A DNA stretch of 64,000 bases, taken from the NCBI RefSeq assembly GCF_001661595.2, contig NZ_LYPF02000004.1, positions 186,001 to 250,000 of the forward strand, read 5' to 3'. The stretch's first letter is position 1. Every line of letters starts with the position of its first letter. This stretch comes from Crocinitomix algicola. Lineage in GTDB: Bacteria > Bacteroidota > Bacteroidia > Flavobacteriales_D > Crocinitomicaceae. Shown here one piece after another: positions 1 to 64,000 of the stretch. The translations under genes and the position numbers were made by a program. The notes under the pieces were generated by a model, which saw nothing but the letters and a program-made list of their open reading frames with translations, ran no database searches and had not been told where the DNA came from.

Positions 1-785
1 ACACGACCCGTGATTGGTTCGAAATCATGAATTGAAAATGCGTACGGATAGTTGTACCCATCCCATCCAGCGACATTAAAAGGATGATGCTCGTAGGTAT
101 AGTTATATAAAATTCCTTCTTTCTTTATTTTGACCAAAAACTCTCCGGATTCATCAAACGTTTCTAGTTCCGAAGGAGGTCTAAAATCACGTTCACAAAA
201 AGGGGAATGTTCCAATAATTGACCAAAATGATTGCGATATCGTTTCGGTGTATATATTGGTCTTTTCGATTCTATGATTAATAGGCGATTTTTCTCATCG
301 TCAAAGTCTATTTGATATATCATTCCTCTTGGAACAACAAGATAGTCGCCGTATGAAAATGGAATTTTTCCCATTTGCGTGCGAAGGGTTCCTGAACCTT
401 CGTGGATGAAAATAACTTCATCTGCATCCGCATTTTTATAGAAATAATCGCGCAACGATTTTTTTGGTGCAGCAAGAATAATGTGGCAATCACTGTTCAC
501 CAACATCGGTACTCGACTCACGATATAATCGTCAGCAGGTGGAACTTTGAATCCTTCCAGACTGCGCATTTGCATGTCTTTTTCTTGAGCGATTTCTGGA
601 TTTAAATCAACCGATCCATTAATTGATTTGACAATGGTTGGAGGCTGAAGGTGATAAAGTAAAGATGACATCCCATCAAAACCTATGGTGCCAAATAACT
701 GCTCATGATGTAATTCGCCATTTGCTTGACGAAAAACGGTATGTCTTTTGTGCGGAAAATTTCCAAGTTTATGATAAAAAGGCAT
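1..785 (-). CDS. hmgA: Homogentisate 1,2-dioxygenase, N-terminal 261 residues (cut by window edge)
   Basis: Reading the minus strand from the ATG at 785 gives an open frame that runs off the window start; only the first 261 residues are present of a family that is usually about 380 long. The beginning (PFYHKLG, PHKRHT) and the cupin segment around residues 120-165 (IHEGSGTL, GDYLVVPRG) match bacterial homogentisate dioxygenases as I know them. The enzyme opens the ring of homogentisate in tyrosine/phenylalanine breakdown and uses Fe(II); its iron ligands lie in the missing C-terminal part, so catalytic integrity cannot be judged. It is divergent from threonine dehydrogenase. A -7-like element lies at 932-939, which would give a leader of about 140 nt. 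Confidence 0.85.
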   Translation of the reverse strand, partial: MPFYHKLGNFPHKRHTVFRQANGELHHEQLFGTIGFDGMSSLLYHLQPPTIVKSINGSVDLNPEIAQEKDMQMRSLEGFKVPPADDYIVSRVPMLVNSDCHIILAAPKKSLRDYFYKNADADEVIFIHEGSGTLRTQMGKIPFSYGDYLVVPRGMIYQIDFDDEKNRLLIIESKRPIYTPKRYRNHFGQLLEHSPFCERDFRPPSELETFDESGEFLVKIKKEGILYNYTYEHHPFNVAGWDGYNYPYAFSIHDFEPITGR

Positions 786-931
786 AATGTTTAAGATTGA
801 TTTAATTAATAACTGATTTCAGTATTTGATATCTGAAAATCAATCATTCTGGATCCCTTTTGATAAGGAATTTTAATAGTATCGGAAGTGCTTCAAAAAT
901 TCCAGCCATATCTATCTTCTTCAAGTATAAG

Positions 932-939
932 CAAAGATA
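932..939 (-). promoter_or_regulatory. Candidate -7 element for hmgA
   Basis: The minus strand reads TATCTTTG, a perfect match to the Bacteroidota consensus TAnnTTTG. It is 147 nt from the hmgA start. No clear -33 TTG was found, so this is a moderate candidate. Confidence 0.4.
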
Positions 940-993
940 AGGATTCTAAGCATTTTTTCAATCAAAATCCGAAGTTCCTAAATGAAATAAATA

Positions 994-1001
994 TATTTTT
1001 G
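994..1001 (+). promoter_or_regulatory. Candidate -7 element for tdh
   Basis: TATTTTTG matches TAnnTTTG exactly. It lies 110 nt upstream of the tdh ATG, implying a leader of roughly 100 nt. Confidence 0.4.
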
Positions 1002-1111
1002 CGAGATTTGACAGAATTAGACTGATTGGTCTTAAGTTTTTTGATGGTGTTAAATTTTAAATATTGGCGTAAAATTACGAACACAGTAATTGGCCTAATC
1101 AAATAGAGAAT

Positions 1112-2053
1112 ATGAAAAAAGTTTTAGTAATTGGTGCAGGTGGACAAATAGGAACGGAGCTGGTTGTAGGTTTAAGAAAACGATTTGGGAATGATAATAT
1201 AATTGCATCAGATGTAAAGGATGAGGTTAAAGATGCACTTAAAGATGGTCCTTATGAAAAACTGGATGTGATGAATGATGCTGATTTGAAAGAAGTTGTT
1301 GCAAAACATCAGATTACTGAAATATACTTATTGGCAGCGTTGTTGTCTGCAACCGCGGAGAAACACCCTGATTTTGCGTGGAAATTGAACATGGATGGCC
1401 TTTTTAATGTGTTGAATCTGGCAAAAGATGGTGTTATAGAAAAGATTTTTTGGCCAAGCTCAATCGCCGTATTCGGTCCAAATACTCCAAAAGATAATAC
1501 ACCTCAATACACTATTATGGAACCTTCGACGGTTTATGGAATTAGCAAGTTAGCAGGTGAACGCTGGTGCGAATATTATGCAAAACAATATGATGTTGAT
1601 GTGAGAAGTATTCGTTACCCGGGGCTTATATCCTATACTTCCCTTCCTGGTGGAGGAACAACTGATTATGCTGTAGATATCTTTTATTCGGCGAATAGAA
1701 ACGAAAAATTCACTTGTTTTTTGTCAGAAGAAACTGGATTGCCCATGATGTATATGGAGGATGCAATTCGGGCTACAATTAATTTAATGGAAGCCCCAAA
1801 AGAATCTATAAAAATTAGATCATCTTATAATTTAGCCGGTATTTCATTTACGCCTGTTGAAATATTCAATGCCATTAAAAGAGTGAGACCAAATTTTGAG
1901 ATTGAATATGCACCAGATTTTCGACAAAAAATCGCGGATTCTTGGCCAAGCAGTATTGATGACACGCATGCACGTCAAGATTGGGGTTGGGAGCCGGAGT
2001 TTGATTTGGAGAAGATGTGTGAGATTATGCTGGATAACGTTTTGAAAAATTAA
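1112..2053 (+). CDS. tdh: L-threonine 3-dehydrogenase, short-chain (SDR/epimerase-like) type
   Basis: Oxidises L-threonine with NAD+ to 2-amino-3-ketobutyrate, the first step of threonine catabolism to glycine. The 313-residue protein has the N-terminal Rossmann loop GAGGQIG (residues 8-14), the active-site YGISK motif (Tyr-x-x-x-Lys) near residue 142, and family-typical stretches LLAALLSA, WPSSIAVFG and PGLISY. Length and these motifs fit the non-zinc threonine dehydrogenase described from flavobacteria rather than the zinc MDR enzyme. The alternative is a generic NAD-dependent epimerase, but the whole-length pattern favours threonine dehydrogenase. The ATG at 1112 gives the expected start just before the Rossmann strand. 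It is monocistronic, divergent from another amino-acid catabolic gene. Confidence 0.85.
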   Translation: MKKVLVIGAGGQIGTELVVGLRKRFGNDNIIASDVKDEVKDALKDGPYEKLDVMNDADLKEVVAKHQITEIYLLAALLSATAEKHPDFAWKLNMDGLFNVLNLAKDGVIEKIFWPSSIAVFGPNTPKDNTPQYTIMEPSTVYGISKLAGERWCEYYAKQYDVDVRSIRYPGLISYTSLPGGGTTDYAVDIFYSANRNEKFTCFLSEETGLPMMYMEDAIRATINLMEAPKESIKIRSSYNLAGISFTPVEIFNAIKRVRPNFEIEYAPDFRQKIADSWPSSIDDTHARQDWGWEPEFDLEKMCEIMLDNVLKN

Positions 2054-2195
2054 ATTCACTTTAAAAAATGTTGTCGTAAACAGCAGTAATTTAGTCTTAA
2101 TCTTTCGCTTGTTAATCGAAAAATACACTGAATATTAAATATTTATTTGTAGATTGGCTCTCATTACATGAAAAACTAGATCACAATACCTCAAA

Positions 2196-3101
2196 ATGAA
2201 AAAATTAGCATTTACATTTTTAATTGGACTCCCCATTATCAGTGTTGCTGAAGATAACCTTAATTCAACTATTCCAACTGTTATTGTCCAATCGGATGAT
2301 GCTCTAGATGGTCATCCAAATAAAAGAGATGAACAAGGAAGAAGACAGGGGATGTGGACGATTTGGGGCTATGATAACCCTGCTAAAGGCTATCCTCCAA
2401 ATGGTAAAATTGAAGAAGGGAATTATACAGACGATCGAAAGAATGGTGAGTGGATTAAGTATCATATCGATGGGAAAACACCTCGGTTAAAAGGAATGTA
2501 TATCGATAACCGGCCAAACGGCCCTTACGTTAAGTTTTGGGATAACGGTCAGGTAATGGAAGAGGGTAATTTTACCGGTGGCAAACAAGTCGAAGTCTAT
2601 AAAAGGTATTACGAAAACGGCGTAATTTCACAAGAGAAATATTTTAATGAGGAAGGGAAAGAAGATGGTACGGTGCGCTATTATCATCCAAATGGAAAGA
2701 TTGAGTTTGAATACACAAAAAAAGATGGTGTAACTACCGGTGAGGCAAAACGTTATTATCCTAACGGTGATTTAAAAGAAGTTATCGAGTATAAAGATGG
2801 TGAGATTAAGAGTCGAGAAGAAAAAGAACGTGTAAATCCACCATATAATACAGAGCCAGAAGTTAGCGTTCCACCAGCAAATGCGCCTGATGGATCAAAA
2901 GGAACGACGAACGGAAAACGCTTCAAAAAGAACGGATATAACAAGATTTACAATAGCGATCAAGAGCTATGGATGGATGGAGAATTTAAAAGTGGGAAAT
3001 TATGGGATGGTAAGTTGTATAAGTACGATAGCGATGGAATCTTATTGAAGATTGAAGTTTGGAAAAAAGGCAAATATCATTCAGATGGACAACTTAACTA
3101 G
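2196..3101 (+). CDS. Secreted MORN-repeat (YwqK-like) protein
   Basis: A 301-residue protein with an N-terminal signal peptide (MKKLAFTFLIGLPIISVA, cleaved probably near residue 18) followed by about six degenerate MORN_2-type repeats between residues 50 and 210, seen as recurring Y-x-NG-x-hydrophobic units such as YPPNGKIEEGNY, YYENGVISQEKY and YYHPNGKIEFEY. A less regular tail with a Pro-rich linker (residues 215-235) ends in one further repeat. Such proteins are often annotated as YwqK-family antitoxins in Bacteroidota, but I see no toxin partner and the signal peptide argues for a periplasmic or surface role. The function is unknown. A strong terminator follows at 3124-3158, so it is probably transcribed alone. 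Confidence 0.75.
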   Translation: MKKLAFTFLIGLPIISVAEDNLNSTIPTVIVQSDDALDGHPNKRDEQGRRQGMWTIWGYDNPAKGYPPNGKIEEGNYTDDRKNGEWIKYHIDGKTPRLKGMYIDNRPNGPYVKFWDNGQVMEEGNFTGGKQVEVYKRYYENGVISQEKYFNEEGKEDGTVRYYHPNGKIEFEYTKKDGVTTGEAKRYYPNGDLKEVIEYKDGEIKSREEKERVNPPYNTEPEVSVPPANAPDGSKGTTNGKRFKKNGYNKIYNSDQELWMDGEFKSGKLWDGKLYKYDSDGILLKIEVWKKGKYHSDGQLN

Positions 3102-3123
3102 TCCGTAAATATTATTAAATTTG

Positions 3124-3158
3124 AACCCGGTTTGAGAATAAGCTCAAATCGGGTTTTT
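3124..3158 (+). terminator. Intrinsic terminator after the MORN protein
   Basis: Two arms at 3124-3136 and 3143-3155 form a 13-bp stem (one G-T pair) around a 6-nt loop, followed by a T run. It lies only about 10 nt upstream of cysS. Confidence 0.85.
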
Positions 3159-3169
3159 AGTTTTATATC

Positions 3170-4636
3170 ATGCAAAATCAATTGAAAATTTACAATACCC
3201 TTACTGGAGAAAAAGAAGTCTTTCAGTCAATCCTTGAAAATCAAGTTGGAATGTATGTCTGTGGACCAACTGTTTACAGTGATGTACACCTAGGTAATTG
3301 TAGAACGTTCATTTCTTTTGATATGATTTATCGTTATTTACTTCATTTAGGATACAAAGTAAGGTATGTTAGAAATATAACTGATGCTGGACATTTAGAA
3401 AATGATGCGGATGAAGGAGAAGATAAGATCTCTAAAAAAGCAAGGTTAGAATCTCTAGAGCCAATGGAAATCGTACAAAAATACACAACGGGTTTTCATG
3501 AAATAATGGCGAAGTTTAATGCGTTGCCTCCAAGTATTGAACCTACTGCTACCGGACATATTATAGAGCAAATAGAAATCGTTCAAGAAATCATAAATAA
3601 AGGGTTGGCGTATGAAAGTAATGGCTCTGTTTACTTTGATGTTGAAACGTATAATCAGGAGAATGACTATGGAACTTTGTCTAAACGTAAAATTGAAGAT
3701 TTAATTTCAGGAACACGTGATTTGGATGGGCAAAGTGAAAAAAGAAGTCCTTTAGATTTTGCATTATGGAAAAAAGCTTCTCCAAGTCATATCATGAGAT
3801 GGCCATCACCTTGGAGTTTAGGTTTTCCAGGGTGGCATTTAGAATGTACTGCAATGTCACACAAATACCTAGGGGCACAATTCGATATCCATGGAGGAGG
3901 AATGGATCTGAAATTCCCACATCACGAATGTGAAATTGCGCAAGCTAAATCATTTACAGGAACAAATCCAGTGAATTATTGGATGCATACGAATATGCTA
4001 ACGTTGAATGGTAAGAAAATGAGTAAGTCAACAGGGAATAATTTGTTGCCTGATGAACTTTTTTCAGGAGATACTACATTATTAGAGAAGGGATTCCATC
4101 CAATGGTTGCTCGATTTTTTATGATGCAAGCGCATTATCGTAGCGAATTAGACTTTTCATTTGAAGCTTTAACTGCATCGGAAAAAGGTTTTCACAAGTT
4201 GATGCAAGGTGTAAAGGATCTTGAATTGCTCTCTACAAAAGAGGCGAGTACCGAAGATGTAGATGGTTTAATTTCAAGCTTCTACGCTGCAATGAATGAT
4301 GATTTTAATACGCCGGTTTTAATCGCGCAACTGTTTGAAGCGGTAACTATAATCAATAAGGTTAAAGATGGAAAATCAAGTTTGTCTAAAGATGATTTAA
4401 ATAATTTGAAATCAACGATGAACGCTTTGGTGTTTGATGTGTTAGGCTTGAATTATATTGATGTGTCCGATGATTCTAAGTTGTCTTCCGCAATGGAAAT
4501 TATTTTAGAGTTGAGAAAAAATGCCCGTGAAAATAAAAATTGGGAAATATCAGACTTGATCAGAGACAAGCTAAACGAGGCCGGTATCGCGGTTAAGGAT
4601 GGTAAAGACGGAACTTCATGGAGTGTAAATTCATAA
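3170..4636 (+). CDS. cysS: Cysteine--tRNA ligase
   Basis: Charges tRNA-Cys with cysteine in the cytoplasm. The 488-residue length is normal. Class I features are visible: Cys31 in the CGPTVY motif (zinc ligand), HIGH box variant H40-LGN, the zinc-binding segments [10 protein letters not shown] and [10 protein letters not shown], and the KMSKS loop near residues 279-283. The C-terminal part is the alpha-helical anticodon-binding DALR-like region. The ATG at 3170 starts just ahead of the first conserved strand. It begins 11 nt after a terminator hairpin, so its own promoter must overlap the preceding terminator region, or transcription reads through. The pyrophosphatase gene follows after 50 nt with its own -7 element. 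Confidence 0.97.
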
Positions 4637-4644
4637 AAAAAGCC

Positions 4645-4652
4645 TATTTTTG
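4645..4652 (+). promoter_or_regulatory. Candidate -7 element for ppa
   Basis: TATTTTTG, an exact TAnnTTTG match, lies 34 nt before the pyrophosphatase ATG and just after the cysS stop, suggesting ppa is transcribed independently. Confidence 0.55.
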
Positions 4653-4686
4653 TCGCAAATTTCAGAATAGATAACAAGAATATAAG

Positions 4687-5379
4687 ATGAGTAATATTAA
4701 CGAATTAACTAAATTATTTGAGCAAAAGTTTGTTGCTCATCCTTGGCACGGGGTCAAAATTGGAAATAAGATGCCAGAAGAGGTGAGAGCCTACATTGAA
4801 ATCAACCCGAATGACCAAATAAAATATGAAATAGAAAAAGAATCTGGTCATATCTTAATTGATAGACCTCAAAAATATTCGAATATCGTTCCTGCATTAT
4901 ACGGTTTTTTACCACAGACTTATTGCGATAAAAAAGTAGCAGAGTTTTGTATGAAAAAATCTGGCAAAACGGGCATAATTGGAGATGAAGACCCCTTGGA
5001 TATTATTGTGCTTTCTGAAAGGAATATCGACCGTGGAAACATTTTGGTTGATTGTATTCCTGTTGGGGGATTTAGAATGATTGATGGAGGAGAAGCGGAT
5101 GATAAAATTATCGCAGTATTAAAGGATGATCAAGCTTATGGAGATATTCAAAATATTGAAGATCTTCCGTCTAAAGTGGTTGATCGTGTTAAGCATTTTT
5201 TCTTGACGTATAAAGAGAATCCAAACGATGATGGTTCGGATAAAAAAGTAGAGATCACTCACACTTATGGACGAGAAGAGGCTTTGGAGGTAATTCGTTT
5301 AAGCCATCAGGATTACTTAGATGTTTATGGTGATGTGAACGAGAAATTTTCGGCAGCACTTGGAAAAGTTTTGGTTTAA
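4687..5379 (+). CDS. ppa: Inorganic pyrophosphatase, family I
   Basis: Hydrolyses pyrophosphate released by biosynthetic reactions, including the neighbouring aminoacyl-tRNA synthetase step. The family I signature D-x-D-P-L-D is present as DEDPLDIIVL around residues 100-109, preceded by YGFLPQTYC and followed by DGGEADDKIIAVLKDD, which carries further metal-binding Asp residues. At 230 residues it is longer than the E. coli enzyme (about 175) and resembles the longer form common in Bacteroidota. The ATG at 4687 is supported by a -7 element 34 nt upstream. A perfect 12-bp inverted repeat follows the stop. Confidence 0.93.
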   Translation: MSNINELTKLFEQKFVAHPWHGVKIGNKMPEEVRAYIEINPNDQIKYEIEKESGHILIDRPQKYSNIVPALYGFLPQTYCDKKVAEFCMKKSGKTGIIGDEDPLDIIVLSERNIDRGNILVDCIPVGGFRMIDGGEADDKIIAVLKDDQAYGDIQNIEDLPSKVVDRVKHFFLTYKENPNDDGSDKKVEITHTYGREEALEVIRLSHQDYLDVYGDVNEKFSAALGKVLV

Positions 5380-5385
5380 ACAATA

Positions 5386-5420
5386 TTAATCGAAAAATGG
5401 TCAACCCCTTTTTCGATTAA
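5386..5420 (+). terminator. 12-bp perfect inverted repeat after ppa
   Basis: Arms at 5386-5397 and 5409-5420 are perfectly complementary around an 11-nt loop. The T run is inside the 3' arm rather than after it, so termination is plausible but not certain; it may be bidirectional. Confidence 0.5.
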
Positions 5421-5426
5421 CTCGTC

Positions 5427-5434
5427 TAGATTTG
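5427..5434 (+). promoter_or_regulatory. Candidate -7 element for the PKD/CHU_C gene
   Basis: TAGATTTG matches TAnnTTTG and lies directly after the ppa inverted repeat, 79 nt before the ATG at 5514. Confidence 0.45.
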
Positions 5435-5513
5435 TATGGGGGTTGCTCCTTGTTGGGTGAGTTCCTTCAAATATAGGAAATACAAATACTGTTGATTAAC
5501 GAATATCGCTATT

Positions 5514-7964
5514 ATGCATAAAAAACTATCTTTTTTACCACTATTCTTTTTGTTGATTATCAACCTTCAATCGAGAGCTCAGGTTGTTGTTTACTCTGAA
5601 GATTTTGATGGTGCTTTAACCTGGACTTTAAATACAGATTTAGGGGTGGAAGGGGATAACCCAGCAAATTGGTACGTTTCATGTGAAGAAGAAGGTGTGG
5701 GAGAAGGTGCGTGTGGAGAGACTTGTGGAGCTGGTGATCAAACATTGCATATAGGTTTGAATCCTGTTGCGGGTGACAACGGTGCTAATTACTTGGAAAC
5801 AGGTTTTGGTGTAACCACAACAAATAGACGGGCTGAATCTGCAGATATCAGTACTATCGGTCATACAGATTTGACCTTAAATTTCGATATGATTGGTAAA
5901 GGCGGAGGAACTGATTATGGTGAGGTTTTTTACAGTATAGATGGTGGCGTTACGTGGACTTCGATTGATTCGCCTTTAGAGTCGTTATGTTGTGGTGGTG
6001 TTCCTTGTACAGGGGCAGAACAAGGGTTATGGGAAACAAAATCCTATGCTTTACCTGTTGAATGTGAAGAGATTGCAAATCTGAGAATTAGTTTTGTCTG
6101 GCAAAATATTGATGATGGAGTCGCTACAGATCCTTCAATTGCGGTAGATAATATCACGATAACAAAGCCTGTTGTTGCAGTAGATGGTGGACCAACGGCT
6201 TTATTCGACCCAGAAACCATTACGGTATGTCGAGGAGAGAGTATAACGTATACTGATTTAAGCACAACAGATGATGTCATCACGGATTGGAATTGGGATT
6301 TTGAGGGAGGAGATCCAGGCATGGCCTTAACTGAAGGGCCTCATACCGTTACTTATATAACACCTGGAGTATATACTACCACACTTACTGTTACTGACGG
6401 TATAGGTTCGCATGACACAAGTTTTGTTGTCACTGTTCTTGACGGACCATATGCTGGTGAGTCAGATGATGTAGAGGTGTGCGTAGATGAAATTACAAAT
6501 CTAAATGATTTTCTAGCGGGAGCAGATGCCGGTGGTACTTGGACCGAAACAAGCGGTGTTCCGAGTGGTGGATTTACACCGGGAACAGGTGAGTTGGATG
6601 CTACGGGGTTAACACCTGGTGATATTTATGAGTTTGAGTATGAAACATTGCCTGGGGCAGCTCCTTGTGATGATGCCGATATTGCTACAATTACAGTTAC
6701 CATTATTGAATGTGGACCGTTAAATGCTTCATTTATTCCTGAAGCGACAGAGATTTGTGCAGGTGATTGCATTTCATTTACAGATAATAGTTCGGGAACA
6801 GGTATTAGTGGTTATGGATGGGTTTTTACTGACCCTGACATTGGTCCATTGGCAGGTGAAGATCCAGGGATTGTTTGTTTCCCTAATGCGGGTGAAATAG
6901 GTGTTACATTAAATATTACAGATGGTGAAACCTTTGATGATACAACGATTACCATAACAGTTAATCCTTCACCAGAAGTAACGGCTGAAGCGAGTTCAAC
7001 AACAGTTTGCGCTGGGGGTGGAGTTACTTTAACTGCCACTGGTGATGCAGATGATTATAGTTGGTCGGATGGGGTGATAGATGGTGAAGAATTTTTCCCA
7101 ATCTCAACAAGTTTGTACACGGTAACGGCGACAAATGAATTCGGATGTTCAAGTGAGGATGATATTACCATAACTGTAGTTGATTGTGATCCTATAAGTG
7201 CAGGGTTTAGTTATTCAGATTTAGTTTGTGTGGGTGATTGTGTGACATTTACGGATACTTCTTCAGGCGATCCTGTAGAATGGTTATGGACATTTGGCGG
7301 TATTTTCGGTGGGGATGTAGAACCTACTGCATCTACGGATCAAAACCCAACAGCTTGTTTTAACGTTCCTGGCGTATTTGATGTTCAATTAACTGTAACT
7401 AATGCGCTTGGTGAAAGCTCTTCAACAACGCATTCAATCACGGTGTTCCCTTCTCCTACCGTAGTTGCTGGTACCGACACAATTATCGAATTAGGAGGTA
7501 GCGCTTTGCTATTTGCCAATGCAAGTATACCGAGTGGTGATTTTATTTGGACACCTGATGAGTTCATTGATTGTGCGGATTGTCCATCAACAATGGCCAG
7601 TCCCCCAGAAGACATGGTTTATGAAGTGAAATTTGTAGATGTAAATGGATGTAGCGATACTGATACGGTACGTGTATTCGTTAATTTTATTGAGGCACTA
7701 GGTGTTCCGGATGCATTTTCCCCAAATGGCGATGGTAAAAATGACGTGCTTTATGTAAAAGGTTTTGGATTAGAAAAAATGACACTAACCATTTTTAATA
7801 AATATGGGGAATTAATTTTCGAATCTCGAGATCAACGTGTCGGTTGGGATGGTTCATTTAGAGGTCGACCTGAAAACCCTGGTGTGTTTACATGGGTATT
7901 GGAATACCAATTTATTAACGGTAAAGGTGGTTCTTTAAAGGGAACTACAACATTAGTAAAATAA
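5514..7964 (+). CDS. PKD-domain surface protein with T9SS type B (CHU_C, gliding-motility) C-terminal domain
   Basis: An 816-residue exported protein. Order: signal peptide to about residue 22 (ends SRAQ); a beta-sandwich region to about 220 with acidic and Cys-rich loops; a PKD domain around 225-310 (WNWDFEGGDP, TVTYITPGVY); an Ig-like block (about 320-400); a second PKD (about 405-490); another Ig-like block; a third PKD (about 565-650, WLWTFGG); and a C-terminal CHU_C domain (about 738-816) starting FSPNGDGKNDVLYVKG and containing IFNKYGELIF and GWDGSFRG. In T9SS bacteria this C-terminal domain directs export and surface attachment with help from an SprF-like protein, and such a gene follows after 4 nt. 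The ligand is unknown; adhesion is an inference. Confidence 0.88.
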   Translation: MHKKLSFLPLFFLLIINLQSRAQVVVYSEDFDGALTWTLNTDLGVEGDNPANWYVSCEEEGVGEGACGETCGAGDQTLHIGLNPVAGDNGANYLETGFGVTTTNRRAESADISTIGHTDLTLNFDMIGKGGGTDYGEVFYSIDGGVTWTSIDSPLESLCCGGVPCTGAEQGLWETKSYALPVECEEIANLRISFVWQNIDDGVATDPSIAVDNITITKPVVAVDGGPTALFDPETITVCRGESITYTDLSTTDDVITDWNWDFEGGDPGMALTEGPHTVTYITPGVYTTTLTVTDGIGSHDTSFVVTVLDGPYAGESDDVEVCVDEITNLNDFLAGADAGGTWTETSGVPSGGFTPGTGELDATGLTPGDIYEFEYETLPGAAPCDDADIATITVTIIECGPLNASFIPEATEICAGDCISFTDNSSGTGISGYGWVFTDPDIGPLAGEDPGIVCFPNAGEIGVTLNITDGETFDDTTITITVNPSPEVTAEASSTTVCAGGGVTLTATGDADDYSWSDGVIDGEEFFPISTSLYTVTATNEFGCSSEDDITITVVDCDPISAGFSYSDLVCVGDCVTFTDTSSGDPVEWLWTFGGIFGGDVEPTASTDQNPTACFNVPGVFDVQLTVTNALGESSSTTHSITVFPSPTVVAGTDTIIELGGSALLFANASIPSGDFIWTPDEFIDCADCPSTMASPPEDMVYEVKFVDVNGCSDTDTVRVFVNFIEALGVPDAFSPNGDGKNDVLYVKGFGLEKMTLTIFNKYGELIFESRDQRVGWDGSFRGRPENPGVFTWVLEYQFINGKGGSLKGTTTLVK

Positions 7965-7968
7965 AGTG

Positions 7969-8988
7969 ATGAAGAAAATAGGACTTATTGGTTTTTCTCT
8001 TTTGTCTTTCCTTACAAGTTTTGGACAAGCGGACCAACATTTTAGTATGTTTACTGCGTCTCCCGTTTATCTTAATCCTGCCGTAGCTGGATTTACTGAA
8101 GGAGATTTGCAGATTTTCACAAATTATCGATTGCAATGGATGACGGCTTCGGATAACCCTTATCGAACAATTTCTGCAAGTGCAGATTGGAGAATGTTTG
8201 ATAATGGTGGGAATTATATGGGAGCAGGAGTTAATTTTTATAATGATATTGCTGGTGTAAGCAATTATCAAACTAATGTGATTGCGATTCCCTTGAATTA
8301 CTCTTTACAAGTTAATCAAAATAGTTTTCTGTCTTTTGGAATTCAACCAGCCTTTTATCAGCGGGCAATAAAGAATGAAAACCTAAATTGGGATAACCAA
8401 TGGACAGGGGTAGAATTCGATCAAAGCATAAATAACGGGGAGCTTTTATTGAGTCAAAACTTCAGTGTTAGTCGTTTTGATGTTGCTGCCGGAGTTTATT
8501 GGGATACTTATGTGAGTAAAAATACAAGACTTAAATTAGGAATTGCAGGTCACCATTTAACAAAGCAGAGAGTTAATTTTTTAAATGATGATGAGAAGTT
8601 GTACCGCAAGTTAAATCTACATGGAGAGGCTGAGTTTAAAAGTGACTACAATAATGTCACGATAATGCCGGCGTTCGCTGCATTTTTGCAAGGTCCAAAT
8701 AAGGAAATTATTTTTGGTTCAAACTTTAACTTTTTGCTCAGAGGAGCTTCAAGAGCAACAAGTTATTTCGATGAAATCTCATTAACATTGGGGTCTTTTT
8801 TTAGAGTAGGAGATGCCATTGTTTTCAATACTATGATGGATTTTTCAGGGTTCTCATTCGGTGCGGCTTATGATATAAATGTTTCCCGACTTAATGTGGC
8901 AACGAAAGGTGTTGGGGGTATGGAATTCTTTTTACGTTATAGATTCCAGTTTGGAAATAGAGCGTTACGTCATAACAGAGTAAAATAG
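7969..8988 (+). CDS. PorP/SprF-family type IX secretion outer-membrane protein
   Basis: About 339 residues with a signal peptide (MKKIGLIGFSLLSFLTSFGQA) and then the family pattern of a small outer-membrane beta barrel: QHFSMFTASPVYLNPAVAGF near the N terminus, many alternating aromatic strands, and a C-terminal FFLRYRFQFG strand. PorP/SprF proteins are paired with CHU_C-bearing substrates, SprF with SprB being the known case, and the upstream gene encodes just such a protein. A GTG at 7966 is also in frame, but the ATG at 7969 is preferred; either way the gap to the upstream stop is under 5 nt, so the two genes form an operon. Confidence 0.88.
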   Translation: MKKIGLIGFSLLSFLTSFGQADQHFSMFTASPVYLNPAVAGFTEGDLQIFTNYRLQWMTASDNPYRTISASADWRMFDNGGNYMGAGVNFYNDIAGVSNYQTNVIAIPLNYSLQVNQNSFLSFGIQPAFYQRAIKNENLNWDNQWTGVEFDQSINNGELLLSQNFSVSRFDVAAGVYWDTYVSKNTRLKLGIAGHHLTKQRVNFLNDDEKLYRKLNLHGEAEFKSDYNNVTIMPAFAAFLQGPNKEIIFGSNFNFLLRGASRATSYFDEISLTLGSFFRVGDAIVFNTMMDFSGFSFGAAYDINVSRLNVATKGVGGMEFFLRYRFQFGNRALRHNRVK

Positions 8989-9009
8989 ATTGTCCTTAAT
9001 ACGTTTTTT

Positions 9010-10014
9010 GTGAGTGTGAAGATTAGAGATATTGACTTGGGTGAATTCCCTTTGCTTTTAGCACCAATGGAGGATGTTAGCGACCCGCCTTTTAGAGCGC
9101 TATGTAAGCGGTACGGGGCTGATTTAATGTATACGGAGTTTATTTCTTCGGAAGGTTTAATTCGAGATGCAGCCAAGTCAGTACAGAAATTAGATATTTA
9201 TGAATATGAACGACCTGTAGGTATTCAAATTTTTGGACATGATATTGATTCCATGATTCGGACAACCGAAATAGTGGAGCAAACAAATCCAGATATTATA
9301 GATATCAATTACGGTTGTCCCGTGAAAAAAGTCGCTTGCAAAGGAGCTGGTGCAGGAATATTGCAGGATATTCCTAAGATGGTCGAAATGACAAAAAAAA
9401 TTGTTGAAACCACGCATCTGCCTGTTACGGTTAAAACAAGACTAGGATGGGATGATTCAACGAAACATATTGTTGAAGTTGCTGAACGATTACAAGATGT
9501 AGGCATTGAAGCCATTTCAATTCATGGTAGAACGCGCAAGCAGATGTATAAAGGTGAAGCGGATTGGACTTTGATTCGTGAAGTAAAAAATAACCCGAGA
9601 ATTAAAATACCTGTATTTGGAAATGGCGATATCACCAGTCCTGAAAAGGCAGTAGCATATAAAGATAAATACGGGGTGGATGGAATAATGATTGGTCGTG
9701 CATCAATTGGCTATCCATGGATTTTTGACGAAATAAAACATTTTGTAAAAACGGGAGGTGAACGTTTACCAAAACCAACGTTAAAACATCGAGTGGCTGT
9801 TACTCGTGAGCATCTAGAACTTTCTTTAAAGTGGAAAAGCGAGATTCTTGCCATAAATGAGATGAAGCGGCATTACTCGAATTATTTCAAAGGCATTCCG
9901 GATTTTAAAAATTACCGTACAAAATTAGTGACATCAATGAACCTTCAGGAAATATGGGATACCTTAGCTGAGATAGAAGTGAAATTTGATGGCGTATATC
10001 AAGATTTAGTCTAG
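9010..10014 (+). CDS. dusB: tRNA-dihydrouridine synthase (DusB-like)
   Basis: FMN- and NADPH-dependent reduction of uridine in tRNA D-loops. The protein (334 residues) shows the TIM-barrel opening LLAPMEDVSDPPFR, the catalytic cysteine in NYGCPVKKV (about residue 101), the VKTRLGWDD strand, SIHGRTRKQ, and the phosphate-binding FGNGDI and GVDGIMIGRASIG motifs. The start is a GTG at 9010 because no ATG lies before the conserved N terminus; a second GTG at 9016 is possible. It begins 21 nt after the SprF-like gene, so it may be read through from it. Its TAG overlaps the stop of the convergent gene in the palindrome CTAG. Confidence 0.92.
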   Translation: MSVKIRDIDLGEFPLLLAPMEDVSDPPFRALCKRYGADLMYTEFISSEGLIRDAAKSVQKLDIYEYERPVGIQIFGHDIDSMIRTTEIVEQTNPDIIDINYGCPVKKVACKGAGAGILQDIPKMVEMTKKIVETTHLPVTVKTRLGWDDSTKHIVEVAERLQDVGIEAISIHGRTRKQMYKGEADWTLIREVKNNPRIKIPVFGNGDITSPEKAVAYKDKYGVDGIMIGRASIGYPWIFDEIKHFVKTGGERLPKPTLKHRVAVTREHLELSLKWKSEILAINEMKRHYSNYFKGIPDFKNYRTKLVTSMNLQEIWDTLAEIEVKFDGVYQDLV

Positions 10015-10913
10015 AAGTACAGTGGGTGAAAATGTAATTTGTTATTCGAAAATTCTACCGCAGGAAATGGGACTTTAATGAAATTAATCCCTTTAAAAAG
10101 AACTTTTAGAAAGTTAGATTTTGTCGGAATTTTTTCAAAATCGATATCCAGGGATAAGTAATATTGTCGATAAGGTTCGAAAGTTAAATTATGCTTCGAA
10201 TGATTGATAATATATGTTCCTCCATCTCCACGTAATTGATTGTTTATGCTGTATCCAAGAGATATGTTAATCCATTCTGGAACGTTTGATTCATTTTTAG
10301 ACCACCTAAAGGGATTAAAGCTCATCCAATAGGTTTGTCCATTATAATCTTTAAGTAATCTACTGTTAAAGTCCTTGCCGAGCAATTCTGGTCGATACTT
10401 TGAAAGTTGAGAATTGTGATAGGAAAATTTGAATCGCACGTACTGATCACCCCATAAATAGGCTTGACTGCCGTAAGTAATTGACCCAAGCGAATTAAAA
10501 GCCATATCCCACCATGAAAAACCCCATTTTGCATTAAAGGCATCTAGAATTTCAAATGTGGTTAAATAACCTAAACTAATTCCTGTTCCTATTAAAGCTG
10601 ATTTTTTTTGATTCAGTCCACACCAGCGATACGATTGATAAACGAGGTTGTTTATCTGCCAAGCGGTATACATATGGCCCATTTTATCCATTTGGTTCCA
10701 TTCATGCCCATCATTAAAAAAATGAAATTTACTTTTCTCAAATTGTTGATACCATACATATTGTAATGCTAAAATTGATCCGGACCAGGCAAGTGCATTA
10801 GTCGTGCTTACAGCTAAAAGTCGTTTCTTATTAGGGGAATAATCTGGATTAGTTTCAGTTGAAAAACTGGTAAAGCAAAACATAAACATTACGAATGTTA
10901 AAATCCATCTCAT
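10011..10913 (-). CDS. DUF2279 family exported protein
   Basis: A 300-residue protein with a signal-peptide-like N terminus (MRWILTFVMFMFCFTSFS). The recognisable DUF2279 core runs from about residue 65 to 150: DKMGHMYTAW, an FEILDAFNAKWGFSWWDM block, then NSLGSITYG. The conserved His, Asp and Trp residues are intact, but the biochemical role of the family is not known; it is usually described as periplasmic or envelope-associated. The tail is rich in aromatic residues with strand-like alternation. It is the last gene of an apparent pdhB-unknown-DUF2279 minus-strand operon (18-nt gap to the upstream gene) and its stop overlaps the dus stop. Confidence 0.75.
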   Translation of the reverse strand: MRWILTFVMFMFCFTSFSTETNPDYSPNKKRLLAVSTTNALAWSGSILALQYVWYQQFEKSKFHFFNDGHEWNQMDKMGHMYTAWQINNLVYQSYRWCGLNQKKSALIGTGISLGYLTTFEILDAFNAKWGFSWWDMAFNSLGSITYGSQAYLWGDQYVRFKFSYHNSQLSKYRPELLGKDFNSRLLKDYNGQTYWMSFNPFRWSKNESNVPEWINISLGYSINNQLRGDGGTYIINHSKHNLTFEPYRQYYLSLDIDFEKIPTKSNFLKVLFKGINFIKVPFPAVEFSNNKLHFHPLYF

Positions 10914-10931
10914 GGTACAAATTAAATGATT

Positions 10932-11999
10932 TTATGTAACATCGAAACCGCTTATGTACTTTGGACTCCTTTTAATTGCCTCAATTTCTGTTGCAGAAAA
11001 CCCATTCATTTTTGCCACAATAGAAATTGAATTATCAACTTTATTTTTTTGGAGAAAGCCCCATTTTACTGGTAATTTTTTAACCCTTTGATGATTCTCA
11101 TCTTCCCAAATTAATAGAGAATGATGACGGGTAATTGCTAATACACCTTCTAATAACTGCTGGATAAAATGTTCCTTACCCGTTTTCCAAAAAAGACCTT
11201 CAGTTGCTAAATAACGATGACTTTTTGGGTTGATAATTTTATTGAGATATGGGATATAGGGAGCTAAACGGAGCATTAGTTTCCCTTTAAGTCCTGGTAA
11301 TTTTTTTATTTTCCAATGTACTGGGTTAGCTTGAATGCCCGCAACAATTTCATCATTTATCCTTAAAACGAAATAATTCTCATTTTTAAATAAATGGGTG
11401 GTTGAGAATAAAGCGTAACCATCATAAAAATTCCGGATATCCTTAAGGGTTGTCGTATGGTCATCTGTATTGAGCACTTCTACACCTCTATTTTTGGGAC
11501 GAACCTTAGAAAATGCAATAGTCTTAAAACTGCCAATTGTTTGAAAACCAAAACTTGTATTTAGGTTATAGGAACGGTAGTTTTCAGGGTCAATATATGC
11601 CCAAAAAAAACTGCTTTTTCGTTCCGGATTGTCGAATGACAGGTTGCTGGTTTCAAATAAACCTTTAAAATAATCATGAAGTGAACTGCGTCCTTTACTT
11701 GGTTTAGTATTTCCTTGAAACAAGGAGCTAAATGCTACATATCGGATGTAAAATGAATTAAGTTCACTTTTAGGCAAACTAATATCCCGCTGACAGAGTG
11801 TGACGTTAGCCACTACTTTATCATTCCGATATAAACAGAAGTGATTAGGACAATTTAGCTTGTAGATTTTTCGTGGTGTATCTAATAACTGATACAAAGT
11901 TCCATTGGTACCAATTAAGGTATTTGAAAGTAATTCTACCAGCTCTTTTGAAGCTACCTTTTCATGCTTAACAAGCCTGTGAAAAGGATTATTATCCAT
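10932..11999 (-). CDS. Uncharacterised protein, possibly GNAT-like acyltransferase fold
   Basis: A 355-residue soluble protein I do not recognise with certainty. There is no signal peptide or membrane segment. Stretches such as KVVANVTLCQRD, FYIRYVAFSS and NYFVLRINDEIVAGIQANPVHW have the alternating pattern of N-acyltransferase (GNAT) strands, in two halves, as in Bacteroidota proteins annotated as GNAT-like or hypothetical. The classical acetyl-CoA loop (Q/R-x-x-G-x-G/A) is not evident. It sits 6 nt downstream of pdhB and 18 nt upstream of the DUF2279 gene, so it is probably co-transcribed. The ATG at 11999 gives a sensible start right after the pdhB stop. Confidence 0.55.
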   Translation of the reverse strand: MDNNPFHRLVKHEKVASKELVELLSNTLIGTNGTLYQLLDTPRKIYKLNCPNHFCLYRNDKVVANVTLCQRDISLPKSELNSFYIRYVAFSSLFQGNTKPSKGRSSLHDYFKGLFETSNLSFDNPERKSSFFWAYIDPENYRSYNLNTSFGFQTIGSFKTIAFSKVRPKNRGVEVLNTDDHTTTLKDIRNFYDGYALFSTTHLFKNENYFVLRINDEIVAGIQANPVHWKIKKLPGLKGKLMLRLAPYIPYLNKIINPKSHRYLATEGLFWKTGKEHFIQQLLEGVLAITRHHSLLIWEDENHQRVKKLPVKWGFLQKNKVDNSISIVAKMNGFSATEIEAIKRSPKYISGFDVT

Positions 12000-12005
12000 T
12001 TTCTA

Positions 12006-12983
12006 TTATTTGTAAAGGACAGCCTTTGTCGCCGCAATTACCCGCTCGACATTTGGTAAAGCCTCAGCCATCAAACTAGGACTAAAAGGAAATGGAGTGT
12101 CTGATTGCATAACTCGTTTAACGGGAGCATCCAAATAGTCAAAAGCATAATGTTGAACATGATAAGCAATTTCTGATGCAATTGATGCTATCGGCCAAGA
12201 CTCTTCAACCACAACTAATCGATTCGTTTTTTTAACCGAATTGACCACCGTACCGTAATCAATCGGACGAACAGATCTTAAGTCAATAATTTCACATGAA
12301 ATTCCTTCTTTCTCCAATTCATCAGCCGCTTTAAAAGCTTCTTTGATGATTTTCCCGAAACTAACGATTGTAACATCACTTCCTTCGCGCTTAACTTCAG
12401 CAACACCGATTGGAACAATATACTCTCCTTCTGGAACTTCACCCTTATCACCATACATTTTTTCAGATTCAAGAACCAATACAGGGTCTTCATCACGAAT
12501 GGCAGATTTTAAAAGTCCCTTGGCATCATATGGTGTTGATGGTGTAACAACTTTTAATCCCGGTACGTGCGCATAGAATGACTCAAAACTTTGAGAGTGA
12601 GTTGCTGCCAATTGACCCGCGGTCCCATTACCACCTCTAAACACAATTGGACATCCTACCTGCCCACCTGACATTTGCAACATTTTTGCCGCACTATTAA
12701 TAATTTGATCAGCTGCTAAAATGGCAAAATTCCAAGTCATAAATTCAACAATTGGACGCAAACCATTCATCGCTGCTCCCACGGCAATCCCAGTGAAACC
12801 TAATTCAGCAATCGGAGTGTCAATTACACGTTTCTCTCCAAATTCATCTAACATTCCTTGAGAAACTTTATAGGCTCCATTATAATTCGCAACTTCTTCA
12901 CCGAGTAAAAAGACATTTTCGTCTTTTCTCATTTCTTCAGACATGGCTTCACGAAGCGCTTCTCTAAATTGCAGTGTTTTCAT
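12006..12983 (-). CDS. pdhB: Pyruvate dehydrogenase E1 component, beta subunit
   Basis: Beta subunit of the alpha2-beta2 E1 enzyme that decarboxylates pyruvate with thiamine diphosphate and acetylates lipoyl-E2. The 325-residue length is standard. Typical motifs: REALREAMSEEM at the N terminus, FLLGEEVANYNGAYKVS with the ThDP-activating Glu, RVIDTPIAELGFTGIAVGAA, the GGQVGCPIVFRGGNG loop, HSQSFESFYAHVPGLKVV and the C-terminal DTPFPFSPSLMAEALPN region. Other E1 beta enzymes, such as the branched-chain oxoacid type, are similar, but the motifs favour pyruvate. The alpha subunit and E2 are not adjacent; the gene heads an operon with two genes of unknown role. A -7 element lies at 13078-13085. 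Confidence 0.93.
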   Translation of the reverse strand: MKTLQFREALREAMSEEMRKDENVFLLGEEVANYNGAYKVSQGMLDEFGEKRVIDTPIAELGFTGIAVGAAMNGLRPIVEFMTWNFAILAADQIINSAAKMLQMSGGQVGCPIVFRGGNGTAGQLAATHSQSFESFYAHVPGLKVVTPSTPYDAKGLLKSAIRDEDPVLVLESEKMYGDKGEVPEGEYIVPIGVAEVKREGSDVTIVSFGKIIKEAFKAADELEKEGISCEIIDLRSVRPIDYGTVVNSVKKTNRLVVVEESWPIASIASEIAYHVQHYAFDYLDAPVKRVMQSDTPFPFSPSLMAEALPNVERVIAATKAVLYK

Positions 12984-13077
12984 TTGTTATCTTATTTATT
13001 ATAAATCTATTCTCAAATAGTTAAAAGTCAATAGAGCTGCTCACATTGTCCCTATGAAAAAGAGATAGATTAGCCGC

Positions 13078-13085
13078 CAAATCTA
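13078..13085 (-). promoter_or_regulatory. Candidate -7 element for the pdhB operon
   Basis: The minus strand reads TAGATTTG, an exact TAnnTTTG match, 95 nt upstream of the pdhB ATG. Confidence 0.45.
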
Positions 13086-13153
13086 CGAAATTATGAATTG
13101 ATTCAAGGGAAAAAAAATATTTTTTTAAATTCTATCCATTGATTACTTAAAAA

Positions 13154-13161
13154 TATTTTTG
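13154..13161 (+). promoter_or_regulatory. Candidate -7 element for the PpiD-like gene
   Basis: TATTTTTG at 67 nt before the ATG at 13229. A second, one-mismatch element (TATATTCG) lies at 13191-13198 and would give a shorter leader. Confidence 0.45.
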
Positions 13162-13228
13162 TACTCCTTTCTTTTTTCAACGATTAGGACTATATTCGCA
13201 GATTCTAAAAATAAACAAAAAGACAGAA

Positions 13229-15418
13229 ATGGCTGTAATTGGAAAAATTCAAAAAAATTCGTTGTTGCTCCTTATTGTAATTGGATTGGCAATGTTAGCT
13301 TTTATCTTTACAGATTTCATCAAGGGTGGTGGAAACGATGTGGAGCAAATGAGTACGGCAACTTTATATGGTGAACCGATTGACGAAGCTGAATACAGCG
13401 AGTTACGAGATGCTTATGTTGGTCGAGCAAGAAATGAGGCTGCGTACCAACAAAAAGATTTTACAAGTGCAGATGAAAGTGCTGCTGAAAACAGAGCTTT
13501 CAACGAAATGGTAAGAAGAACCATTCTTGAACAAGAGTTCGAGAAGCTTGGAATTACGTGTACAGTTGACGAATTGAATGATATGATTCATGGTAATCAT
13601 ATTCACGAATGGGTAAAACAAGTTGGTGTGTTTAATGGTCCAAATGGTTTTTCTAAAGATTCAGTAAGAAATTATATTTCACGACTGGAAATGGAGCCAG
13701 TTGGTGCTTCAAACGAGGTGCGTGAAGCGTGGTTAACTCAGCGTCAACAATGGCAAGATTTTGAAAATGAACTTGAAAACGCGAGAAAAGCCGATAAATA
13801 CGTTTCTCTTATTAAAAAAGGTTTATATGTCAATAAATTAGAAGGTAAAGAGCAGTACAATGCATTGTACAATAAAAAGAAGATTCGTTACGTAGTAAAG
13901 AAGTTCAATACAATCGCTGAAGATGAAGTTGAGTTGTCGGATGACGATTTGATGGCTTATTTTGAGGAACATAAAAATGATCCTCAGTACGAGCAAGAAG
14001 AAGCAAGACGTTTGGACCTTGTTTTTATGACAATTGAACCTTCTAAGCTTGATATGGAACAAATTAAATCTGAGATCGAAGATTTAAAAGCTCCTTTTGC
14101 TGCGGCAGAAAATAATATTGCATTTGTTTACCAAAATACGGAATCTCAGTTTTTATCTGATTCTACTGTTTTTTCAATGAATATGGGGACTGATTTAGCT
14201 TACAATCAACAAGGAGGAAGTTATCCTGAGTGGGCGGATGAGCAAGTTCAATCAGCCAAAATTGGTGATGTTTTAGGACCGTTCGAAACATCTCAAAATG
14301 AAATTGCATTAGCAAAAGTTACTGGGCTGCCAACAGAAAAGCAAGCCTGGGTTAGACATATTCTTATTTCAACAGGGGCAACAAGATCTGAGGAGCGAGC
14401 GAAAGCTATTTCGGATAGTTTGATTCAGGTTATAAAAGCCAATGACAACTTTACCGAAATTGTAAGCACAATGAGTGAAGACCCTGGTTCAATTGATAAT
14501 GGAGGAGAATACAAATGGTTTAAAGAAGGGGTAATGGTAACGGAGTTTAATGATGCCGCTTTTAACGGTCCTATTGGTCAATTACAATTGGTAAAAACCT
14601 CTTATGGGTATCATATTGTTGAGGTTTTAGGTCAAGCTAATCGAGTGACTCCTCAATTGGCAATTGTTGCGAAGAAAATCAAACCAAGTGAAAATACACT
14701 GAGAGATATTGAAAGTAAAGCGTACGATTTTATTTATGCAGTTAACGAATCAAATGATGATTCTGCATTTGTTAAAATGGCTTTAGATAGCAATATGACA
14801 CCAAACTCAGTAAGAGTTATGCTTGCAAATGATTATGTGCCAGGAGTACAAGATTCTGATAAATTATTAGAATTTGCTTTTGGAAAAGGTGCTAAAGAAG
14901 GTCATTTATCTGACCCAATTTTAGACAATGACAAATTTATTGTTGCACGAATTGAAAATGTGATTGAAGAAGGAACACCGGAATTTGCAGATGTAAAGGA
15001 CGCGATGCGTACTCCCGCTTTAAATGAAAAAAGAGGTGAACTATATGCTGAAAAAATGAAGGATAAAACATTGGAAGCTTTAGTCGCTGAGTTTGACGGT
15101 TTGACTATTCAGCAAAATGAAATTACATTTAGCAGTAAAACTATTGGTAAAGGAGGAAAGGCAGAGCCAGAGTTAGTCGGTAAATTATTCACAAATATTT
15201 CAACTGGAACAACAACTAAGCCATTAATCGGAAAAGAAGGCGTTTATGTTATTGCAATTGATAGTGAAACAGAAGCAAATCCAACAACGGATTATACCTT
15301 AGTTACTGATCCATTAATGTCTAAAAGAGTATCATCTTCTGACTCTCGTGTCATTAGTGCATTAAGAGAGAAGGCAGATCTAGTGGATAACAGAAGAAGA
15401 ATTAAATTCCAACGATAG
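13229..15418 (+). CDS. ppiD: Membrane-anchored peptidyl-prolyl isomerase/chaperone (PpiD/SurA-like)
   Basis: A 729-residue envelope chaperone. The N terminus has one transmembrane anchor (about residues 12-30, LLLLIVIGLAMLAFIF), then a SurA_N-like helical chaperone region with long charged helices to about 250, and a PpiC-type rotamase domain around residues 372-470, recognisable by AWVRHILIST, SEDPGSIDNGGEYKWF and TSYGYHIVEVLG. The C-terminal 250 residues continue the chaperone-like helical pattern, as in PpiD. It presumably helps fold outer-membrane and T9SS clients in the periplasm. PpiD rather than soluble SurA is preferred because of the uncleaved anchor. It is monocistronic, with a terminator at 15442-15488. 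Confidence 0.88.
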   Translation: MAVIGKIQKNSLLLLIVIGLAMLAFIFTDFIKGGGNDVEQMSTATLYGEPIDEAEYSELRDAYVGRARNEAAYQQKDFTSADESAAENRAFNEMVRRTILEQEFEKLGITCTVDELNDMIHGNHIHEWVKQVGVFNGPNGFSKDSVRNYISRLEMEPVGASNEVREAWLTQRQQWQDFENELENARKADKYVSLIKKGLYVNKLEGKEQYNALYNKKKIRYVVKKFNTIAEDEVELSDDDLMAYFEEHKNDPQYEQEEARRLDLVFMTIEPSKLDMEQIKSEIEDLKAPFAAAENNIAFVYQNTESQFLSDSTVFSMNMGTDLAYNQQGGSYPEWADEQVQSAKIGDVLGPFETSQNEIALAKVTGLPTEKQAWVRHILISTGATRSEERAKAISDSLIQVIKANDNFTEIVSTMSEDPGSIDNGGEYKWFKEGVMVTEFNDAAFNGPIGQLQLVKTSYGYHIVEVLGQANRVTPQLAIVAKKIKPSENTLRDIESKAYDFIYAVNESNDDSAFVKMALDSNMTPNSVRVMLANDYVPGVQDSDKLLEFAFGKGAKEGHLSDPILDNDKFIVARIENVIEEGTPEFADVKDAMRTPALNEKRGELYAEKMKDKTLEALVAEFDGLTIQQNEITFSSKTIGKGGKAEPELVGKLFTNISTGTTTKPLIGKEGVYVIAIDSETEANPTTDYTLVTDPLMSKRVSSSDSRVISALREKADLVDNRRRIKFQR

Positions 15419-15441
15419 GGAATTATAAAGCTTAAATAATA

Positions 15442-15488
15442 AAACCTTGCTTTTAGAAACTTTAACAGTGGATGGGCAAGGTTTTTTT
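15442..15488 (+). terminator. Intrinsic terminator after the PpiD-like gene
   Basis: Arms 15442-15450 and 15476-15484 form a perfect 9-bp stem with a 25-nt loop and a T run continuing to 15488. The long loop is unusual, but the stem plus T tract is convincing. Confidence 0.75.
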
Positions 15489-15528
15489 GTGCCCTAAATT
15501 GGAGAAAACTGGTACGAATAGTTTTGTT

Positions 15529-15536
15529 TATCTTTG
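15529..15536 (+). promoter_or_regulatory. -7 element for the thioesterase gene
   Basis: TATCTTTG matches the consensus exactly. It ends 12 nt before the ATG at 15549, so the leader would be only about 5-7 nt. An in-frame TTG at 15534 lies inside the element and is therefore not a believable start codon. Confidence 0.6.
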
Positions 15537-15548
15537 CAAAAAAACAAC

Positions 15549-16061
15549 ATGCGTAAAAAACACCCGAGAGAATCAGTGTCCACCACAACTAAAGTGGTAT
15601 TACCCAATGATACCAATACATTAGGAAAATTATTCGGAGGTTCACTCCTTGCATGGATAGATGAAATTGCGGCTGTCGCTGCTCATCGTCATTCAGGACG
15701 CGTTTCTGTGACGGCATCTATAAATAATGTCTCATTTACCATGCCTGTGGATTTAGGAGCGATTGTGACGTTAAGCGCAAAAGTTTCGCGAGCATTCAAC
15801 TCTTCTATGGAGGTTATTATTGATGTTTTTGTAGAAGATCGTAAAACACAACAACAAATAGCGAGCAACCAGGCGATATTGACTTTTGTGGCGGTGGACC
15901 AAAATGGTAATGCGATTGATGTTCCTGAAATTGTTCCTGAAACGGAAGAAGAACAAAAAAGATACGATGCTGCTTTAAGAAGAAGACAACTCAGTTTATT
16001 GCTCGCTGGAAGAATCAAGGCGAATGAAGCGACAGAACTCAAAGCACTTTTTGAAGAATAA
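15549..16061 (+). CDS. Acyl-CoA thioesterase, hotdog fold (YciA/BFIT-like)
   Basis: A 170-residue single-hotdog-type protein that hydrolyses acyl-CoA thioesters. The diagnostic N-terminal block is present: VVLPNDTNTLGKLFGG followed by SLLAWIDEIAAVAA, the Asp in WIDEIAA being the usual catalytic acid; next comes the HSGRVSVTASINNVSF strand and the IASNQAILTFVAVD strand. The substrate chain length cannot be told from sequence. The C-terminal helix (residues 130-170) is charged, possibly for oligomerisation. The ATG at 15549 is chosen over the TTG at 15534, which is part of the promoter. It is convergent with the GT9 gene, with a 6-nt gap. Confidence 0.85.
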   Translation: MRKKHPRESVSTTTKVVLPNDTNTLGKLFGGSLLAWIDEIAAVAAHRHSGRVSVTASINNVSFTMPVDLGAIVTLSAKVSRAFNSSMEVIIDVFVEDRKTQQQIASNQAILTFVAVDQNGNAIDVPEIVPETEEEQKRYDAALRRRQLSLLLAGRIKANEATELKALFEE

Positions 16062-16067
16062 TACAGA

Positions 16068-17045
16068 TTAAAATTCCGAATTTACCGCCTCTGCAATCTC
16101 AACTAGCGGTTGGTTAATCATGCATTTGAAATGTTCTTTTGGGCACTTATTATGCCCTATTTTTGAACATGGACGACAAGGTAAATCCTTTACTTCAAAA
16201 ATGGAATAATTAGCTGGTTTGCTGGGCTGATACGGGTACATTCCAAATTCTGGCACTGTATTTCCCCAGATCGAAATTATTTTCTTTTCAAAAGATGAGG
16301 CAATATGCATAAGTCCGGTGTCATGAGTAATTACGACTTGTGACTGTTGGACAATCGATGCCGATTGATTCAAATTAAGTTTACCACAAAGGTTGATAAC
16401 ATTTGGACATGACTCAGATATACTCACAGCAGTACCTATATCGCTGGGGCCGCCTAATAATACAATTTGCGAGCTTATTTGTTTGATTAGGCTGATGATT
16501 TTGTCTTTTGGCAATCGCTTTGTTGCGAATTGTGCGCCAATGGCAAAAGCAGCAAAACAATCGTTAATACCATAGTCTGCTAATCGTACTTGGTCTTCAT
16601 TTGGAATGTAATAAGACAAGCCCGCTTGGTCGTTTTTAACCCCAAGTTTTTTTACAGCTCCAAAATACCGTTCAACGATATGAATTTCTGGTAGTTTATT
16701 TACTTTAAATTTCGTGAGTAAAAACTTTTCGAAATTTAATTTAGAAAATGTACCAGAAGGTTTTTTTAAAGCTTTTTTGACGCGAAATGACCTCAAGTTT
16801 CTATGTAAGTCGACCACGAAGTCATAATTTTCTTTTTGTAGTTCGCGAATTACGTCGTTTAATGATTCTCCTAATACATATACACGGTTGATATTAGGAT
16901 TGTTTTGGACAATTGAGCCGTACGTCTTTTTTGTCAAATAATGAATTTCGATATTTTCCAACTGATTTTTTAGCGTACGAACGATGGGACTCGTTAGAAC
17001 AATATCTCCAATTGAGCTAAACCGTATGATTAAAACTTTTTTCAA
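16068..17045 (-). CDS. Glycosyltransferase family 9 (heptosyltransferase-like)
   Basis: A 325-residue GT-B enzyme of the ADP-heptose:LPS heptosyltransferase family. It starts with the family hallmark KVLIIRFSSIGDIVLTSPIVR and has the C-terminal acceptor/donor motif VITHDTGLMHIASSFEKK, then IWGNTVPEFGMYPY. A Cys-rich segment near the end (about residues 285-305, C-x-x-C...C...C) is typical of the Bacteroidota subgroup. It probably adds a sugar to lipopolysaccharide core or a related glycan; the exact sugar is unknown. It is the last gene of the rsgA-dtd-GT9 minus-strand unit, 35 nt after dtd, so envelope glycosylation shares transcription with translation-quality genes. Confidence 0.82.
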   Translation of the reverse strand: MKKVLIIRFSSIGDIVLTSPIVRTLKNQLENIEIHYLTKKTYGSIVQNNPNINRVYVLGESLNDVIRELQKENYDFVVDLHRNLRSFRVKKALKKPSGTFSKLNFEKFLLTKFKVNKLPEIHIVERYFGAVKKLGVKNDQAGLSYYIPNEDQVRLADYGINDCFAAFAIGAQFATKRLPKDKIISLIKQISSQIVLLGGPSDIGTAVSISESCPNVINLCGKLNLNQSASIVQQSQVVITHDTGLMHIASSFEKKIISIWGNTVPEFGMYPYQPSKPANYSIFEVKDLPCRPCSKIGHNKCPKEHFKCMINQPLVEIAEAVNSEF

Positions 17046-17080
17046 CAGGGTAAATTTAATGATTATTGACCAAGACAGGC

Positions 17081-17533
17081 CTATTCGCGATTTTTACTAT
17101 CAATGAATATTGTAACCGGTCCATCATTAATCAATGAAACCTCCATATGCGCTCCAAAAACTCCTTTTTGAACGGGCTTATTGAGTAATTTATTTAAGGA
17201 ATCTACAAATAAATCGTATAGTGGTAATGCAATGTTAGGGGGTGCTGCCTTAATAAAAGATGGCCTATTTCCTTTTTTGGTTTTGGCAAATAAGGTGAAT
17301 TGACTAATGGCTAAAATTTCACCATCAATATCAATAATTGAATGGTTCATTTGACCCTTTTCGTCTGAGAAAATGCGGAGATTGGTAATTTTTTTGGACA
17401 ACCACTCAATGTCTTCTTCTGTGTCACTTTCTCCAATACCTACCAATAATAAATAACCATTTTCAATTGATGAAATTAGATTACTATCCACCGAAACACT
17501 TGCTTTTGAAACACGTTGTATTATAATTCGCAT
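17081..17533 (-). CDS. dtd: D-aminoacyl-tRNA deacylase
   Basis: Removes D-amino acids (and glycine mischarged on tRNA-Ala) from tRNAs. The protein is 150 residues, as usual, and begins MRIIIQRVSKASVSV. It carries both catalytic signatures: SQFTLFA with the conserved Thr near residue 80, and NDGPVT, the Gly-cisPro motif, near the C terminus. GNRPSFIKAA is also conserved. It starts 4 nt after the rsgA stop, so the two are co-transcribed. Confidence 0.95.
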   Translation of the reverse strand: MRIIIQRVSKASVSVDSNLISSIENGYLLLVGIGESDTEEDIEWLSKKITNLRIFSDEKGQMNHSIIDIDGEILAISQFTLFAKTKKGNRPSFIKAAPPNIALPLYDLFVDSLNKLLNKPVQKGVFGAHMEVSLINDGPVTIFIDSKNRE

Positions 17534-17537
17534 CTCT

Positions 17538-18491
17538 CTATTTATAAATGTCTTTTCGAAAAGTTTCTGTTTCGTCCTCTTCCATCATTTTAATATAATT
17601 GATATAGCGGCTGGGTGCTAATTCATCATCCAAAAATGCTTGTTTCACGGCGCATTTTGGTTCATTCATATGCTGGCAATTATTGAATTTACAATCTACT
17701 AGCAATTCTCTCATTTCCGGAAAATAATGGGATAATTCGGTTTTGTCAAAATCGATAAGTCCAAACGCTCTAATTCCTGGGGTGTCGATTATAAAGCCGC
17801 CTGACTGCAATTCAAACATTTCAGCGAAAGTCGTGGTGTGTAATCCAGAAGCATGGCTTTTAGAAATGGCTCCTGTTTTCAAATCTAAATTTTGGTCAAG
17901 ACTATTTACCAAAGTAGATTTTCCAACACCACTATGTCCACCAAACATGACTTTTTTTCCTTTGATTTCTTCTTTTAGAAATGAAACCGATTCGGGTCGT
18001 TTAGCTGAAATTGTCTGACAGGAGTATCCCGCTTTTTCGTATATAATTTTTAGTTCTTCGAGTTCCTGAAGTTCCGTTTCTCCGTATAAATCAATTTTGT
18101 TAAATAGAATGGTGACAGGAATATGATAGGCCTCGGCAGTAACAATAAAACGATCGATAAAACCGGTTTGAGTTTGTGGGGCTACTAGCGTCACAATTAA
18201 ATAAACTTTGTCAATATTTGCTGCAAGAATATGGGACCTTTTGCTGAGGTTGATTGATTTTCGGATGATGTAATTTTTGCGAGGTAAGATTTTTTTGATC
18301 ACCCCGTTTCGATTTTCATTTTCTTCTTCCTCTATCTCAAATTTCACTTCATCTCCCACTGCGATGGGATTGGTTGATTTTATATCATCCATACGCAATC
18401 TTCCGCGTATTCTGCAATTCCACTCAAGTTGCTCTTGATCGATTACTTTATACCAACTTCCGGTAGATTTTATAACAGTGCCTTGTTTCAA
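17538..18491 (-). CDS. rsgA: Ribosome small subunit-dependent GTPase A
   Basis: Circularly permuted GTPase that checks late 30S subunit maturation. The 317-residue protein has the N-terminal OB fold (about 1-75), then G4 (FNKIDLY, about residues 135-141) before G1 (GGHSGVGKSTLV, about 180-191), with switch motif G3 as DTPGIRAFGL (about 226), which is the diagnostic permuted order. The C-terminal zinc knuckle C-x4-C-x-H-x5-C is intact (CKFNNCQHMNEPKC). The ATG at 18491 gives the normal N terminus. It is first in an operon with dtd and a GT9 gene and is divergent from the GT2 gene. Confidence 0.96.
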   Translation of the reverse strand: MKQGTVIKSTGSWYKVIDQEQLEWNCRIRGRLRMDDIKSTNPIAVGDEVKFEIEEEENENRNGVIKKILPRKNYIIRKSINLSKRSHILAANIDKVYLIVTLVAPQTQTGFIDRFIVTAEAYHIPVTILFNKIDLYGETELQELEELKIIYEKAGYSCQTISAKRPESVSFLKEEIKGKKVMFGGHSGVGKSTLVNSLDQNLDLKTGAISKSHASGLHTTTFAEMFELQSGGFIIDTPGIRAFGLIDFDKTELSHYFPEMRELLVDCKFNNCQHMNEPKCAVKQAFLDDELAPSRYINYIKMMEEDETETFRKDIYK

Positions 18492-18545
18492 TTTATGCGT
18501 TTTGCAGTAAAATTAGACAATAATTTGACTTTTTCAGGCATATAA

Positions 18546-18575
18546 TTGAGGATTAGCCGAATTCAATTATCTTTG
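18546..18575 (+). promoter_or_regulatory. Promoter of the GT2 gene, leaderless
   Basis: TTG at 18546-18548, a 19-nt spacer, and TATCTTTG at 18568-18575 match the Bacteroidota -33/-7 arrangement. The ATG is at 18581, only 5 nt after the -7 element, so transcription should begin at or next to the start codon. Confidence 0.65.
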
Positions 18576-18580
18576 GTCTC

Positions 18581-19309
18581 ATGCAAAAATTATCCATACT
18601 CATTCCTGTTTATAATGAGGATCAAACAATTGGTGAAGTAATTTCGGTAATTGATCAACTTCAAATTCTGAACGGAATAAGTAAAGAGGTAATTATAATT
18701 GATGATTGTTCTACCGATAATTCGAATAAAGAAATTCAAAAGGCGCTGAATGCCATTCAAAATAAAGATTTCTTTTTAATCAAGCATACAAAGAATACAG
18801 GTAAAGGAGGAGCAATTCATACTGGGATAAAAAAAGCTACTGGGGAGTACATAATTATTCAAGATGCGGATTTAGAATTAGATCCAAATGAAATAAATAC
18901 ACTACTTGATCAAGTTGTCAATAATGGAGCAGATGTTGTTTATGGATCAAGATTTTTAGGTCAAACAACTAAAGGAGGTTCGTTTTTAAGCAATTTAGCG
19001 AATAGCTTTTTAACCCGATTATCAAACTTGGTTTTTGGTATAAGAATAACAGATATGGAAACCTGTTATAAGCTTGTTCCTGCTGCCGAGTTTAAGCAAT
19101 TAAATTTAGTAGAAAAGCGTTTTGGATTTGAGCCTGAAATCACGGCTAAATTGGCAAAAAACAAGGAGTTAGTCTGGAAAGAAGTGCCGATAACCTACAA
19201 TGCTCGTACCGAAGAGCAAGGAAAGAAAATTGGTTGGAAAGATGGATTTCGGGCAATTTGGTGTATTCTGAAATACGGTTTGGGTAGTTCTCGATACGTT
19301 GACCGTTAA
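18581..19309 (+). CDS. Glycosyltransferase family 2 (dolichyl/undecaprenyl-phosphate sugar transferase-like)
   Basis: A 242-residue GT-A enzyme. It opens with KLSILIPVYNEDQTIGEV, has the first Asp-rich strand IIIDDCSTDNS, the catalytic metal-binding DAD motif in YIIIQDADLELDP (about residue 99), and the downstream GSRFLG and RITDMETCYKLV segments typical of the DPM1/DPG_synthase group. That group moves a sugar from a nucleotide donor to a polyprenyl phosphate. There is no C-terminal membrane domain here. The sugar is not predictable. It is expressed from a leaderless-type promoter and followed after 68 nt by dCMP deaminase with its own -7 element. Confidence 0.85.
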   Translation: MQKLSILIPVYNEDQTIGEVISVIDQLQILNGISKEVIIIDDCSTDNSNKEIQKALNAIQNKDFFLIKHTKNTGKGGAIHTGIKKATGEYIIIQDADLELDPNEINTLLDQVVNNGADVVYGSRFLGQTTKGGSFLSNLANSFLTRLSNLVFGIRITDMETCYKLVPAAEFKQLNLVEKRFGFEPEITAKLAKNKELVWKEVPITYNARTEEQGKKIGWKDGFRAIWCILKYGLGSSRYVDR

Positions 19310-19348
19310 AAATTAACCTTTTTTAGCATCTTCAAGGGATTACATTCG

Positions 19349-19356
19349 TACATTTG
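19349..19356 (+). promoter_or_regulatory. -7 element for the dCMP deaminase gene
   Basis: TACATTTG matches TAnnTTTG. The TTG at 19354 inside it is in frame with the gene but is promoter, not start codon; the GTG at 19378 lies 21 nt downstream. Confidence 0.5.
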
Positions 19357-19377
19357 TTCGTTACAATCTTAATCATT

Positions 19378-19794
19378 GTGGACAAAAAGCAAGCTAAATA
19401 CGATAGAGCTTATTTAAGTATGGCAACAGAGTGGGCTAAATTATCTCACTGTAAACGCAAACAAGTAGGGGCTTTAATTGTTAAGAATAAGACAATAATT
19501 TCGGACGGATACAATGGAACGCCATCTGGTTTCACCAATTCGTGTGAAGATGAAAATGGAGAAACACACTGGTATGTGTTACATGCAGAGGCGAATGCAA
19601 TACTAAAGGTTGCAAAATCGACCCAAAATGCTGAAGGGGCAACGTTGTATATTACACTTTCTCCGTGTAAAGAGTGCAGTAAATTAATCATTCAAGCAGG
19701 AATAAAACGAGTAGTATATTTGAGTCAATACAAAGATAGCTCTGGTATTGACTTTTTAAATAAATTCGGTATTGAAACCGTTCATTTCAAATGA
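19378..19794 (+). CDS. dCMP deaminase (ComEB-like)
   Basis: Zinc-dependent deamination of dCMP to dUMP for dTMP supply. The 138-residue protein shows KYDRAYLSMATEWAKLSHCKR-type N terminus, the substrate loop SDGYNGTPSGF, the zinc and proton-shuttle motif HAEANA (about residue 74), and the second zinc motif SPCKECSK (about residue 101). Start choice: the GTG at 19378 gives MDKKQAKYDRAY, matching relatives, whereas a longer form from the TTG at 19354 would begin inside the promoter. Its stop overlaps the ATG of the next gene by 4 nt (ATGA), so the protease gene is translationally coupled. Confidence 0.92.
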   Translation: MDKKQAKYDRAYLSMATEWAKLSHCKRKQVGALIVKNKTIISDGYNGTPSGFTNSCEDENGETHWYVLHAEANAILKVAKSTQNAEGATLYITLSPCKECSKLIIQAGIKRVVYLSQYKDSSGIDFLNKFGIETVHFK

Positions 19795-21419
19795 GTATAA
19801 TGGAAGAAAATAGATTCGAGATAGAGCAACAAAAAAAGGGAGTTAGTTATGTTTATTTAATTCCAATTTTAATGGGTGTAACTTTGGCATTGGGGGTTTG
19901 GTTAGGCACAATGTTTATTCCTGCGGGACAAGGACCTCAAAATTATGTAAAGGAAAATTCAACGAAGTTTAATACAATCCTCCAAATGATTGAGGATCGT
20001 TATGTGGATACGGTAGACCATGACCTTTTAATTGAAAGTTCGATTGAGGGCATGATTAAAAAATTAGATCCACATAGCAACTATATTCCAGCTTCAGATT
20101 TAGGCGATGTTAATGAACAACTAGACGGCAAATTTGGTGGAGTAGGGATTCGATTTATTATTCATGACGACACCTTAGTTGCGACGCATATTATCCCGGG
20201 CTCTCCTTCATTAAGAGCCGGTTTAAAACCTGGAGATCGAATAGTGCAAGTGGATGATGAAAAAATTACGGGTGAAGAAGTAACAAATGAAAAGGTGATG
20301 GACCTTTTGAAAGGCAATGCTGGAACTGAGGTAAAAGTAAAGGTTTACCGGAAAGGCGAATTAATCGATTATTCTATCGTCCGGGGCTCTATTAACGTAA
20401 GCAGTATTGACGCTTCTATAATGCTAAGTCCAAAAGTAGGGTTTATAAAATTGAATAGTTTTACTCAACGATCAGGCAATGAATTTATCGCTGCTGCACA
20501 GACCTTGAAATCCCAGGGCATGGAAAAATTAATTTTTGATTTAAGAAACAATGGAGGTGGGTTTTTAAGTGAAGCCACTGAAATTGTCGATCAGTTTTTA
20601 GGTTCGGGAAAATTAATTGTGTACACTCAAGGTCGAAAAGAGAAAAGACAAGATTATTATTCTTCATCACGTGGAATTTTAGAAGATACAGAAGTGGTGA
20701 TTTTAATCAACTCTTTGTCGGCTTCTGCCAGTGAAATTGTGGCGGGGGCTATTCAAGATAATGATAGAGGTTTAATTATGGGACGACGCTCTTTTGGTAA
20801 AGGGTTAGTGCAGGATCAAAAAGAATTTACGGATGGAAGTGCTTTGCGATTGACGATATCACGATATTATACACCTACAGGGCGCTCTATCCAAAAGCCA
20901 TATGGCGAAGGGGTCGATTATGAGAACGATTATTTTGAGCGTTATGAAAATGGTGAATTATTGAATGAAGACTCCATCAAGGTTGATGAGTCATTAAAGT
21001 TTGTTACGGAAGGTGGTCGTGTTGTGTATGGTGGTGGGGGAATTTATCCGGATACATTTGTCCCAAACGATACAGCCGGAGCTTCATATTATTTAACGCA
21101 ATTGTATTATGCTGGTGTATTTAATCACTGGGCAATTAATTATTTGGACCAGTATCGGGATGAATTAAAAGATTTTGACGCTTTCAATAAATCGTTTAAA
21201 GTGTCTAATAGCATGTTTGAAAAATTTATCACTTATGCAGAAAAATTGGGAGTAAAGCGTAATGCATACGATATTGTAACGTCTAGAGAAGTAATTAAGA
21301 ATAGAATGAAGGCAGAAATTGCTCGACATGTTTGGGAAGATAATGGTTATTATTCTGTTTATCTTGAACATGATTTAGATGTAATTAAGGCACTGAGTCA
21401 TTTTAATTCCGAAAGTTAA
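19791..21419 (+). CDS. ctpA: S41 family C-terminal processing peptidase
   Basis: Periplasmic serine protease, 542 residues. There is one N-terminal membrane anchor/signal (about residues 20-42, VYLIPILMGVTLALGV), the tail-specific-protease helix SIEGMIKKLDPHSNYIP, a PDZ domain (about 105-190; GVGIRFI, AGLKPGDRIVQVDD) and the catalytic domain (about 200-390) with the Ser in SASASEIVAG and the general-base Lys in FGKGLVQDQ. The C-terminal 120 residues are extra and helical. These proteases trim or degrade envelope proteins. The ATG at 19791 overlaps the dCMP deaminase stop; the ATG at 19800 is an alternative. Confidence 0.92.
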   Translation: MSIMEENRFEIEQQKKGVSYVYLIPILMGVTLALGVWLGTMFIPAGQGPQNYVKENSTKFNTILQMIEDRYVDTVDHDLLIESSIEGMIKKLDPHSNYIPASDLGDVNEQLDGKFGGVGIRFIIHDDTLVATHIIPGSPSLRAGLKPGDRIVQVDDEKITGEEVTNEKVMDLLKGNAGTEVKVKVYRKGELIDYSIVRGSINVSSIDASIMLSPKVGFIKLNSFTQRSGNEFIAAAQTLKSQGMEKLIFDLRNNGGGFLSEATEIVDQFLGSGKLIVYTQGRKEKRQDYYSSSRGILEDTEVVILINSLSASASEIVAGAIQDNDRGLIMGRRSFGKGLVQDQKEFTDGSALRLTISRYYTPTGRSIQKPYGEGVDYENDYFERYENGELLNEDSIKVDESLKFVTEGGRVVYGGGGIYPDTFVPNDTAGASYYLTQLYYAGVFNHWAINYLDQYRDELKDFDAFNKSFKVSNSMFEKFITYAEKLGVKRNAYDIVTSREVIKNRMKAEIARHVWEDNGYYSVYLEHDLDVIKALSHFNSES

Positions 21420-21421
21420 CC

Positions 21422-21441
21422 AGCAGTTCTTTTAAACTGCT
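21422..21441 (+). terminator. Small hairpin between the S41 protease and ArsM-like genes
   Basis: AGCAGTT at 21422-21428 pairs with AACTGCT at 21435-21441 around a 6-nt loop, followed by AAAATTT. It is only 12 nt before the next ATG; it could be a weak terminator or attenuator. Confidence 0.35.
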
Positions 21442-21453
21442 AAAATTTAAGTG

Positions 21454-22509
21454 ATGGATTCAATACATAATGCAGTTAAAGAATATTACGGTAATACTTT
21501 AAATCAGTCGGAAGACTTAAAAACGAATGCTTGCTGTACCTTAAGTCCACCACCGAAACATATCCAAGAGGCATTGTCTTTGGTACATGATGAGGTACAA
21601 TCAAAGTATTATGGCTGCGGACTTACTATTCCATCAGAGGTAAAAGGACTAAGAATACTGGATTTAGGGTCAGGTAGTGGTCGTGATTGTTATATCGCGA
21701 GTAAATTAGTTGGAAAAGATGGTCGCGTGGTTGGTGTTGATATGACAGACGAACAATTAGAAGTAGCAAATCGTCATATTGATTATCATACCGAAAAGTT
21801 TGGTTTTGAAAACCCCAATGTAGAGTTTATAAAAGGGAATATAGAAGCCTTGGATGAATTGCATTTAGCGCCAAATAGTTTTGATTTAATCATCTCAAAT
21901 TGTGTAATTAATTTGGCTACAAATAAAGAAAAGGTTTTGTTGGATGTATATCGACTATTGAAACCAGGAGGTGAGATGTATTTTTCTGATGTGTACAGTG
22001 ATAGAAGAGTTCCATTAACGCTTCAAAAAGATGAAGTTTTATGGGGTGAATGCTTGAGCGGTGCGATGTATTGGAATGATTTTTTAAATGCAGCAAAACG
22101 AGCTGGGTTTACTGATCCTCGGGCAGTTGAAAATAAACCAATATCAGTCGAAAATCCGGAACTTGAGGACAAATTAGGTGATATCGCATTTTTCTCGGTT
22201 ACTTATCGACTTTTTAAATTGGACGGGTTAGAGTCTGACTGTGAAGATTATGGACAAGCTGTGACGTATAAAGGAACAATTTCTGAAGAAAAAAATGGTT
22301 TTATTTTAGATGACCATCATTATTTCCCTACAGGAAAAGTAATGACAGTTTGCGGGAATACTTATCGTATGTTAAATGAAACACGATTTAAAGGACATTT
22401 TGATTTTTACGGTACTTGGGATACTCATTATGGTATTTTTGAAGGCTGTGGGGGAGCTATGCCTTTTAACACTGTAGAAAAGAATGAGGATGTAGGGTCG
22501 TGTTGTTAA
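21454..22509 (+). CDS. ArsM-like arsenite S-adenosylmethyltransferase
   Basis: A class I SAM methyltransferase of 351 residues. Motif I is ILDLGSGSGRD (68-78) with the acidic strand-2 end VVGVDMT. The cysteines that bind As(III) in ArsM enzymes have clear counterparts: C55 in YYGCG, C150 in SNCVINL and C200 in GECLSGAMYW; an N-terminal pair (C27, C28, NACCTLS) and a C-terminal pair (C350, C351) are also present. The C-terminal 110 residues resemble the ArsM tail. It would methylate arsenite to less retained or volatile species. No arsR or arsenic pump is adjacent, so the substrate is inferred from residues alone. ATG 21454 is preferred over the GTG at 21451. A strong terminator follows. Confidence 0.78.
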   Translation: MDSIHNAVKEYYGNTLNQSEDLKTNACCTLSPPPKHIQEALSLVHDEVQSKYYGCGLTIPSEVKGLRILDLGSGSGRDCYIASKLVGKDGRVVGVDMTDEQLEVANRHIDYHTEKFGFENPNVEFIKGNIEALDELHLAPNSFDLIISNCVINLATNKEKVLLDVYRLLKPGGEMYFSDVYSDRRVPLTLQKDEVLWGECLSGAMYWNDFLNAAKRAGFTDPRAVENKPISVENPELEDKLGDIAFFSVTYRLFKLDGLESDCEDYGQAVTYKGTISEEKNGFILDDHHYFPTGKVMTVCGNTYRMLNETRFKGHFDFYGTWDTHYGIFEGCGGAMPFNTVEKNEDVGSCC

Positions 22510-22526
22510 ATGAATGTTTAGAAAAG

Positions 22527-22564
22527 AAAAGCCCCAAATCTCAATTGAGTTTGGGGCTTTTTTA
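22527..22564. terminator. Bidirectional terminator between convergent arsM-like and Na/Pi genes
   Basis: Arms 22527-22538 and 22550-22561 pair through a GC-rich GCCCC/GGGGC core, with the inner CTCAATTGAG palindrome extending the stem past one bulged T, A run before and T run after. It works as a terminator on both strands. Confidence 0.9.
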
Positions 22565-22579
22565 GCGTTTTATTTCTTG

Positions 22580-25015
22580 TTAAATCTTACCAATTATGGC
22601 TTCTGATACGTTAATAATATGATCACCAACTTTTTCACATGAAGAGAAAAGGTTATTAAAAATCATTCCACTTTCCATATTAAATTCAGAATTCCCGAGA
22701 TTTTCAAGATGCTCACCTCTCATTTTATCTCTCTTTTTATTGATCGCAATCTCTGCAGCATTTGCTTTATCAATAGAAACGACTGACCAATCTGAATTTA
22801 AATTCTCAATCATTATTTCAAATGCTTTGTCTACTAATTCAAACATTTCAACAAGGCTTTCTCTTTGTTTAGGCACGAACCAAATCTTGTGTTCATCTTT
22901 ACGTTCAATCGTTTTTGACATTTGATAATAAATGTCTCCAATTCGCTCCAAATCATTTACAATACTATTCATTGATCTAACCCGTTCTGCTGTCTCTTCT
23001 GACATTTCACCTTCAGAAACCTTTGCCAAATAAGTTGCGACTTCTATTTCTACACGGTCAGTTATTACCTCATATTTGGCAATTTTCTCATGCAGTTTAG
23101 TTTTCGTTTTTTTGTTTTGCTCGTGCAATAAAGATTGTGTAAACCTGGACATTCTACTTGTAATCTCACCAAATTTAGCCACTTCCTTTTTCGCTTCGTA
23201 AATTGATAAATCTGGCGTACCCATAATTCCTGACCCAATATAATCTAAATGGAATTCTTCATCTGCAGCACCTTTAGATTTAACTGTTTGTTCTGCCATT
23301 CTCACCAACCAAGGAACAAAAGGTAATAAGATAACCACGTTCAGTAAATTAAAAGTCGTGTGAAAAACGGCTAAACCAACGTTTGCAGCATCGGCGTTTG
23401 TGTAAGGATCACCATCAATAAATAATAAGGCTAATCCTTGAAGAATTATAGGGAATAATAAAATTGCCCAAGTCACCCCAATTAAGTTAAATAAAGAGTG
23501 GATTCTTGCTGATCGTTTTGCATGTACATTCCCAATTAATGAAGCAATCTCGGCGGTAATAGTCGTACCGATATTTTCACCTAAAATCATTGCAGATGCA
23601 ACTTCAAATGGAATTACTCCTCCCGCTACTAATGTCATTGTTAGTGCCATAGCTGCGGACGAAGATTGTATAATCACAGTTACCAAAGCACCTAAACCTA
23701 CAAACATGATAGGACCATACCAAACATCTCTAAAGTCTATGAAAAATTGAACAATCGGATGCTCTGGTCCTAAGTCAGGCACAGAATCTTTTAAGTAACC
23801 AAGTCCCATAAAAAGTAAAGAAAATCCTATGATTACACTTGACCATGTTTTAGCTTTTCCTTTAGTAAAAAACATTAACGGTGCACCAAATGCAATAAAG
23901 ATTAAGGCATAACTACCTATACTCACCTTAAACCCGAAAAGTAAAATCAACCAAGCAGTAATTGTCGTTCCAATATTGGCCCCCATCATTACTCCTGCCG
24001 ATTGTCTCAAGGTTAATAAACCGGCGTTTACAAAACTAACTGTCATTACCGTAGTTACTGATGAAGACTGAACAATTGAAGTAATACCGAACCCCGTAAA
24101 AACACCTTTAATTCGGTTGGATGTAATTGAACCTAACATATTTCGTAAACGAGATCCTGCAGCTTTTTGAAGTCCTTCACTCATTATTTTCATACCAAAT
24201 ATGAACATTCCTAGCGATCCAATCAAAATCAATAGTTTAAATACACCCCATGCACGTTCGGTTTCAAATTTGCCCGATTTAGACCAGTAGGTTTTATCAT
24301 CCAATACTAATCCAACTTTAAATACATAATTTTCCCCGCCAGGAATATCCTCTATTTTCTCTTTAATCTGATTTGCAGGAATGTTCTCAATGTACTCCCA
24401 AGGTGATTTATCGCTGTATTTTTCGTTTTGTTTTGCTCCAATTTTCGTGTTGTATTTAATCACGAATGTTGCGTTTGGATAAACGGAGATTATTTGGTTC
24501 ATTTTATCTAACTCTATTCCCCAGCTTATTTCGCCGGCTTCTACCTTGCCTTTTCCATTTCTATTTTTGAAAATTGTAGCACTAATTGAATTGATAGGAA
24601 TAATACGTTCGTCATAGACTATGCTTGATTCAGAGTTACCAGAACCAACCATAAGTTCAAAAAGTATATTCTCTTCAACGTTAGGAATAGTGATTGACGA
24701 GCTATCGGTATATGCAGCTTTCACTTCTTTCCATTGGTTACCATCTATGGGCTTATACTTAAATCCAATAAAATTCGCTTTTGATTTTAGTTGATCCCAA
24801 GCAAGTGTAAGGTCACCTTCTTTGAGTTCCTTTAATGTTTTTTTATGCGTATAGTTTTTAAAACTAAAGGAAAGGTTTTCAAGGTCCACTTGTACAACTA
24901 CTTCAGGAATAATAATAGCTGTATCAATATCCTCTTCTGATACATTTGGTGTCGAGCTTAAGCTAATGTTAATAGCCAAGAACATTAGGCTTAAAAGCAA
25001 TACAATTCTTTTCAT
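22580..25015 (-). CDS. Na/Pi symporter-PhoU fusion with a large N-terminal extracytoplasmic domain
   Basis: An 811-residue protein. Signal peptide (about 1-20), then about 235 residues of beta-rich extracytoplasmic sequence with Tyr/Trp/Gly spacing suggesting fibronectin-like modules, then a Na/Pi cotransporter core (about 260-565) with two inverted repeats marked by TSIVQSSSVTTV...GANIGTTITA and TVIIQSSSAAMAL...GENIGTTITA, then a C-terminal PhoU-like helical domain (about 590-805). The core imports phosphate with sodium; PhoU domains moderate phosphate transport. The N-terminal domain is not part of the usual NptA/PhoU layout. The gene is divergent from a phosphate-porin-like gene, and its promoter carries a perfect two-unit TTAACA repeat 42 bp from the -7 element. 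Confidence 0.88.
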   Translation of the reverse strand: MKRIVLLLSLMFLAINISLSSTPNVSEEDIDTAIIIPEVVVQVDLENLSFSFKNYTHKKTLKELKEGDLTLAWDQLKSKANFIGFKYKPIDGNQWKEVKAAYTDSSSITIPNVEENILFELMVGSGNSESSIVYDERIIPINSISATIFKNRNGKGKVEAGEISWGIELDKMNQIISVYPNATFVIKYNTKIGAKQNEKYSDKSPWEYIENIPANQIKEKIEDIPGGENYVFKVGLVLDDKTYWSKSGKFETERAWGVFKLLILIGSLGMFIFGMKIMSEGLQKAAGSRLRNMLGSITSNRIKGVFTGFGITSIVQSSSVTTVMTVSFVNAGLLTLRQSAGVMMGANIGTTITAWLILLFGFKVSIGSYALIFIAFGAPLMFFTKGKAKTWSSVIIGFSLLFMGLGYLKDSVPDLGPEHPIVQFFIDFRDVWYGPIMFVGLGALVTVIIQSSSAAMALTMTLVAGGVIPFEVASAMILGENIGTTITAEIASLIGNVHAKRSARIHSLFNLIGVTWAILLFPIILQGLALLFIDGDPYTNADAANVGLAVFHTTFNLLNVVILLPFVPWLVRMAEQTVKSKGAADEEFHLDYIGSGIMGTPDLSIYEAKKEVAKFGEITSRMSRFTQSLLHEQNKKTKTKLHEKIAKYEVITDRVEIEVATYLAKVSEGEMSEETAERVRSMNSIVNDLERIGDIYYQMSKTIERKDEHKIWFVPKQRESLVEMFELVDKAFEIMIENLNSDWSVVSIDKANAAEIAINKKRDKMRGEHLENLGNSEFNMESGMIFNNLFSSCEKVGDHIINVSEAIIGKI

Positions 25016-25048
25016 TCGAATGGTATATTTTATTAGTTAAAATTTGCG

Positions 25049-25056
25049 CAAAAATA
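25049..25056 (-). promoter_or_regulatory. -7 element for the Na/Pi-PhoU gene
   Basis: Minus strand TATTTTTG, an exact match. No -33 TTG is at the right spacing, as expected for an activator-dependent promoter. Confidence 0.5.
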
Positions 25057-25087
25057 GGTCAAAGCCGAGGTGAACCATTTTTTTTAA

Positions 25088-25104
25088 TGTTAAGCTTATG
25101 TTAA
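25088..25104 (-). promoter_or_regulatory. Candidate Pho box, Na/Pi-PhoU promoter
   Basis: On the minus strand two TTAACA units are separated by exactly 5 nt (11-bp period). This equals the TTAACA direct-repeat pattern known for Bacillus PhoP boxes. The G before the second unit's TTAACA-equivalent lies 42 bp upstream of the TTTG of the -7 element, the same distance as at 27424-27440 and 35412-35450. Confidence 0.55.
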
Positions 25105-25222
25105 CAAAGGGTCTTGTTAATTATATGTCAGGTTCAATTTATTTTAAATCTCAAAACACTTAAAACGCATTAAAACAAGCTGTTAAAACGTGTTTTTAAG
25201 TCGTTTTTTCTTCTATTCTATG

Positions 25223-25250
25223 TTAATATAAGGTTAAGATTAGGTTGTGT
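25223..25250 (+). promoter_or_regulatory. Candidate Pho box, phosphate-porin promoter
   Basis: Three units at 25223 (TTAATA), 25234 (TTAAGA) and 25245 (TTGTGT), each 11 bp apart and each preceded by G. The -7-like element CAACTTTG (25277-25284, one mismatch) follows. Confidence 0.5.
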
Positions 25251-25375
25251 ATGTAAAAAATATGTTAATAATAACGCAACTTTGCATCAAAATAATCAAG
25301 AGCTAATTCGTGTTAACTCTTTAGTTAACAGATGTCTGGATTAGTTTACAATAAATTAACTTAAGCCTTTTCGTA

Positions 25376-26602
25376 ATGAGAATAGCTTTTACAGGACTTT
25401 TGTTCTTTTTGGGTGTAGCAACAGCTCAAGCGCAATACGTTCCTAAAACCTTTGGTAAAGGAATAAATTTTATCGGTAAAGATTCGACTTTTTCAATGAA
25501 ATTTGGAATTCGATTTCAGACATTAATGATGGCGGATTGGACAGTGAGCAATGATCAACTTGATAAGATTGGGCAATTAGAATCTAATTTTTTATTGCGT
25601 CGTTCACGATTAAAGTTCAACGGCTTTGCATTTCTTCCATCATTGAAATATAAAGTAGAGTTGGGGTTGTCAAATCGAGACATTGGTGGTGGAACAAGTA
25701 GTGAATATAGTAATGCTCCTAGGTTTATTTTGGATGCGTACTTGGATTGGAATTTTTATCAGAATTTTACGCTTCGAGTGGGACAGTCAAAATTACCAGG
25801 AAATAGAGAGCGTGTGATTTCATCAGGCGATTTAGCCTTAGTTGATCGATCATTATTAAATAGTCGATATAATATTGATCGAGATATAGGTTTACAATTA
25901 AAACATCATTTTACATTTGGAAAAAACTTTTTAGTTCGAGAAATAGTTGCCTTTTCACAGGGAGAAGGAAGAAATATAACGGTTGGCAATATTGGAGGAT
26001 ATGAATATACTTTTCGTTTAGAAATGTTGCCTTTTGGTAAGTTCGATTCAAAAGGAGACTATGTAGGTGGCGGACTGACACGTCCAAACTCACCGAAGTT
26101 GGCTGTTGGAGTAACTTATGATATTAATGAAGATGCTCCCAGACAAAGAGGGCAGGGCGGCCATTTTATTAAGAATTTAGATGGTAGCTATGCAGGGGAG
26201 ACCTTATACACTTTTTTCGGTGATTTAATGTTTAAATATAAAGGCTTGTCGGTAATGGTTGAATATGCGCATAAAACAACGGAAGATGGAACACCTTCAG
26301 TATTTGATAAATACAATGAAAATTTCCTAATTGGCAGACATTATACGGGGAAAGGTGTAAATGTTCAAGCGGGCTGGTTATTCAAAAATAATTATGAATT
26401 AACCACAAGATTTACTCAGATTAACCCTAATTCTTCAATTGAAAAGGAGGAAAAAGAATACACAATTGGTCTTTCAAAGTATATTGTTGGGCATAAATTA
26501 AAAGTTCAAACTGACTTGTCTTATCGTTCAAATTCGAATGAATTTGGTGATGGAGTGGACGATCAACTCTTCTGGAGAGTACAGGTAGATCTTCATTTTT
26601 AG
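25376..26602 (+). CDS. OprO/OprP-like phosphate-selective porin
   Basis: A 408-residue outer-membrane beta barrel. Signal peptide of about 20 residues (ends ATAQAQ), then FSMKFGIRFQTLMMADW and alternating barrel strands such as RRSRLKFNGFAF, DAYLDWNFYQNFTLRVGQSKLPG and LQLKHHFTF, the pattern of the OprP/OprO porin family; the C-terminal strand ends FWRVQVDLHF with a final Phe. It would form a channel for phosphate or polyphosphate. The context supports this: it is divergent from the Na/Pi-PhoU gene and followed after 118 nt by a PhoB-like regulator, and both promoters have TTAA-type 11-bp repeats. Selectivity residues cannot be assigned by eye. Confidence 0.85.
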   Translation: MRIAFTGLLFFLGVATAQAQYVPKTFGKGINFIGKDSTFSMKFGIRFQTLMMADWTVSNDQLDKIGQLESNFLLRRSRLKFNGFAFLPSLKYKVELGLSNRDIGGGTSSEYSNAPRFILDAYLDWNFYQNFTLRVGQSKLPGNRERVISSGDLALVDRSLLNSRYNIDRDIGLQLKHHFTFGKNFLVREIVAFSQGEGRNITVGNIGGYEYTFRLEMLPFGKFDSKGDYVGGGLTRPNSPKLAVGVTYDINEDAPRQRGQGGHFIKNLDGSYAGETLYTFFGDLMFKYKGLSVMVEYAHKTTEDGTPSVFDKYNENFLIGRHYTGKGVNVQAGWLFKNNYELTTRFTQINPNSSIEKEEKEYTIGLSKYIVGHKLKVQTDLSYRSNSNEFGDGVDDQLFWRVQVDLHF

Positions 26603-26639
26603 TAGCTTTTTCAAGGGTTTGACTAAGGTAAATTTTGCG

Positions 26640-26667
26640 TTATTTTAATGTTATGTATTTATTATTA
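26640..26667 (+). promoter_or_regulatory. Candidate degenerate Pho box before the first PhoB-like gene
   Basis: Units TTATTT (26640), TTATGT (26651) and TTATTA (26662) repeat at 11 bp. They are more degenerate than the others. The -7 element TACTTTTG lies at 26693-26700. Confidence 0.35.
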
Positions 26668-26692
26668 ACTTAAATGCGCAATCAATAATGTT

Positions 26693-26700
26693 TACTTTTG
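26693..26700 (+). promoter_or_regulatory. -7 element for the first PhoB-like gene
   Basis: TACTTTTG, exact TAnnTTTG match, 20 nt before the ATG at 26721. Confidence 0.55.
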
Positions 26701-26720
26701 CTTAAAATTTAACTGAATAG

Positions 26721-27407
26721 ATGAATAATTCTGTACTCGTTATCGATGATGAGCAAGACATCAGAGTCTTGATAAAATACAATTTAGAAAAAGAAGGGTT
26801 TATAGTTTCCGAAGCTTCAAATGGAGCGGATGGAATTGAAATTGCTAAAAAGAATATCCCTGACCTAATTCTTTTGGATGTAATGATGCCAGGAATGGAT
26901 GGGATTGAAACCTGTGAAAAGCTAAAAGAAATCCCCGAGCTTCAGTCCACCATGATTTGCTTTTTAACGGCGCGCGGAGAAGATTATTCTCAAATTGCAG
27001 GATTTGATGCTGGAGCAGATGATTACATCACAAAACCAATTAAGCCAAAATTATTAGCAAGCAGAATCTCGGCTGTACTTAGGCGAAAAGGCGGTGGAGA
27101 AATAGTGGATGGACTGAATGGAGAAGGGGCTAAAGAAAAATCAATAACGATTGATCGCGAGCGCTATTTGATTTCAAAATCTGGCAATGAAATGTTTTTA
27201 CCACGTAAAGAATTTGAATTGTTAGCCCTATTAATGTCTAAACCGGGTAAAGTATTTCATCGTGACTCTATTATGAATAATGTTTGGGGGACAGATGTCG
27301 TAGTTGGTGATAGAACGATAGATGTTCATATCCGAAAATTGCGTGAAAAAATAGGAGACACGCATATCGTCACCGTTAAAGGTGTTGGGTATAAGTTTGA
27401 AGATTAA
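26721..27407 (+). CDS. OmpR-family response regulator, PhoB-like (copy 1)
   Basis: A 228-residue two-domain regulator. Receiver domain (1-120): acidic pocket D9-D10, phospho-acceptor D53 in LILLDVMMPG, switch Thr83 in LTARGEDYSQ, and K105 in ITKPIKP. Winged-helix DNA-binding domain (about 135-228): FLPRKEFELLALLMSKPGKVF, the recognition-helix segment RTIDVHIRKLREKIG and the terminal VKGVGYKFED. It is complete and should be phosphorylation-competent. Its position behind a phosphate porin and its own TTAA-type repeats suggest the phosphate regulator PhoB/PhoP, but no histidine kinase is nearby. A close relative lies at 35505-36167. Confidence 0.9.
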   Translation: MNNSVLVIDDEQDIRVLIKYNLEKEGFIVSEASNGADGIEIAKKNIPDLILLDVMMPGMDGIETCEKLKEIPELQSTMICFLTARGEDYSQIAGFDAGADDYITKPIKPKLLASRISAVLRRKGGGEIVDGLNGEGAKEKSITIDRERYLISKSGNEMFLPRKEFELLALLMSKPGKVFHRDSIMNNVWGTDVVVGDRTIDVHIRKLREKIGDTHIVTVKGVGYKFED

Positions 27408-27423
27408 CAATTCGATTTTTTCG

Positions 27424-27440
27424 TTAAACATATCTTAATC
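27424..27440 (+). promoter_or_regulatory. Candidate Pho box before the CPA2 antiporter
   Basis: TTAAAC (27424) and TTAATC (27435) are 11 bp apart; the second unit is 42 bp from the TTTG of the -7 element at 27472-27479. Only two units, so moderate to weak. Confidence 0.35.
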
Positions 27441-27471
27441 ATTTCAGTGTAAATGGATTTTAGCAAAATGT

Positions 27472-27479
27472 TATTTTTG
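27472..27479 (+). promoter_or_regulatory. -7 element for the CPA2 antiporter
   Basis: TATTTTTG, exact match, 38 nt before the ATG at 27518. Confidence 0.5.
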
Positions 27480-27517
27480 TATAGCTACGAGCTAAATAAC
27501 AATCTAACCTTTTGCCT

Positions 27518-29524
27518 ATGCATTTACCCATCTTGCCGGATATCGTAATAATTCTTGGGTTATCCGTTTTTACGATACTTATTTTTCAAAAAATAAAACT
27601 TCCAGCAATTTTAGGGTTTCTTATTACTGGGATTATAGTGGGGCCTTATGGACTGAATTTAATTGAGGCTAAACATGAAGTAGAAGTACTTTCTGAGATT
27701 GGAATTATTTTTTTATTGTTTGTAATAGGTATTGAATTCTCCTTAAAAGGATTGGCATCCATAAAAAATACAGTATTAATTGGTGGTGGTGTTCAGGTAA
27801 TTGGTACAATTGGTTTAGTCACATTTTTAGCTTACGAATTGGGGTTATCCATTCAGTCGGCTGTATTTATGGGATTTTTAATTTCTTTAAGTAGTACAGC
27901 GATTGTTTTAAAAATGCTTCAAGAAAAAGGGGAGTTGATTTCCCCTCATGGTAGAGTGGCTGTTGCTATTTTAATATTTCAAGATATTATAGTCGTGTTA
28001 ATGATGCTGTTAACACCTATTTTGGCTGGCCAATCAGATGATCCTATGAATGAGCTTTTATGGTTGCTCATAAAAATGATTGCAGTGGTTGCTGCCATTA
28101 TTATCCTCGCAAGATATGCTGTTCCAGTACTGTTAAAACTTGTGGTTCGCGCTAAAAGTAGGGAGTTATTTATTTTGACAACTATAGTGCTTTGTTTTTC
28201 AACTGCTTGGCTTACCTCTTCTGTTGGTCTGTCGTTGGCGTTAGGTGCGTTTTTTGCAGGATTAGTTATTTCAGAATCCGAATATAGTCATCAAGCAACA
28301 GCTAATATTTTACCATTTAGAGAGATTTTTATCAGCTTCTTTTTTGTTTCGGTTGGAATGTTGTTGGATTTAAATTTTTTTATTGAGAATATCGTATACA
28401 TTCATCTACTTGCAATTGCTGTAATTGGATTAAAATTAATGGTTGTTATTATTGCTGTTTTATTGTTGAAATATCAATTACGCACCAGTTTATTAACTGG
28501 ACTTGCACTTTTGCAGGTAGGTGAGTTTGCTTTTTTATTATCTACTGTCGGTATGCAATATGATTTATTGTCCGAAACCGTTTATCAATATTTTCTTGCT
28601 ATCTCTATTATCTCAATGGGAGCAACACCATTTATCATTAACTGGTCACCGCAATTAACTCATTATTTATTACGAACGCCTTTGCCACCAAAAGTAAGAG
28701 AGCGTTTAAAAATGAATGCTAAAAAGAAAGAACTAGAAGAGAAAAATACAACAGAGAATTTTCATGATCATGTCGTAATTATTGGTTACGGGTTAAATGG
28801 TCAAAATGTCGCAAAAGCAGCTCGAAAAGCAAATATTCCATATGTTATTATTGAAATAGATCCACAAGCTATAAAAAAAGCAAAGGATAAAGGAGAGCCT
28901 GTTGTTTTTGGAGATGCAACAGACACTGTCATTTTAAAACATGTACATATTCAAGAAGCGCGTGTTGTTGTGGTGGCAATATCCGCTCATGATGCCACCA
29001 GAAGTATTGTTAAAACCGTTCGTCTGTTTACTGAAACTGCACATATTATCGTTCGCACACGCTATATTAAAGAAGTTGATGAAATTATAAAAATAGGGGC
29101 TGATGAGGTGATACCTGAAGAGTTTGAAACTTCAATCGAAATCTTTACGCGTGTCATGAAAAAATATTTAATTCCTAATGATGAAATTGAAGAGTTTATT
29201 ACGGATATACGATCCTATAACTATGAGGCATTTCGCAGTATTCCAAATATTCCAAATGGCGTAAGTACATTTCAAGTCCATATCCCCGATATGGAAATTG
29301 CCGCTATTCATGTGTTACAGGGTAAAAACAGCATTGTTGGACATACAATCTTTGAAACGGGGCTTCGAAAAAATTATAACGTAACCGTTTTAGCAATTAA
29401 ACGAGATTCATCTTATATTCTTGAGATAAATGAAGATACAAAAGTTATTCAAGATGATATTATTTATTTGTTCGGATCACCAGATGATATCATTAAAGTA
29501 AACAAATATTTTGTCTATAAATAA
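27518..29524 (+). CDS. CPA2-family cation:proton antiporter with C-terminal RCK (TrkA-N/TrkA-C) domains
   Basis: A 668-residue KefB/KefC-like protein. About 12-13 transmembrane helices occupy residues 1-380 (for example ILGFLITGIIVGPYGLNL and IIFLLFVIGIEFSLKGL, with conserved Gly/Asp positions of the Na/H exchanger fold). A TrkA-N Rossmann domain follows (about 410-530; HVVIIGYGLNGQNVAKAA with GxGxxG-like loop and IIEID strand end), then a TrkA-C domain (about 580-668). It would exchange K+ or Na+ for H+, gated by nucleotide. ATG 27518 is preferred; a TTG 6 nt earlier is in frame. Its presence in the phosphate block may be a neighbour effect or ion balancing for Na-coupled uptake (inference). 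Confidence 0.9.
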   Translation: MHLPILPDIVIILGLSVFTILIFQKIKLPAILGFLITGIIVGPYGLNLIEAKHEVEVLSEIGIIFLLFVIGIEFSLKGLASIKNTVLIGGGVQVIGTIGLVTFLAYELGLSIQSAVFMGFLISLSSTAIVLKMLQEKGELISPHGRVAVAILIFQDIIVVLMMLLTPILAGQSDDPMNELLWLLIKMIAVVAAIIILARYAVPVLLKLVVRAKSRELFILTTIVLCFSTAWLTSSVGLSLALGAFFAGLVISESEYSHQATANILPFREIFISFFFVSVGMLLDLNFFIENIVYIHLLAIAVIGLKLMVVIIAVLLLKYQLRTSLLTGLALLQVGEFAFLLSTVGMQYDLLSETVYQYFLAISIISMGATPFIINWSPQLTHYLLRTPLPPKVRERLKMNAKKKELEEKNTTENFHDHVVIIGYGLNGQNVAKAARKANIPYVIIEIDPQAIKKAKDKGEPVVFGDATDTVILKHVHIQEARVVVVAISAHDATRSIVKTVRLFTETAHIIVRTRYIKEVDEIIKIGADEVIPEEFETSIEIFTRVMKKYLIPNDEIEEFITDIRSYNYEAFRSIPNIPNGVSTFQVHIPDMEIAAIHVLQGKNSIVGHTIFETGLRKNYNVTVLAIKRDSSYILEINEDTKVIQDDIIYLFGSPDDIIKVNKYFVYK

Positions 29525-29559
29525 TTCCGTATCTTACACGCAACTTTAAATTATTTCAA

Positions 29560-30324
29560 ATGAAAAAGATACTTTTAGTAGTGCTACTTGCTGCGGGCTT
29601 TAATGCATCCGCTCAAAACAACTCTGTTAAATTTACCGTATCGCCTAGCTTGGCTTTGGCCAACAACCTAGCTTTTAGTTATGAACGTAAATTCTCAGAC
29701 AAATTATCTGTAAATGCGCGCGTTAACTTTACTTCTAAAAAGGCGGTGCCGTTTAACAAAATTGCAAAAAATCAACTCGGACCAATACTGGATTCCGCAG
29801 GTGTAAATTCCGATATTCTTGACACCAGAATAAACTCTTTTGGAGCAAATCTACAACTAAAGTATTTCCCGGGAGGAAATGCCTTAAGAGGGCTTTATCT
29901 TGCTCCATATATAGGTTTTCAAGGTGCGAGTATGAATGATTTCGAATTTGATTTCCCAGACTCAAGTGATCCATCTATTAAACACGGCGGTACCGTAGAG
30001 TCTGGATCTTTATTTTTTGGAGGAGGTATTGGAATTGGTAACCAATGGGTAGCTAACAATGGATTGACCCTTGATATTATGTGGTTAGGGTTAGGATGGG
30101 GAACGAATAATATCACATTCAGAGGTACAGATTCTTCTGGTGATATTAATTATGAAGAAATAAATAATGACGTGCAGGATTTTGCTGCAGAAAATGAAGA
30201 GGATTTCTCTCAATTTGGAGCAACAGTAGATAGCGAATATTCAAGCAGTGATATTAAGGTCTTTGTTAAACATCCTTTTCCTTATGTGAAAATTTTGAAT
30301 TTTTCAATCGGATACTCATTCTAA
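29560..30324 (+). CDS. Small outer-membrane beta-barrel protein
   Basis: A 254-residue protein with a signal peptide (MKKILLVVLLAAGFNASAQ) and an eight-to-ten strand barrel pattern of the OmpA-like/porin_fam group: VKFTVSPSLALANNLAFSYER, LQLKYFPGG, LYLAPYIGFQG, GGIGIGNQWV and the C-terminal strand VKILNFSIGYSF ending in Phe. One loop (about residues 195-225) is very acidic. No specific function can be named. It lies 35 nt after the antiporter gene and is followed by a strong terminator, so it is probably the last gene of that transcript. Confidence 0.78.
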   Translation: MKKILLVVLLAAGFNASAQNNSVKFTVSPSLALANNLAFSYERKFSDKLSVNARVNFTSKKAVPFNKIAKNQLGPILDSAGVNSDILDTRINSFGANLQLKYFPGGNALRGLYLAPYIGFQGASMNDFEFDFPDSSDPSIKHGGTVESGSLFFGGGIGIGNQWVANNGLTLDIMWLGLGWGTNNITFRGTDSSGDINYEEINNDVQDFAAENEEDFSQFGATVDSEYSSSDIKVFVKHPFPYVKILNFSIGYSF

Positions 30325-30348
30325 ACACCGCGATTAAATTTTTGCGAA

Positions 30349-30377
30349 GCGAATCGGAATTCCGGTTCGCTTTTTTT
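30349..30377 (+). terminator. Intrinsic terminator after the beta-barrel gene
   Basis: GCGAA...TTCGC arms (30349-30370) extend through CGGAATTCCG with one T-G pair, followed by seven T residues. Confidence 0.88.
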
Positions 30378-30402
30378 ATTTTTAAATTTTAAAGAAGAAA
30401 AT

Positions 30403-30768
30403 ATGAAAGCAAGTCCTGAACATAATGAACGAATGGCAAAAATGACTTTTGCTTCGGTATACCCACATTATATAACTAAGGTTGAAAAGAAAGGGAGAAC
30501 AATTGAAGAATTGCATCAAGTTATTACTTGGTTGACTGGTTTTAATGAAGAACAAATCGCTCAATTAATAGTTGAAAAAGTAACTTTTAAAACGTTTTTT
30601 GAAAGAGCACATTTACATCCCAATGCTCACTTAATAAAAGGCGTAATTTGCGGTTATAGGATTGAGGAACTTGAAAATGAGCTTACCAAAAATGTTCGCT
30701 ACCTTGATAAACTAGTAGATGAGTTGGCAAAAGGCCGTAAAATGGAGAAGATTCTTAGGTCTGTTTAA
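30403..30768 (+). CDS. DUF2200 family protein
   Basis: A 121-residue cytoplasmic protein matching the DUF2200 family along its length, most clearly MTFASVYPHYITKVEKKGRT and the ELHQVITWLTGF segment, then FFERAHLHPNAHLIKGVICGYRIEEL. The family has no established biochemical role. There is no signal peptide or membrane helix; the protein is mostly helical. It lies alone between a terminator and a 240-nt spacer. Confidence 0.85.
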   Translation: MKASPEHNERMAKMTFASVYPHYITKVEKKGRTIEELHQVITWLTGFNEEQIAQLIVEKVTFKTFFERAHLHPNAHLIKGVICGYRIEELENELTKNVRYLDKLVDELAKGRKMEKILRSV

Positions 30769-30901
30769 TTCCTATTCACATGAAAAAAATAATTAACATG
30801 AACTAAATCTCAGTTTTTACGCTTAAAGATATTCAGTTTTCACTGATAATTCTCGACGCAAATAATGTTCAATAATCTGTAAATCAGCATTTTGAAGTAA
30901 G

Positions 30902-30939
30902 TTAATTTAAAGTTAATTCGAGTTAACGTTAAAGTAATA
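30902..30939 (+). promoter_or_regulatory. Candidate Pho box before the beta-helix lipoprotein
   Basis: TTAATT (30902) and TTAATT (30913) are 11 bp apart; further TTAACG (30923) and TTAAAG (30929) words follow slightly out of register. A near-consensus -7 (GATCTTTG, 30982-30989) lies about 50 bp downstream, farther than at the other promoters. Confidence 0.4.
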
Positions 30940-31008
30940 GTCAAATAACTATAGACTAACATCTTTTCGAAGCATCTGTATGATCTTTGCCTCATAAAAC
31001 AAAAAAAA

Positions 31009-32250
31009 ATGAAAATGAAAAAAAGATTATTTCCAACAGCTGTTGTCGCTTTAGGTGCTTTAGCTGTAATGGCTTCATGTAAAAAAGAAGGTTGTTCAGA
31101 TCCTGCTGCAACTAACTATGATGAGAAAGTAAAAGAAAAAAATGACGATGGTTCTTGTGTTTACCCATCTGTATTAGTTGATACAGTTTACGTTTCTGAA
31201 AATGTTACTGCAAATACAACTTGGGAGTCTGGTAAAACATATATCTTAACAAGCCGTATTGCTGTAACTGGTGGAGCAACTTTAACAATTGAGCCTGGTA
31301 CAGTAGTAAAAGGTGAGGCTGGTTCTGGTGCAAACGCAACTGCTTTAATTATTGCTAGAGGTTCGAAAATTATGGCTGAAGGAACTGCTTCTGAGCCAAT
31401 TATTTTCACTTCAACTGCAGATCACTTAGTACCTGGTGAAATCCAATCTCCGAACTTATCTTCTGATTTAGATGGTTTATGGGGTGGATTAATCGTTTTA
31501 GGACATGCTCAAATTTCAGCAGATGCTGAATCAGTTCAAATTGAAGGAATTCCAGTATCTGATCCAAACGGATTATATGGAGGAACAGATAATGCTGATA
31601 ATTCAGGTGTTATTTCTTATATCTCTATTCGTCACGGTGGAGCTAACATCGGTGAAGGGAACGAAATCAATGGTCTTACTTTAGGAGGTGTTGGTTCAGG
31701 AACTCAAATCGATCACGTAGAAATCGTAGCTAACCAAGATGATGGTGTTGAGTTCTTTGGTGGTTCTGTTAGTGTATCTGATTTGATCGTTTTCAATAAT
31801 GGAGATGATGCAATTGATACAGATCAAAACTGGATCGGAACATTATCTAACTTCATCGTTATCAATCCTGGTGATGAGGCTATGGAATTAGATGGACCAG
31901 AAGGAGCTGTTTTAGGTGGTAACTTTACTATCACAAACGGATCTGTTTACATGGACGGTGGTGATGGAATCGTTGATAATGATGATAACACGAATGTAGA
32001 TATGAGCAATGTTTATTTCTTCGGATTATCTTCTGGTCAAGATTTCGATCAATTACCAACAGTAGCTTATAACATTACAAACCTTGAGGCAGTAATTCCT
32101 GACGGTGATGCAGTAGCTGATTACTTCAAAGGTGGTTCTGATGCAATGACAACTTCAGTAACAGCAGGTGCTCAAACTGTAGGGGCAAACAAAGCTGAGT
32201 TTGATACTTGGTCTTGGGCTGCGTTAGCTGGAATGTTAAGCGATTTCTAG
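31009..32250 (+). CDS. Beta-helix-like surface lipoprotein
   Basis: A 413-residue lipoprotein: N terminus KKRLFPTAVVALGALAVMASC with a lipobox ending at Cys26. Next comes a short Cys/Asp unit (GCSDPAATNYDEKV...DDGSCVYP) of a type common in Bacteroidota surface proteins and probably calcium-binding. Residues about 60-400 show the repeating short beta strands of a right-handed parallel beta-helix (GATLTIEPGTVVKG, ALIIARGSKIMAEG, then many Gly/Asn/Asp turns). Codon and residue use is even and repetitive, suggesting strong expression. It is directly upstream of a TonB receptor and may deliver substrate to it (inference). The start is ATG 31009 or 31015. Confidence 0.75.
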   Translation: MKMKKRLFPTAVVALGALAVMASCKKEGCSDPAATNYDEKVKEKNDDGSCVYPSVLVDTVYVSENVTANTTWESGKTYILTSRIAVTGGATLTIEPGTVVKGEAGSGANATALIIARGSKIMAEGTASEPIIFTSTADHLVPGEIQSPNLSSDLDGLWGGLIVLGHAQISADAESVQIEGIPVSDPNGLYGGTDNADNSGVISYISIRHGGANIGEGNEINGLTLGGVGSGTQIDHVEIVANQDDGVEFFGGSVSVSDLIVFNNGDDAIDTDQNWIGTLSNFIVINPGDEAMELDGPEGAVLGGNFTITNGSVYMDGGDGIVDNDDNTNVDMSNVYFFGLSSGQDFDQLPTVAYNITNLEAVIPDGDAVADYFKGGSDAMTTSVTAGAQTVGANKAEFDTWSWAALAGMLSDF

Positions 32251-32284
32251 TCACAGAAAAGAAACATTTACATAACAATTTGTT

Positions 32285-32327
32285 AACTCGCGAATAACCG
32301 TAAGGCTGTTCGCGAGTTCTTATTTTT
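32285..32327 (+). terminator. Terminator of the lipoprotein gene, overlapping the next promoter
   Basis: A perfect 10-bp stem (32285-32294 with 32309-32318) and 14-nt loop are followed by CTTATTTTT. The T-rich tract is also the -7 element of the TonB receptor gene. Confidence 0.75.
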
Positions 32328-32328
32328 G
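32321..32328 (+). promoter_or_regulatory. -7 element for the TonB receptor gene
   Basis: TATTTTTG, exact match, 29 nt before the ATG at 32358; it lies within the U-tract of the preceding terminator. Confidence 0.55.
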
Positions 32329-32357
32329 CACCAGTTTTTAAAAATAATCAATTGGAA

Positions 32358-35243
32358 ATGAAAAATTTAATTTGGGTCCTCTTCGGGCTAATCAGTATTT
32401 CAGGGTTCGCGCAAGAAGCTGAAAAGGGCTTTATTAGAGGGACAGTCTACGAAGCAGCATCGGGTGAAACCATGCCAGGTGTTAAAGTAGAGATTATTGG
32501 TAGAGGTCAAGTGGCTAAAACAGATCTAGATGGTCAGTTTTCAGTGAGTATTGAGCCAGGTGAATATTCAATTCAATTTAGTTTCTTTTATGTTAACACG
32601 TTGTTAATTGAAAATGTCGTGGTAACAGCAGGTGAAACAAATTACCTCGAAAACCTAAATATGGAAGAGTCATCTAATGAGTTGACTAAGATTGTGGTTT
32701 ACGAAGAGCGTACAACAAATACTGAAAATGCGATTCTCCACATCAAAAAGAAAAACCCAAATATGATTGATGGTATATCCAGTTCAAGTTTTAGAAAAAT
32801 TGGTGATTCTGATGCTGCTGGAGCAATGACTCGGGTACCAGGAGTTTCTGTAAGTGGTGGAAAATACGTTTATATTAGAGGATTAGGTGATCGTTATAAT
32901 AAAACATTGTTAAATGGAATGGACGTTCCTGGCCTTGATCCGGATAAAAACACCATTCAAATGGATATTTTCCCAACCAATATTCTTGATAATATCATTG
33001 TAAACAAATCTTTTTCTGCAGAATTACCTGCTGACTTTGCTGGGGGAGTTATCGATATTTCTTTGAAGTCTTTTCCTGAGGAAAAACAAAGAAAAATTTC
33101 AGTTGGTACAGGGTTTAATCCTTACTTTCACTTTAATAAGGATTATTTAACTTATGATGGTGGTAAAACTGATTTCTTAGGGTTTGATGACGGTTCTCGA
33201 GCAATTCCTGCCACTGAAAATATACCGTTTTTCTCAGAAGCAATTGGTGATCCTGAAAAAGCAGACAGATACAAAGAGATTCTTGGTAAATTTAATCCGG
33301 TAATGGGTGCTTATCAGCAAATGAGTTTAATGGATTATAGCTTGTCTGGTTCTTTCGGTAATCAAATTAAAAAGGGAGAAAAAACGATTGGTTATTCAGG
33401 AATGTTCTCTTATAAGAATAATACAGAATTTTATAAAGAAGCAATTTTTGCGCGATATGGTTTGTCAGGCGATCCTGATGAAATGGAAATGCAAACAAGA
33501 GAATATCAAACTGGTAGTTATGGCGTAAACAACGTTTTGTTAACTGCCATGGGAGGTATGGCAATTAAGTCAGCAAGTTCAAAATATACGTTCAATGTAT
33601 TACACTTACAAAATGGTGAATCTAAAGCAGGTATATTTGATTATCTAAACTCTGATCAAGGAGCAATTTTTCAAGGTTATCAGCATAACTTAGAATACAG
33701 CCAGCGGTCATTAACCAATGTTTTATTTAGTGGTAAACATAATTACGACGATAATGATTGGGAAATTGATTGGAGAATTGCGCCAACACTTTCTTTAATC
33801 AAAGATCCAGATATTCGATTTACAAGATACGAAGAGCGTGATGACACGTTAATAATTGGAACTGAAGCTGGATTCCCTGAGCGAATTTGGCGAGAACTCG
33901 TTGAGAAAAATGTTGCTGGAAAAATTGGTGCAACAAAAGAGTTTAAAGCTTGGGAAAGAGATGCGAAGCTGAAGTTTGGAGGCGGTTACACTTTTAAAAC
34001 TCGAGATTTTGTGATTCGTAACTTTGCGATGAACGTTCGTAATGTCAACTTAACTGGTGATCCAAACGAGTTGTTTACTGAAGAAAATATCTGGCCGCAT
34101 AACGGAGATATTGGAAAAGGAACAACTTATGAAGTATCTTTCCTTCCTTCAAATCCTAACCAGTATAGTTCAAATGTTCATAATGCTTCAGCATACATTT
34201 CTACAGAAGTAAGTCCAACTAAACGAATTAAAGCGGTAATTGGCCTTCGTGCTGAAAGTTATACACAATTCTATACCGGTCAGGATCAATTGGGGTTAAA
34301 TGTCTTGAGAAATGATGTAGTCTTACAAGATTTAGGAATTTTCCCTTCATTAAATCTAGTGTATCAAGTTACGGATCGACAAAATTTAAGGTTCTCTTAT
34401 GGTATTACAACAGCACGTCCTTCATTTAAAGAATTATCTTATGCTGAGATTTATGACCCTGTTAGTGGTCGTACGTTTATCGGTGGATTATTTAAAGATG
34501 AAGATGCCGTATCAGGAAATGTTTATTGGGATGGTGAATTAGAAGTTACGGACATTCATAATATCGATGTTAGATGGGAAACATTTAACTCACCTGGTCA
34601 AACAATATCGATTACGGCCTTTTATAAAAAGTTCTATAATCCGATTGAAATTGTTCAGTTTTCGGCGCAAGTTGGATCTTTTCAACCACGTAATGTCGGT
34701 GACGGAGAATTGTTAGGTGGAGAATTCGAAATGAGACAAGGTTTGAAATTTATTTCTGAGAAGATGCAAAACTTCTCTTTCAATTTAAATTTAACTTATA
34801 CGTTGTCTCGAATCCTATACAGTGATACCGAGAAAGAGAGTCGTGTGGCTAACGCAAGAACTGGACAAGAAATTGGCGACTACAGAGATATGGCGGGACA
34901 AGCACCGTATCTAATAAATGGTGGTTTAGCATATAATGGAGGAGCAGAGGGATTTGCAAAAGGATTAGAGGTTGGTGTATATTATAATGTTCAAGGAAGA
35001 ACATTACAATATGTCGGAATAGTTGACCGACCAGACATTTATTCTGTACCATTCCACAGCTTAAATTTTAATGCCAATAAAACATTCGGTAAAAATGAAC
35101 AGTACCAATTCGGATTAAAGGTTTCTAACCTGTTGAATGATGAAAAAGAGACGATGTTCAGATCAATTAATGCTCAAGATCAAATCTTCTCAAAATTGGC
35201 GCCAGGAACAACTGCAGCTGCTAAATTTAGCATTAAGTTTTAA
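32358..35243 (+). CDS. TonB-dependent outer-membrane receptor
   Basis: A 961-residue receptor. Signal peptide (about 1-18, ends GFAQ), a carboxypeptidase-regulatory-like beta domain (about 22-105; IRGTVYEAASGETMPGVKVEI), a plug domain (about 115-235; GAMTRVPGVSVSGGKYVYIRGLGDRYNKTLLNG and DIFPTNILDNIIVNKSFSAELPADFAGGVIDI) and a C-terminal 22-strand barrel ending AAAKFSIKF with terminal Phe. It is not an SusC type, because no SusD partner follows; instead a beta-helix lipoprotein precedes it. Context suggests a phosphate-related ligand. ATG 32358 is chosen over an in-frame TTG at 32352. A terminator lies at 35273-35302. Confidence 0.92.
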   Translation: MKNLIWVLFGLISISGFAQEAEKGFIRGTVYEAASGETMPGVKVEIIGRGQVAKTDLDGQFSVSIEPGEYSIQFSFFYVNTLLIENVVVTAGETNYLENLNMEESSNELTKIVVYEERTTNTENAILHIKKKNPNMIDGISSSSFRKIGDSDAAGAMTRVPGVSVSGGKYVYIRGLGDRYNKTLLNGMDVPGLDPDKNTIQMDIFPTNILDNIIVNKSFSAELPADFAGGVIDISLKSFPEEKQRKISVGTGFNPYFHFNKDYLTYDGGKTDFLGFDDGSRAIPATENIPFFSEAIGDPEKADRYKEILGKFNPVMGAYQQMSLMDYSLSGSFGNQIKKGEKTIGYSGMFSYKNNTEFYKEAIFARYGLSGDPDEMEMQTREYQTGSYGVNNVLLTAMGGMAIKSASSKYTFNVLHLQNGESKAGIFDYLNSDQGAIFQGYQHNLEYSQRSLTNVLFSGKHNYDDNDWEIDWRIAPTLSLIKDPDIRFTRYEERDDTLIIGTEAGFPERIWRELVEKNVAGKIGATKEFKAWERDAKLKFGGGYTFKTRDFVIRNFAMNVRNVNLTGDPNELFTEENIWPHNGDIGKGTTYEVSFLPSNPNQYSSNVHNASAYISTEVSPTKRIKAVIGLRAESYTQFYTGQDQLGLNVLRNDVVLQDLGIFPSLNLVYQVTDRQNLRFSYGITTARPSFKELSYAEIYDPVSGRTFIGGLFKDEDAVSGNVYWDGELEVTDIHNIDVRWETFNSPGQTISITAFYKKFYNPIEIVQFSAQVGSFQPRNVGDGELLGGEFEMRQGLKFISEKMQNFSFNLNLTYTLSRILYSDTEKESRVANARTGQEIGDYRDMAGQAPYLINGGLAYNGGAEGFAKGLEVGVYYNVQGRTLQYVGIVDRPDIYSVPFHSLNFNANKTFGKNEQYQFGLKVSNLLNDEKETMFRSINAQDQIFSKLAPGTTAAAKFSIKF

Positions 35244-35272
35244 AGGGTAACCTTCATAAACAAATATCATTT

Positions 35273-35302
35273 CCCCTGCTGTTGATTCGGTAGGGGTTTT
35301 TT
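35273..35302 (+). terminator. Intrinsic terminator after the TonB receptor
   Basis: CCCCTGC (35273-35279) pairs with GTAGGGG (35290-35296) with one G-T pair and a 10-nt loop, followed by six T residues. Confidence 0.85.
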
Positions 35303-35411
35303 GTTTTTCATATTTCAATCATATTCGCTAAAAGAACGTATTGATAACGTTCAAATTCGTTAAAATTGAAGCCAATAGTAATACCTTGAATTCCTAGCAC
35401 GTAACATTAAG

Positions 35412-35450
35412 TTAATATACAATTCAACTTAGGTTAACACATCGTTAACC
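35412..35450 (+). promoter_or_regulatory. Candidate four-unit Pho box before the second PhoB-like gene
   Basis: TTAATA (35412), TTCAAC (35423), TTAACA (35434) and TTAACC (35445) repeat at exactly 11 bp. This is the longest and cleanest array in the window. Confidence 0.6.
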
Positions 35451-35481
35451 GCTCCGTAATGCCTTTTGGGTTAGCCTTCAA

Positions 35482-35489
35482 TATTTTTG
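35482..35489 (+). promoter_or_regulatory. -7 element for the second PhoB-like gene
   Basis: TATTTTTG, exact match, 15 nt before the GTG start at 35505. Confidence 0.55.
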
Positions 35490-35504
35490 TGGAAAAAGTA
35501 TTAA

Positions 35505-36167
35505 GTGGATCGAAAAGTATTAATTGTAGACGACGAGGAAGACATCCTTAAATTATTAAGTTATAACTTCGAAAAAGAGGGATATAAGGTGTTTACTGCC
35601 CAAACAGGGGAAGAAGCAATTAGTACTGCACTTAATGTTATTCCTGATATTATATTTTTGGATGTGATGTTGCCAGATATTGATGGAATTGAAGTCTGTG
35701 AAAAGTTAAGGAAACAACCTGCATTGAATAATAGTTATGTTTTGTTCCTCTCAGCGAGAGGAGAGGATTATTCTCAAGTAGCAGGATATCGTGCTGGCGG
35801 GGATGATTATATTGTAAAGCCTGTTCGTATGCGAGTATTACTGCATAAAACTAAAGCATTACTTGAACGTAACTTTGAGTCCATGGAGAGTAATGTTCGC
35901 GATTCCGTTCTTTTGGATATGGAGCGCTATTCGATTGTGAAAGATGGAAAAGAATCTATTATTCCTAAAAAGGAATTTGAACTGCTATCTTACCTTATGA
36001 GTGCGCCTGACAAGGTTTTTCGTAGAGAAGAAATTTTAACCAATGTTTGGGGTGATCCAAGAATTAGCGATCGTACGATTGACGTTCATGTACGTAAACT
36101 GCGTGAGAAATTTGGTATGGGAATAATTCGCACTGTCAAAGGGGTTGGTTATCGCTACATGGGGTAA
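35505..36167 (+). CDS. OmpR-family response regulator, PhoB-like (copy 2)
   Basis: A 220-residue receiver plus winged-helix regulator: D9-D10, phospho-acceptor D53 (IIFLDVMLPD), the SARGEDYSQVAGYRAGGDDYI segment with the conserved Lys in VKPVRM, then the DNA-binding domain (IPKKEFELLSYLMSAPDKVF, RTIDVHVRKLREKFG, VKGVGYRYMG). The likeness to copy 1 at 26721 is strong, including the shared ARGEDYSQ-x-AG and TIDVH-x-RKLREK stretches, so the two are paralogues. The start is GTG; no ATG is available ahead of the first strand. The gene follows the TonB receptor terminator, is preceded by the best TTAAC array, and has no kinase partner here. It converges on the M14 gene with a 2-nt gap. Confidence 0.9.
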   Translation: MDRKVLIVDDEEDILKLLSYNFEKEGYKVFTAQTGEEAISTALNVIPDIIFLDVMLPDIDGIEVCEKLRKQPALNNSYVLFLSARGEDYSQVAGYRAGGDDYIVKPVRMRVLLHKTKALLERNFESMESNVRDSVLLDMERYSIVKDGKESIIPKKEFELLSYLMSAPDKVFRREEILTNVWGDPRISDRTIDVHVRKLREKFGMGIIRTVKGVGYRYMG

Positions 36168-36169
36168 GA

Positions 36170-38506
36170 CTATTTTAGCACTGTAAATCTTTCTGTTTTC
36201 ATTTTCTCATCAGAGAGAAGTGTTAAAAAATACATCCCATTACTTAGGTGATTGATATCTAGTTTTGATTCTTTTAAAATCCCTTCTTCAACTATTTGAC
36301 CGACATCGTTGTGAATGACATAAGTTATAATTCCCTTGTATTGAAGGTTTTTTAGGTGTAAGTATTGCTGAGCTGGATTAGGATATAAACTAAACTCAGT
36401 TTTAAGAACTTCATGTACACTTAAAATATTGTCTGCTCCTGTGTAAACACCAAAATCATCGAAATAGAATCCATCCATTTGTAGGCCTCCGTCAGTTACT
36501 AGTCGGAATTGAAAACGTACATCTTCATGGCCAATAAAATCCTCTAAATTAATCTCTTCCAAAATCCAATCATTTTGAGTGCCATCATACAGCGGTTGAT
36601 CTACATCTTGAGGTGAAACACCGAGATTTGTGTATTTACCGCATAATGGTTGCCAACTACTTCCTCCATCCACTGAAATCATAAACTGAACATAATCATA
36701 ATCATTTTCTATTTCCCAACGCGCATTAAACTGAACGATTGCTCCATCGATTGTGCTAAAGTCAAACACTTCATTTAGGGTTAAAACCTTATTGAGGTTA
36801 TTGGCGTAAGTGGGGTCATAAGGGCTGTCTGTAATGCAGTAATCCGGTGATACGTATGTTTCATCTGTATATCCCCAATCACCAGTCCAATTGGATAAAT
36901 CTGAAGCTTCATCTTCAAAAATTGGTATAGTTTCTAGGTAGATTTTTCGAATCGTGTCTTGGCGCATCCAAAGGTCATGTCCAGTTTGTAAAATGTAAAC
37001 AATGTCATCTCCAAAGTTTATTTCAGGAGTCAATGTGTATTGAATGGAATCCAATTTATTTTCATCCAGTTCGAGGGTATATGCTTTTTCTTCACCGATA
37101 CTTGCAATACCTTCCAGCGGGGTAATTTTAACAGTTATAGTACCATCCTCTAGCCCATAGCGGTGAGTCTGAAAATTAAAATAGCCGCTGGTTTCTTCAA
37201 TAACATCGGCTTCCAAGTCTGTTGATGCAGCATAGATATGCGGCATATGCGCTAAAATTAAATTTGTCCATACCATTTCCTTACAAGTAGGAAGAATAGC
37301 GTCTACTGGCGGCCAAAATGCATCTCCAATTTCTGGCGTAAAGGCAAAAATTTCAGGCTTAGTATCTAAATCATCCAAATACATCCAATCGTCAGAATCT
37401 CCAGAAGCAGGATATAAATCAGAACTTTTTATAGCGCTGTATTGATTATAAAGACTCATGTGATTTCCGTATGACTGAAAGTAATCATGATCTTCAGCAA
37501 ACGCTTCATGCGCCCAACCTAGAGGAAATAAGAGTAAATCTCCGTGGGCATGAGCATTAAACGCGTATTTAAATGACCTGGCTTCGCAAAAGGCTTTAAT
37601 TGCTTGTGTTTCTGGTTCGGAAAACGGACCTTCGCCCGCAAATGTATCACCGTTCTCATAAGGAGATGTACCAGATTCGTTCCAATGTAAACCATAATTT
37701 CTGTTCAAATCAACCCCTTTATTTCCTGTACCAATTTCTGGGTTTCTGTTTTTTCTATGCATGCCACCACCTTCAGGATTTGTTACCTGATTGTATCGGT
37801 ATCCATCAGGATTTATCATTGGAACAAAGTAGAGCTCGGTTTCATCAACTAAATAACGTACCTCTTCATTTGTCTCATAATTTTCTAAAAGATACCACAT
37901 ATAATAGATGGTTTGAGATAAACTCATTGGCTCGCGGGCGTGATGGATAGCGGTGTAAAGTACTTCGTGCTCGTCCTCATCAACCATTGGATTGTCTGAT
38001 ATTTTAACCCAATGAATCGGTCGACCTTCCCATGTTTCAAACCCTAAAATTCCCGCTTTTTCTGTAATTAAATCGGGATATAATTCAAACATTTCATCTA
38101 GCTCCGCTAAAAATTCTTCATAGGTAAAATATCCTCCCATGCTTCCAAGGTCAAAATTAACAGGAGTTACAGGATTAAATTCCTCTTCAGTAGCACCTGA
38201 ACAGACTTCCCGTTCATGGCTTCGATACTGATCATTTTTATGTGCTAAATAATGAGCCGTTACATCTTCAATCAAAACTTCATAACTAACGTTGTTGTCT
38301 TCTAAAATAGAAAGTTCAAAACGAGGTAAATCCGCTATAAAAAAATGATTTGATTTATGTTTGCCATGATCTAAAGATACCCCCGATTCGACAAGATGAT
38401 TCAAGGTTAAATCGTCAGCATATATCTTAACTTTAACGTATTGTGTTTGACCATAAGAATAAAGTCCAACTAGTAAGGTGAGGACAAAAAATAAAAGGTT
38501 TTTCAT
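36170..38506 (-). CDS. Secreted M14 zinc carboxypeptidase with T9SS type A sorting tail
   Basis: A 778-residue extracellular peptidase. Signal peptide (about 1-20, ends YGQ), a propeptide-like region to about 115, and an M14 carboxypeptidase domain (about 125-420) with zinc ligands in HHAREP (His and Glu), the third ligand His in FNAHAHGD, substrate-binding RNPE...GVDLNRNYG and the catalytic Glu in FTPEIGDAFWPP. Then come a beta-sandwich (about 425-520), a jelly-roll domain resembling those in immune inhibitor-type proteins (about 530-690; MISVDGGSSWQPLCG) and a C-terminal type A sorting domain of about 75 residues beginning SLYPNPAQQYLHL. It would be exported through T9SS to feed on peptides. 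Confidence 0.9.
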   Translation of the reverse strand: MKNLLFFVLTLLVGLYSYGQTQYVKVKIYADDLTLNHLVESGVSLDHGKHKSNHFFIADLPRFELSILEDNNVSYEVLIEDVTAHYLAHKNDQYRSHEREVCSGATEEEFNPVTPVNFDLGSMGGYFTYEEFLAELDEMFELYPDLITEKAGILGFETWEGRPIHWVKISDNPMVDEDEHEVLYTAIHHAREPMSLSQTIYYMWYLLENYETNEEVRYLVDETELYFVPMINPDGYRYNQVTNPEGGGMHRKNRNPEIGTGNKGVDLNRNYGLHWNESGTSPYENGDTFAGEGPFSEPETQAIKAFCEARSFKYAFNAHAHGDLLLFPLGWAHEAFAEDHDYFQSYGNHMSLYNQYSAIKSSDLYPASGDSDDWMYLDDLDTKPEIFAFTPEIGDAFWPPVDAILPTCKEMVWTNLILAHMPHIYAASTDLEADVIEETSGYFNFQTHRYGLEDGTITVKITPLEGIASIGEEKAYTLELDENKLDSIQYTLTPEINFGDDIVYILQTGHDLWMRQDTIRKIYLETIPIFEDEASDLSNWTGDWGYTDETYVSPDYCITDSPYDPTYANNLNKVLTLNEVFDFSTIDGAIVQFNARWEIENDYDYVQFMISVDGGSSWQPLCGKYTNLGVSPQDVDQPLYDGTQNDWILEEINLEDFIGHEDVRFQFRLVTDGGLQMDGFYFDDFGVYTGADNILSVHEVLKTEFSLYPNPAQQYLHLKNLQYKGIITYVIHNDVGQIVEEGILKESKLDINHLSNGMYFLTLLSDEKMKTERFTVLK

Positions 38507-38640
38507 GGAGTTGTGTCTTAATGCTATGTGCTTTAAATTTAGGGAATTAATTTGAGATATTTCTTCTTGATATTAAAAACCACTTGATTTCACAGCGGGG
38601 CAAATGAAGATCTTCTTTGATAAAATCTGATTAAATGAGG

Positions 38641-38667
38641 TTGTTTCGGTATTCTTCATTATATTTA
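38641..38667 (+). promoter_or_regulatory. Candidate promoter for the 37-residue membrane peptide
   Basis: TTG (38641), a 16-nt spacer and TATATTTA (38660-38667, one mismatch to TAnnTTTG) precede the ATG by 17 nt. Confidence 0.4.
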
Positions 38668-38684
38668 CCCAAAAAATTAGCATC

Positions 38685-38798
38685 ATGTCAACAGAAAAAT
38701 CAGATCGCCCATATTTTGATGAATCAACTTCAATTCTAGTTCCGATTTACGTAACAATTTGTTTGATTATTATTTTTGGAACGGTATTGTTCGGTTAG
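38685..38798 (+). CDS. Small single-pass membrane protein (37 residues)
   Basis: An ATG-to-TAG frame giving MSTEKSDRPYF followed by DESTS and a hydrophobic helix of about 20 residues (ILVPIYVTICLIIIFGTVLF). It has a hydrophilic, probably cytoplasmic, N terminus, one membrane helix and a very short C terminus. Support for it being real: a promoter-like element just upstream, a convincing terminator 25 nt downstream, and normal codon use in an otherwise empty 366-nt gap. I do not recognise a family. It could be a small subunit of a membrane complex. Confidence 0.55.
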   Translation: MSTEKSDRPYFDESTSILVPIYVTICLIIIFGTVLFG

Positions 38799-38822
38799 AC
38801 TCATCGCAAAAGATATTTACAG

Positions 38823-38855
38823 AGACTCATTCGCCAATGCTAATGGGTCTTTTTT
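38823..38855 (+). terminator. Intrinsic terminator after the small membrane gene
   Basis: AGACTCATT (38823-38831) pairs with AATGGGTCT (38842-38850) with one T-G pair and a 10-nt loop; the T run continues to 38855. Confidence 0.75.
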
Positions 38856-38872
38856 GATTTAAAAAGAACCGT

Positions 38873-40396
38873 ATGCCTTTTAATTCCTTGTTTTCTTGGT
38901 TCATTAAGAAGCGAATTCATCAAATAGATTTATTTAAAAAATATCCGTTTGAAGTTCAAAACGAGGTGTTAATGCAGTTAGTTTTTCATGGAAAGGATAC
39001 AGAATGGGGAAGGCAGCATAATTATGACGAGATTAAATCATATGCTGATTTTCAAAAAGCGGTTCCGCTCACAAATTATGAAGTACTTTCTCCTTATGTT
39101 TCTCGTTTATTAAAAAATGAACAGGGTCTTTTATGGGATGATGAAATCAAATGGTTTGCAAAGTCTTCAGGGACAATGCGTGCAAAAAGTAAATTCATTC
39201 CTGTGTCAAAGGCCTCTTTAGAAGAGTGTCATTATAAAGGGGGGAAAGATTTATTAAGTCTGTATTATAATCAAATCCCAGATCGAAAATTATATAAGGG
39301 TAAACACCTCATTCTTGGTGGAAGTGCAGAGATTAACTACCTGAATGCGGATTCTTATTTTGGTGATTTATCGGCAATTATTTTGAAGAATATGCCGTGG
39401 TGGGCAGAATTGAGAAGAACTCCTGCAAAAGAAATTGCTCTGATGAGCGAATGGGAGGAAAAGATAGAGAAACTTGCTGAAACGACGATAGATCAAGATA
39501 TTTATATTTTAGCAGGTGTTCCCAGTTGGACCTTGGTTTTATGTAATCGAATTTTGGAAATAACTGGCAAATCACACCTTAGAGAAGTATGGCCTAATTT
39601 AGAATTGTTTATGCACGGTGGGGTGAATTTTGAGCCTTATCGCGCACAGTTCAAGAGACTTATTCCTTTTGATGATATGAATTATGTGGAAACATATAAT
39701 GCCTCTGAGGGATTCTTTGGTATTCAAGATGATTTTTCTGTTAACGAATTATTGTTAATGCTAGATTATGGCGTTTTTTTCGAATTTATTCCCATGCACA
39801 CCTATCAAGGTACAGATTCTAAAACCATTCTTCCTTTAGAAGAAATTGAATTGGGAGTTAATTATGCCCTTGTAATTTCAACCAATGCTGGGCTTTGGCG
39901 CTATATTATCGGTGATACCATCCGATTCACGAACAAATCGCCGTTTAGATTTGTAATTACAGGTCGTACCAAGAGTTTTATGAATGCTTTTGGGGAGGAA
40001 TTAGTCGTTGAAAATGCAGAACGGGCAATGCAAATGGCTTGCGAAGGTACAGGTGCTGAGATTTTAGAGTACACCGCTGCGCCAATTTACATGGAAGGGC
40101 AACATAAAGGTGGGCATGAATGGTTGGTAGAATTCAGTAAAACACCTGACGATCTAAGATTATTTACCCGTAAATTAGATGAAGCACTTAAATCTTTAAA
40201 TTCAGATTACGAAGCGAAACGTACAGGAGACCTTTCTTTGACAATGCCATTAGTTCGAATGGTAGAAAAAGACACCTTTTCCAACTGGCTAAAATCGAAA
40301 GGAAAGTTAGGTGGACAACATAAAGTGCCGCGATTAGCTAATGATCGAGGTATAGTAGATGAAATAAATGCCCTTTCACCCCCAATCGTGAGTTAA
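38873..40396 (+). CDS. GH3 family (auxin-responsive promoter-like) acyl-adenylate-forming protein
   Basis: A 507-residue protein of the GH3 superfamily. The adenylation motifs are visible: WFAKSSGTMRAKSKFIPVS (P-loop-like SSGT), LFMHGGVNFEPYR, VETYNASEGFFGIQ (motif with the conserved Tyr-x-Ala-Ser-Glu-Gly) and YIIGDTIRFT (Gly-Asp). In plants GH3 enzymes conjugate amino acids to hormones through an acyl-adenylate; bacterial members are widespread in Bacteroidota and their substrates are mostly unknown. There is no signal peptide. The stop overlaps that of the convergent membrane-protein gene in the palindrome TTAA. Confidence 0.88.
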   Translation: MPFNSLFSWFIKKRIHQIDLFKKYPFEVQNEVLMQLVFHGKDTEWGRQHNYDEIKSYADFQKAVPLTNYEVLSPYVSRLLKNEQGLLWDDEIKWFAKSSGTMRAKSKFIPVSKASLEECHYKGGKDLLSLYYNQIPDRKLYKGKHLILGGSAEINYLNADSYFGDLSAIILKNMPWWAELRRTPAKEIALMSEWEEKIEKLAETTIDQDIYILAGVPSWTLVLCNRILEITGKSHLREVWPNLELFMHGGVNFEPYRAQFKRLIPFDDMNYVETYNASEGFFGIQDDFSVNELLLMLDYGVFFEFIPMHTYQGTDSKTILPLEEIELGVNYALVISTNAGLWRYIIGDTIRFTNKSPFRFVITGRTKSFMNAFGEELVVENAERAMQMACEGTGAEILEYTAAPIYMEGQHKGGHEWLVEFSKTPDDLRLFTRKLDEALKSLNSDYEAKRTGDLSLTMPLVRMVEKDTFSNWLKSKGKLGGQHKVPRLANDRGIVDEINALSPPIVS

Positions 40397-40776
40397 TCGG
40401 ACATTAATGTTTTAAGCGCACTTATAAAACGAAGTAGACCAATCCCAGTTAGGAGGAAGGAAATAACAGCGATAAAGCCTAATCGCAACAAGTAAAAATA
40501 TAACGCTAATCCTCCAATCATAAATACCAGACCTATAATCAGACCAACTATTGCGTTATTTTTATCACCTTTTAACGCATGTGCGGACATTTGTTTATTT
40601 GAAAGCCAACGAGCGGTTATGCGAACATCTTCCTCAGTGAAATAATGCTTTTCGCGTAATTCATTTTTTATCTCCATTAAATCCATTTTCTTTTTTACTA
40701 ATAATGGCAGATAATAATCACCTGCTTCATGCGGTGTTTTGATGGATTTAAAATTTGTATCAAGCGCTTCTTCCAT
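40393..40776 (-). CDS. Small two-helix membrane protein, unknown function
   Basis: A 127-residue protein with a charged helical N-terminal half (about 1-70: HEAGDYYLPLLVKKKMDLME, then EIKNELREKHYFTEEDV) and two membrane helices near residues 75-95 and 100-118. The family is unknown to me. The N-terminal half resembles the same region of the upstream gene (40812-41171): P-x-EA...YYL/HYL, then EIK-x-x-L, then an E-E pair. It is last in the tatA-led minus-strand operon, 35 nt after its neighbour. Confidence 0.7.
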   Translation of the reverse strand: MEEALDTNFKSIKTPHEAGDYYLPLLVKKKMDLMEIKNELREKHYFTEEDVRITARWLSNKQMSAHALKGDKNNAIVGLIIGLVFMIGGLALYFYLLRLGFIAVISFLLTGIGLLRFISALKTLMSD

Positions 40777-40811
40777 AATTTTCTATTTTGAGTTATGGTC
40801 GAATATATGAA

Positions 40812-41171
40812 TTATTTTAGAATATTTCGGATGTGTTTGAAAATGATAAAAAGTGCTCCAATAATCATTAAATAAGGTAAGTATGGATTGGTTTCTTTGC
40901 CTTCAAGTGTTGTAATATAAATCGATGTAGCTACAACAATTATTCCGAATAATATGAAAAAGTAAGAAACTCCCTTGCTCGCTAAGAATTTAACCCAAAC
41001 TGGCTGTTGATTTTGAATTGCGTATAACTCTTGCTCTCGTATTGCTTTGAAAATTTTAGTTGCTTCTTCTGCACCAAATTCTGCATTCAGAACTTGTTTA
41101 ATTTCCTCTGTTGTTAAACGACCGCTTAGTTTTTCTGCAAGATAGTGTTCTACGGCTTCTTTAGGTTTCAT
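40812..41171 (-). CDS. Small two-helix membrane protein, unknown function
   Basis: A 119-residue protein: helical N-terminal part (KPKEAVEHYLAEKLSGRLT, TEEIKQVLNAEFGAEEATKIF), then two membrane helices at about 68-86 and 97-115. It starts 1 nt after the DUF4837 stop, so translation is tightly coupled. It appears to be a diverged relative of the gene downstream. No function can be named. Confidence 0.7.
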   Translation of the reverse strand: MKPKEAVEHYLAEKLSGRLTTEEIKQVLNAEFGAEEATKIFKAIREQELYAIQNQQPVWVKFLASKGVSYFFILFGIIVVATSIYITTLEGKETNPYLPYLMIIGALFIIFKHIRNILK

Positions 41172-41172
41172 A

Positions 41173-42234
41173 CTATAGGATTTTAACTGTATTCAATACA
41201 GCGTCTATTTCACGTATGTATTCACGCTTTTCGAACTTTGGTCCATAAACATAACCGCAAATAGTAACGATTTCCCCCCTTTTTTCATTCAAAATTGAAT
41301 ATTGTACAAAAGGGCCTCCACCGCCCACAAATACTTTTCCTTCATAAATCCACAAGCCTCTTATTTCAACTGCTGGATGACCGTCATACGTAAACTCACG
41401 CCCAACAGGTTCGTAATATTGTGAGTATTCCGTTCCCATATAGGTGTCTTTTCGTTCTCCAGGTAAATTGTATTTTAAAACAGTATCACGATGCATAAGC
41501 ATAGCCTGTGTGGTCATCTGGTTGGAATCCGGGATAATTGGAGTTTTCCAAATTAAAAATCCTTGCTGAACCCAAAATGTACCACCTTCGGCTCGAGTAG
41601 CTTCGTTTCCAATTAAGTTTTTTGAGCGATCTCGTTTGAAAAAAACAAAATTTGATTGCTCTTTTTTTAATTTACATTTTTTAGGAATTGCGATAGATAA
41701 CCCAAATTTTTCCTCAGCAATCTCGTTTGCTAGTTTATGAGGTTCTGCTTTGTACATGCGTTTAAGTTGGGCTACTTCAAAAGCGTTAAACTTATCACGA
41801 ATTTCATACATATGATTCGTGGCATATTCGTATAATCGATTAATGTCTGAATCTTTGATGATGATGAATAATTGGTTTTTCGCGAAATAATTTCTTTTTT
41901 CAATAACTGCCGTTTCCGAATATATTGAGTCTGTGTCAATCATGAATTTCAAAATATTTCTATTGAGTTGATTCAGGTGATTGAGATCTTCTGGTCTTTT
42001 TCTAAAATATGAAAATGAAGGTTCTGGCCTTAAGTAGGGGCCAGGTGCCCGAACGGATAGTTCTTCAATTACTTTTTCACCAATCTGTCCTTCCCACAAA
42101 TGATCTTCCATTAAAATTAAAATCTCCCCATGTTTACCATTCGCTTCCGGTAAATATTGGTCTTTTGGAGTATTCGAATCATCACAGGCAATAAGAGCAA
42201 ATAATGAAACGATAATAAAAAGGACGTTCTTCAT
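41173..42234 (-). CDS. DUF4837 family lipoprotein
   Basis: A 353-residue exported lipoprotein: signal KNVLFIIVSLFALIAC with Cys17 at the lipobox. The family pattern follows: GKHGEILILMEDHLWEGQIGE, then SYFRKRPEDLNHLNQLNRNILKF region, and the paired strands near the C terminus (YVYGPKFEKREYIREIDAVLNTVK). The family is Bacteroidota-specific as far as I know, and its role is unknown. It sits between a lytic transglycosylase (13-nt gap upstream) and two small membrane proteins, so an envelope role is likely. Confidence 0.82.
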   Translation of the reverse strand: MKNVLFIIVSLFALIACDDSNTPKDQYLPEANGKHGEILILMEDHLWEGQIGEKVIEELSVRAPGPYLRPEPSFSYFRKRPEDLNHLNQLNRNILKFMIDTDSIYSETAVIEKRNYFAKNQLFIIIKDSDINRLYEYATNHMYEIRDKFNAFEVAQLKRMYKAEPHKLANEIAEEKFGLSIAIPKKCKLKKEQSNFVFFKRDRSKNLIGNEATRAEGGTFWVQQGFLIWKTPIIPDSNQMTTQAMLMHRDTVLKYNLPGERKDTYMGTEYSQYYEPVGREFTYDGHPAVEIRGLWIYEGKVFVGGGGPFVQYSILNEKRGEIVTICGYVYGPKFEKREYIREIDAVLNTVKIL

Positions 42235-42246
42235 GATTTTTTAGGT

Positions 42247-43758
42247 TTATAGGCGTTTAATTCGAATTAAGTCACCTGGTTGCATTCTTTTCGGATCGAT
42301 ATTCCGGTTTAACGCTTGAATTTGGTCAAAAGGTATGCCAAATTTTTGACTTACTGTCCATAGGCTTTCACCCGAACGTAAGGTATAGTATTGATACTTC
42401 CCGTCGTCACTCGTTTTTGGAGGACTAGAGGATTTTGTAGTTTTGGAAGGGTTTACTTTTTCAATTTCTTCAGCGTCCTCAATGAATTTATACTCTATTA
42501 ATTTTAATGTCAATTTTTGACCAGGGTAAATTTTATTAGAACGCAGTCCATTCCAGTTTCTAATATCTCTGGTATCTACATTGTATTTGGCGGCAATTTG
42601 AACGAGTGTTTCGTCTGTTTTAACGTAATGAGTTTTCTTTTTTTCAAGCGTGACAAAATTTTGTCCAATCGAATCTAAATATAAGTCATAATCATATAGT
42701 TGCTGTTCTACTAATAAAAATGTGTCGATTTTTTCAACCGGTAAATTAATACACTGTTTAGGATTAGTTTTTGGAACAACTTCTGTCTTATAAACAGGGT
42801 TCAGGTACTGAAAATCATCGGACGAAAAACCAATGAGAGAATCGAGATGATTTATTCTTATACTTGATGATAAACAAACTGTATCTACCTCATGCAAATA
42901 TACTTGAGCTTCTTTTGGTATAATATTATGATCGGCATAATGGGTCATCATGTACAACATGGCAATAAAATTGGGCACATACATTTGCGTTTCCTTAGGA
43001 AGGTAAGGTCTCAGCTTCCAATAATTCATTTGGCCACCAGACCGTCTAATCGCCTTATTGACATTTCCTGGTCCTGCATTATAAGCTGCAAGTGCAATAC
43101 TCCAATCTCCATATAAACCGTTCAAGTATTTCAGATAGGCGCATGCTGCTTCAGTGGCTTTCTCAGGATCCATCCTTTCATCAACATAAGAGTCATTATC
43201 TAATCCATACATTCTGCCTGTGCGATACATGAATTGCCATAAACCAGTTGCACCAACACGAGACTTCACTTGTGGTCTTAACCCACTCTCAATTACGGAA
43301 AGGTATTTTAACTCTAAGGGGATTTGATGCTTATCTAAGTACTCTTCATACATTGGGAAATACAACTTCGATCGACCAATACAAACTGCCGTAAAACGGC
43401 GTCTATTTTTAGCAAAATATTTAACGGTTTTTAATACATCTTCATTCGCTTCAATTTCAATGATGGTGTTTTCATTTAAGGCATTTAACCGCGCATAAAA
43501 TATACTATCCGAAAATTCTGGTCGATCATTTTCTTCATAACCCAAAGAATCAATTACTGCGTAAGCACGCTCTTGTCCCCAGGTTTCTTTGTAATATTCA
43601 AACAATGAATGTTCTACAACATTTAAAAATCGTTGATATGTAAGTTCTTCTTCTTCCTCGGTGAGCTCAATATGTATTGAATCTGGAACAACAGTTGTAC
43701 TGTCTTGAGCGAAAATTTGAATGGATAGAAAAGATAATAATAGGGTCAATAATCTCAT
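42247..43758 (-). CDS. MltD-like membrane-bound lytic transglycosylase with two LysM domains
   Basis: A 503-residue murein-cleaving enzyme. Signal peptide (about 1-17, ends IFAQ), a helical N-terminal region, the SLT catalytic domain (about 140-300) with the catalytic Glu in SVIESGLRPQ and motifs GATGLWQFM, AACAYLKYL and ALAAYNAGPGNVNKAIRR, then LysM repeats at about 378-423 (HYVKTDETLVQIAAKYNV) and 455-502 (YYTLRSGESLWTVSQKFGI). It cuts glycan strands with formation of 1,6-anhydromuramic acid. It is part of the tatA-gatA-led operon, 13 nt after gatA. Confidence 0.92.
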   Translation of the reverse strand: MRLLTLLLSFLSIQIFAQDSTTVVPDSIHIELTEEEEELTYQRFLNVVEHSLFEYYKETWGQERAYAVIDSLGYEENDRPEFSDSIFYARLNALNENTIIEIEANEDVLKTVKYFAKNRRRFTAVCIGRSKLYFPMYEEYLDKHQIPLELKYLSVIESGLRPQVKSRVGATGLWQFMYRTGRMYGLDNDSYVDERMDPEKATEAACAYLKYLNGLYGDWSIALAAYNAGPGNVNKAIRRSGGQMNYWKLRPYLPKETQMYVPNFIAMLYMMTHYADHNIIPKEAQVYLHEVDTVCLSSSIRINHLDSLIGFSSDDFQYLNPVYKTEVVPKTNPKQCINLPVEKIDTFLLVEQQLYDYDLYLDSIGQNFVTLEKKKTHYVKTDETLVQIAAKYNVDTRDIRNWNGLRSNKIYPGQKLTLKLIEYKFIEDAEEIEKVNPSKTTKSSSPPKTSDDGKYQYYTLRSGESLWTVSQKFGIPFDQIQALNRNIDPKRMQPGDLIRIKRL

Positions 43759-43771
43759 AAAGGGTGGTCAA

Positions 43772-45190
43772 TTAATGACATTCAGTCATCATAAAATTAG
43801 CAAAAGCTAATAAATTTTCCTCATCCAGATGGTCTGCCATTACTTGAATACCAAAAGGTAGTCCATTTGAATGCTTACCCAGAGGTAGAGAAATAGCCGG
43901 ATTTCCAGCGAGGTTTGCTTGAACAGTAAAAATATCTTGTAGATACATAGTGATAGGATCATCCGCATTTTTACCAATTTCAAAGGCTGTGGATGGTGTT
44001 GTGGGTAGAATTACAAAATCATAGTCGTTAAAGATTTCTTTTGTCTTATTCTGTATTACTCTTCTTACTTTTTGTCCTTTTGTGTAATAGGCGTCATAAT
44101 AGCCGTGCGATAGAACAAAAGTTCCCGTCATAATCCTTCTTTTAACTTCCTCACCAAAACCTTCAGAACGTGATTTTTTGTATGTGTTTTCAACTCCCGC
44201 TACATCATCCGCTTGATATCCAAAATGAACACCATCATAGCGTGAATAGTTTGAAGAAGCTTCGGCCGTAGTTAAAACATAATAAGTAGGTACCATTTGG
44301 TCTAAGTATGGGAAACTCACAGGTTCAACTTGGTGTCCTTTAGATCGAAGGTCTTCAATAACTTCAAGTGTTCGCGATTTAATCTCAGGGTCTATTCCGT
44401 CGCGTTCGAGACAATCTTGAATATAGGCAATTTTTAATTTTTTGTTCGAATCAAATTCGAGATTATAAGCGGAAACATCTGATTGATGTAAAGTACTATC
44501 ATAATCATCTTTACCGCTCATTATAGCACTTACAATTGCCGTGTCTTCTACTGTGGTTGAGAACGGACCAATTTGATCAAAAGAAGAAGCGTAAGCTAAT
44601 AATCCATAGCGTGAAATACGGCCGTAGGTCGGTTTAAACCCAATAACACCAGAAAAAGAGGCCGGTTGGCGTATCGAACCACCAGTATCAGAACCTAAAC
44701 TAACTGTACATAGATTTGCAGCAATTGCTGCCGATGAACCGCCTGATGAACCACCAGGTACCATTTTTTCATTATGCGGGTTTTTAACTGGGCCAAAAGC
44801 TGAGTTTTCATTAGAACTGCCCATCGCGAATTCATCACAATTCAATCGTCCTATTATGATAGCGTCCTCAGCAATTAATCGCTCAACCGCAGTAGCGGTA
44901 TATAATGATTCAAAACCGTCTAATATTTTGGAGGCAGCGGATACTCGATGGCCTTTAAAAGCGAGATTGTCTTTTAAACCAATCACCATACCGGCAAGCT
45001 TCCCCGCCGTTCCAGCATTAATTTTTTCGTCAATGACTCTAGCCTGGCTAAGCGCTTCCTCCGAAAAAACTTCTAAAAAAATATTAAGGTGTTCATGGCT
45101 TTTGATTCGATCTAAATAATAAGTTGTAATATTTTCAACCGAATCGCCTTGACTCAAAGCAGATTTAATTTCCGCAAATGAATTGTACAT
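43772..45190 (-). CDS. gatA: Asp-tRNA(Asn)/Glu-tRNA(Gln) amidotransferase subunit A
   Basis: Glutamine-hydrolysing subunit of the GatCAB complex, which converts Glu-tRNA(Gln) or Asp-tRNA(Asn) to the amidated forms. The 472-residue length fits. The amidase-signature triad is intact: Lys in VIGLKDNLAFKG (about residue 74), cis-Ser in GGSSGGSSAA and the nucleophile Ser in DTGGSIRQPASF (about 172). GatA rather than another amidase is supported by the MGSSNENSAFGPVKNP and FSGVIGFKPTYGRISRYGL stretches. gatB and gatC are not adjacent. It follows tatA by 8 nt. Confidence 0.95.
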   Translation of the reverse strand: MYNSFAEIKSALSQGDSVENITTYYLDRIKSHEHLNIFLEVFSEEALSQARVIDEKINAGTAGKLAGMVIGLKDNLAFKGHRVSAASKILDGFESLYTATAVERLIAEDAIIIGRLNCDEFAMGSSNENSAFGPVKNPHNEKMVPGGSSGGSSAAIAANLCTVSLGSDTGGSIRQPASFSGVIGFKPTYGRISRYGLLAYASSFDQIGPFSTTVEDTAIVSAIMSGKDDYDSTLHQSDVSAYNLEFDSNKKLKIAYIQDCLERDGIDPEIKSRTLEVIEDLRSKGHQVEPVSFPYLDQMVPTYYVLTTAEASSNYSRYDGVHFGYQADDVAGVENTYKKSRSEGFGEEVKRRIMTGTFVLSHGYYDAYYTKGQKVRRVIQNKTKEIFNDYDFVILPTTPSTAFEIGKNADDPITMYLQDIFTVQANLAGNPAISLPLGKHSNGLPFGIQVMADHLDEENLLAFANFMMTECH

Positions 45191-45198
45191 AGCGAATT

Positions 45199-45387
45199 TT
45201 ATTCTTCAATTTTATCTTTAGATTCATCCCCAGCTCCGTTCATTTCATCTTTAAATCCTTTAATTCCTTTACCCATTCCTTTCATCAATTCTGGAAGTTT
45301 TTTTCCTCCAAAAAGAAGTAAAATAGCAAGAACAATTAAAGCAATTTGCCAAGGTCCAACCCAACCTGCGTATACTACATTTTCCAT
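45199..45387 (-). CDS. tatA: Twin-arginine translocase TatA/TatE family subunit
   Basis: A 62-residue subunit with one N-terminal membrane helix (WQIALIVLAILLLFGGKKL, about residues 12-30), the FGGKKLPEL hinge, and an amphipathic helix (MKGMGKGIKGFKDEM), the standard TatA layout, ending in an acidic tail. It forms the translocation pore with TatC, which is not in the window. It leads a six-gene minus-strand operon. The ATG at 45387 is supported by the -7 element at 45411-45418. Confidence 0.93.
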   Translation of the reverse strand: MENVVYAGWVGPWQIALIVLAILLLFGGKKLPELMKGMGKGIKGFKDEMNGAGDESKDKIEE

Positions 45388-45410
45388 TTTTCGTTTGTTT
45401 AGAACAAATG

Positions 45411-45418
45411 CAAAGGTA
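45411..45418 (-). promoter_or_regulatory. -7 element for the tatA-gatA operon
   Basis: Minus strand TACCTTTG, an exact TAnnTTTG match, 23 nt before the tatA ATG. Gene gaps of 8, 13, 12, 1 and 35 nt downstream suggest one transcript to 40393. Confidence 0.55.
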
Positions 45419-45560
45419 CGAAATATAAGCTATAAATTTAAAGATTGTAAAAGGAGTTTTTTCCGATATCAACAAATCGCCTTAATACTTCAACAACAGC
45501 AGGTAGCTTACTCAATCATGACCGGTCATTTAGTGGTAGAAATAATCGAATAATAATCCT

Positions 45561-45568
45561 TATTTTTG
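45561..45568 (+). promoter_or_regulatory. -7 element for the aldehyde dehydrogenase gene
   Basis: TATTTTTG, exact match, 28 nt before the ATG at 45597. Confidence 0.55.
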
Positions 45569-45596
45569 GGAACTTTAAGATGATAAGTTGACGCAA

Positions 45597-47039
45597 ATGA
45601 TAACTATAAAAAACTATATAAATGGCGAAATGATTGCGCCAAAATCCGGTAAGTATTTGGATAATTATGATCCTTCTCGAGGAAAAGTATATGCCCAAAT
45701 ACCCGACTCTGACAAATCTGATATCGACGCGGCGGTTGCTGGTGCTGAGGCTGCTTTTCCAATTTGGTCTAAAATGCCGAAACAGGAGCGGTCAGATTTT
45801 ATGATAAAAATTGCCAATAGAATTCAGGATAGATTAGCCGAATTTGCAGCGGCTGAATCGCTAGACAATGGAAAGCCGGTTTCCCTTGCTAGTCATGTTG
45901 ATATACCACGAGCAGTGAGCAATCTTAAATTTTTTGCTACAGCTATTTTACATTATGCCTCCGAGTCACATGCTATGGAAGGGATGGGTGTCAACTATAC
46001 CTTGCGAAAACCAATTGGTGTCGTTGGTTGTATTTCACCATGGAATTTACCCCTTTACTTATTCACATGGAAGATTGCACCGGCTCTCGCAGCAGGAAAC
46101 TGTGTCGTTGCTAAACCTTCTGAAATCACACCGATGACCGCTTTTATGCTCTCAGAAGTTTGTGCAGAAGTCGGATTGCCAAAAGGGGTATTTAATATTG
46201 TTCATGGATTAGGACAAAAGGTTGGAGATGCCATCTCCAGAGATCCAAAAATAAAGGCCATTTCATTTACGGGAGGAACAGCAACTGGGGCTACTATTGC
46301 AAAAATTGCAGCTCCAATGTTTAAAAAACTGTCTTTAGAATTAGGTGGAAAAAATCCAAATATCATATTTGCTGATTGTGATTTCGATAAAGCACTTTCA
46401 ACAACAATTCGATCTTCATTTGCCAATCAAGGTCAAATTTGCTTGTGCGGATCAAGGATCTTCATAGAACGACCTATTTATGAGAAGTTCAAAAAAGCTT
46501 TTATAGAGAAAGTCTCAAAGTCAAAAGTGTCATACCCGTCCGATCCTGAGGCTAAATTGGGAGCTTTGGTTTCAAAATCGCATTTAGAGAAAGTATTGTC
46601 TTATGTTGATTTAGCTAAGGAAGAAGGTGGTGATGTTTTAACCGGTGGTGAACAAGTTTTTTTAGAAGGTGAATACAGTAAAGGTTATTACATGCGCCCA
46701 ACTATAATTGAAGGCTTAGCCTATGATTGCCGAACCAATCAAGAAGAAATTTTTGGACCAGTTGTTACATTAACTCCTTTCGACAGTGAAGAAGAAGTGT
46801 TGATGATGGCCAATTCTACTCAATATGGATTATCATCGACTATTTGGACAGAAAATTTGAGACGCGCTCACCGAATGGCGGAAGAAATTGAGGCTGGTAT
46901 TGTTTGGATAAATTCATGGCTCGTTAGAGATTTGAGAACTCCGTTCGGCGGTGTTAAAAATTCAGGTGTAGGACGTGAAGGTGGATTTGAAGCGTTACAT
47001 TTTTTTACCGAACCGAAGAACGTTTATATTCAACACTAA
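45597..47039 (+). CDS. NAD(P)-dependent aldehyde dehydrogenase (muconic semialdehyde dehydrogenase-like)
   Basis: A 480-residue ALDH superfamily enzyme. Motifs: IGVVGCISPWNLPLYLFTWK (cofactor site with the Asn), KPSEITPMTA, FTGGTATGATIA, the general-base Glu in LELGGKNPNI (about residue 251), the nucleophile Cys in GQICLCGSR (about residue 285), and EEIFGPVVTLTPF. The overall pattern (ASESHAMEGMG, TEPKNVYIQH end) resembles 2-aminomuconate/2-hydroxymuconate semialdehyde dehydrogenases used in tryptophan or aromatic breakdown, but no other genes of that pathway are adjacent, so the substrate is uncertain. ATG 45597 is chosen; an in-frame TTG lies 9 nt earlier. Confidence 0.87.
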   Translation: MITIKNYINGEMIAPKSGKYLDNYDPSRGKVYAQIPDSDKSDIDAAVAGAEAAFPIWSKMPKQERSDFMIKIANRIQDRLAEFAAAESLDNGKPVSLASHVDIPRAVSNLKFFATAILHYASESHAMEGMGVNYTLRKPIGVVGCISPWNLPLYLFTWKIAPALAAGNCVVAKPSEITPMTAFMLSEVCAEVGLPKGVFNIVHGLGQKVGDAISRDPKIKAISFTGGTATGATIAKIAAPMFKKLSLELGGKNPNIIFADCDFDKALSTTIRSSFANQGQICLCGSRIFIERPIYEKFKKAFIEKVSKSKVSYPSDPEAKLGALVSKSHLEKVLSYVDLAKEEGGDVLTGGEQVFLEGEYSKGYYMRPTIIEGLAYDCRTNQEEIFGPVVTLTPFDSEEEVLMMANSTQYGLSSTIWTENLRRAHRMAEEIEAGIVWINSWLVRDLRTPFGGVKNSGVGREGGFEALHFFTEPKNVYIQH

Positions 47040-47051
47040 GGGAAGTGATTA

Positions 47052-47081
47052 TTTGATGAGTTCCATTTGTGGAGCATCAAA
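47052..47081. terminator. Possible terminator hairpin between convergent genes
   Basis: TTTGATG (47052-47058) pairs with CATCAAA (47075-47081), with extra TCCA/TGGA pairing inside. The T tracts are weak on both strands. Confidence 0.35.
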
Positions 47082-47088
47082 CTAAAAA

Positions 47089-48228
47089 TTAATCATGAAT
47101 TATGGACAAGATGTTTTTTGCGTTTTGCTCATTGTTATAATACTCAGCAAATTTAAGGTCTCTTTCGTGTTTTAACTCGGATGTAAACGGTATGTTAATG
47201 AGTTGATTAATCCGACTTGCAATGTCATGCGGAGTGTTTTCAGTGTGACACATTGCGGTAAAAATTCCTGAATCATCCATTTTATCGTTGATGATGATAT
47301 GCCTACCAGATTCTAAAGCATGTAATAATTTAAGTTTGATACCCGTTTGTTGGAAGGTCATTAATAAATTTATCCGCGAATTTTTAATGAGATCATCCAT
47401 TTCTTCCAATGATGGCGTGTCAATTAACTTTACATGGGGTAGATTCGCTTTTTCTATTGCTTCACTTAATATCGATGAAGGGTTTTTGCCTGCGATGACA
47501 ATGGGAATTTCTGTAAGTGGGGCCACCTCTTTTAAAATAAAGAGTGCAGCATGTTCATTTTCTTTTACGGATAGGTTGCCTTGAAAAAGGACTTGTTTAA
47601 TGGTATGCTCCTGTAGGTGCTCAATCTTCCCAATACTATGAAAAAAGGGAGGTATATGATGGGTTTTTGCGTAAGTTTCAAAGTGCGGGATATCCATTTT
47701 TGCAACACAGAGTATCCCGTTTACATCTTTTAAATTAGATTCAAAACGAGCTAACTTTTTTGCTTCTAACTTAAAGTATATTTTTTTTATTTTGGATTGC
47801 TCCCACAATGCCAGCCCAGCATAGTAAGCATGCTCGATATTATTCGCCCTAAAGATCTTTTTTCTATTCTTTAATCTTCTGTTATTCATCCAATAACACG
47901 TCTGTATTCCGTCAAAAAGTATAGGGTAGTCATCTTTGAGCAACCTTTTTAAAATGGCTTTATTATCTCTGCTTGCAATAACGTATGGAAGGCGTGAAAA
48001 AAGAAGTTTCCAAATTCTCTTTTTTCGGGGGTAGTAATGAATTTCTTCACAGTATTTTTTCAGTTCTTCATGAGGCGGATTATGACCATCGTAATAAAAA
48101 CAATGGTATATGATTTTTCCCCCAACTTGATGCAAGGTCTTTAGCTTGTAATAAACATCAACAATCCCTCCATAGTTAGGAGGGTAGGGAACGTCAAATG
48201 CAATAATATGGAATTTTTGATCTGTCAA
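47089..48228 (-). CDS. GT-B glycosyltransferase (GT4-like), second of a pair
   Basis: About 379 residues. It starts FHIIAFDVPYPPNYGGIVDVYY, the nucleotide-sugar transferase opening with a Gly-rich loop, and has a C-terminal donor-binding half with VLFQGNLSVKENEHAALFIL, IPIVIAGKNPS and INLLMTFQQTGIKLKLLHALESGRHIIIN, which corresponds to the GT4 E-x7-E region in a diverged form. The sugar and acceptor are unknown; a surface polysaccharide role is likely. Start: a TTG at 48228 overlaps the upstream gene's TGA (TTGA), whereas the longest frame from the TTG at 48264 would overlap it by 40 nt. No ATG is available, so the TTG is inferred. Confidence 0.75.
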   Translation of the reverse strand: MTDQKFHIIAFDVPYPPNYGGIVDVYYKLKTLHQVGGKIIYHCFYYDGHNPPHEELKKYCEEIHYYPRKKRIWKLLFSRLPYVIASRDNKAILKRLLKDDYPILFDGIQTCYWMNNRRLKNRKKIFRANNIEHAYYAGLALWEQSKIKKIYFKLEAKKLARFESNLKDVNGILCVAKMDIPHFETYAKTHHIPPFFHSIGKIEHLQEHTIKQVLFQGNLSVKENEHAALFILKEVAPLTEIPIVIAGKNPSSILSEAIEKANLPHVKLIDTPSLEEMDDLIKNSRINLLMTFQQTGIKLKLLHALESGRHIIINDKMDDSGIFTAMCHTENTPHDIASRINQLINIPFTSELKHERDLKFAEYYNNEQNAKNILSIIHD

Positions 48229-49340
48229 AATATGGTTTTTAAAACTTGTTTTTCTTGTTGCCAATTAAGTTGTTTAGCGGCTTTGATGGTATTCTCTTTA
48301 CAAGATTGTAATCGTTTTTTATCGGACATAATTCCTTCAATTTTATGAGCAATTTCTTCCGGTTGGTGAGACTTTAGAACATAGCCCACCTCGTAAGTCT
48401 CTACAATATTTTTAACTTCAACCAAATCTGATACTAATAAAGGAATGCCCGCATGGATATAATCAAATATTTTATTGGGTAAGGAAAAACGATAATTTAC
48501 ATTTGTGTCTTTATCCAAGGATAATCCTAGGTCTGAAACCATTGTAAAGTTCATGAGTTCAGCATATGGACGTTTGCCATAAAAACGAACGGTTTCAGAT
48601 AACTGATTTTTTTTAACTTGATTTTTCAAGGTTGGAATTACATCTCCATCACCCACAAAGATTAGCATCACTCCTGTTAGGTGTTTCATTGCTTCAATCA
48701 TCTCCTCGCCTCCACGATCAATATTGATGCCAGCTCCTTGTAAAATAATAATAAATTTATCTTCTGGTAGGTTGAGCTCCTTCCTTGTCTTAATTTCTTT
48801 CAAGCCTTTAAAATCACTTATATTTCTAACGACTTTTACTTTCCGGTTATAAGCAGCTCGGTAGGCTTTCGCGATGGATTCATTTACCGTATACATTTCA
48901 TCCACTTTTGGCACGGTAAAACGCTCTATTTTGGTCCAAATTTTTTGTATTTTAGGTCGTGTTACTAATTCGGGAACTTGGGTAAAATACTCATGCGAAT
49001 CATAGACTAATTTACACTTGCGTTTCAATTTTTTTGCGCAATAGTTCGCTAGCAATGTATCAAGATCATTCGAAAGTAATACATCTGCCCGGTGAAACAG
49101 CAAATAAAAAAATAGGCGAAGATTATAATTTGCATAGAATAGGGCGCCTTTCGTAAACCAAAGCGGAAATCGTTTTGTTTTATAGGGTGTTTTCAACAAG
49201 GGTTTACTTTGTTTTAACTTTCTTCCTACTAGCGTAACCTCGTAATTTTGTTCGACCAAGAATTCACAAACTTTCCGCACCCGTTGATCAGTGAATAAAT
49301 CGTTTGTTACAGAAACAATAATTTGTTTTTTTTTGGCCAT
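48225..49340 (-). CDS. GT4-like glycosyltransferase, first of a pair
   Basis: A 371-residue GT-B enzyme. The N-terminal acceptor half includes IIVSVTNDLFTDQRVRKVCEFL, ADVLLSNDLDTLLANYCAKK and LVYDSHEYFTQVPEL; the donor half includes FIIILQGAGINIDRGGEEMIEAM, LIFVGDGDVIP, VRFYGKRPYAELMNFTMVSDLGLSL and NRFSLPNKIFDYIHAGIPLLVSD-like segments, matching GT4. ATG 49340 (MAKKKQ) is preferred to an upstream in-frame start at 49373 because a -33/-7 promoter ends 4 nt before it. It is co-transcribed with the next glycosyltransferase through a TTGA overlap; the pair probably builds one glycan. Confidence 0.83.
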   Translation of the reverse strand: MAKKKQIIVSVTNDLFTDQRVRKVCEFLVEQNYEVTLVGRKLKQSKPLLKTPYKTKRFPLWFTKGALFYANYNLRLFFYLLFHRADVLLSNDLDTLLANYCAKKLKRKCKLVYDSHEYFTQVPELVTRPKIQKIWTKIERFTVPKVDEMYTVNESIAKAYRAAYNRKVKVVRNISDFKGLKEIKTRKELNLPEDKFIIILQGAGINIDRGGEEMIEAMKHLTGVMLIFVGDGDVIPTLKNQVKKNQLSETVRFYGKRPYAELMNFTMVSDLGLSLDKDTNVNYRFSLPNKIFDYIHAGIPLLVSDLVEVKNIVETYEVGYVLKSHQPEEIAHKIEGIMSDKKRLQSCKENTIKAAKQLNWQQEKQVLKTIF

Positions 49341-49344
49341 TTGA

Positions 49345-49373
49345 CAAAAGTAAGAAAACGAACAATATCCCAA
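49345..49373 (-). promoter_or_regulatory. Promoter of the glycosyltransferase pair, leaderless
   Basis: On the minus strand TTG (49373-49371), an 18-nt spacer and TACTTTTG (49352-49345) fit the -33/-7 consensus. The ATG at 49340 is 4 nt beyond the -7 element, so the transcript should start at the start codon. Confidence 0.65.
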
Positions 49374-49500
49374 AATAGTATTTCATCGGGCAATTGAACC
49401 TTTTATCCGTTAGAAATTTACCGTTGAAATAAATTAACGCGAATTATCCATGAAACTTGTTTAAATTTGATAACGAGATATAAACTTCATTTACCACTTT

Positions 49501-51297
49501 ATGAATATGACTTTTTGGAAAACTTTTTGGGCCAGTTTAATCGCAACAGTATCTGCGGGAATTTTATTGTTGATTATATTTTTTCTCATTGTTAGTGCAA
49601 TGATATCAAGTGCAGAATCGATGTTCAGTGCGAGTAAGTTAACGGTAAAAGAAAATACAGTATTGCATATGGAGCTCAATGGAACGATTGGGGATTACAC
49701 GTACGCAGACTTTAGTCCAACAAGTTTTCAATTGGAAAAGCAATTCGGTTTAAAGGAAGTTTTAAGTGGCATTGAGATTGCAAAAGCGGATGAGAATATA
49801 AAGGGGATTTTTTTAAACTGTGATAATGTGAGCGCAGGACTTGCAACTGTCCAAGAAATTCGTGCTGCTTTAGAAGATTTTCAAGAGAGTGGTAAATTCA
49901 TTGTTGCTTATCACGAAAACTACAGTAGTAAAGCTTATTATTTAAGTAGTGTCGCTGAAGAGTTGTATGTTTTTCCAAGCGGTATGATTGATTTTTTAGG
50001 ATTAGGCGCTGAATTGATGTTTTTTAAAGGAGCATTAGACAAATTGGAAGTAGATGTACAGATTATTCGTGGATCGAACAATAAATTTAAAAGTGCTGTT
50101 GAACCATTTATTAATGAGAAAATGAGTGATGCAAATCGTGAACAGGTTCAAAAATACTTAGATGCACTTTGGGGAGAAATGACAAAAGCTGTTGGGGCGT
50201 CAAGAAATTTAAAGGAAGGTTATTTAAATAAAGTGGCGGACAGTGTTTTAATTCGTAAATCATCAGATGCCGTAACTTATAAAATGGCAGACGCTGTAAA
50301 ATATTATGATGAAGTATTACAAAATCTAGCAGAAAAGGTAAAGGTTAATGAAGATTCACTTCAATTGTTATCGTTTCAAAAATATGCCCTTAAAAAGACA
50401 AAAGAAGCACATACATTAACCAAACTTGACGATAAGAATATCGCCGTGATTTTTGCTGAAGGAGAAATCGTAGATGGAAGAGGAGATAAAAATCAAATAG
50501 GAGGAACGAGATTGTCTGAGCAAATTAGAGAAGCACGTATTGATGACAAAATAAAAGCAGTGGTCTTAAGAGTGAATTCACCAGGAGGGTCAGCGCTAGC
50601 TAGTGATATTATTTGGCGAGAGGTTAAAGAAACGAAAAAACTTAAACCAGTTATTGTTTCGATGGGGGATTTAGCTGCGTCAGGTGGTTATTATATTGCA
50701 TGCGAAGCTAATCGAATTTTTGCGCAGCCAACTACAATTACTGGTTCGATAGGTGTTTTTGGCATGATTCCTTATACAGGCGACTTATTTAAAAATAAGA
50801 TGGGGATAACGTTTGATCGTGTTCAAACGAATGCGCACAGTGTGATTTCTCTAAATAAACGATTGGAAGAAGATGAGTTAGCAATCATTCAAGAAGGGGT
50901 TGATGATATTTATGATGATTTTATTTCCAAGGTTGCTGCAGGAAGAAATATGACTAAGGCGGCTGTTGACAGTATTGGTCAAGGTAGAGTTTGGGCCGGA
51001 AAAGATGCGATTGAATTAGGTTTAGTGGATGAATTTGGAGGTCTACATGATGCAATTGCTTATGCAGCTGATGAAGCGGGAATCACTGAAGATAAGGTGG
51101 CTATAAAATACATACCGCTTGGTGAAGAAAATCAATTCTTTCAGTTTTTAGAAAATTTAGAAGAAGGACAAGGAATGCAGGCGCGTGAAGTGACCCCACT
51201 TGAAAGTCAGTTAAAAGGGGTGTATCAAGCCATTAGAGGTTTGAGTAAAGCATCAACCTATCAAGCGAGAATGCCTTATATGTTATGGGTAGAATAA
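49501..51297 (+). CDS. sppA: Signal peptide peptidase SppA, 67-kDa type
   Basis: A 598-residue inner-membrane protease that degrades cleaved signal peptides. It has an N-terminal membrane helix (about residues 12-36), then tandem ClpP-like S49 domains. The catalytic Lys is in the first domain (GSNNKFKSAVEPF, about residue 198), and the nucleophile Ser is in the second (VSMGDLAASGGYYIAC, about residue 394), as in E. coli SppA. Supporting motifs are VLRVNSPGGSALASD and TITGSIGVFGMIPY. ATG 49501 is chosen; ATG 49507 is a close alternative. It is monocistronic and convergent with manC. Confidence 0.93.
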   Translation: MNMTFWKTFWASLIATVSAGILLLIIFFLIVSAMISSAESMFSASKLTVKENTVLHMELNGTIGDYTYADFSPTSFQLEKQFGLKEVLSGIEIAKADENIKGIFLNCDNVSAGLATVQEIRAALEDFQESGKFIVAYHENYSSKAYYLSSVAEELYVFPSGMIDFLGLGAELMFFKGALDKLEVDVQIIRGSNNKFKSAVEPFINEKMSDANREQVQKYLDALWGEMTKAVGASRNLKEGYLNKVADSVLIRKSSDAVTYKMADAVKYYDEVLQNLAEKVKVNEDSLQLLSFQKYALKKTKEAHTLTKLDDKNIAVIFAEGEIVDGRGDKNQIGGTRLSEQIREARIDDKIKAVVLRVNSPGGSALASDIIWREVKETKKLKPVIVSMGDLAASGGYYIACEANRIFAQPTTITGSIGVFGMIPYTGDLFKNKMGITFDRVQTNAHSVISLNKRLEEDELAIIQEGVDDIYDDFISKVAAGRNMTKAAVDSIGQGRVWAGKDAIELGLVDEFGGLHDAIAYAADEAGITEDKVAIKYIPLGEENQFFQFLENLEEGQGMQAREVTPLESQLKGVYQAIRGLSKASTYQARMPYMLWVE

Positions 51298-51322
51298 AAA
51301 AGACCGCTTAACAAAGCAGTCT
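51295..51322 (-). terminator. Terminator after manC
   Basis: Arms in 51301-51309 and 51314-51322 pair with one mismatch; on the minus strand the stem is followed by a T run (51300-51295). It may also stop sppA transcripts from the other side. Confidence 0.65.
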
Positions 51323-51328
51323 CTTCAT

Positions 51329-52417
51329 TTATTTTAACTTGAAATAATCAGGGTCTTTTTTCTTGACTTCGTTGAGGTATCCTTTAATTCGTTGCTCATG
51401 GTCTTTCTTTACCACCATAAGAATGTCGTGAGCTTCTACAACGATATAGTCATTCAAGCCTTGTAACACAGCCATTTTACCGTTTGGTATATTCACAATA
51501 CAGTTTTCGCTTTCAAATAAATGAACTTTATTGCCGATCACTGCATTGCCTTCAACATCAGTTTCTAAATGGGTATATAAACTGCCCCATGTACCTAAAT
51601 CAGACCAACCAAAATTGGCTAATACTACAAAAACATTTTTAGCATTTTCAAGTACTGCAAAATCAATTGAAATGTCTTCGCATTTATAAAAAGCATCGTC
51701 AATAAAGTCTTGTTCCGCCGATGTATTGTAGTCATTACCTTTTGTAGTGAATAACTCGTTCAGTTTTGGTTTAAACTTCTGTAAGGATTCAATAATTGTT
51801 GCTGCTTTCCAAATAAAAATGCCTGAATTCCAATAATAGTCTCCACTTTTCAAAAAGATTTCTGCTAATTCACGGTTCGGTTTTTCGGTAAACTGCCTTA
51901 CTTTTCTAACTTCACCCATTAGGATGTCCCGACCATCTTCAAATTGTATATAACCATAACCAGTATCTGGGCGAGATGGTTTTATACCGAGGGTTACTAA
52001 ATGCTCTCCGTCAGCGGCTTTTTTTAATGCTACATTTACAATATCAACAAATCGATCCTCCTTCATAATAAGGTGGTCAGAGGGAGCAACGATTAGGTTT
52101 GCATTGGGGTTTAAATTATAAATTTTATGAGAAGCATAGGCAATACAGGCAGCTGTATTTTTTCGCATGGGTTCGGTTAAAATTTGACCATCAGGTAGGC
52201 CAATTTGCGCTTTAACTAAATCCGCATACTTTGCATTTGTAACGACATATATTTGACTGTCTGGCACTAATTTTTGAAGACGCTCATGTGTCATTTGTAT
52301 GAGCGTTTTACCAATACCTAATACATCTAAAAACTGTTTGGGGTGAGTTTCTTGGCTCATTGGCCAGAATCGACTTCCAATTCCCCCCGCCATTATGATG
52401 GCAAAATTATTATTCAT
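51329..52417 (-). CDS. manC: Mannose-1-phosphate guanylyltransferase
   Basis: Makes GDP-mannose from mannose-1-phosphate and GTP, feeding glycan synthesis. The 362-residue protein begins FAIIMAGGIGSRFWPMSQETHPKQF, the nucleotidyltransferase signature with the activating Arg and the downstream Lys. Further motifs: NLIVAPSDHLI, DTGYGYIQF, RKVRQFTEKPN, YYWNSGIFIWKA and FGWSDLGTWGSLY, which define this group. There is no C-terminal isomerase domain, so it is the single-function form. It is 4 nt downstream of the SprT-like gene. Nearby glycosyltransferases at 47-49 kb are plausible users of GDP-mannose (inference). Confidence 0.94.
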   Translation of the reverse strand: MNNNFAIIMAGGIGSRFWPMSQETHPKQFLDVLGIGKTLIQMTHERLQKLVPDSQIYVVTNAKYADLVKAQIGLPDGQILTEPMRKNTAACIAYASHKIYNLNPNANLIVAPSDHLIMKEDRFVDIVNVALKKAADGEHLVTLGIKPSRPDTGYGYIQFEDGRDILMGEVRKVRQFTEKPNRELAEIFLKSGDYYWNSGIFIWKAATIIESLQKFKPKLNELFTTKGNDYNTSAEQDFIDDAFYKCEDISIDFAVLENAKNVFVVLANFGWSDLGTWGSLYTHLETDVEGNAVIGNKVHLFESENCIVNIPNGKMAVLQGLNDYIVVEAHDILMVVKKDHEQRIKGYLNEVKKKDPDYFKLK

Positions 52418-52421
52418 TTAT

Positions 52422-53045
52422 TTAATTTTCTATATGTTCAACCTCCGCCAATCCCAAAACACGATAAAATTTTTGCGAAGATACATCTTGGCATTCAAAT
52501 CTCGTTCGCAGCTTCTTACCTTTAACGTAAATTTTACCGTTAAGTTTAAAATGAGCGCCAAATTTTAGTGTTTCAAGTGTAGGTAATGTGGATTTATCAT
52601 AACGCTTTAAAACACGATATAGTCTATCGTCTGTGCAAGATGATGCTTTCGCATTTTTTAAATAATTAGTTAAAGCTTGTCTAATGTCATCGGGCAACTC
52701 AATTTCACTTAAAATCGGTGCTGCAATATTTTGAAACTCCTTTTTCCACTCTAAACCATGTGGTTTTACTCGATTTTTATATTTATTGTAGGTAGTTAGA
52801 TGCGCCATCTCATGGAGTGTGGTAATTAAAAAAGCGTATTGATTTAAATCTCCATTCACTGAGATGCGATGGGGTTGCCCTCTGAATGGATGACGATAAT
52901 CCCCAAGTTTAGTTTTACGTTTTTTACTTACGGTGAAATGAACAACATGTTCAATGATGAACGAGGCAATGTATCGACTGGAGCCGGTCGGTAAAAATCG
53001 TTCTAATTCTTGAGCAAAAGCCTCTATTCGTGCAGATTTATCCAA
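52422..53045 (-). CDS. SprT-like zinc metalloprotease-fold protein
   Basis: About 207 residues. The zinc motif HEMAH (HExxH) lies in ITTLHEMAHL, followed by HGLEWKKEF, whose His fits the third ligand in SprT-like domains. The C-terminal part is strand-rich (GAHFKLNGKIYVKGKKLRTRFEC). SprT-like proteins are related to DNA-protein crosslink proteases of the Spartan type, but bacterial members are poorly known. Start: the longest frame would begin at the TTG at 53063, which lies inside a -7 element, so the TTG at 53045 is proposed instead. It is co-transcribed with manC and divergent from dnaG. Confidence 0.75.
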   Translation of the reverse strand: MDKSARIEAFAQELERFLPTGSSRYIASFIIEHVVHFTVSKKRKTKLGDYRHPFRGQPHRISVNGDLNQYAFLITTLHEMAHLTTYNKYKNRVKPHGLEWKKEFQNIAAPILSEIELPDDIRQALTNYLKNAKASSCTDDRLYRVLKRYDKSTLPTLETLKFGAHFKLNGKIYVKGKKLRTRFECQDVSSQKFYRVLGLAEVEHIEN

Positions 53046-53060
53046 ATTGTTTCTTTTTTG

Positions 53061-53068
53061 CAAAAATA
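53061..53068 (-). promoter_or_regulatory. -7 element for the SprT-like/manC operon
   Basis: Minus strand TATTTTTG, exact match, 15 nt before the proposed TTG start at 53045. Confidence 0.55.
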
Positions 53069-53139
53069 AAGTATTTCAACTGTTTTCGCTAACCAATAAT
53101 TTTGGTGCCACTAAAAATAAGTTCACAGCGACTTTTATT

Positions 53140-53147
53140 TAACTTTG
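53140..53147 (+). promoter_or_regulatory. -7 element for dnaG
   Basis: TAACTTTG, exact TAnnTTTG match, 24 nt before the dnaG ATG. Confidence 0.55.
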
Positions 53148-53171
53148 TATATTTAGGAGACAGCTGATAGA

Positions 53172-55250
53172 ATGATACCAAAGGAAACCATCGATGAAAT
53201 ATTTCAAACTGCCCGAGTTGAGGAGGTGATTGGCGAATTTGTGCAACTAAAAAAAGCCGGATCTAACTACAAAGGAAAAAGTCCTTTTGTAGATGAAAGA
53301 ACGCCATCTTTTATGGTTTCGCCAGCTAAGCAAATTTGGAAATGTTTCAGTACGTCTAAAGGAGGGAATGTCGTTTCTTTTTTAATGGAGGCTGAGCACT
53401 TCAATTATGTTGAAGCACTTAAATGGCTGGCCAACAAATACAATATTGAAATTAAGGAGGACAGGCAAAAAACGCCTGAAGAAATTGCGCAAACCTCCAT
53501 CCGAGAAAATATTAGTATAATCAATGAATTTGCTCGGGATACTTTTAGCGATAACTTACATAAACATCCTGAAGGAAAGTCAATAGGGTTGTCCTATTTT
53601 ATAGAACGTGGGTTTCGAGAAGATATCATTGAAAAATTCCAGTTGGGTTATTGCTTAGACGAGTCAAAAGGATTTACGCAAGTTGCTTTAGACAAGAATT
53701 ATAAACTGGAATATCTCGAGAAAGCCGGTTTAACGAAGGTAAAAGATGGTAGGGCATTTGATTTTTATCGAGGTCGCGTCATGTTTCCAATCCATAGTAT
53801 TGCTGGAAAAGTTCTTGGGTTTGGGGGCAGAACGTTAAAGTCAGACAAAAAAATTGCAAAATACTTCAATTCACCAGAAAGTGAATTGTACAATAAGAGT
53901 AAAATTCTCTACGGTCTGTACTTTGCTAAAAGTGCCATCATTAAATATGATAATTGCTTTTTGGTTGAAGGGTACACGGATGTAATTTCTTTGTATCAAT
54001 CAGGGGTAGAAAATGTGGTTTCTTCCTCTGGAACTTCGTTAACAACGGATCAAATTAAGCTTATAAAGCGATATTCTGAAAATGTTACCATTCTATATGA
54101 TGGCGATGCGGCAGGAATAAAGGCTTCGTTCAGAGGAATTGATATGATTCTTTCCGAAGGCTTGAATGTGAAAGTTGTACTTTTTCCAGATGGTGAAGAC
54201 CCTGACTCTTTTGCTAAAAAATCAACGACTGAAGAGTTAAAGGGGTATATCGATGAAAATTCGAAAGATTTTATCGTTTTCAAATCGGATATTCTCTTAA
54301 AAGATGCCGGTAATGATCCTATAAAAAAAGCGCAACTTATTAACGATATTGTTGGCTCAATTGCAGTGATAGACGATGCGATTAAAAGACAAGTTTATAG
54401 TAGAGAATGTGCGACAATATTTAGTATTGAGGAGCAAACAATAATTCAAGAAGTAAATAAGGCGCGAACAAAGAAACTTGCTGAAAAAAAGAAGTTAGCA
54501 GAGCGTAAGGTTAGAACAGAATCGAGAAATGTTCAGACCCCACTCAAACAGCAGCCTAAAAATACTTCAGCTCCGCCAGACTTAGACTACGAAATACCAA
54601 TCGAGGCGATGATGCCGCCTGAAATGTTGGAGGAGATTGAAAAGGCCGTTGCACCAACACTTCAAAGTGACTTGTATTTTTTTGAACTCGATCTAATTCG
54701 CATCATCCTTAATTATGGTTTATACAGTATAGGGGCAACGAACGTTGAATATGATGAAGAAGGAAATGAATCAGTGGAAGATGTTGAGGTAAGTGTTCTT
54801 GAACTCGTTGTGCATGAACTTGAAAAGGATCAAATTGAAATGCAGGACAAAATATTTAATCAAATTTTATCGGAGTACCGAGAAGGGCTTACTGAAAACG
54901 TTATGTATAAGTCTGATCATTTTGTTAATCACCAAGATATTGAAGTAAGTAAAACAGCAGCTAATTTATTAGCGGTTAAGTACGAATTAAGTGGGAATTG
55001 GCAAACGCAAAAAGTAAGAATAAATACTGAAGTTGATAAGCTTGACCGCGCTGTAATGGAGTCAATTTATTCTTACAAAAGTGCTTATGTTCGTCAAAAA
55101 ATAGCCGAGATTCAAGCCAAAATTCATGCTTTAAACGAACAAGACGCGGAGTCATCCGTAGAAGAGATTATCTCCTTATTAAAGGAACAAAGAAAGTTGG
55201 ATAAGGTAAAACTCGTTTTATCAGATAAACTTGGTCGAACAATTATATAA
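53172..55250 (+). CDS. dnaG: DNA primase DnaG with degenerate zinc-binding domain
   Basis: Synthesises RNA primers at the replication fork. The 692-residue protein has an N-terminal CHC2-type domain (about 1-100), the RNA polymerase/Toprim core (about 125-375; FGGRTLKSDKK, the Toprim Glu in FLVEGYTDVISL and the DxD motif in LYDGDAAG) and a long C-terminal helicase-interaction region rich in Glu/Lys. The normal C-x2-H...C-x2-C zinc ligands read S-P-F-V and C-F-S-T here, so three of four ligands are replaced. The fold landmarks around them (TPSFMVSP, KGGNVVSFLM) are kept, so this is not a pseudogene. mscS follows after 3 nt. Confidence 0.94.
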   Translation: MIPKETIDEIFQTARVEEVIGEFVQLKKAGSNYKGKSPFVDERTPSFMVSPAKQIWKCFSTSKGGNVVSFLMEAEHFNYVEALKWLANKYNIEIKEDRQKTPEEIAQTSIRENISIINEFARDTFSDNLHKHPEGKSIGLSYFIERGFREDIIEKFQLGYCLDESKGFTQVALDKNYKLEYLEKAGLTKVKDGRAFDFYRGRVMFPIHSIAGKVLGFGGRTLKSDKKIAKYFNSPESELYNKSKILYGLYFAKSAIIKYDNCFLVEGYTDVISLYQSGVENVVSSSGTSLTTDQIKLIKRYSENVTILYDGDAAGIKASFRGIDMILSEGLNVKVVLFPDGEDPDSFAKKSTTEELKGYIDENSKDFIVFKSDILLKDAGNDPIKKAQLINDIVGSIAVIDDAIKRQVYSRECATIFSIEEQTIIQEVNKARTKKLAEKKKLAERKVRTESRNVQTPLKQQPKNTSAPPDLDYEIPIEAMMPPEMLEEIEKAVAPTLQSDLYFFELDLIRIILNYGLYSIGATNVEYDEEGNESVEDVEVSVLELVVHELEKDQIEMQDKIFNQILSEYREGLTENVMYKSDHFVNHQDIEVSKTAANLLAVKYELSGNWQTQKVRINTEVDKLDRAVMESIYSYKSAYVRQKIAEIQAKIHALNEQDAESSVEEIISLLKEQRKLDKVKLVLSDKLGRTII

Positions 55251-55253
55251 GTC

Positions 55254-56438
55254 ATGTGGCAATTAATTAAATCCTTTCTTTTATATCCCATTATTGAATG
55301 GTACGATGATCCTATTTTTGAAAATGAAATAGAGGTGACTCCAGGAGAATTAGTTTTTGCTTTATCGCCTTTAAACATAATTATGTTTTTCGCGATCTAT
55401 CTCGCTGCAAAAATCTTTATAAAATACATTAAGCGATATTTTAAGGCGCTACATCTTACAGAAAAACAATTAAAAATAGAAGGAAAAGAAATCGCTATTT
55501 GGCGCTTGACAAAACAATTGATTTATCTTTTAGCAATCTACATTTGTTTTTTAAGCTTAAAACTCAATAATCCTCAGTTGGATTTATCACATATTTTGGC
55601 TTATGAATTTGTACGGATAAAGTCTTTTCATATTGCTGTTTACCATTTGTTTCTGATTGCGGCGATTATATTCATTACCCGTTTAACGGTCAATTTTCTA
55701 AAAGTTTTTTTACTCAAAGCCGTTCGTAAAAACAATAAAGATATTGATACAGGGACGGAATATATTTATGTTCAGCTTGCGAAGTATATAATCTATGCCA
55801 TTTCATTTATCATCTTTATGCGTAGCATGGGAATGAATTTGGACCTGTTTATGACGGCGGGTGCATTATTTGTAGTGGCAATAGGACTGGGGTTACAACA
55901 AATATTTCAAGATTATTTGTCCGGAATTATGTTGCTTATTGAAGGGTCAATTAAAGTAGGCGATATACTAGAAATTGCACAGTTGAATAATCGAGAAAGT
56001 TTTGTTGCCAAAGTTGTTCAAATCAACCTCCGAACCTCTAAAGTGCTCACGAGAGATGAGAAAATTCTCGTCATTCCAAATTCTAAGTTAACTCAGGAAA
56101 GTGTGGTAGATTGGAACTCTGGAACGGAATTTACAAGGTTTACAATTCCAATCTGTTTTCATTATGGTGTTGATACTGAAAAAGTAAAAGAAATACTCAT
56201 TGCTTCAGCAAATACTCATCCAAAAGTGAGTAAAGTGAGAAAACCAATCGTTAGATTGTTGAATTTTGGTAGTGATGGATTGGAAATGGATTTAGTTTTT
56301 TGGGCAAAACATGAGCTTTATTTTGAGTTAATTAGAAGCGATATTCGCTTTGAAATAGATCGAAGATTGCGGGAAGAAAAAATTGAAATTCCTTATCCGC
56401 AACGAACAGTATATATGAAGAATGTTGAAGGTGATTAG
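55254..56438 (+). CDS. Small-conductance mechanosensitive channel, MscS family
   Basis: A 394-residue channel. About four membrane helices precede the conserved pore helix and beta domain. The pore-lining segment (about residues 196-225) reads AGALFVVAIGLGLQQIFQDY and leads into LSGIMLLIEGSIKVGDILEI; the cytosolic vestibule follows (VVQINLRTSKVLTRDEKILVIPNSK) with a C-terminal domain to residue 394. It releases solutes on hypo-osmotic shock. It is directly behind dnaG (3-nt gap), so they share a transcript although the functions are unrelated. Confidence 0.9.
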   Translation: MWQLIKSFLLYPIIEWYDDPIFENEIEVTPGELVFALSPLNIIMFFAIYLAAKIFIKYIKRYFKALHLTEKQLKIEGKEIAIWRLTKQLIYLLAIYICFLSLKLNNPQLDLSHILAYEFVRIKSFHIAVYHLFLIAAIIFITRLTVNFLKVFLLKAVRKNNKDIDTGTEYIYVQLAKYIIYAISFIIFMRSMGMNLDLFMTAGALFVVAIGLGLQQIFQDYLSGIMLLIEGSIKVGDILEIAQLNNRESFVAKVVQINLRTSKVLTRDEKILVIPNSKLTQESVVDWNSGTEFTRFTIPICFHYGVDTEKVKEILIASANTHPKVSKVRKPIVRLLNFGSDGLEMDLVFWAKHELYFELIRSDIRFEIDRRLREEKIEIPYPQRTVYMKNVEGD

Positions 56439-56541
56439 TCTAATTACAACAATTTAAAGTAGACGCGATAGTGAATAGCGTCAAGTTTCCTCAAGTTTTA
56501 TTAAAAATCTCTTTATTTTTAGACATTCAAAGTAAAGTATT

Positions 56542-58095
56542 ATGGTTAGAACGATATTTTTTATTTCGGCATTCGTTATAACTGCGGCAATAGTGTTTTT
56601 AGGAATTAAATTCAATCCAAATTACTATTATTTGTTCCTGTTATTCGGTCCGTTAATTTTAATTGGTACGAGTGATGCTCTTCAGAAAGAACATGCTATT
56701 CGTAAAAACTTCCCACTCATTGGAAATTTACGCTATATGCTTGAATCAATTTCTCCTGAGATTCAGCAGTATTTTGTAGAGCGAAGAACAGATGGTAGGC
56801 CGATTAGTAAGAATAAAAGAGCAGTAATATATCAGCGATCAAAAAACTTAGGTTCAACACATCCTTTTGGAACAGAGGAAAATATTTATGATGAAGGATA
56901 CGAGTTTATCGCACATTCGCTTTATCCGGGAGAATTATTGCATGAAGAACCTCGTGTTTTAATTGGAGGAGATCAGTGTAAACAACCTTATTCGGCTTCG
57001 TTGTATAATATATCTGCCATGAGTTTTGGATCTTTATCAAAAAATGCTGTTGAAGCACTAAACAAAGGTGCAAAACTGGGAAGTTTTTATCACAATACAG
57101 GTGAAGGAGGTATTTCTCCTTATCATTTGCATGGCGGAGATTTAGTTTGGCAAATTGGGACAGGTTATTTTGGTTGTCGTAATCAAGACGGAAGTTTTTC
57201 TGCAGATAAGTTCAAAGAAAATGCGTTGCGTCCTGAAGTTAAAATGATAGAATTGAAGCTTTCACAAGGAGCAAAACCTGGTCATGGAGGGGTGTTGCCG
57301 GGTAAAAAAAATACAGAAGAAATTGCCCATATTAGAGGAGTTGTTGCTGGTGAAACCGTGCTTTCACCTCCGGGTCATAGTGCTTTTAAGGGGCCGGATG
57401 GACTTGTGCATTTTATCGCTGAATTAAGAACATTGTCCGAAGGAAAACCGGTAGGATTTAAACTTTGTATTGGTAAAGTAGAGGAGTTCGAAGCGATTTG
57501 TGTGGCAATGGCCAAGGCTAATATCTACCCGGATTTTATTTCAATTGATGGTTCTGAAGGAGGTACTGGTGCTGCGCCACTTGAGTTTGCGAATTACGTT
57601 GGAACTCCATTAGATTTAGGGTTAATGATTGCCGATCGATTACTAATTAAGCATGGTATCCGTCAAAAACTAAAAATAATTGCTTCCGGTAAAGTCTTCA
57701 ATGGTTTTGGTATTTTAAAAAGTATTGCCATGGGGGCTGATTTGACACAATCAGCTCGGGCGATGATGCTTTCAATAGGTTGTATTCATGCCCAGCTTTG
57801 TAATACAAATACCTGCCCTGTAGGAATCGCTACACAAGATAAACGATTAATGAAAGGGTTGGACCCCGGCTTAAAAAGTGTAAGAGCCTCCAATTATCAT
57901 CGTAATACCATTCATGCGTTTTTAGAATTGTTATCTGCAACTGGGGCACATCATCCTTCGGAGTTGTCAACCGATAACTTAATGAGAATGACAGAAGATG
58001 GTGATGCGGAATGCATGACGGACATTATTAAGAATTGGGGATATTATAAAAAGTATATTGGAGAATCGCTCGAACATAAGCCTATTTTAAACTAA
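56542..58095 (+). CDS. FMN-binding glutamate synthase family protein
   Basis: A 517-residue protein with one or two N-terminal membrane helices (about residues 4-44) and a glutamate synthase large-subunit-like FMN/TIM-barrel domain (about 130-500). Visible motifs: SAMSFGSLSKNAVEALNKGA, GEGGISPYHL, GAKPGHGGVLPG, SIDGSEGGTGAAPLEF and the iron-sulphur Cys cluster CIHAQLCNTNTCPVGIATQ, which binds [3Fe-4S] in GltS. There is no glutaminase domain, so this is the stand-alone form common in many bacteria, whose reaction is not established. A short GACGC/GCGTC hairpin lies upstream. polA follows after 17 nt. Confidence 0.88.
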   Translation: MVRTIFFISAFVITAAIVFLGIKFNPNYYYLFLLFGPLILIGTSDALQKEHAIRKNFPLIGNLRYMLESISPEIQQYFVERRTDGRPISKNKRAVIYQRSKNLGSTHPFGTEENIYDEGYEFIAHSLYPGELLHEEPRVLIGGDQCKQPYSASLYNISAMSFGSLSKNAVEALNKGAKLGSFYHNTGEGGISPYHLHGGDLVWQIGTGYFGCRNQDGSFSADKFKENALRPEVKMIELKLSQGAKPGHGGVLPGKKNTEEIAHIRGVVAGETVLSPPGHSAFKGPDGLVHFIAELRTLSEGKPVGFKLCIGKVEEFEAICVAMAKANIYPDFISIDGSEGGTGAAPLEFANYVGTPLDLGLMIADRLLIKHGIRQKLKIIASGKVFNGFGILKSIAMGADLTQSARAMMLSIGCIHAQLCNTNTCPVGIATQDKRLMKGLDPGLKSVRASNYHRNTIHAFLELLSATGAHHPSELSTDNLMRMTEDGDAECMTDIIKNWGYYKKYIGESLEHKPILN

Positions 58096-58112
58096 TCAAA
58101 TTCAACGTATTA

Positions 58113-60914
58113 ATGACACCTGTACACGAAAAAAAATTATTTCTTCTAGATGCCTTTGCACTCATTTATAGAGCTTATTACGCATTTATCAAAAATCCAA
58201 GAATAAACAGTAAAGGGCAAAATACCTCCGCAGCATTTGGTTTCACAAATGCTCTTTTGGATGTTTTAAATAAAGAAAATCCAACGCATCTAGCAGTTGT
58301 ATTCGATTCTCCAGGTTTAACAAAACGAGCAGAAGAATTTGAGGATTATAAAGCCCATCGTGAAGCAATGCCGGAAGATATTGCAGCGATGATAGAGCCG
58401 ATTAAAGAGATTGTTAAAGCTTTTAACATTCCTATTTTAATTAGCCCCGGTGATGAGGCTGATGACATTATCGGAACAATTGCTAAGAAAGCTGAAAAAG
58501 AAGGTTTTTATACGTATATGATGACGCCGGATAAGGATTTTGCGCAGCTCGTTTCTGAGCACATTTTCATGTATAAACCCAGTCGAGGAAAAAAGCCTGT
58601 AGAGATTTGGGGTGTTGATGAGGTGAAAGAAAAATTTGAAGTGGACTATCCTGAGCAAGTTATTGATATTTTAGGTTTATGGGGAGATTCTGCCGATAAC
58701 ATTCCAGGTATACCTGGCATTGGAGAGAAAACAGCAAAAAAACTAATCAAACAATACGGTTCTGTCGAAGAACTTATTGCACATGCTGATGAATTAAAAG
58801 GAAAACAAAAAGAAAATGTCATTACTTATGCTCAACAAGGGTTGGATTCTAAAAAACTAGCGACAATCATTCTCGATGTTGATGTAGAATTTGAGGAGGA
58901 GAAATTGATTATGGAGGATCCTGATCCGGAAAAAATTAAAGCGATTTTTACCGAATTGGAGTTTAAAACCTTAGCAAAAAGGGTTTTGGGCGAAGAGCTA
59001 ATTTTACCAAATACTCAAAAAGCCGAAGGTCAATTGGATTTGTTTGGCGGACCAGCTATTGAAACAGCAGCCGAAGAAGTTGCGGCTAGTGGTGCAGTGG
59101 CAAAAACAATTGCAGATACAAATCCTGATTATCAAATCGTTGTTTCACCTGAAAAAAGAGCAGAACTGCTGGATTTGCTATTACAACAAAAATCAGTCTG
59201 CTTTGATACTGAGACTACAGGAATCAACCCTATTGATGCTGAAATTGTTGGCATGAGTTTTACTTACCAAACTGGAACGGGCTTTTATGTTCCTTGTACG
59301 GCGGAGGATAGAGTAGAGGTAGTTCAAGCATTTAAACCGTTTTTTGAGAATGAAGCAATAGAAAAAATTGCCCATAATATTAAATATGACCTTAAAATAA
59401 TTGAGAAATATGGGGTTGAAATTAAAGGTCCCTTATTCGATACGATGATTGCGCATTATTTAATAACGCCTGAATCTAAACATGGAATGGATCATTTAGC
59501 TCAATTGTATTTGAATTATCAACCTATTTCCATCGAATCCTTAATTGGGAAAAAGGGAAAGAATCAAAAAACCATGGCTGATATTCCTGCGGAAAGTATA
59601 GTAGATTATGCTTGTGAAGATTCAGATGTAACATGGCAGTTAAAGCAAATTTTTCAACCTGAAATTGAAAAAGGTCACCTTAAAGATCTATTCTACAAGA
59701 TTGAAATGCCACTGGCAAGGGTCTTAAAAGAAATGGAAATGGAAGGAATTAATATAGATGTTCCTGCATTGGCTCGCTTTTCTGATGAACTTGGTAAAGA
59801 TTTAGGTGAATTGGAAATTAAAATAAAAGATTTAGCAGGGGTCCACGATTTTAACCTTGACTCACCAAAACAATTAGGCGAAATATTATTCGATGTTTTA
59901 CAAATAGATCCAAAAGCAAAAAAAACGAAAACAGGTCAATACAAAACTGATGAGAGCGTTTTGTCCAAACTGGAGCATAAACACGAAATTATCCCATTGA
60001 TTCTTAATTATCGCTCTTTAAAGAAGCTAAAAAGTACTTATGTAGATTCATTGCCGCAATTGGTGAACGAACAAACTGGGAGAATACATACAAGTTATAT
60101 GCAAACCGTTGCTGCTACTGGACGATTAAGCTCGAATAACCCAAATCTTCAAAATATTCCCATTAGAACAGAAAAGGGAAGGGAAATTCGAAAGGCTTTT
60201 ATTGCAAGAAATCATGAGTATACCTTGTTGGCCGCAGATTATTCGCAAATAGAATTAAGAATTATTGCGGCACTTTCTGGTGACCAAGCAATGATTGATT
60301 CATTTAGGGCAAACCTCGACATTCACGCCGCAACAGCAGCGAAAGTATTTCATGTTGATCATATTGAGGAGGTTACGCGTGAGCAGCGAAGTGCAGCAAA
60401 GGCAGTTAATTTTGGAATCATTTACGGGCAATCGGCATTTACACTTGCACAAAACCTAGGTATCACCAGGAAAGAGGCGAAAGCATTGATTGATAATTAT
60501 TTTGAGCAATACAGTAAGATGAAAGATTTTATGAGCGATCAAGTTGAATTTGCTCGTAAACATGGCTATGTCGAAACGATTATGAAGCGTCGTCGATATT
60601 TAAAAGACATTGTTTCAGCCAATGCGATTGTACGAGGATTCGCAGAACGTAATGCGGTGAATGCACCAATTCAAGGTTCTGCTGCCGATGTTATTAAAAT
60701 TGCGATGATTAATATTCATCAGAAAATGACTGAAATGAATCTAAAATCAAAGATGCTACTCCAAGTTCATGATGAATTGGTATTTGACGTGTTGAACGAC
60801 GAAAAAGAAGTCATGGAAAACCTTGTAAAAGACGAAATGGAAAAGGCTGTTACACTTGCCGTTCCTTTAGATGTTGATTATAAATTTGCTGAAAATTGGT
60901 TGTTAGCGCATTAA
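58113..60914 (+). CDS. polA: DNA polymerase I
   Basis: A 933-residue polymerase for Okazaki fragment processing and repair. 5' nuclease domain (about 1-290): LLDAFALIYRAYYA, GDEADDIIG, TPDKDFAQLV and a helix-hairpin-helix (GIPGIGEKTAKKLI). A proofreading 3'-5' exonuclease domain (about 340-520) keeps all Exo motifs: FDTETTG, HNIKYDLKI and YACEDSDVTW. Polymerase domain (about 540-933): motif A DYSQIELRIIAAL, the O helix RSAAKAVNFGIIYGQSAF with the Phe that selects against ddNTPs, and motif C LQVHDELVFDV. All three activities appear intact. It follows the glutamate synthase-like gene by 17 nt. Confidence 0.97.
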   Translation: MTPVHEKKLFLLDAFALIYRAYYAFIKNPRINSKGQNTSAAFGFTNALLDVLNKENPTHLAVVFDSPGLTKRAEEFEDYKAHREAMPEDIAAMIEPIKEIVKAFNIPILISPGDEADDIIGTIAKKAEKEGFYTYMMTPDKDFAQLVSEHIFMYKPSRGKKPVEIWGVDEVKEKFEVDYPEQVIDILGLWGDSADNIPGIPGIGEKTAKKLIKQYGSVEELIAHADELKGKQKENVITYAQQGLDSKKLATIILDVDVEFEEEKLIMEDPDPEKIKAIFTELEFKTLAKRVLGEELILPNTQKAEGQLDLFGGPAIETAAEEVAASGAVAKTIADTNPDYQIVVSPEKRAELLDLLLQQKSVCFDTETTGINPIDAEIVGMSFTYQTGTGFYVPCTAEDRVEVVQAFKPFFENEAIEKIAHNIKYDLKIIEKYGVEIKGPLFDTMIAHYLITPESKHGMDHLAQLYLNYQPISIESLIGKKGKNQKTMADIPAESIVDYACEDSDVTWQLKQIFQPEIEKGHLKDLFYKIEMPLARVLKEMEMEGINIDVPALARFSDELGKDLGELEIKIKDLAGVHDFNLDSPKQLGEILFDVLQIDPKAKKTKTGQYKTDESVLSKLEHKHEIIPLILNYRSLKKLKSTYVDSLPQLVNEQTGRIHTSYMQTVAATGRLSSNNPNLQNIPIRTEKGREIRKAFIARNHEYTLLAADYSQIELRIIAALSGDQAMIDSFRANLDIHAATAAKVFHVDHIEEVTREQRSAAKAVNFGIIYGQSAFTLAQNLGITRKEAKALIDNYFEQYSKMKDFMSDQVEFARKHGYVETIMKRRRYLKDIVSANAIVRGFAERNAVNAPIQGSAADVIKIAMINIHQKMTEMNLKSKMLLQVHDELVFDVLNDEKEVMENLVKDEMEKAVTLAVPLDVDYKFAENWLLAH

Positions 60915-60927
60915 CTTAGCGCTAACA
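60901..60927. terminator. Hairpin overlapping the polA stop codon
   Basis: TGTTAGCGC (60901-60909) and GCGCTAACA (60919-60927) form a perfect 9-bp stem with a 9-nt loop. The 5' arm encodes the last polA residues. The T tract after it is weak; it may serve both convergent genes. Confidence 0.5.
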
Positions 60928-60931
60928 AATC

Positions 60932-61573
60932 TTATTCATTTGAGATCAACTCTTCCTCGAGCATGGCCTCTTCGTTTATCGTTCCTTCTAAAATAAATTC
61001 ATTGGCTTCGGCATAAACGTCTTGGAAATCTATCCAACGATTGTCAATGTCTAAATAAAGGTCAAAGGCGTCTAAATACGCTTCATATGCTTGCATTTCT
61101 TCTGCAGTCCACGTATTCATATCACGTGACATAGGCTCTGCTAATTGTCGATAGTGATTATTGATTAATCCTTCAACTGCAGTAAACCATTCTTCAGTAA
61201 TTTCGTGAAACTCCGCGCGTTTAGGCCAATCTTCATTTTGATATAATTTAATGGCTTTTCTACCTTGCTCAATTTTACTCAAAGTCGTGTCCAAAACAGC
61301 GTTTATTTTGTTTACAGCAGCATCTGTTTCATCTAAACGAACAATTTCTCGGAGCTTAACATCAATTTCAACTACACTCGATAAGAGACCTGAAAAATAT
61401 TCTTCACTATTGGTTGCACCTCCTTGAGCAAAACTTTTAGAAGCCTCTTTAATATTTGTGGAACTGGTTAATTGCTCATTTAAAGCCTCCGTGTTCGCTT
61501 CTTTATCTTGGGTCGAATTACAAGAAAAAAGAAGAATAGATAACATTAATCCGAATAAATAAGCCTTTTTCAT
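60932..61573 (-). CDS. Lipoprotein of unknown function
   Basis: A 213-residue lipoprotein: signal MKKAYLFGLMLSILLFSC with the lipobox Cys at 18. The mature part is acidic and almost wholly helical, with no recognisable domain; an F-x-E-I-T-EEW segment and a very acidic C terminus (EEAMLEEELISNE) stand out. It is convergent with polA (17-nt gap, sharing the hairpin at 60901-60927) and is followed by a 180-nt spacer on its upstream side. The family is not recognised. Confidence 0.7.
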   Translation of the reverse strand: MKKAYLFGLMLSILLFSCNSTQDKEANTEALNEQLTSSTNIKEASKSFAQGGATNSEEYFSGLLSSVVEIDVKLREIVRLDETDAAVNKINAVLDTTLSKIEQGRKAIKLYQNEDWPKRAEFHEITEEWFTAVEGLINNHYRQLAEPMSRDMNTWTAEEMQAYEAYLDAFDLYLDIDNRWIDFQDVYAEANEFILEGTINEEAMLEEELISNE

Positions 61574-61753
61574 TTTTGTACTTTTAGTCTTTTGGGCATA
61601 TATACCTGCCTTATTGTTAAAACAAATATCTTAATCTTTTTTTTAATGAAAGTGTTTTAGAATATTTTTAACGTAACTAGGAAATAAAATTAACCTTCAT
61701 ACGTCCAATAAACGCATGGAATATTTCCATTAAATTTACATTTTGATAAATTC

Positions 61754-62998
61754 ATGAGATCAGTATTATTTCCAATTATTCTAATTGCTATTTTATTGTT
61801 GCTAGAGTACTATGCGTATAAAGGTTTAAAGGGGGCGTGGGATAGGTACAAAAGATGGCATAAAAATCTGTTAAAATCAGTCTTTTTGGTTCTTACTGGC
61901 ATGGCTTGTATTTCGTTACCGATTTTGTTTATTTGGGGAGGAAGCATACCTAATTGGGCAACTAATTTCTTTTTTGGATTTATTATGCTCAACTTTTTGG
62001 CAAAGCTTATCCTGGCTTTGTTTTTAGTTGTTGATGATTTACGACGCATAACGCTATGGGTGAGCAAACGTTATCATAGGACGAGTTCAACTTCCTCACA
62101 AGAAGAAGGTATTTCTAGGTCAGCGTTTTTATTGAAGACTGGCGTGGTTGCCGCGGCAGTGCCAACCATCAGTTTGCCAATTGGTATGTTTGTTGGTCCC
62201 TATAAATACACTTTACATCATCCAACGGTAAGTTTGCCCAACTTGCCAGCTGTTTTTGATGGGTTAAAAGTGGTTCAAATTTCAGATATTCATGCCGGAA
62301 GTTTTTATGATAAAAGCGCGGTCAATAAAGGGATAGATTTATTGTTGGCTCAACAACCAGATGTGATTTTTTTTACCGGTGATTTAGTCAATAATATTGC
62401 GAGTGAAATGGATGATTATATGGATGTTTTTTCGCGTCTCAAAGCTCCAATGGGTGTTTATTCGGTGCTTGGTAATCATGATTATGGTGATTATCACCGA
62501 TGGAATTCTGAGCATGAAAAAGCGGCAAACCTTGAACGGTTGAAAGAAGTTCATAAAGAGCTGGGTTGGCGTTTATTATTAGATGAGCATGAATACCTCG
62601 AAAAAGATGGGGCTCGAATTGGTTTAATAGGAGTTCAGAATTGGGGTAAAGGTTTTCATCAAATTGGTAATTTACCTCAAGCAGCACGAAATTGTAAGGC
62701 TCCGGTCAAATTATTGTTGTCACATGACCCAACGCATTGGGATGAGGAGGTGACAAAAGCATTCAAAGATATTGATGTCACATTTAGTGGGCATACGCAT
62801 GGTGCCCAAATTGGCGTTGAAACAGGTGGCTTTAAATGGAGTCCTGTCAGTTTAAGGTACGATAAATGGGCAGGTTTATATCAAAAAGAAAATCAATACC
62901 TCTACATTAATAGAGGTTATGGGTTTTTAGGTTATCCTGGTAGAATTGGAATTTGGCCTGAGATTACCGTTATGACTTTAAATAAGGGATATGCATAG
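61754..62998 (+). CDS. Membrane-anchored metallophosphoesterase (tandem copy 1)
   Basis: A 414-residue protein with three or four N-terminal membrane helices (about 3-20, 40-60, 70-95 and 125-150), then a calcineurin-type phosphoesterase domain (about 170-410). All metal motifs are present: D-x-H in VVQISDIHAGSF, GD in FFTGDLVNN, GNHD in VLGNHDYGDY, the lone His in LLLSHDPTHW and GHTH in FSGHTHGAQ. The layout resembles YkuE/YaeI-type proteins, which act on phosphorylated lipids or nucleotides at the membrane. The second copy starts inside its last codons (8-nt overlap), so the two are translationally coupled. Confidence 0.9.
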   Translation: MRSVLFPIILIAILLLLEYYAYKGLKGAWDRYKRWHKNLLKSVFLVLTGMACISLPILFIWGGSIPNWATNFFFGFIMLNFLAKLILALFLVVDDLRRITLWVSKRYHRTSSTSSQEEGISRSAFLLKTGVVAAAVPTISLPIGMFVGPYKYTLHHPTVSLPNLPAVFDGLKVVQISDIHAGSFYDKSAVNKGIDLLLAQQPDVIFFTGDLVNNIASEMDDYMDVFSRLKAPMGVYSVLGNHDYGDYHRWNSEHEKAANLERLKEVHKELGWRLLLDEHEYLEKDGARIGLIGVQNWGKGFHQIGNLPQAARNCKAPVKLLLSHDPTHWDEEVTKAFKDIDVTFSGHTHGAQIGVETGGFKWSPVSLRYDKWAGLYQKENQYLYINRGYGFLGYPGRIGIWPEITVMTLNKGYA

Positions 62999-64000
62999 TA
63001 GCAGTCGGTCATTGCCTTTTATTATCATCGGAATTCTAGTGCTATTAGAGCTCTATGCCTTTTCTGGTATTACAATTTTGAAAGAAGAGCAAAGTGATGT
63101 GGTGCAATTAGTTGTTGCTATTTTCTTTTATGGGTTAATGGGAGTTTCTTTCGTGGGATTAGGAATTATTTTTTCATTCGGAAATAAATTAAATAAGGTT
63201 ATCAGGAATTTTTTGTTTGCCTTTGTTTTTATCAATCTATTTTCCGTTTTGATATTTGACCTGTTTTTGGTCTTAGATGATTTGCAACGTTTTATTCGAG
63301 GTTTATTCGGGTTTGGAAGTTTTCAACGAATACCCGAGTTATTAATGATTGGTGCAGCGTTAAGTATCTTACCTGCGGTATTGTTTTTATTGGGCATGAT
63401 TATAGGGCCTTATCGATATCGTATTCATGAAGTTGTTGTTCCAATACGACATCTTCCCAAAGCATTTCAAGATTTTAAAATTGTCCAATTGTCTGATATT
63501 CATGCAGGTAGTTTTTACAATCCTAGAGCCGTTCAACGAGGGGTTGATTTGGTAAAAAAACAAAATGCAGATGTTATTTTTTTTACAGGAGATTTGGTTA
63601 ACGATGATGCAAATGAAATGAATGATTATAGAAATATTTTTGCACAATTATCTGCCCCAAACGGCGTTTTTTCAATTCTTGGGAATCACGATTATGGTGA
63701 TTATGTTCAATGGCCTTCCCAACAAGCGAAAGCTAATAATTTGAATAAATTGAAACAAGTCCATGCGGATATGGGCTGGAGGTTATTATTAGATGAGCAT
63801 GTTTATTTAGAAAACGATAATGCTAAGATAGGGTTGATTGGAGTAGAAAATTGGGGCAAGGGCTTTAAAAAGGTGGGAGATTTAGAAAAAGCATTAAAGG
63901 GTTTAAAGGCAGATGTCAAAATATTGTTATCGCATGACCCAACGCATTGGGAAGAAGAGGTTATTAAACGGTATCCGCACATTGATTTAACCCTAAGTGG
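62991..64000 (+). CDS. Membrane-anchored metallophosphoesterase (tandem copy 2, cut by window end)
   Basis: An open frame from the ATG at 62991 runs off the window with 336 residues visible. It has N-terminal membrane helices (about 8-25, 37-60, 70-95 and 125-145) and the same catalytic plan as copy 1: IVQLSDIHAGSF, FFTGDLVND, ILGNHDYGDY and LLSHDPTHWEEE, with the final GHTH just beyond the edge. The two catalytic domains are very alike, including GWRLLLDEH, while the membrane parts have diverged. The start ATG overlaps the end of copy 1 (ATGCATAG), supporting an old tandem duplication and co-translation. Confidence 0.88.
   Translation, partial: MHSSSRSLPFIIIGILVLLELYAFSGITILKEEQSDVVQLVVAIFFYGLMGVSFVGLGIIFSFGNKLNKVIRNFLFAFVFINLFSVLIFDLFLVLDDLQRFIRGLFGFGSFQRIPELLMIGAALSILPAVLFLLGMIIGPYRYRIHEVVVPIRHLPKAFQDFKIVQLSDIHAGSFYNPRAVQRGVDLVKKQNADVIFFTGDLVNDDANEMNDYRNIFAQLSAPNGVFSILGNHDYGDYVQWPSQQAKANNLNKLKQVHADMGWRLLLDEHVYLENDNAKIGLIGVENWGKGFKKVGDLEKALKGLKADVKILLSHDPTHWEEEVIKRYPHIDLTLS

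Follow-up and report, generated by a model that had tools for sequence, protein, structure and literature searches.

Known lipoprotein–receptor pairs of phosphate starvation

A pair made of a beta-helix lipoprotein and a TonB-dependent receptor (TBDR), such as the one described here, is of a kind already published for F. johnsoniae and Caulobacter, as the excerpts of the two reports used here describe them (PMC8115612, PMC2996285). In F. johnsoniae, PUSIV comprises the PhoB regulator Fjoh_0544, the TBDT 0545 and the lipoprotein 0546 (FII) and lies in the phoBR cluster, where there is also an OprP porin; PUSIII comprises the lipoprotein 3856 (FI) and the TBDT 3857. According to these excerpts, low phosphate strongly induces both 0545 and 0546 but not the PUSIV porin, and FII carries the pectin-lyase-fold entry IPR011050 (PMC8115612). 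In Caulobacter crescentus, the phosphate-starvation lipoprotein ElpS (CC0170) adjoins the TBDR CC0171, and its release depends on the type II secretion system (T2SS); elpS is induced, whereas cc0171 is expressed constitutively. The same excerpts report that deletion of elpS leaves phosphatase activity unaltered, and that a shift to poor medium causes no significant change in intracellular phosphate, by a method that the authors call insensitive (PMC2996285). A further parallel is BtuB–BtuG, the vitamin B12 system of gut Bacteroides, whose excerpted account gives a TBDR aided by a surface lipoprotein lid, with another ligand and another regulation (PMC10404256).

The pair of Crocinitomix algicola lies within a stretch of 64,000 nucleotides that was analysed as a whole (the window). 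Its features are as follows.

22580–25015, minus strand: Na/Pi symporter with PhoU domain (domain search)
25089–25237, no strand assigned: a pair of Pho-box-like repeats in the intergenic region of the divergent Na/Pi and porin genes (motif scan)
25376–26602, plus strand: OprO/P-type porin, PF07396 (domain search)
26721–27407, plus strand: first PhoB-like response regulator (domain search)
30902–30932, plus strand: Pho-box-like repeats ahead of the lipoprotein gene, with TTAA at 30902, 30907, 30913, 30923 and 30929
31009–32250, plus strand: beta-helix lipoprotein of the ElpS / FI-FII-FIII kind, 413 aa (ORF, alignment, model)
31078–31080, plus strand: codon of the lipobox cysteine C24 (alignment)
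31093–31158, plus strand: optional Cys/Asp unit, residues 29–50 (sequence)
31183–32091, plus strand: right-handed parallel beta-helix as predicted, with strands spanning residues 59–361 (model, fold search)
31663–31902, plus strand: acidic ladder, residues 219–298 (alignment; register from the strand list of the model)
32285–32318, plus strand: terminator-like hairpin with a U-rich tract behind it that extends to about 32328; proposed attenuator (sequence scan)
32358–35243, plus strand: TBDR with CarboxypepD_reg N-terminal extension, plug and barrel (ORF, domain search, model)
35433–35448, plus strand: Pho-box-like repeat ahead of the gene for the second PhoB-like regulator (motif scan)
35505–36167, plus strand: second PhoB-like response regulator, GTG start (domain search)

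The window pair resembles that of F. johnsoniae in having a beta-helix-type lipoprotein beside a TBDR, but it is lipoprotein-first, whereas two such lipoproteins of F. johnsoniae are placed downstream of their TBDTs (PMC8115612). Unlike elpS, it has no adjoining T2SS gene. Plasmid homologues of Sphingomonas (34% over 262 columns, E 1e-27 in that comparison, 171 bits) and Indioceanicola (331 bits), which have the T2SS neighbourhood found at elpS, do match the window family, and Pseudomonadota relatives have one to three beta-helix profile matches in one chain. The assignment to the ElpS/FII kind is made through the published descriptions and these T2SS-linked homologues.

Proposed working of the pair

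The explanation that we favour, and hold to be fairly probable, is that the pair constitutes a TonB uptake system of the ElpS/FII kind that is assisted by the lipoprotein, is induced by phosphate starvation and works like BtuB–BtuG; its ligand, complex and import are what we infer. In the proposed sequence of events, a PhoB-type regulator would bind the 11-bp TTAA direct repeats and turn the operon on. The lipoprotein would be made first and in excess over the receptor, because the intergenic hairpin with its U tract would halt part of the transcription ahead of the TBDR gene. Anchored via Cys24, probably at the cell surface, the lipoprotein would hold divalent cations by the acidic residues of its beta-helix and, via these, an anionic phosphorus-rich ligand, and the adjacent TBDR would cooperate with it and import the ligand by TonB energy. 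The sequence-only reading had claimed a non-SusCD uptake pair for a phosphate-containing ligand: the pairing, the lack of SusD and the Pho link stand, the logic of uptake is plausible, and uptake itself keeps the status of a proposal.

A more tentative idea, which we regard as rather doubtful, is that of a separate acquisition system of Bacteroidota and Pseudomonadota, in which an acidic-ladder beta-helix would capture a cation-bridged phosphorus polymer and pass it on to a dedicated receptor, an attenuator keeping the lipoprotein above the receptor. New here are the pairing counts, the co-divergence, the 11-bp TTAA repeats, the intergenic hairpin and the cross-phylum acidic residues. The pairing, the co-divergence, the repeats and the acidic site would turn an orphan starvation protein into a testable two-protein uptake system.

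The lipoprotein: fold and acidic residues

The lipobox protein seen from the sequence alone directly upstream of the receptor is borne out at 31009–32250, on the same strand, with C24 unchanged in all 53 aligned lipoprotein sequences and the lipobox pattern present in 77 of the 80 named loci, which are the best 80 of 564 confirmed. The Cys/Asp unit that had also been pointed out is present at residues 29–50; it is an N-terminal module that is optional in relatives, being recognised by eye in 18/24 near relatives and by a pattern in 11/80 loci. Short N-terminal matches of the lipoprotein to other ORFs occur within the same genome.

The long parallel beta-helix, likewise proposed before, agrees with structure prediction of the lipoprotein alone, which gives a right-handed parallel beta-helix with a mean pLDDT of 90.3; the modelled fold corresponds to the pectin-lyase-like beta-helix of the ElpS / FI-FII-FIII lipoproteins. 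The fold of BtuG, on the other hand, is a beta-propeller. The fold search singles out no family: a Z of about 22 is shared by PL6 lyases, AlgG, NosD, tailspikes and many other beta-helices, and with such tied values the absence of a family from the result has little meaning. The A2 profile found no relative among PDB sequences at E up to 10. PL6 membership was considered and rejected, the profile comparison not being significant.

A set of conserved acidic residues extends across phyla. The acidic residues of the window protein are E219; D244, D245 and E248; D266, D267, D270 and D272; E293, D295 and E298. Their stacking into a ladder is taken from the strand register of the model and not from measured distances. 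Lying on successive coils, these residues may hold divalent cations and hence an anionic phosphorus-rich ligand. The basic residues K101, R208 and H209 are invariant in the 53 lipoproteins.

The same fold and aspartates could instead belong to a surface enzyme, whether lyase, glycosidase or esterase, with a phosphorus-bearing polymer as its substrate, the TBDR importing the product, an explanation that we consider unlikely. Polysaccharide lyases, epimerases, glycosidases and phage tailspikes are many among the fold neighbours, the pectate lyase family PF03211 is weakly matched by 8/53 members (best E 0.002), and in a profile comparison D245 and D266–D267 align with the NxDG and GDD aspartates of GH28. 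These aspartates are catalytic in GH28, whose catalytic set also includes His, Arg and Lys; R208 and H209, however, are replaced in other classes and phyla. The GH28 comparison itself reaches a probability of 1.1% and is not significant, and GH28 is absent from the 24 families matched by any of the 53 members. A GH28 polygalacturonase was accordingly rejected as a candidate: no member matches PF00295 (E up to 1), and six GH28 proteins stay at 1.1% despite the register of the aspartates. From the literature, Lidbury et al. proposed plant glycan binding or hydrolysis (PMC8115612, in the excerpts used), whereas ElpS is described in the excerpted report as having no phosphatase activity of its own (PMC2996285).

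The receptor and its constancy beside the lipoprotein

The TBDR frame runs from 32352 to 35243 with the TTG start given by the ORF tool, its first ATG being at 32358, and the gap to the lipoprotein gene, on the same strand, is 101 bp. CarboxypepD_reg, Plug and barrel domains are recognised; NCBIfam gives TIGR01782 at a score under its cut-off and a single weak model besides, with no SusC model among the matches. The N-terminal part matches SusC and RagA chains by sequence profile, and Foldseek ranks FecA and PhuR first for the whole model. The pair thus resembles SusCD and PusCD in that a TBDR with an N-terminal extension and a lipoprotein share one operon, but it differs by the lack of a SusD-family partner: as had been stated from the sequence, a scan of 16 window proteins encoded between 19791 and 43758 gave no SusD match.

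Far from co-occurring rarely, the two genes keep together well beyond this genome, in agreement with the pair first proposed. The TBDR gene is directly downstream of the lipoprotein gene in 78/80 named loci, and both misses are contig ends; gene starts in these counts, as in those of the repeats, hairpins and promoter consensus below, were the first or a lipobox-guided ATG, with errors possible in some. The 80 include L153 and L155, and at least one locus, from Gracilimonas, is outside Bacteroidota in current naming. In a sample of 148 genomes of the phylum, whose matches include the window's own genome, both proteins occur in 85 and are adjacent in 82; an adjacent TBDR match is missing from 7 of the 89 genomes with the lipoprotein, and an adjacent lipoprotein match from 18 of the 100 with the TBDR, absences that are soft, at most 12 lipoprotein and five TBDR candidates having been scored per genome. 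On plasmids, Pseudomonadota included, the pair is adjacent in 14 of the 15 records examined out of 22 found (six from Pseudoalteromonas and one from Hymenobacter were left out of the count); in the Marinobacter (H2) record no TBDR of this family is adjacent. The pair has ExbB-type genes as neighbours in six gammaproteobacterial records, and in five of these ExbD and TonB as well. Lipoprotein and TBDR also diverge together (r 0.785, n = 65, against a maximum of 0.129 in 500 permutations; 65 of 78 pairs kept after removal of TBDR frames under 900 aa), with r 0.84 (n = 16) once the PhoB signal is removed. In L183 and L184, with two lipoprotein classes each, every class has its own TBDR class.

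This constancy bears on another explanation, which we judge quite improbable, by which the lipoprotein assists a secreted phosphatase, activating or presenting it, the TBDR serving unrelated nutrient uptake or acting as a sensor. Its basis is that, in the excerpted Caulobacter report, overexpressed ElpS leads to more phosphatase activity outside the cells and the expression of cc0171 does not depend on elpS (PMC2996285). Yet the TBDR is far more constant than any other neighbour, the next family occurring in 27/80 loci, and no secreted phosphatase is seen among the 24 commonest neighbour families (judged by eye, with two representatives scanned). A sensor role is also countered by the continued production of ElpS after deletion of cc0171 (PMC2996285, in the same excerpts).

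The phosphate link

The candidate Pho box noted before the lipoprotein gene stands above chance, GTTAA-N6-GTTAA matching six times in the window where 0.30 would be expected. The matches fall on five places, all within 25089–35449; one place is matched on both strands, and one is inside the TBDR gene. Over the whole 3.7-Mb genome the pattern has 30 matches and is rarer than its mirrored control (66); the enrichment is local only and not genome-wide. Neither of the two PhoB-like regulators of the window reaches the curated cut-offs for PhoB.

Upstream of the lipoprotein gene, the TTAA at 30902 and 30913 are 11 bp apart, and this spacing recurs upstream of the gene in 54/80 loci (shuffle mean 5.3, maximum 11). 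The repeat precedes 55/81 lipoprotein-family genes, against 31 of 469 other, longer genes, whose upstream regions have a TTAA pair at 10 bp in 28 cases. In 620 other upstream regions a mild peak of TTAA pairs is seen at 11 bp (50; other spacings 12–38). PhoR-type genes have the repeat upstream in only 1/18. An 11-bp repeat spacing is common to ArcA and PhoB boxes (PMC3798270, excerpt), and the motif bound by Riemerella PhoP, with the core TTTAACA, is reported in the excerpts used to resemble that of ArcA (PMC9603813). No account of 11-bp TTAA repeats or of a hairpin at elpS-type genes was found in openly licensed PMC papers.

Gene order beside phosphate genes, suggested as a check on the pair, is common elsewhere but not general: a phoB, Na/Pi or porin gene lies in the flanking stretch examined at 29/80 loci, a PhoB-like gene within 1 kb of the pair at 22, and 51 loci have none of the three, two of these having a PiT-type gene. 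At 29 loci, long flanks are free of all three. These 51 loci, together with the generic nature of the Cys/Asp unit and of the beta-helix fold, are what would speak for a glycan or metal uptake system that sits in the phosphate block only incidentally, which we hold to be very improbable: 32 of the 51 carry the Pho-like box, and among the neighbours that recur, those whose role is clear are PhoB/PhoR (27 loci), PiT (8), OprO/P porin (8) and Na/Pi (5). MoxR (15 loci) and the other families that recur have no evident common theme. The Pho link of the favoured uptake pair is likely, and the common regulatory repeats would offer a candidate Pho box of Bacteroidota with which further phosphate genes could be sought.

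The hairpin between the two genes

The intergenic hairpin is possibly an attenuator that sets the lipoprotein above the receptor. Hairpins were scanned for with stems of 7–15 pairs, one mismatch and loops of 3–15, in gaps of 20–450 nt (75 of 78 loci, plus the window) and with 10 shuffles per gap; a standard terminator scan missed the hairpin of the window. They occur in 59/76 gaps against a shuffle mean of 0.7, although shuffles ignore relatedness, and comparison with other gaps is the stricter control: 55/68 lipoprotein–TBDR gaps have one, against 45/158 other same-strand gaps.

It is also possible that the hairpin is a full terminator and that the TBDR gene has its own, unrecognised promoter. 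The Bacteroidota -7 promoter consensus is TAnnTTTG, which in a weak test is not enriched either in the gaps (7/76, 5.9 expected) or upstream of the lipoprotein genes (16/80, 12.3 expected). Terminator-like hairpins are about as frequent after the TBDR stop (47/71), in keeping with a full terminator.

Genomic setting and constancy of the pair

The lipoprotein gene and that of its TonB-dependent receptor (TBDR) are flanked by two PhoB-like regulators, 54% identical to each other, with three other genes between the first of these and the lipoprotein gene:

22580–25015, minus strand: Na/Pi symporter with a PhoU domain
25376–26602: OprO/P-type porin
26721–27407: first PhoB-like regulator
31009–32250: lipoprotein gene
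32285–32318: hairpin stem followed by a U-rich tract, between the lipoprotein and TBDR genes
32358–35243: TBDR gene
35505–36167: second PhoB-like regulator

No SusD gene adjoins the TBDR, and the layout agrees with the sequence-only reading, which had placed the lipoprotein directly upstream of a SusD-less receptor in a phosphate block. Inspection by eye of the window's open reading frames revealed no histidine kinase gene adjoining either regulator; among the 80 best of 564 confirmed relatives (the best-80 set), 18 have a PhoR-type gene in the sequence examined. The block is also adjoined by a GH3-type protein (38873–40396) resembling the lyso-ornithine lipid synthetase OlsH, with a match of 415.9 bits that falls below the curated cut-off of 620; it may have a role in low-phosphate lipid remodelling. 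Proteins with similar N-termini adjoin the phosphate block in three regions from relatives (L181, L185 and L186).

In 78 of the 80 loci of the best-80 set the TBDR lies directly downstream of the lipoprotein on the same strand, and in the two remaining loci the sequence stops 58 bases past the lipoprotein gene. Of 148 genomes sampled from the phylum and searched at E 1e-40 for the lipoprotein and 1e-60 for the TBDR, 89 contained the former, 100 the latter and 85 both; 82 of the 85 carry them within 3 kb, TBDR first in 68 and lipoprotein first in 14; one genome has an additional pair on opposite strands. An adjacent TBDR match is missing in 7 of the 89 lipoprotein genomes, and an adjacent lipoprotein match in 18 of the 100 TBDR genomes. 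Of 22 plasmid relatives found, 15 records were examined and 14 have an adjacent same-family TBDR, including those of Alteromonas, Pseudoalteromonas, Sphingomonas and Indioceanicola, the exception being a Marinobacter plasmid. The rare co-occurrence named earlier as a refuting outcome is not what these three sets show. Protein distances of the two partners are correlated (r 0.785 over 65 loci of the best-80 set, permutations at most 0.129), and the value is 0.84 over 16 of its loci when the signal of the neighbouring PhoB is removed.

In a Bacteroides finegoldii plasmid record (L197, 4815–6107), a lipoprotein relative adjoining a same-family TBDR is split into two reading frames, by either decay or sequencing error. 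A MoxR-type ATPase is found near the pair at L148 (8438–9427) and 14 other loci of the best-80 set, a recurrence in loci without phosphate genes; moxR is also among the PhoP-bound genes in the portion consulted of a Riemerella study (PMC9603813).

Predicted structure and the acidic ladder

The lipoprotein carries a lipobox (Cys24) and has no Pfam match; its Cys/Asp unit is optional. The long parallel beta-helix claimed from sequence is recovered in an AlphaFold2 model of the lipoprotein alone (alignment of 53 sequences, mean pLDDT 90.3), which predicts a right-handed parallel beta-helix. Structure comparison gives Z values of about 22 to many beta-helices, with no single nearest family emerging. 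Pseudomonadota relatives from Alteromonas, Indioceanicola and Pseudoalteromonas plasmids (L065, L068 and L069) show two or three beta-helix profile matches per chain. The TBDR, a plug and barrel preceded by a CarboxypepD_reg extension at the N-terminus, is modelled as an ordinary TonB receptor (pLDDT 86.9) for which Foldseek ranks FecA and PhuR at the top; by sequence profile, the matches to its N-terminal part are SusC and RagA chains and a TonB-linked receptor (9gbc).

Ten acidic residues of the lipoprotein (E219, D244, D245, E248, D266, D270, D272, E293, D295 and E298) are invariant in the 53 sequences, and D267 is kept in 52. A further 18 domains came from class B pairs (the second of two lipoprotein classes, each with its own TBDR class), from Pseudomonadota and Aureibacter, and from two class A controls; all 18 keep E219, D244, D245, E248, D266, D267 and D270, E293 and D295 are each kept in 16, and D272, R208 and H209 vary. 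The acidic residues recur every 22–25 positions, at a like place in successive coils, and should be stacked in the beta-helix. Pectate lyases possess a cation site, and this ladder looks like one of that type; capture of an anionic ligand via Ca would fit it.

Pho-box-like repeats

GTTAA-N6-GTTAA occurs six times in the window, at five places, against 0.30 expected, and all matches fall within 25089–35449: two places between the Na/Pi symporter and porin genes, one 5' of the lipoprotein, one inside the TBDR gene and one 5' of the second regulator, hit on both strands. In the best-80 set, TTAA pairs in the 300 bases 5' of the lipoprotein gene are most numerous, at 85, when spaced 11 bp; of the remaining spacings between 4 and 39 bp, 22 bp has 45 pairs and all others have 3–23 each. 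The candidate Pho box noted earlier before the lipoprotein gene does better than chance; the 11-bp pair recurs in 54 of 80 lipoprotein upstreams (shuffle mean 5.3, maximum 11), in 22 of 29 with phosphate neighbours and 32 of 51 without. By gene class, across loci of the same set, it precedes 55 of 81 lipoprotein-family genes, 10 of 83 TBDRs, 16 of 28 PhoB-like regulators (some in an intergenic region common with the lipoprotein), 4 of 8 porins, 3 of 5 Na/Pi symporters, 1 of 18 PhoR-type genes and 31 of 469 other genes.

According to the sections consulted of PMC9603813, phosphate starvation raises the Riemerella regulator PhoP, whose binding motif has TTTAACA as its core and is similar to that of E. 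coli ArcA; the motif is broad, as it is found at 579 of 583 peaks. By analogy, it would lend independent support to the Pho-box reading. The part of PMC3798270 used here describes the ArcA box as a direct repeat with 11-bp spacing, to which more repeats are often added at a distance of 11 or 22 bp; its authors give PhoB boxes the same spacing.

A hairpin between the two genes

The 101-bp gap between the two window genes has a predicted folding energy of -22.4 kcal/mol (z -4.0), the fold being built around the 32285–32318 stem. Of 76 gaps (the window's and those of 75 loci of the best-80 set), 59 hold a terminator-like hairpin (shuffle mean 0.7, maximum 2), which ends 12–52 nt ahead of the TBDR start in 52 of the 59. 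When gaps of 50–250 nt in this set are compared, 55 of 68 between the pair contain it and 45 of 158 between other same-strand genes; for the strongest class the numbers are 42 of 68 and 19 of 158. TBDR-first pairs have an intergenic hairpin in 5 of 6 scored. The hairpin would act as a leaky terminator, holding the lipoprotein level above that of the receptor. A full terminator followed by an unrecognised TBDR promoter is a possible alternative, because hairpins are about as usual past the TBDR stop (47 of 71 in the best-80 set); the -7 promoter element showed no enrichment in the lipoprotein–TBDR gaps of that set.

Relation to known systems

Lipoprotein–TBDR pairs of this kind are already known, as reported in the parts consulted of two studies. 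In the phoBR cluster of Flavobacterium johnsoniae, the TBDT 0545 and the lipoprotein FII (0546) are both induced by low phosphate, unlike the porin of the cluster; the related lipoprotein FI is the most abundant exoprotein, and FI–FIII share 31–36% identity with the Caulobacter lipoprotein over 50–54% coverage (Lidbury et al., PMC8115612). In Caulobacter, ElpS adjoins the TBDR CC0171; its authors proposed a functional interaction from the co-occurrence of homologues, and concluded that ElpS itself is no phosphatase (Le Blastier et al., PMC2996285). New here are the breadth of the pairing, the co-divergence, the repeats, the hairpin and the acidic site. On balance, we lean towards a Pho-regulated, lipoprotein-assisted TonB uptake system, which would work like BtuB–BtuG, as far as the excerpt of PMC10404256 describes it, without being a member of that system.

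Seven regions from related genomes (L181–L187) were compared at the phosphate site. Class A partners score about 1300–1415 bits with the window TBDR, and TBDRs of class B pairs about 200–230 bits. L181, L182, L186 and L187 have a class B pair, TBDR first, between the two regulators; in L183 a class A and a class B pair adjoin each other, and L185 has no pair between the regulators, the class A pair of that genome lying about 33 kb off. In L184 (745–9724) a class A pair is nested between a class B TBDR and a class B lipoprotein, as if the phosphate site gained and lost receptor pairs.
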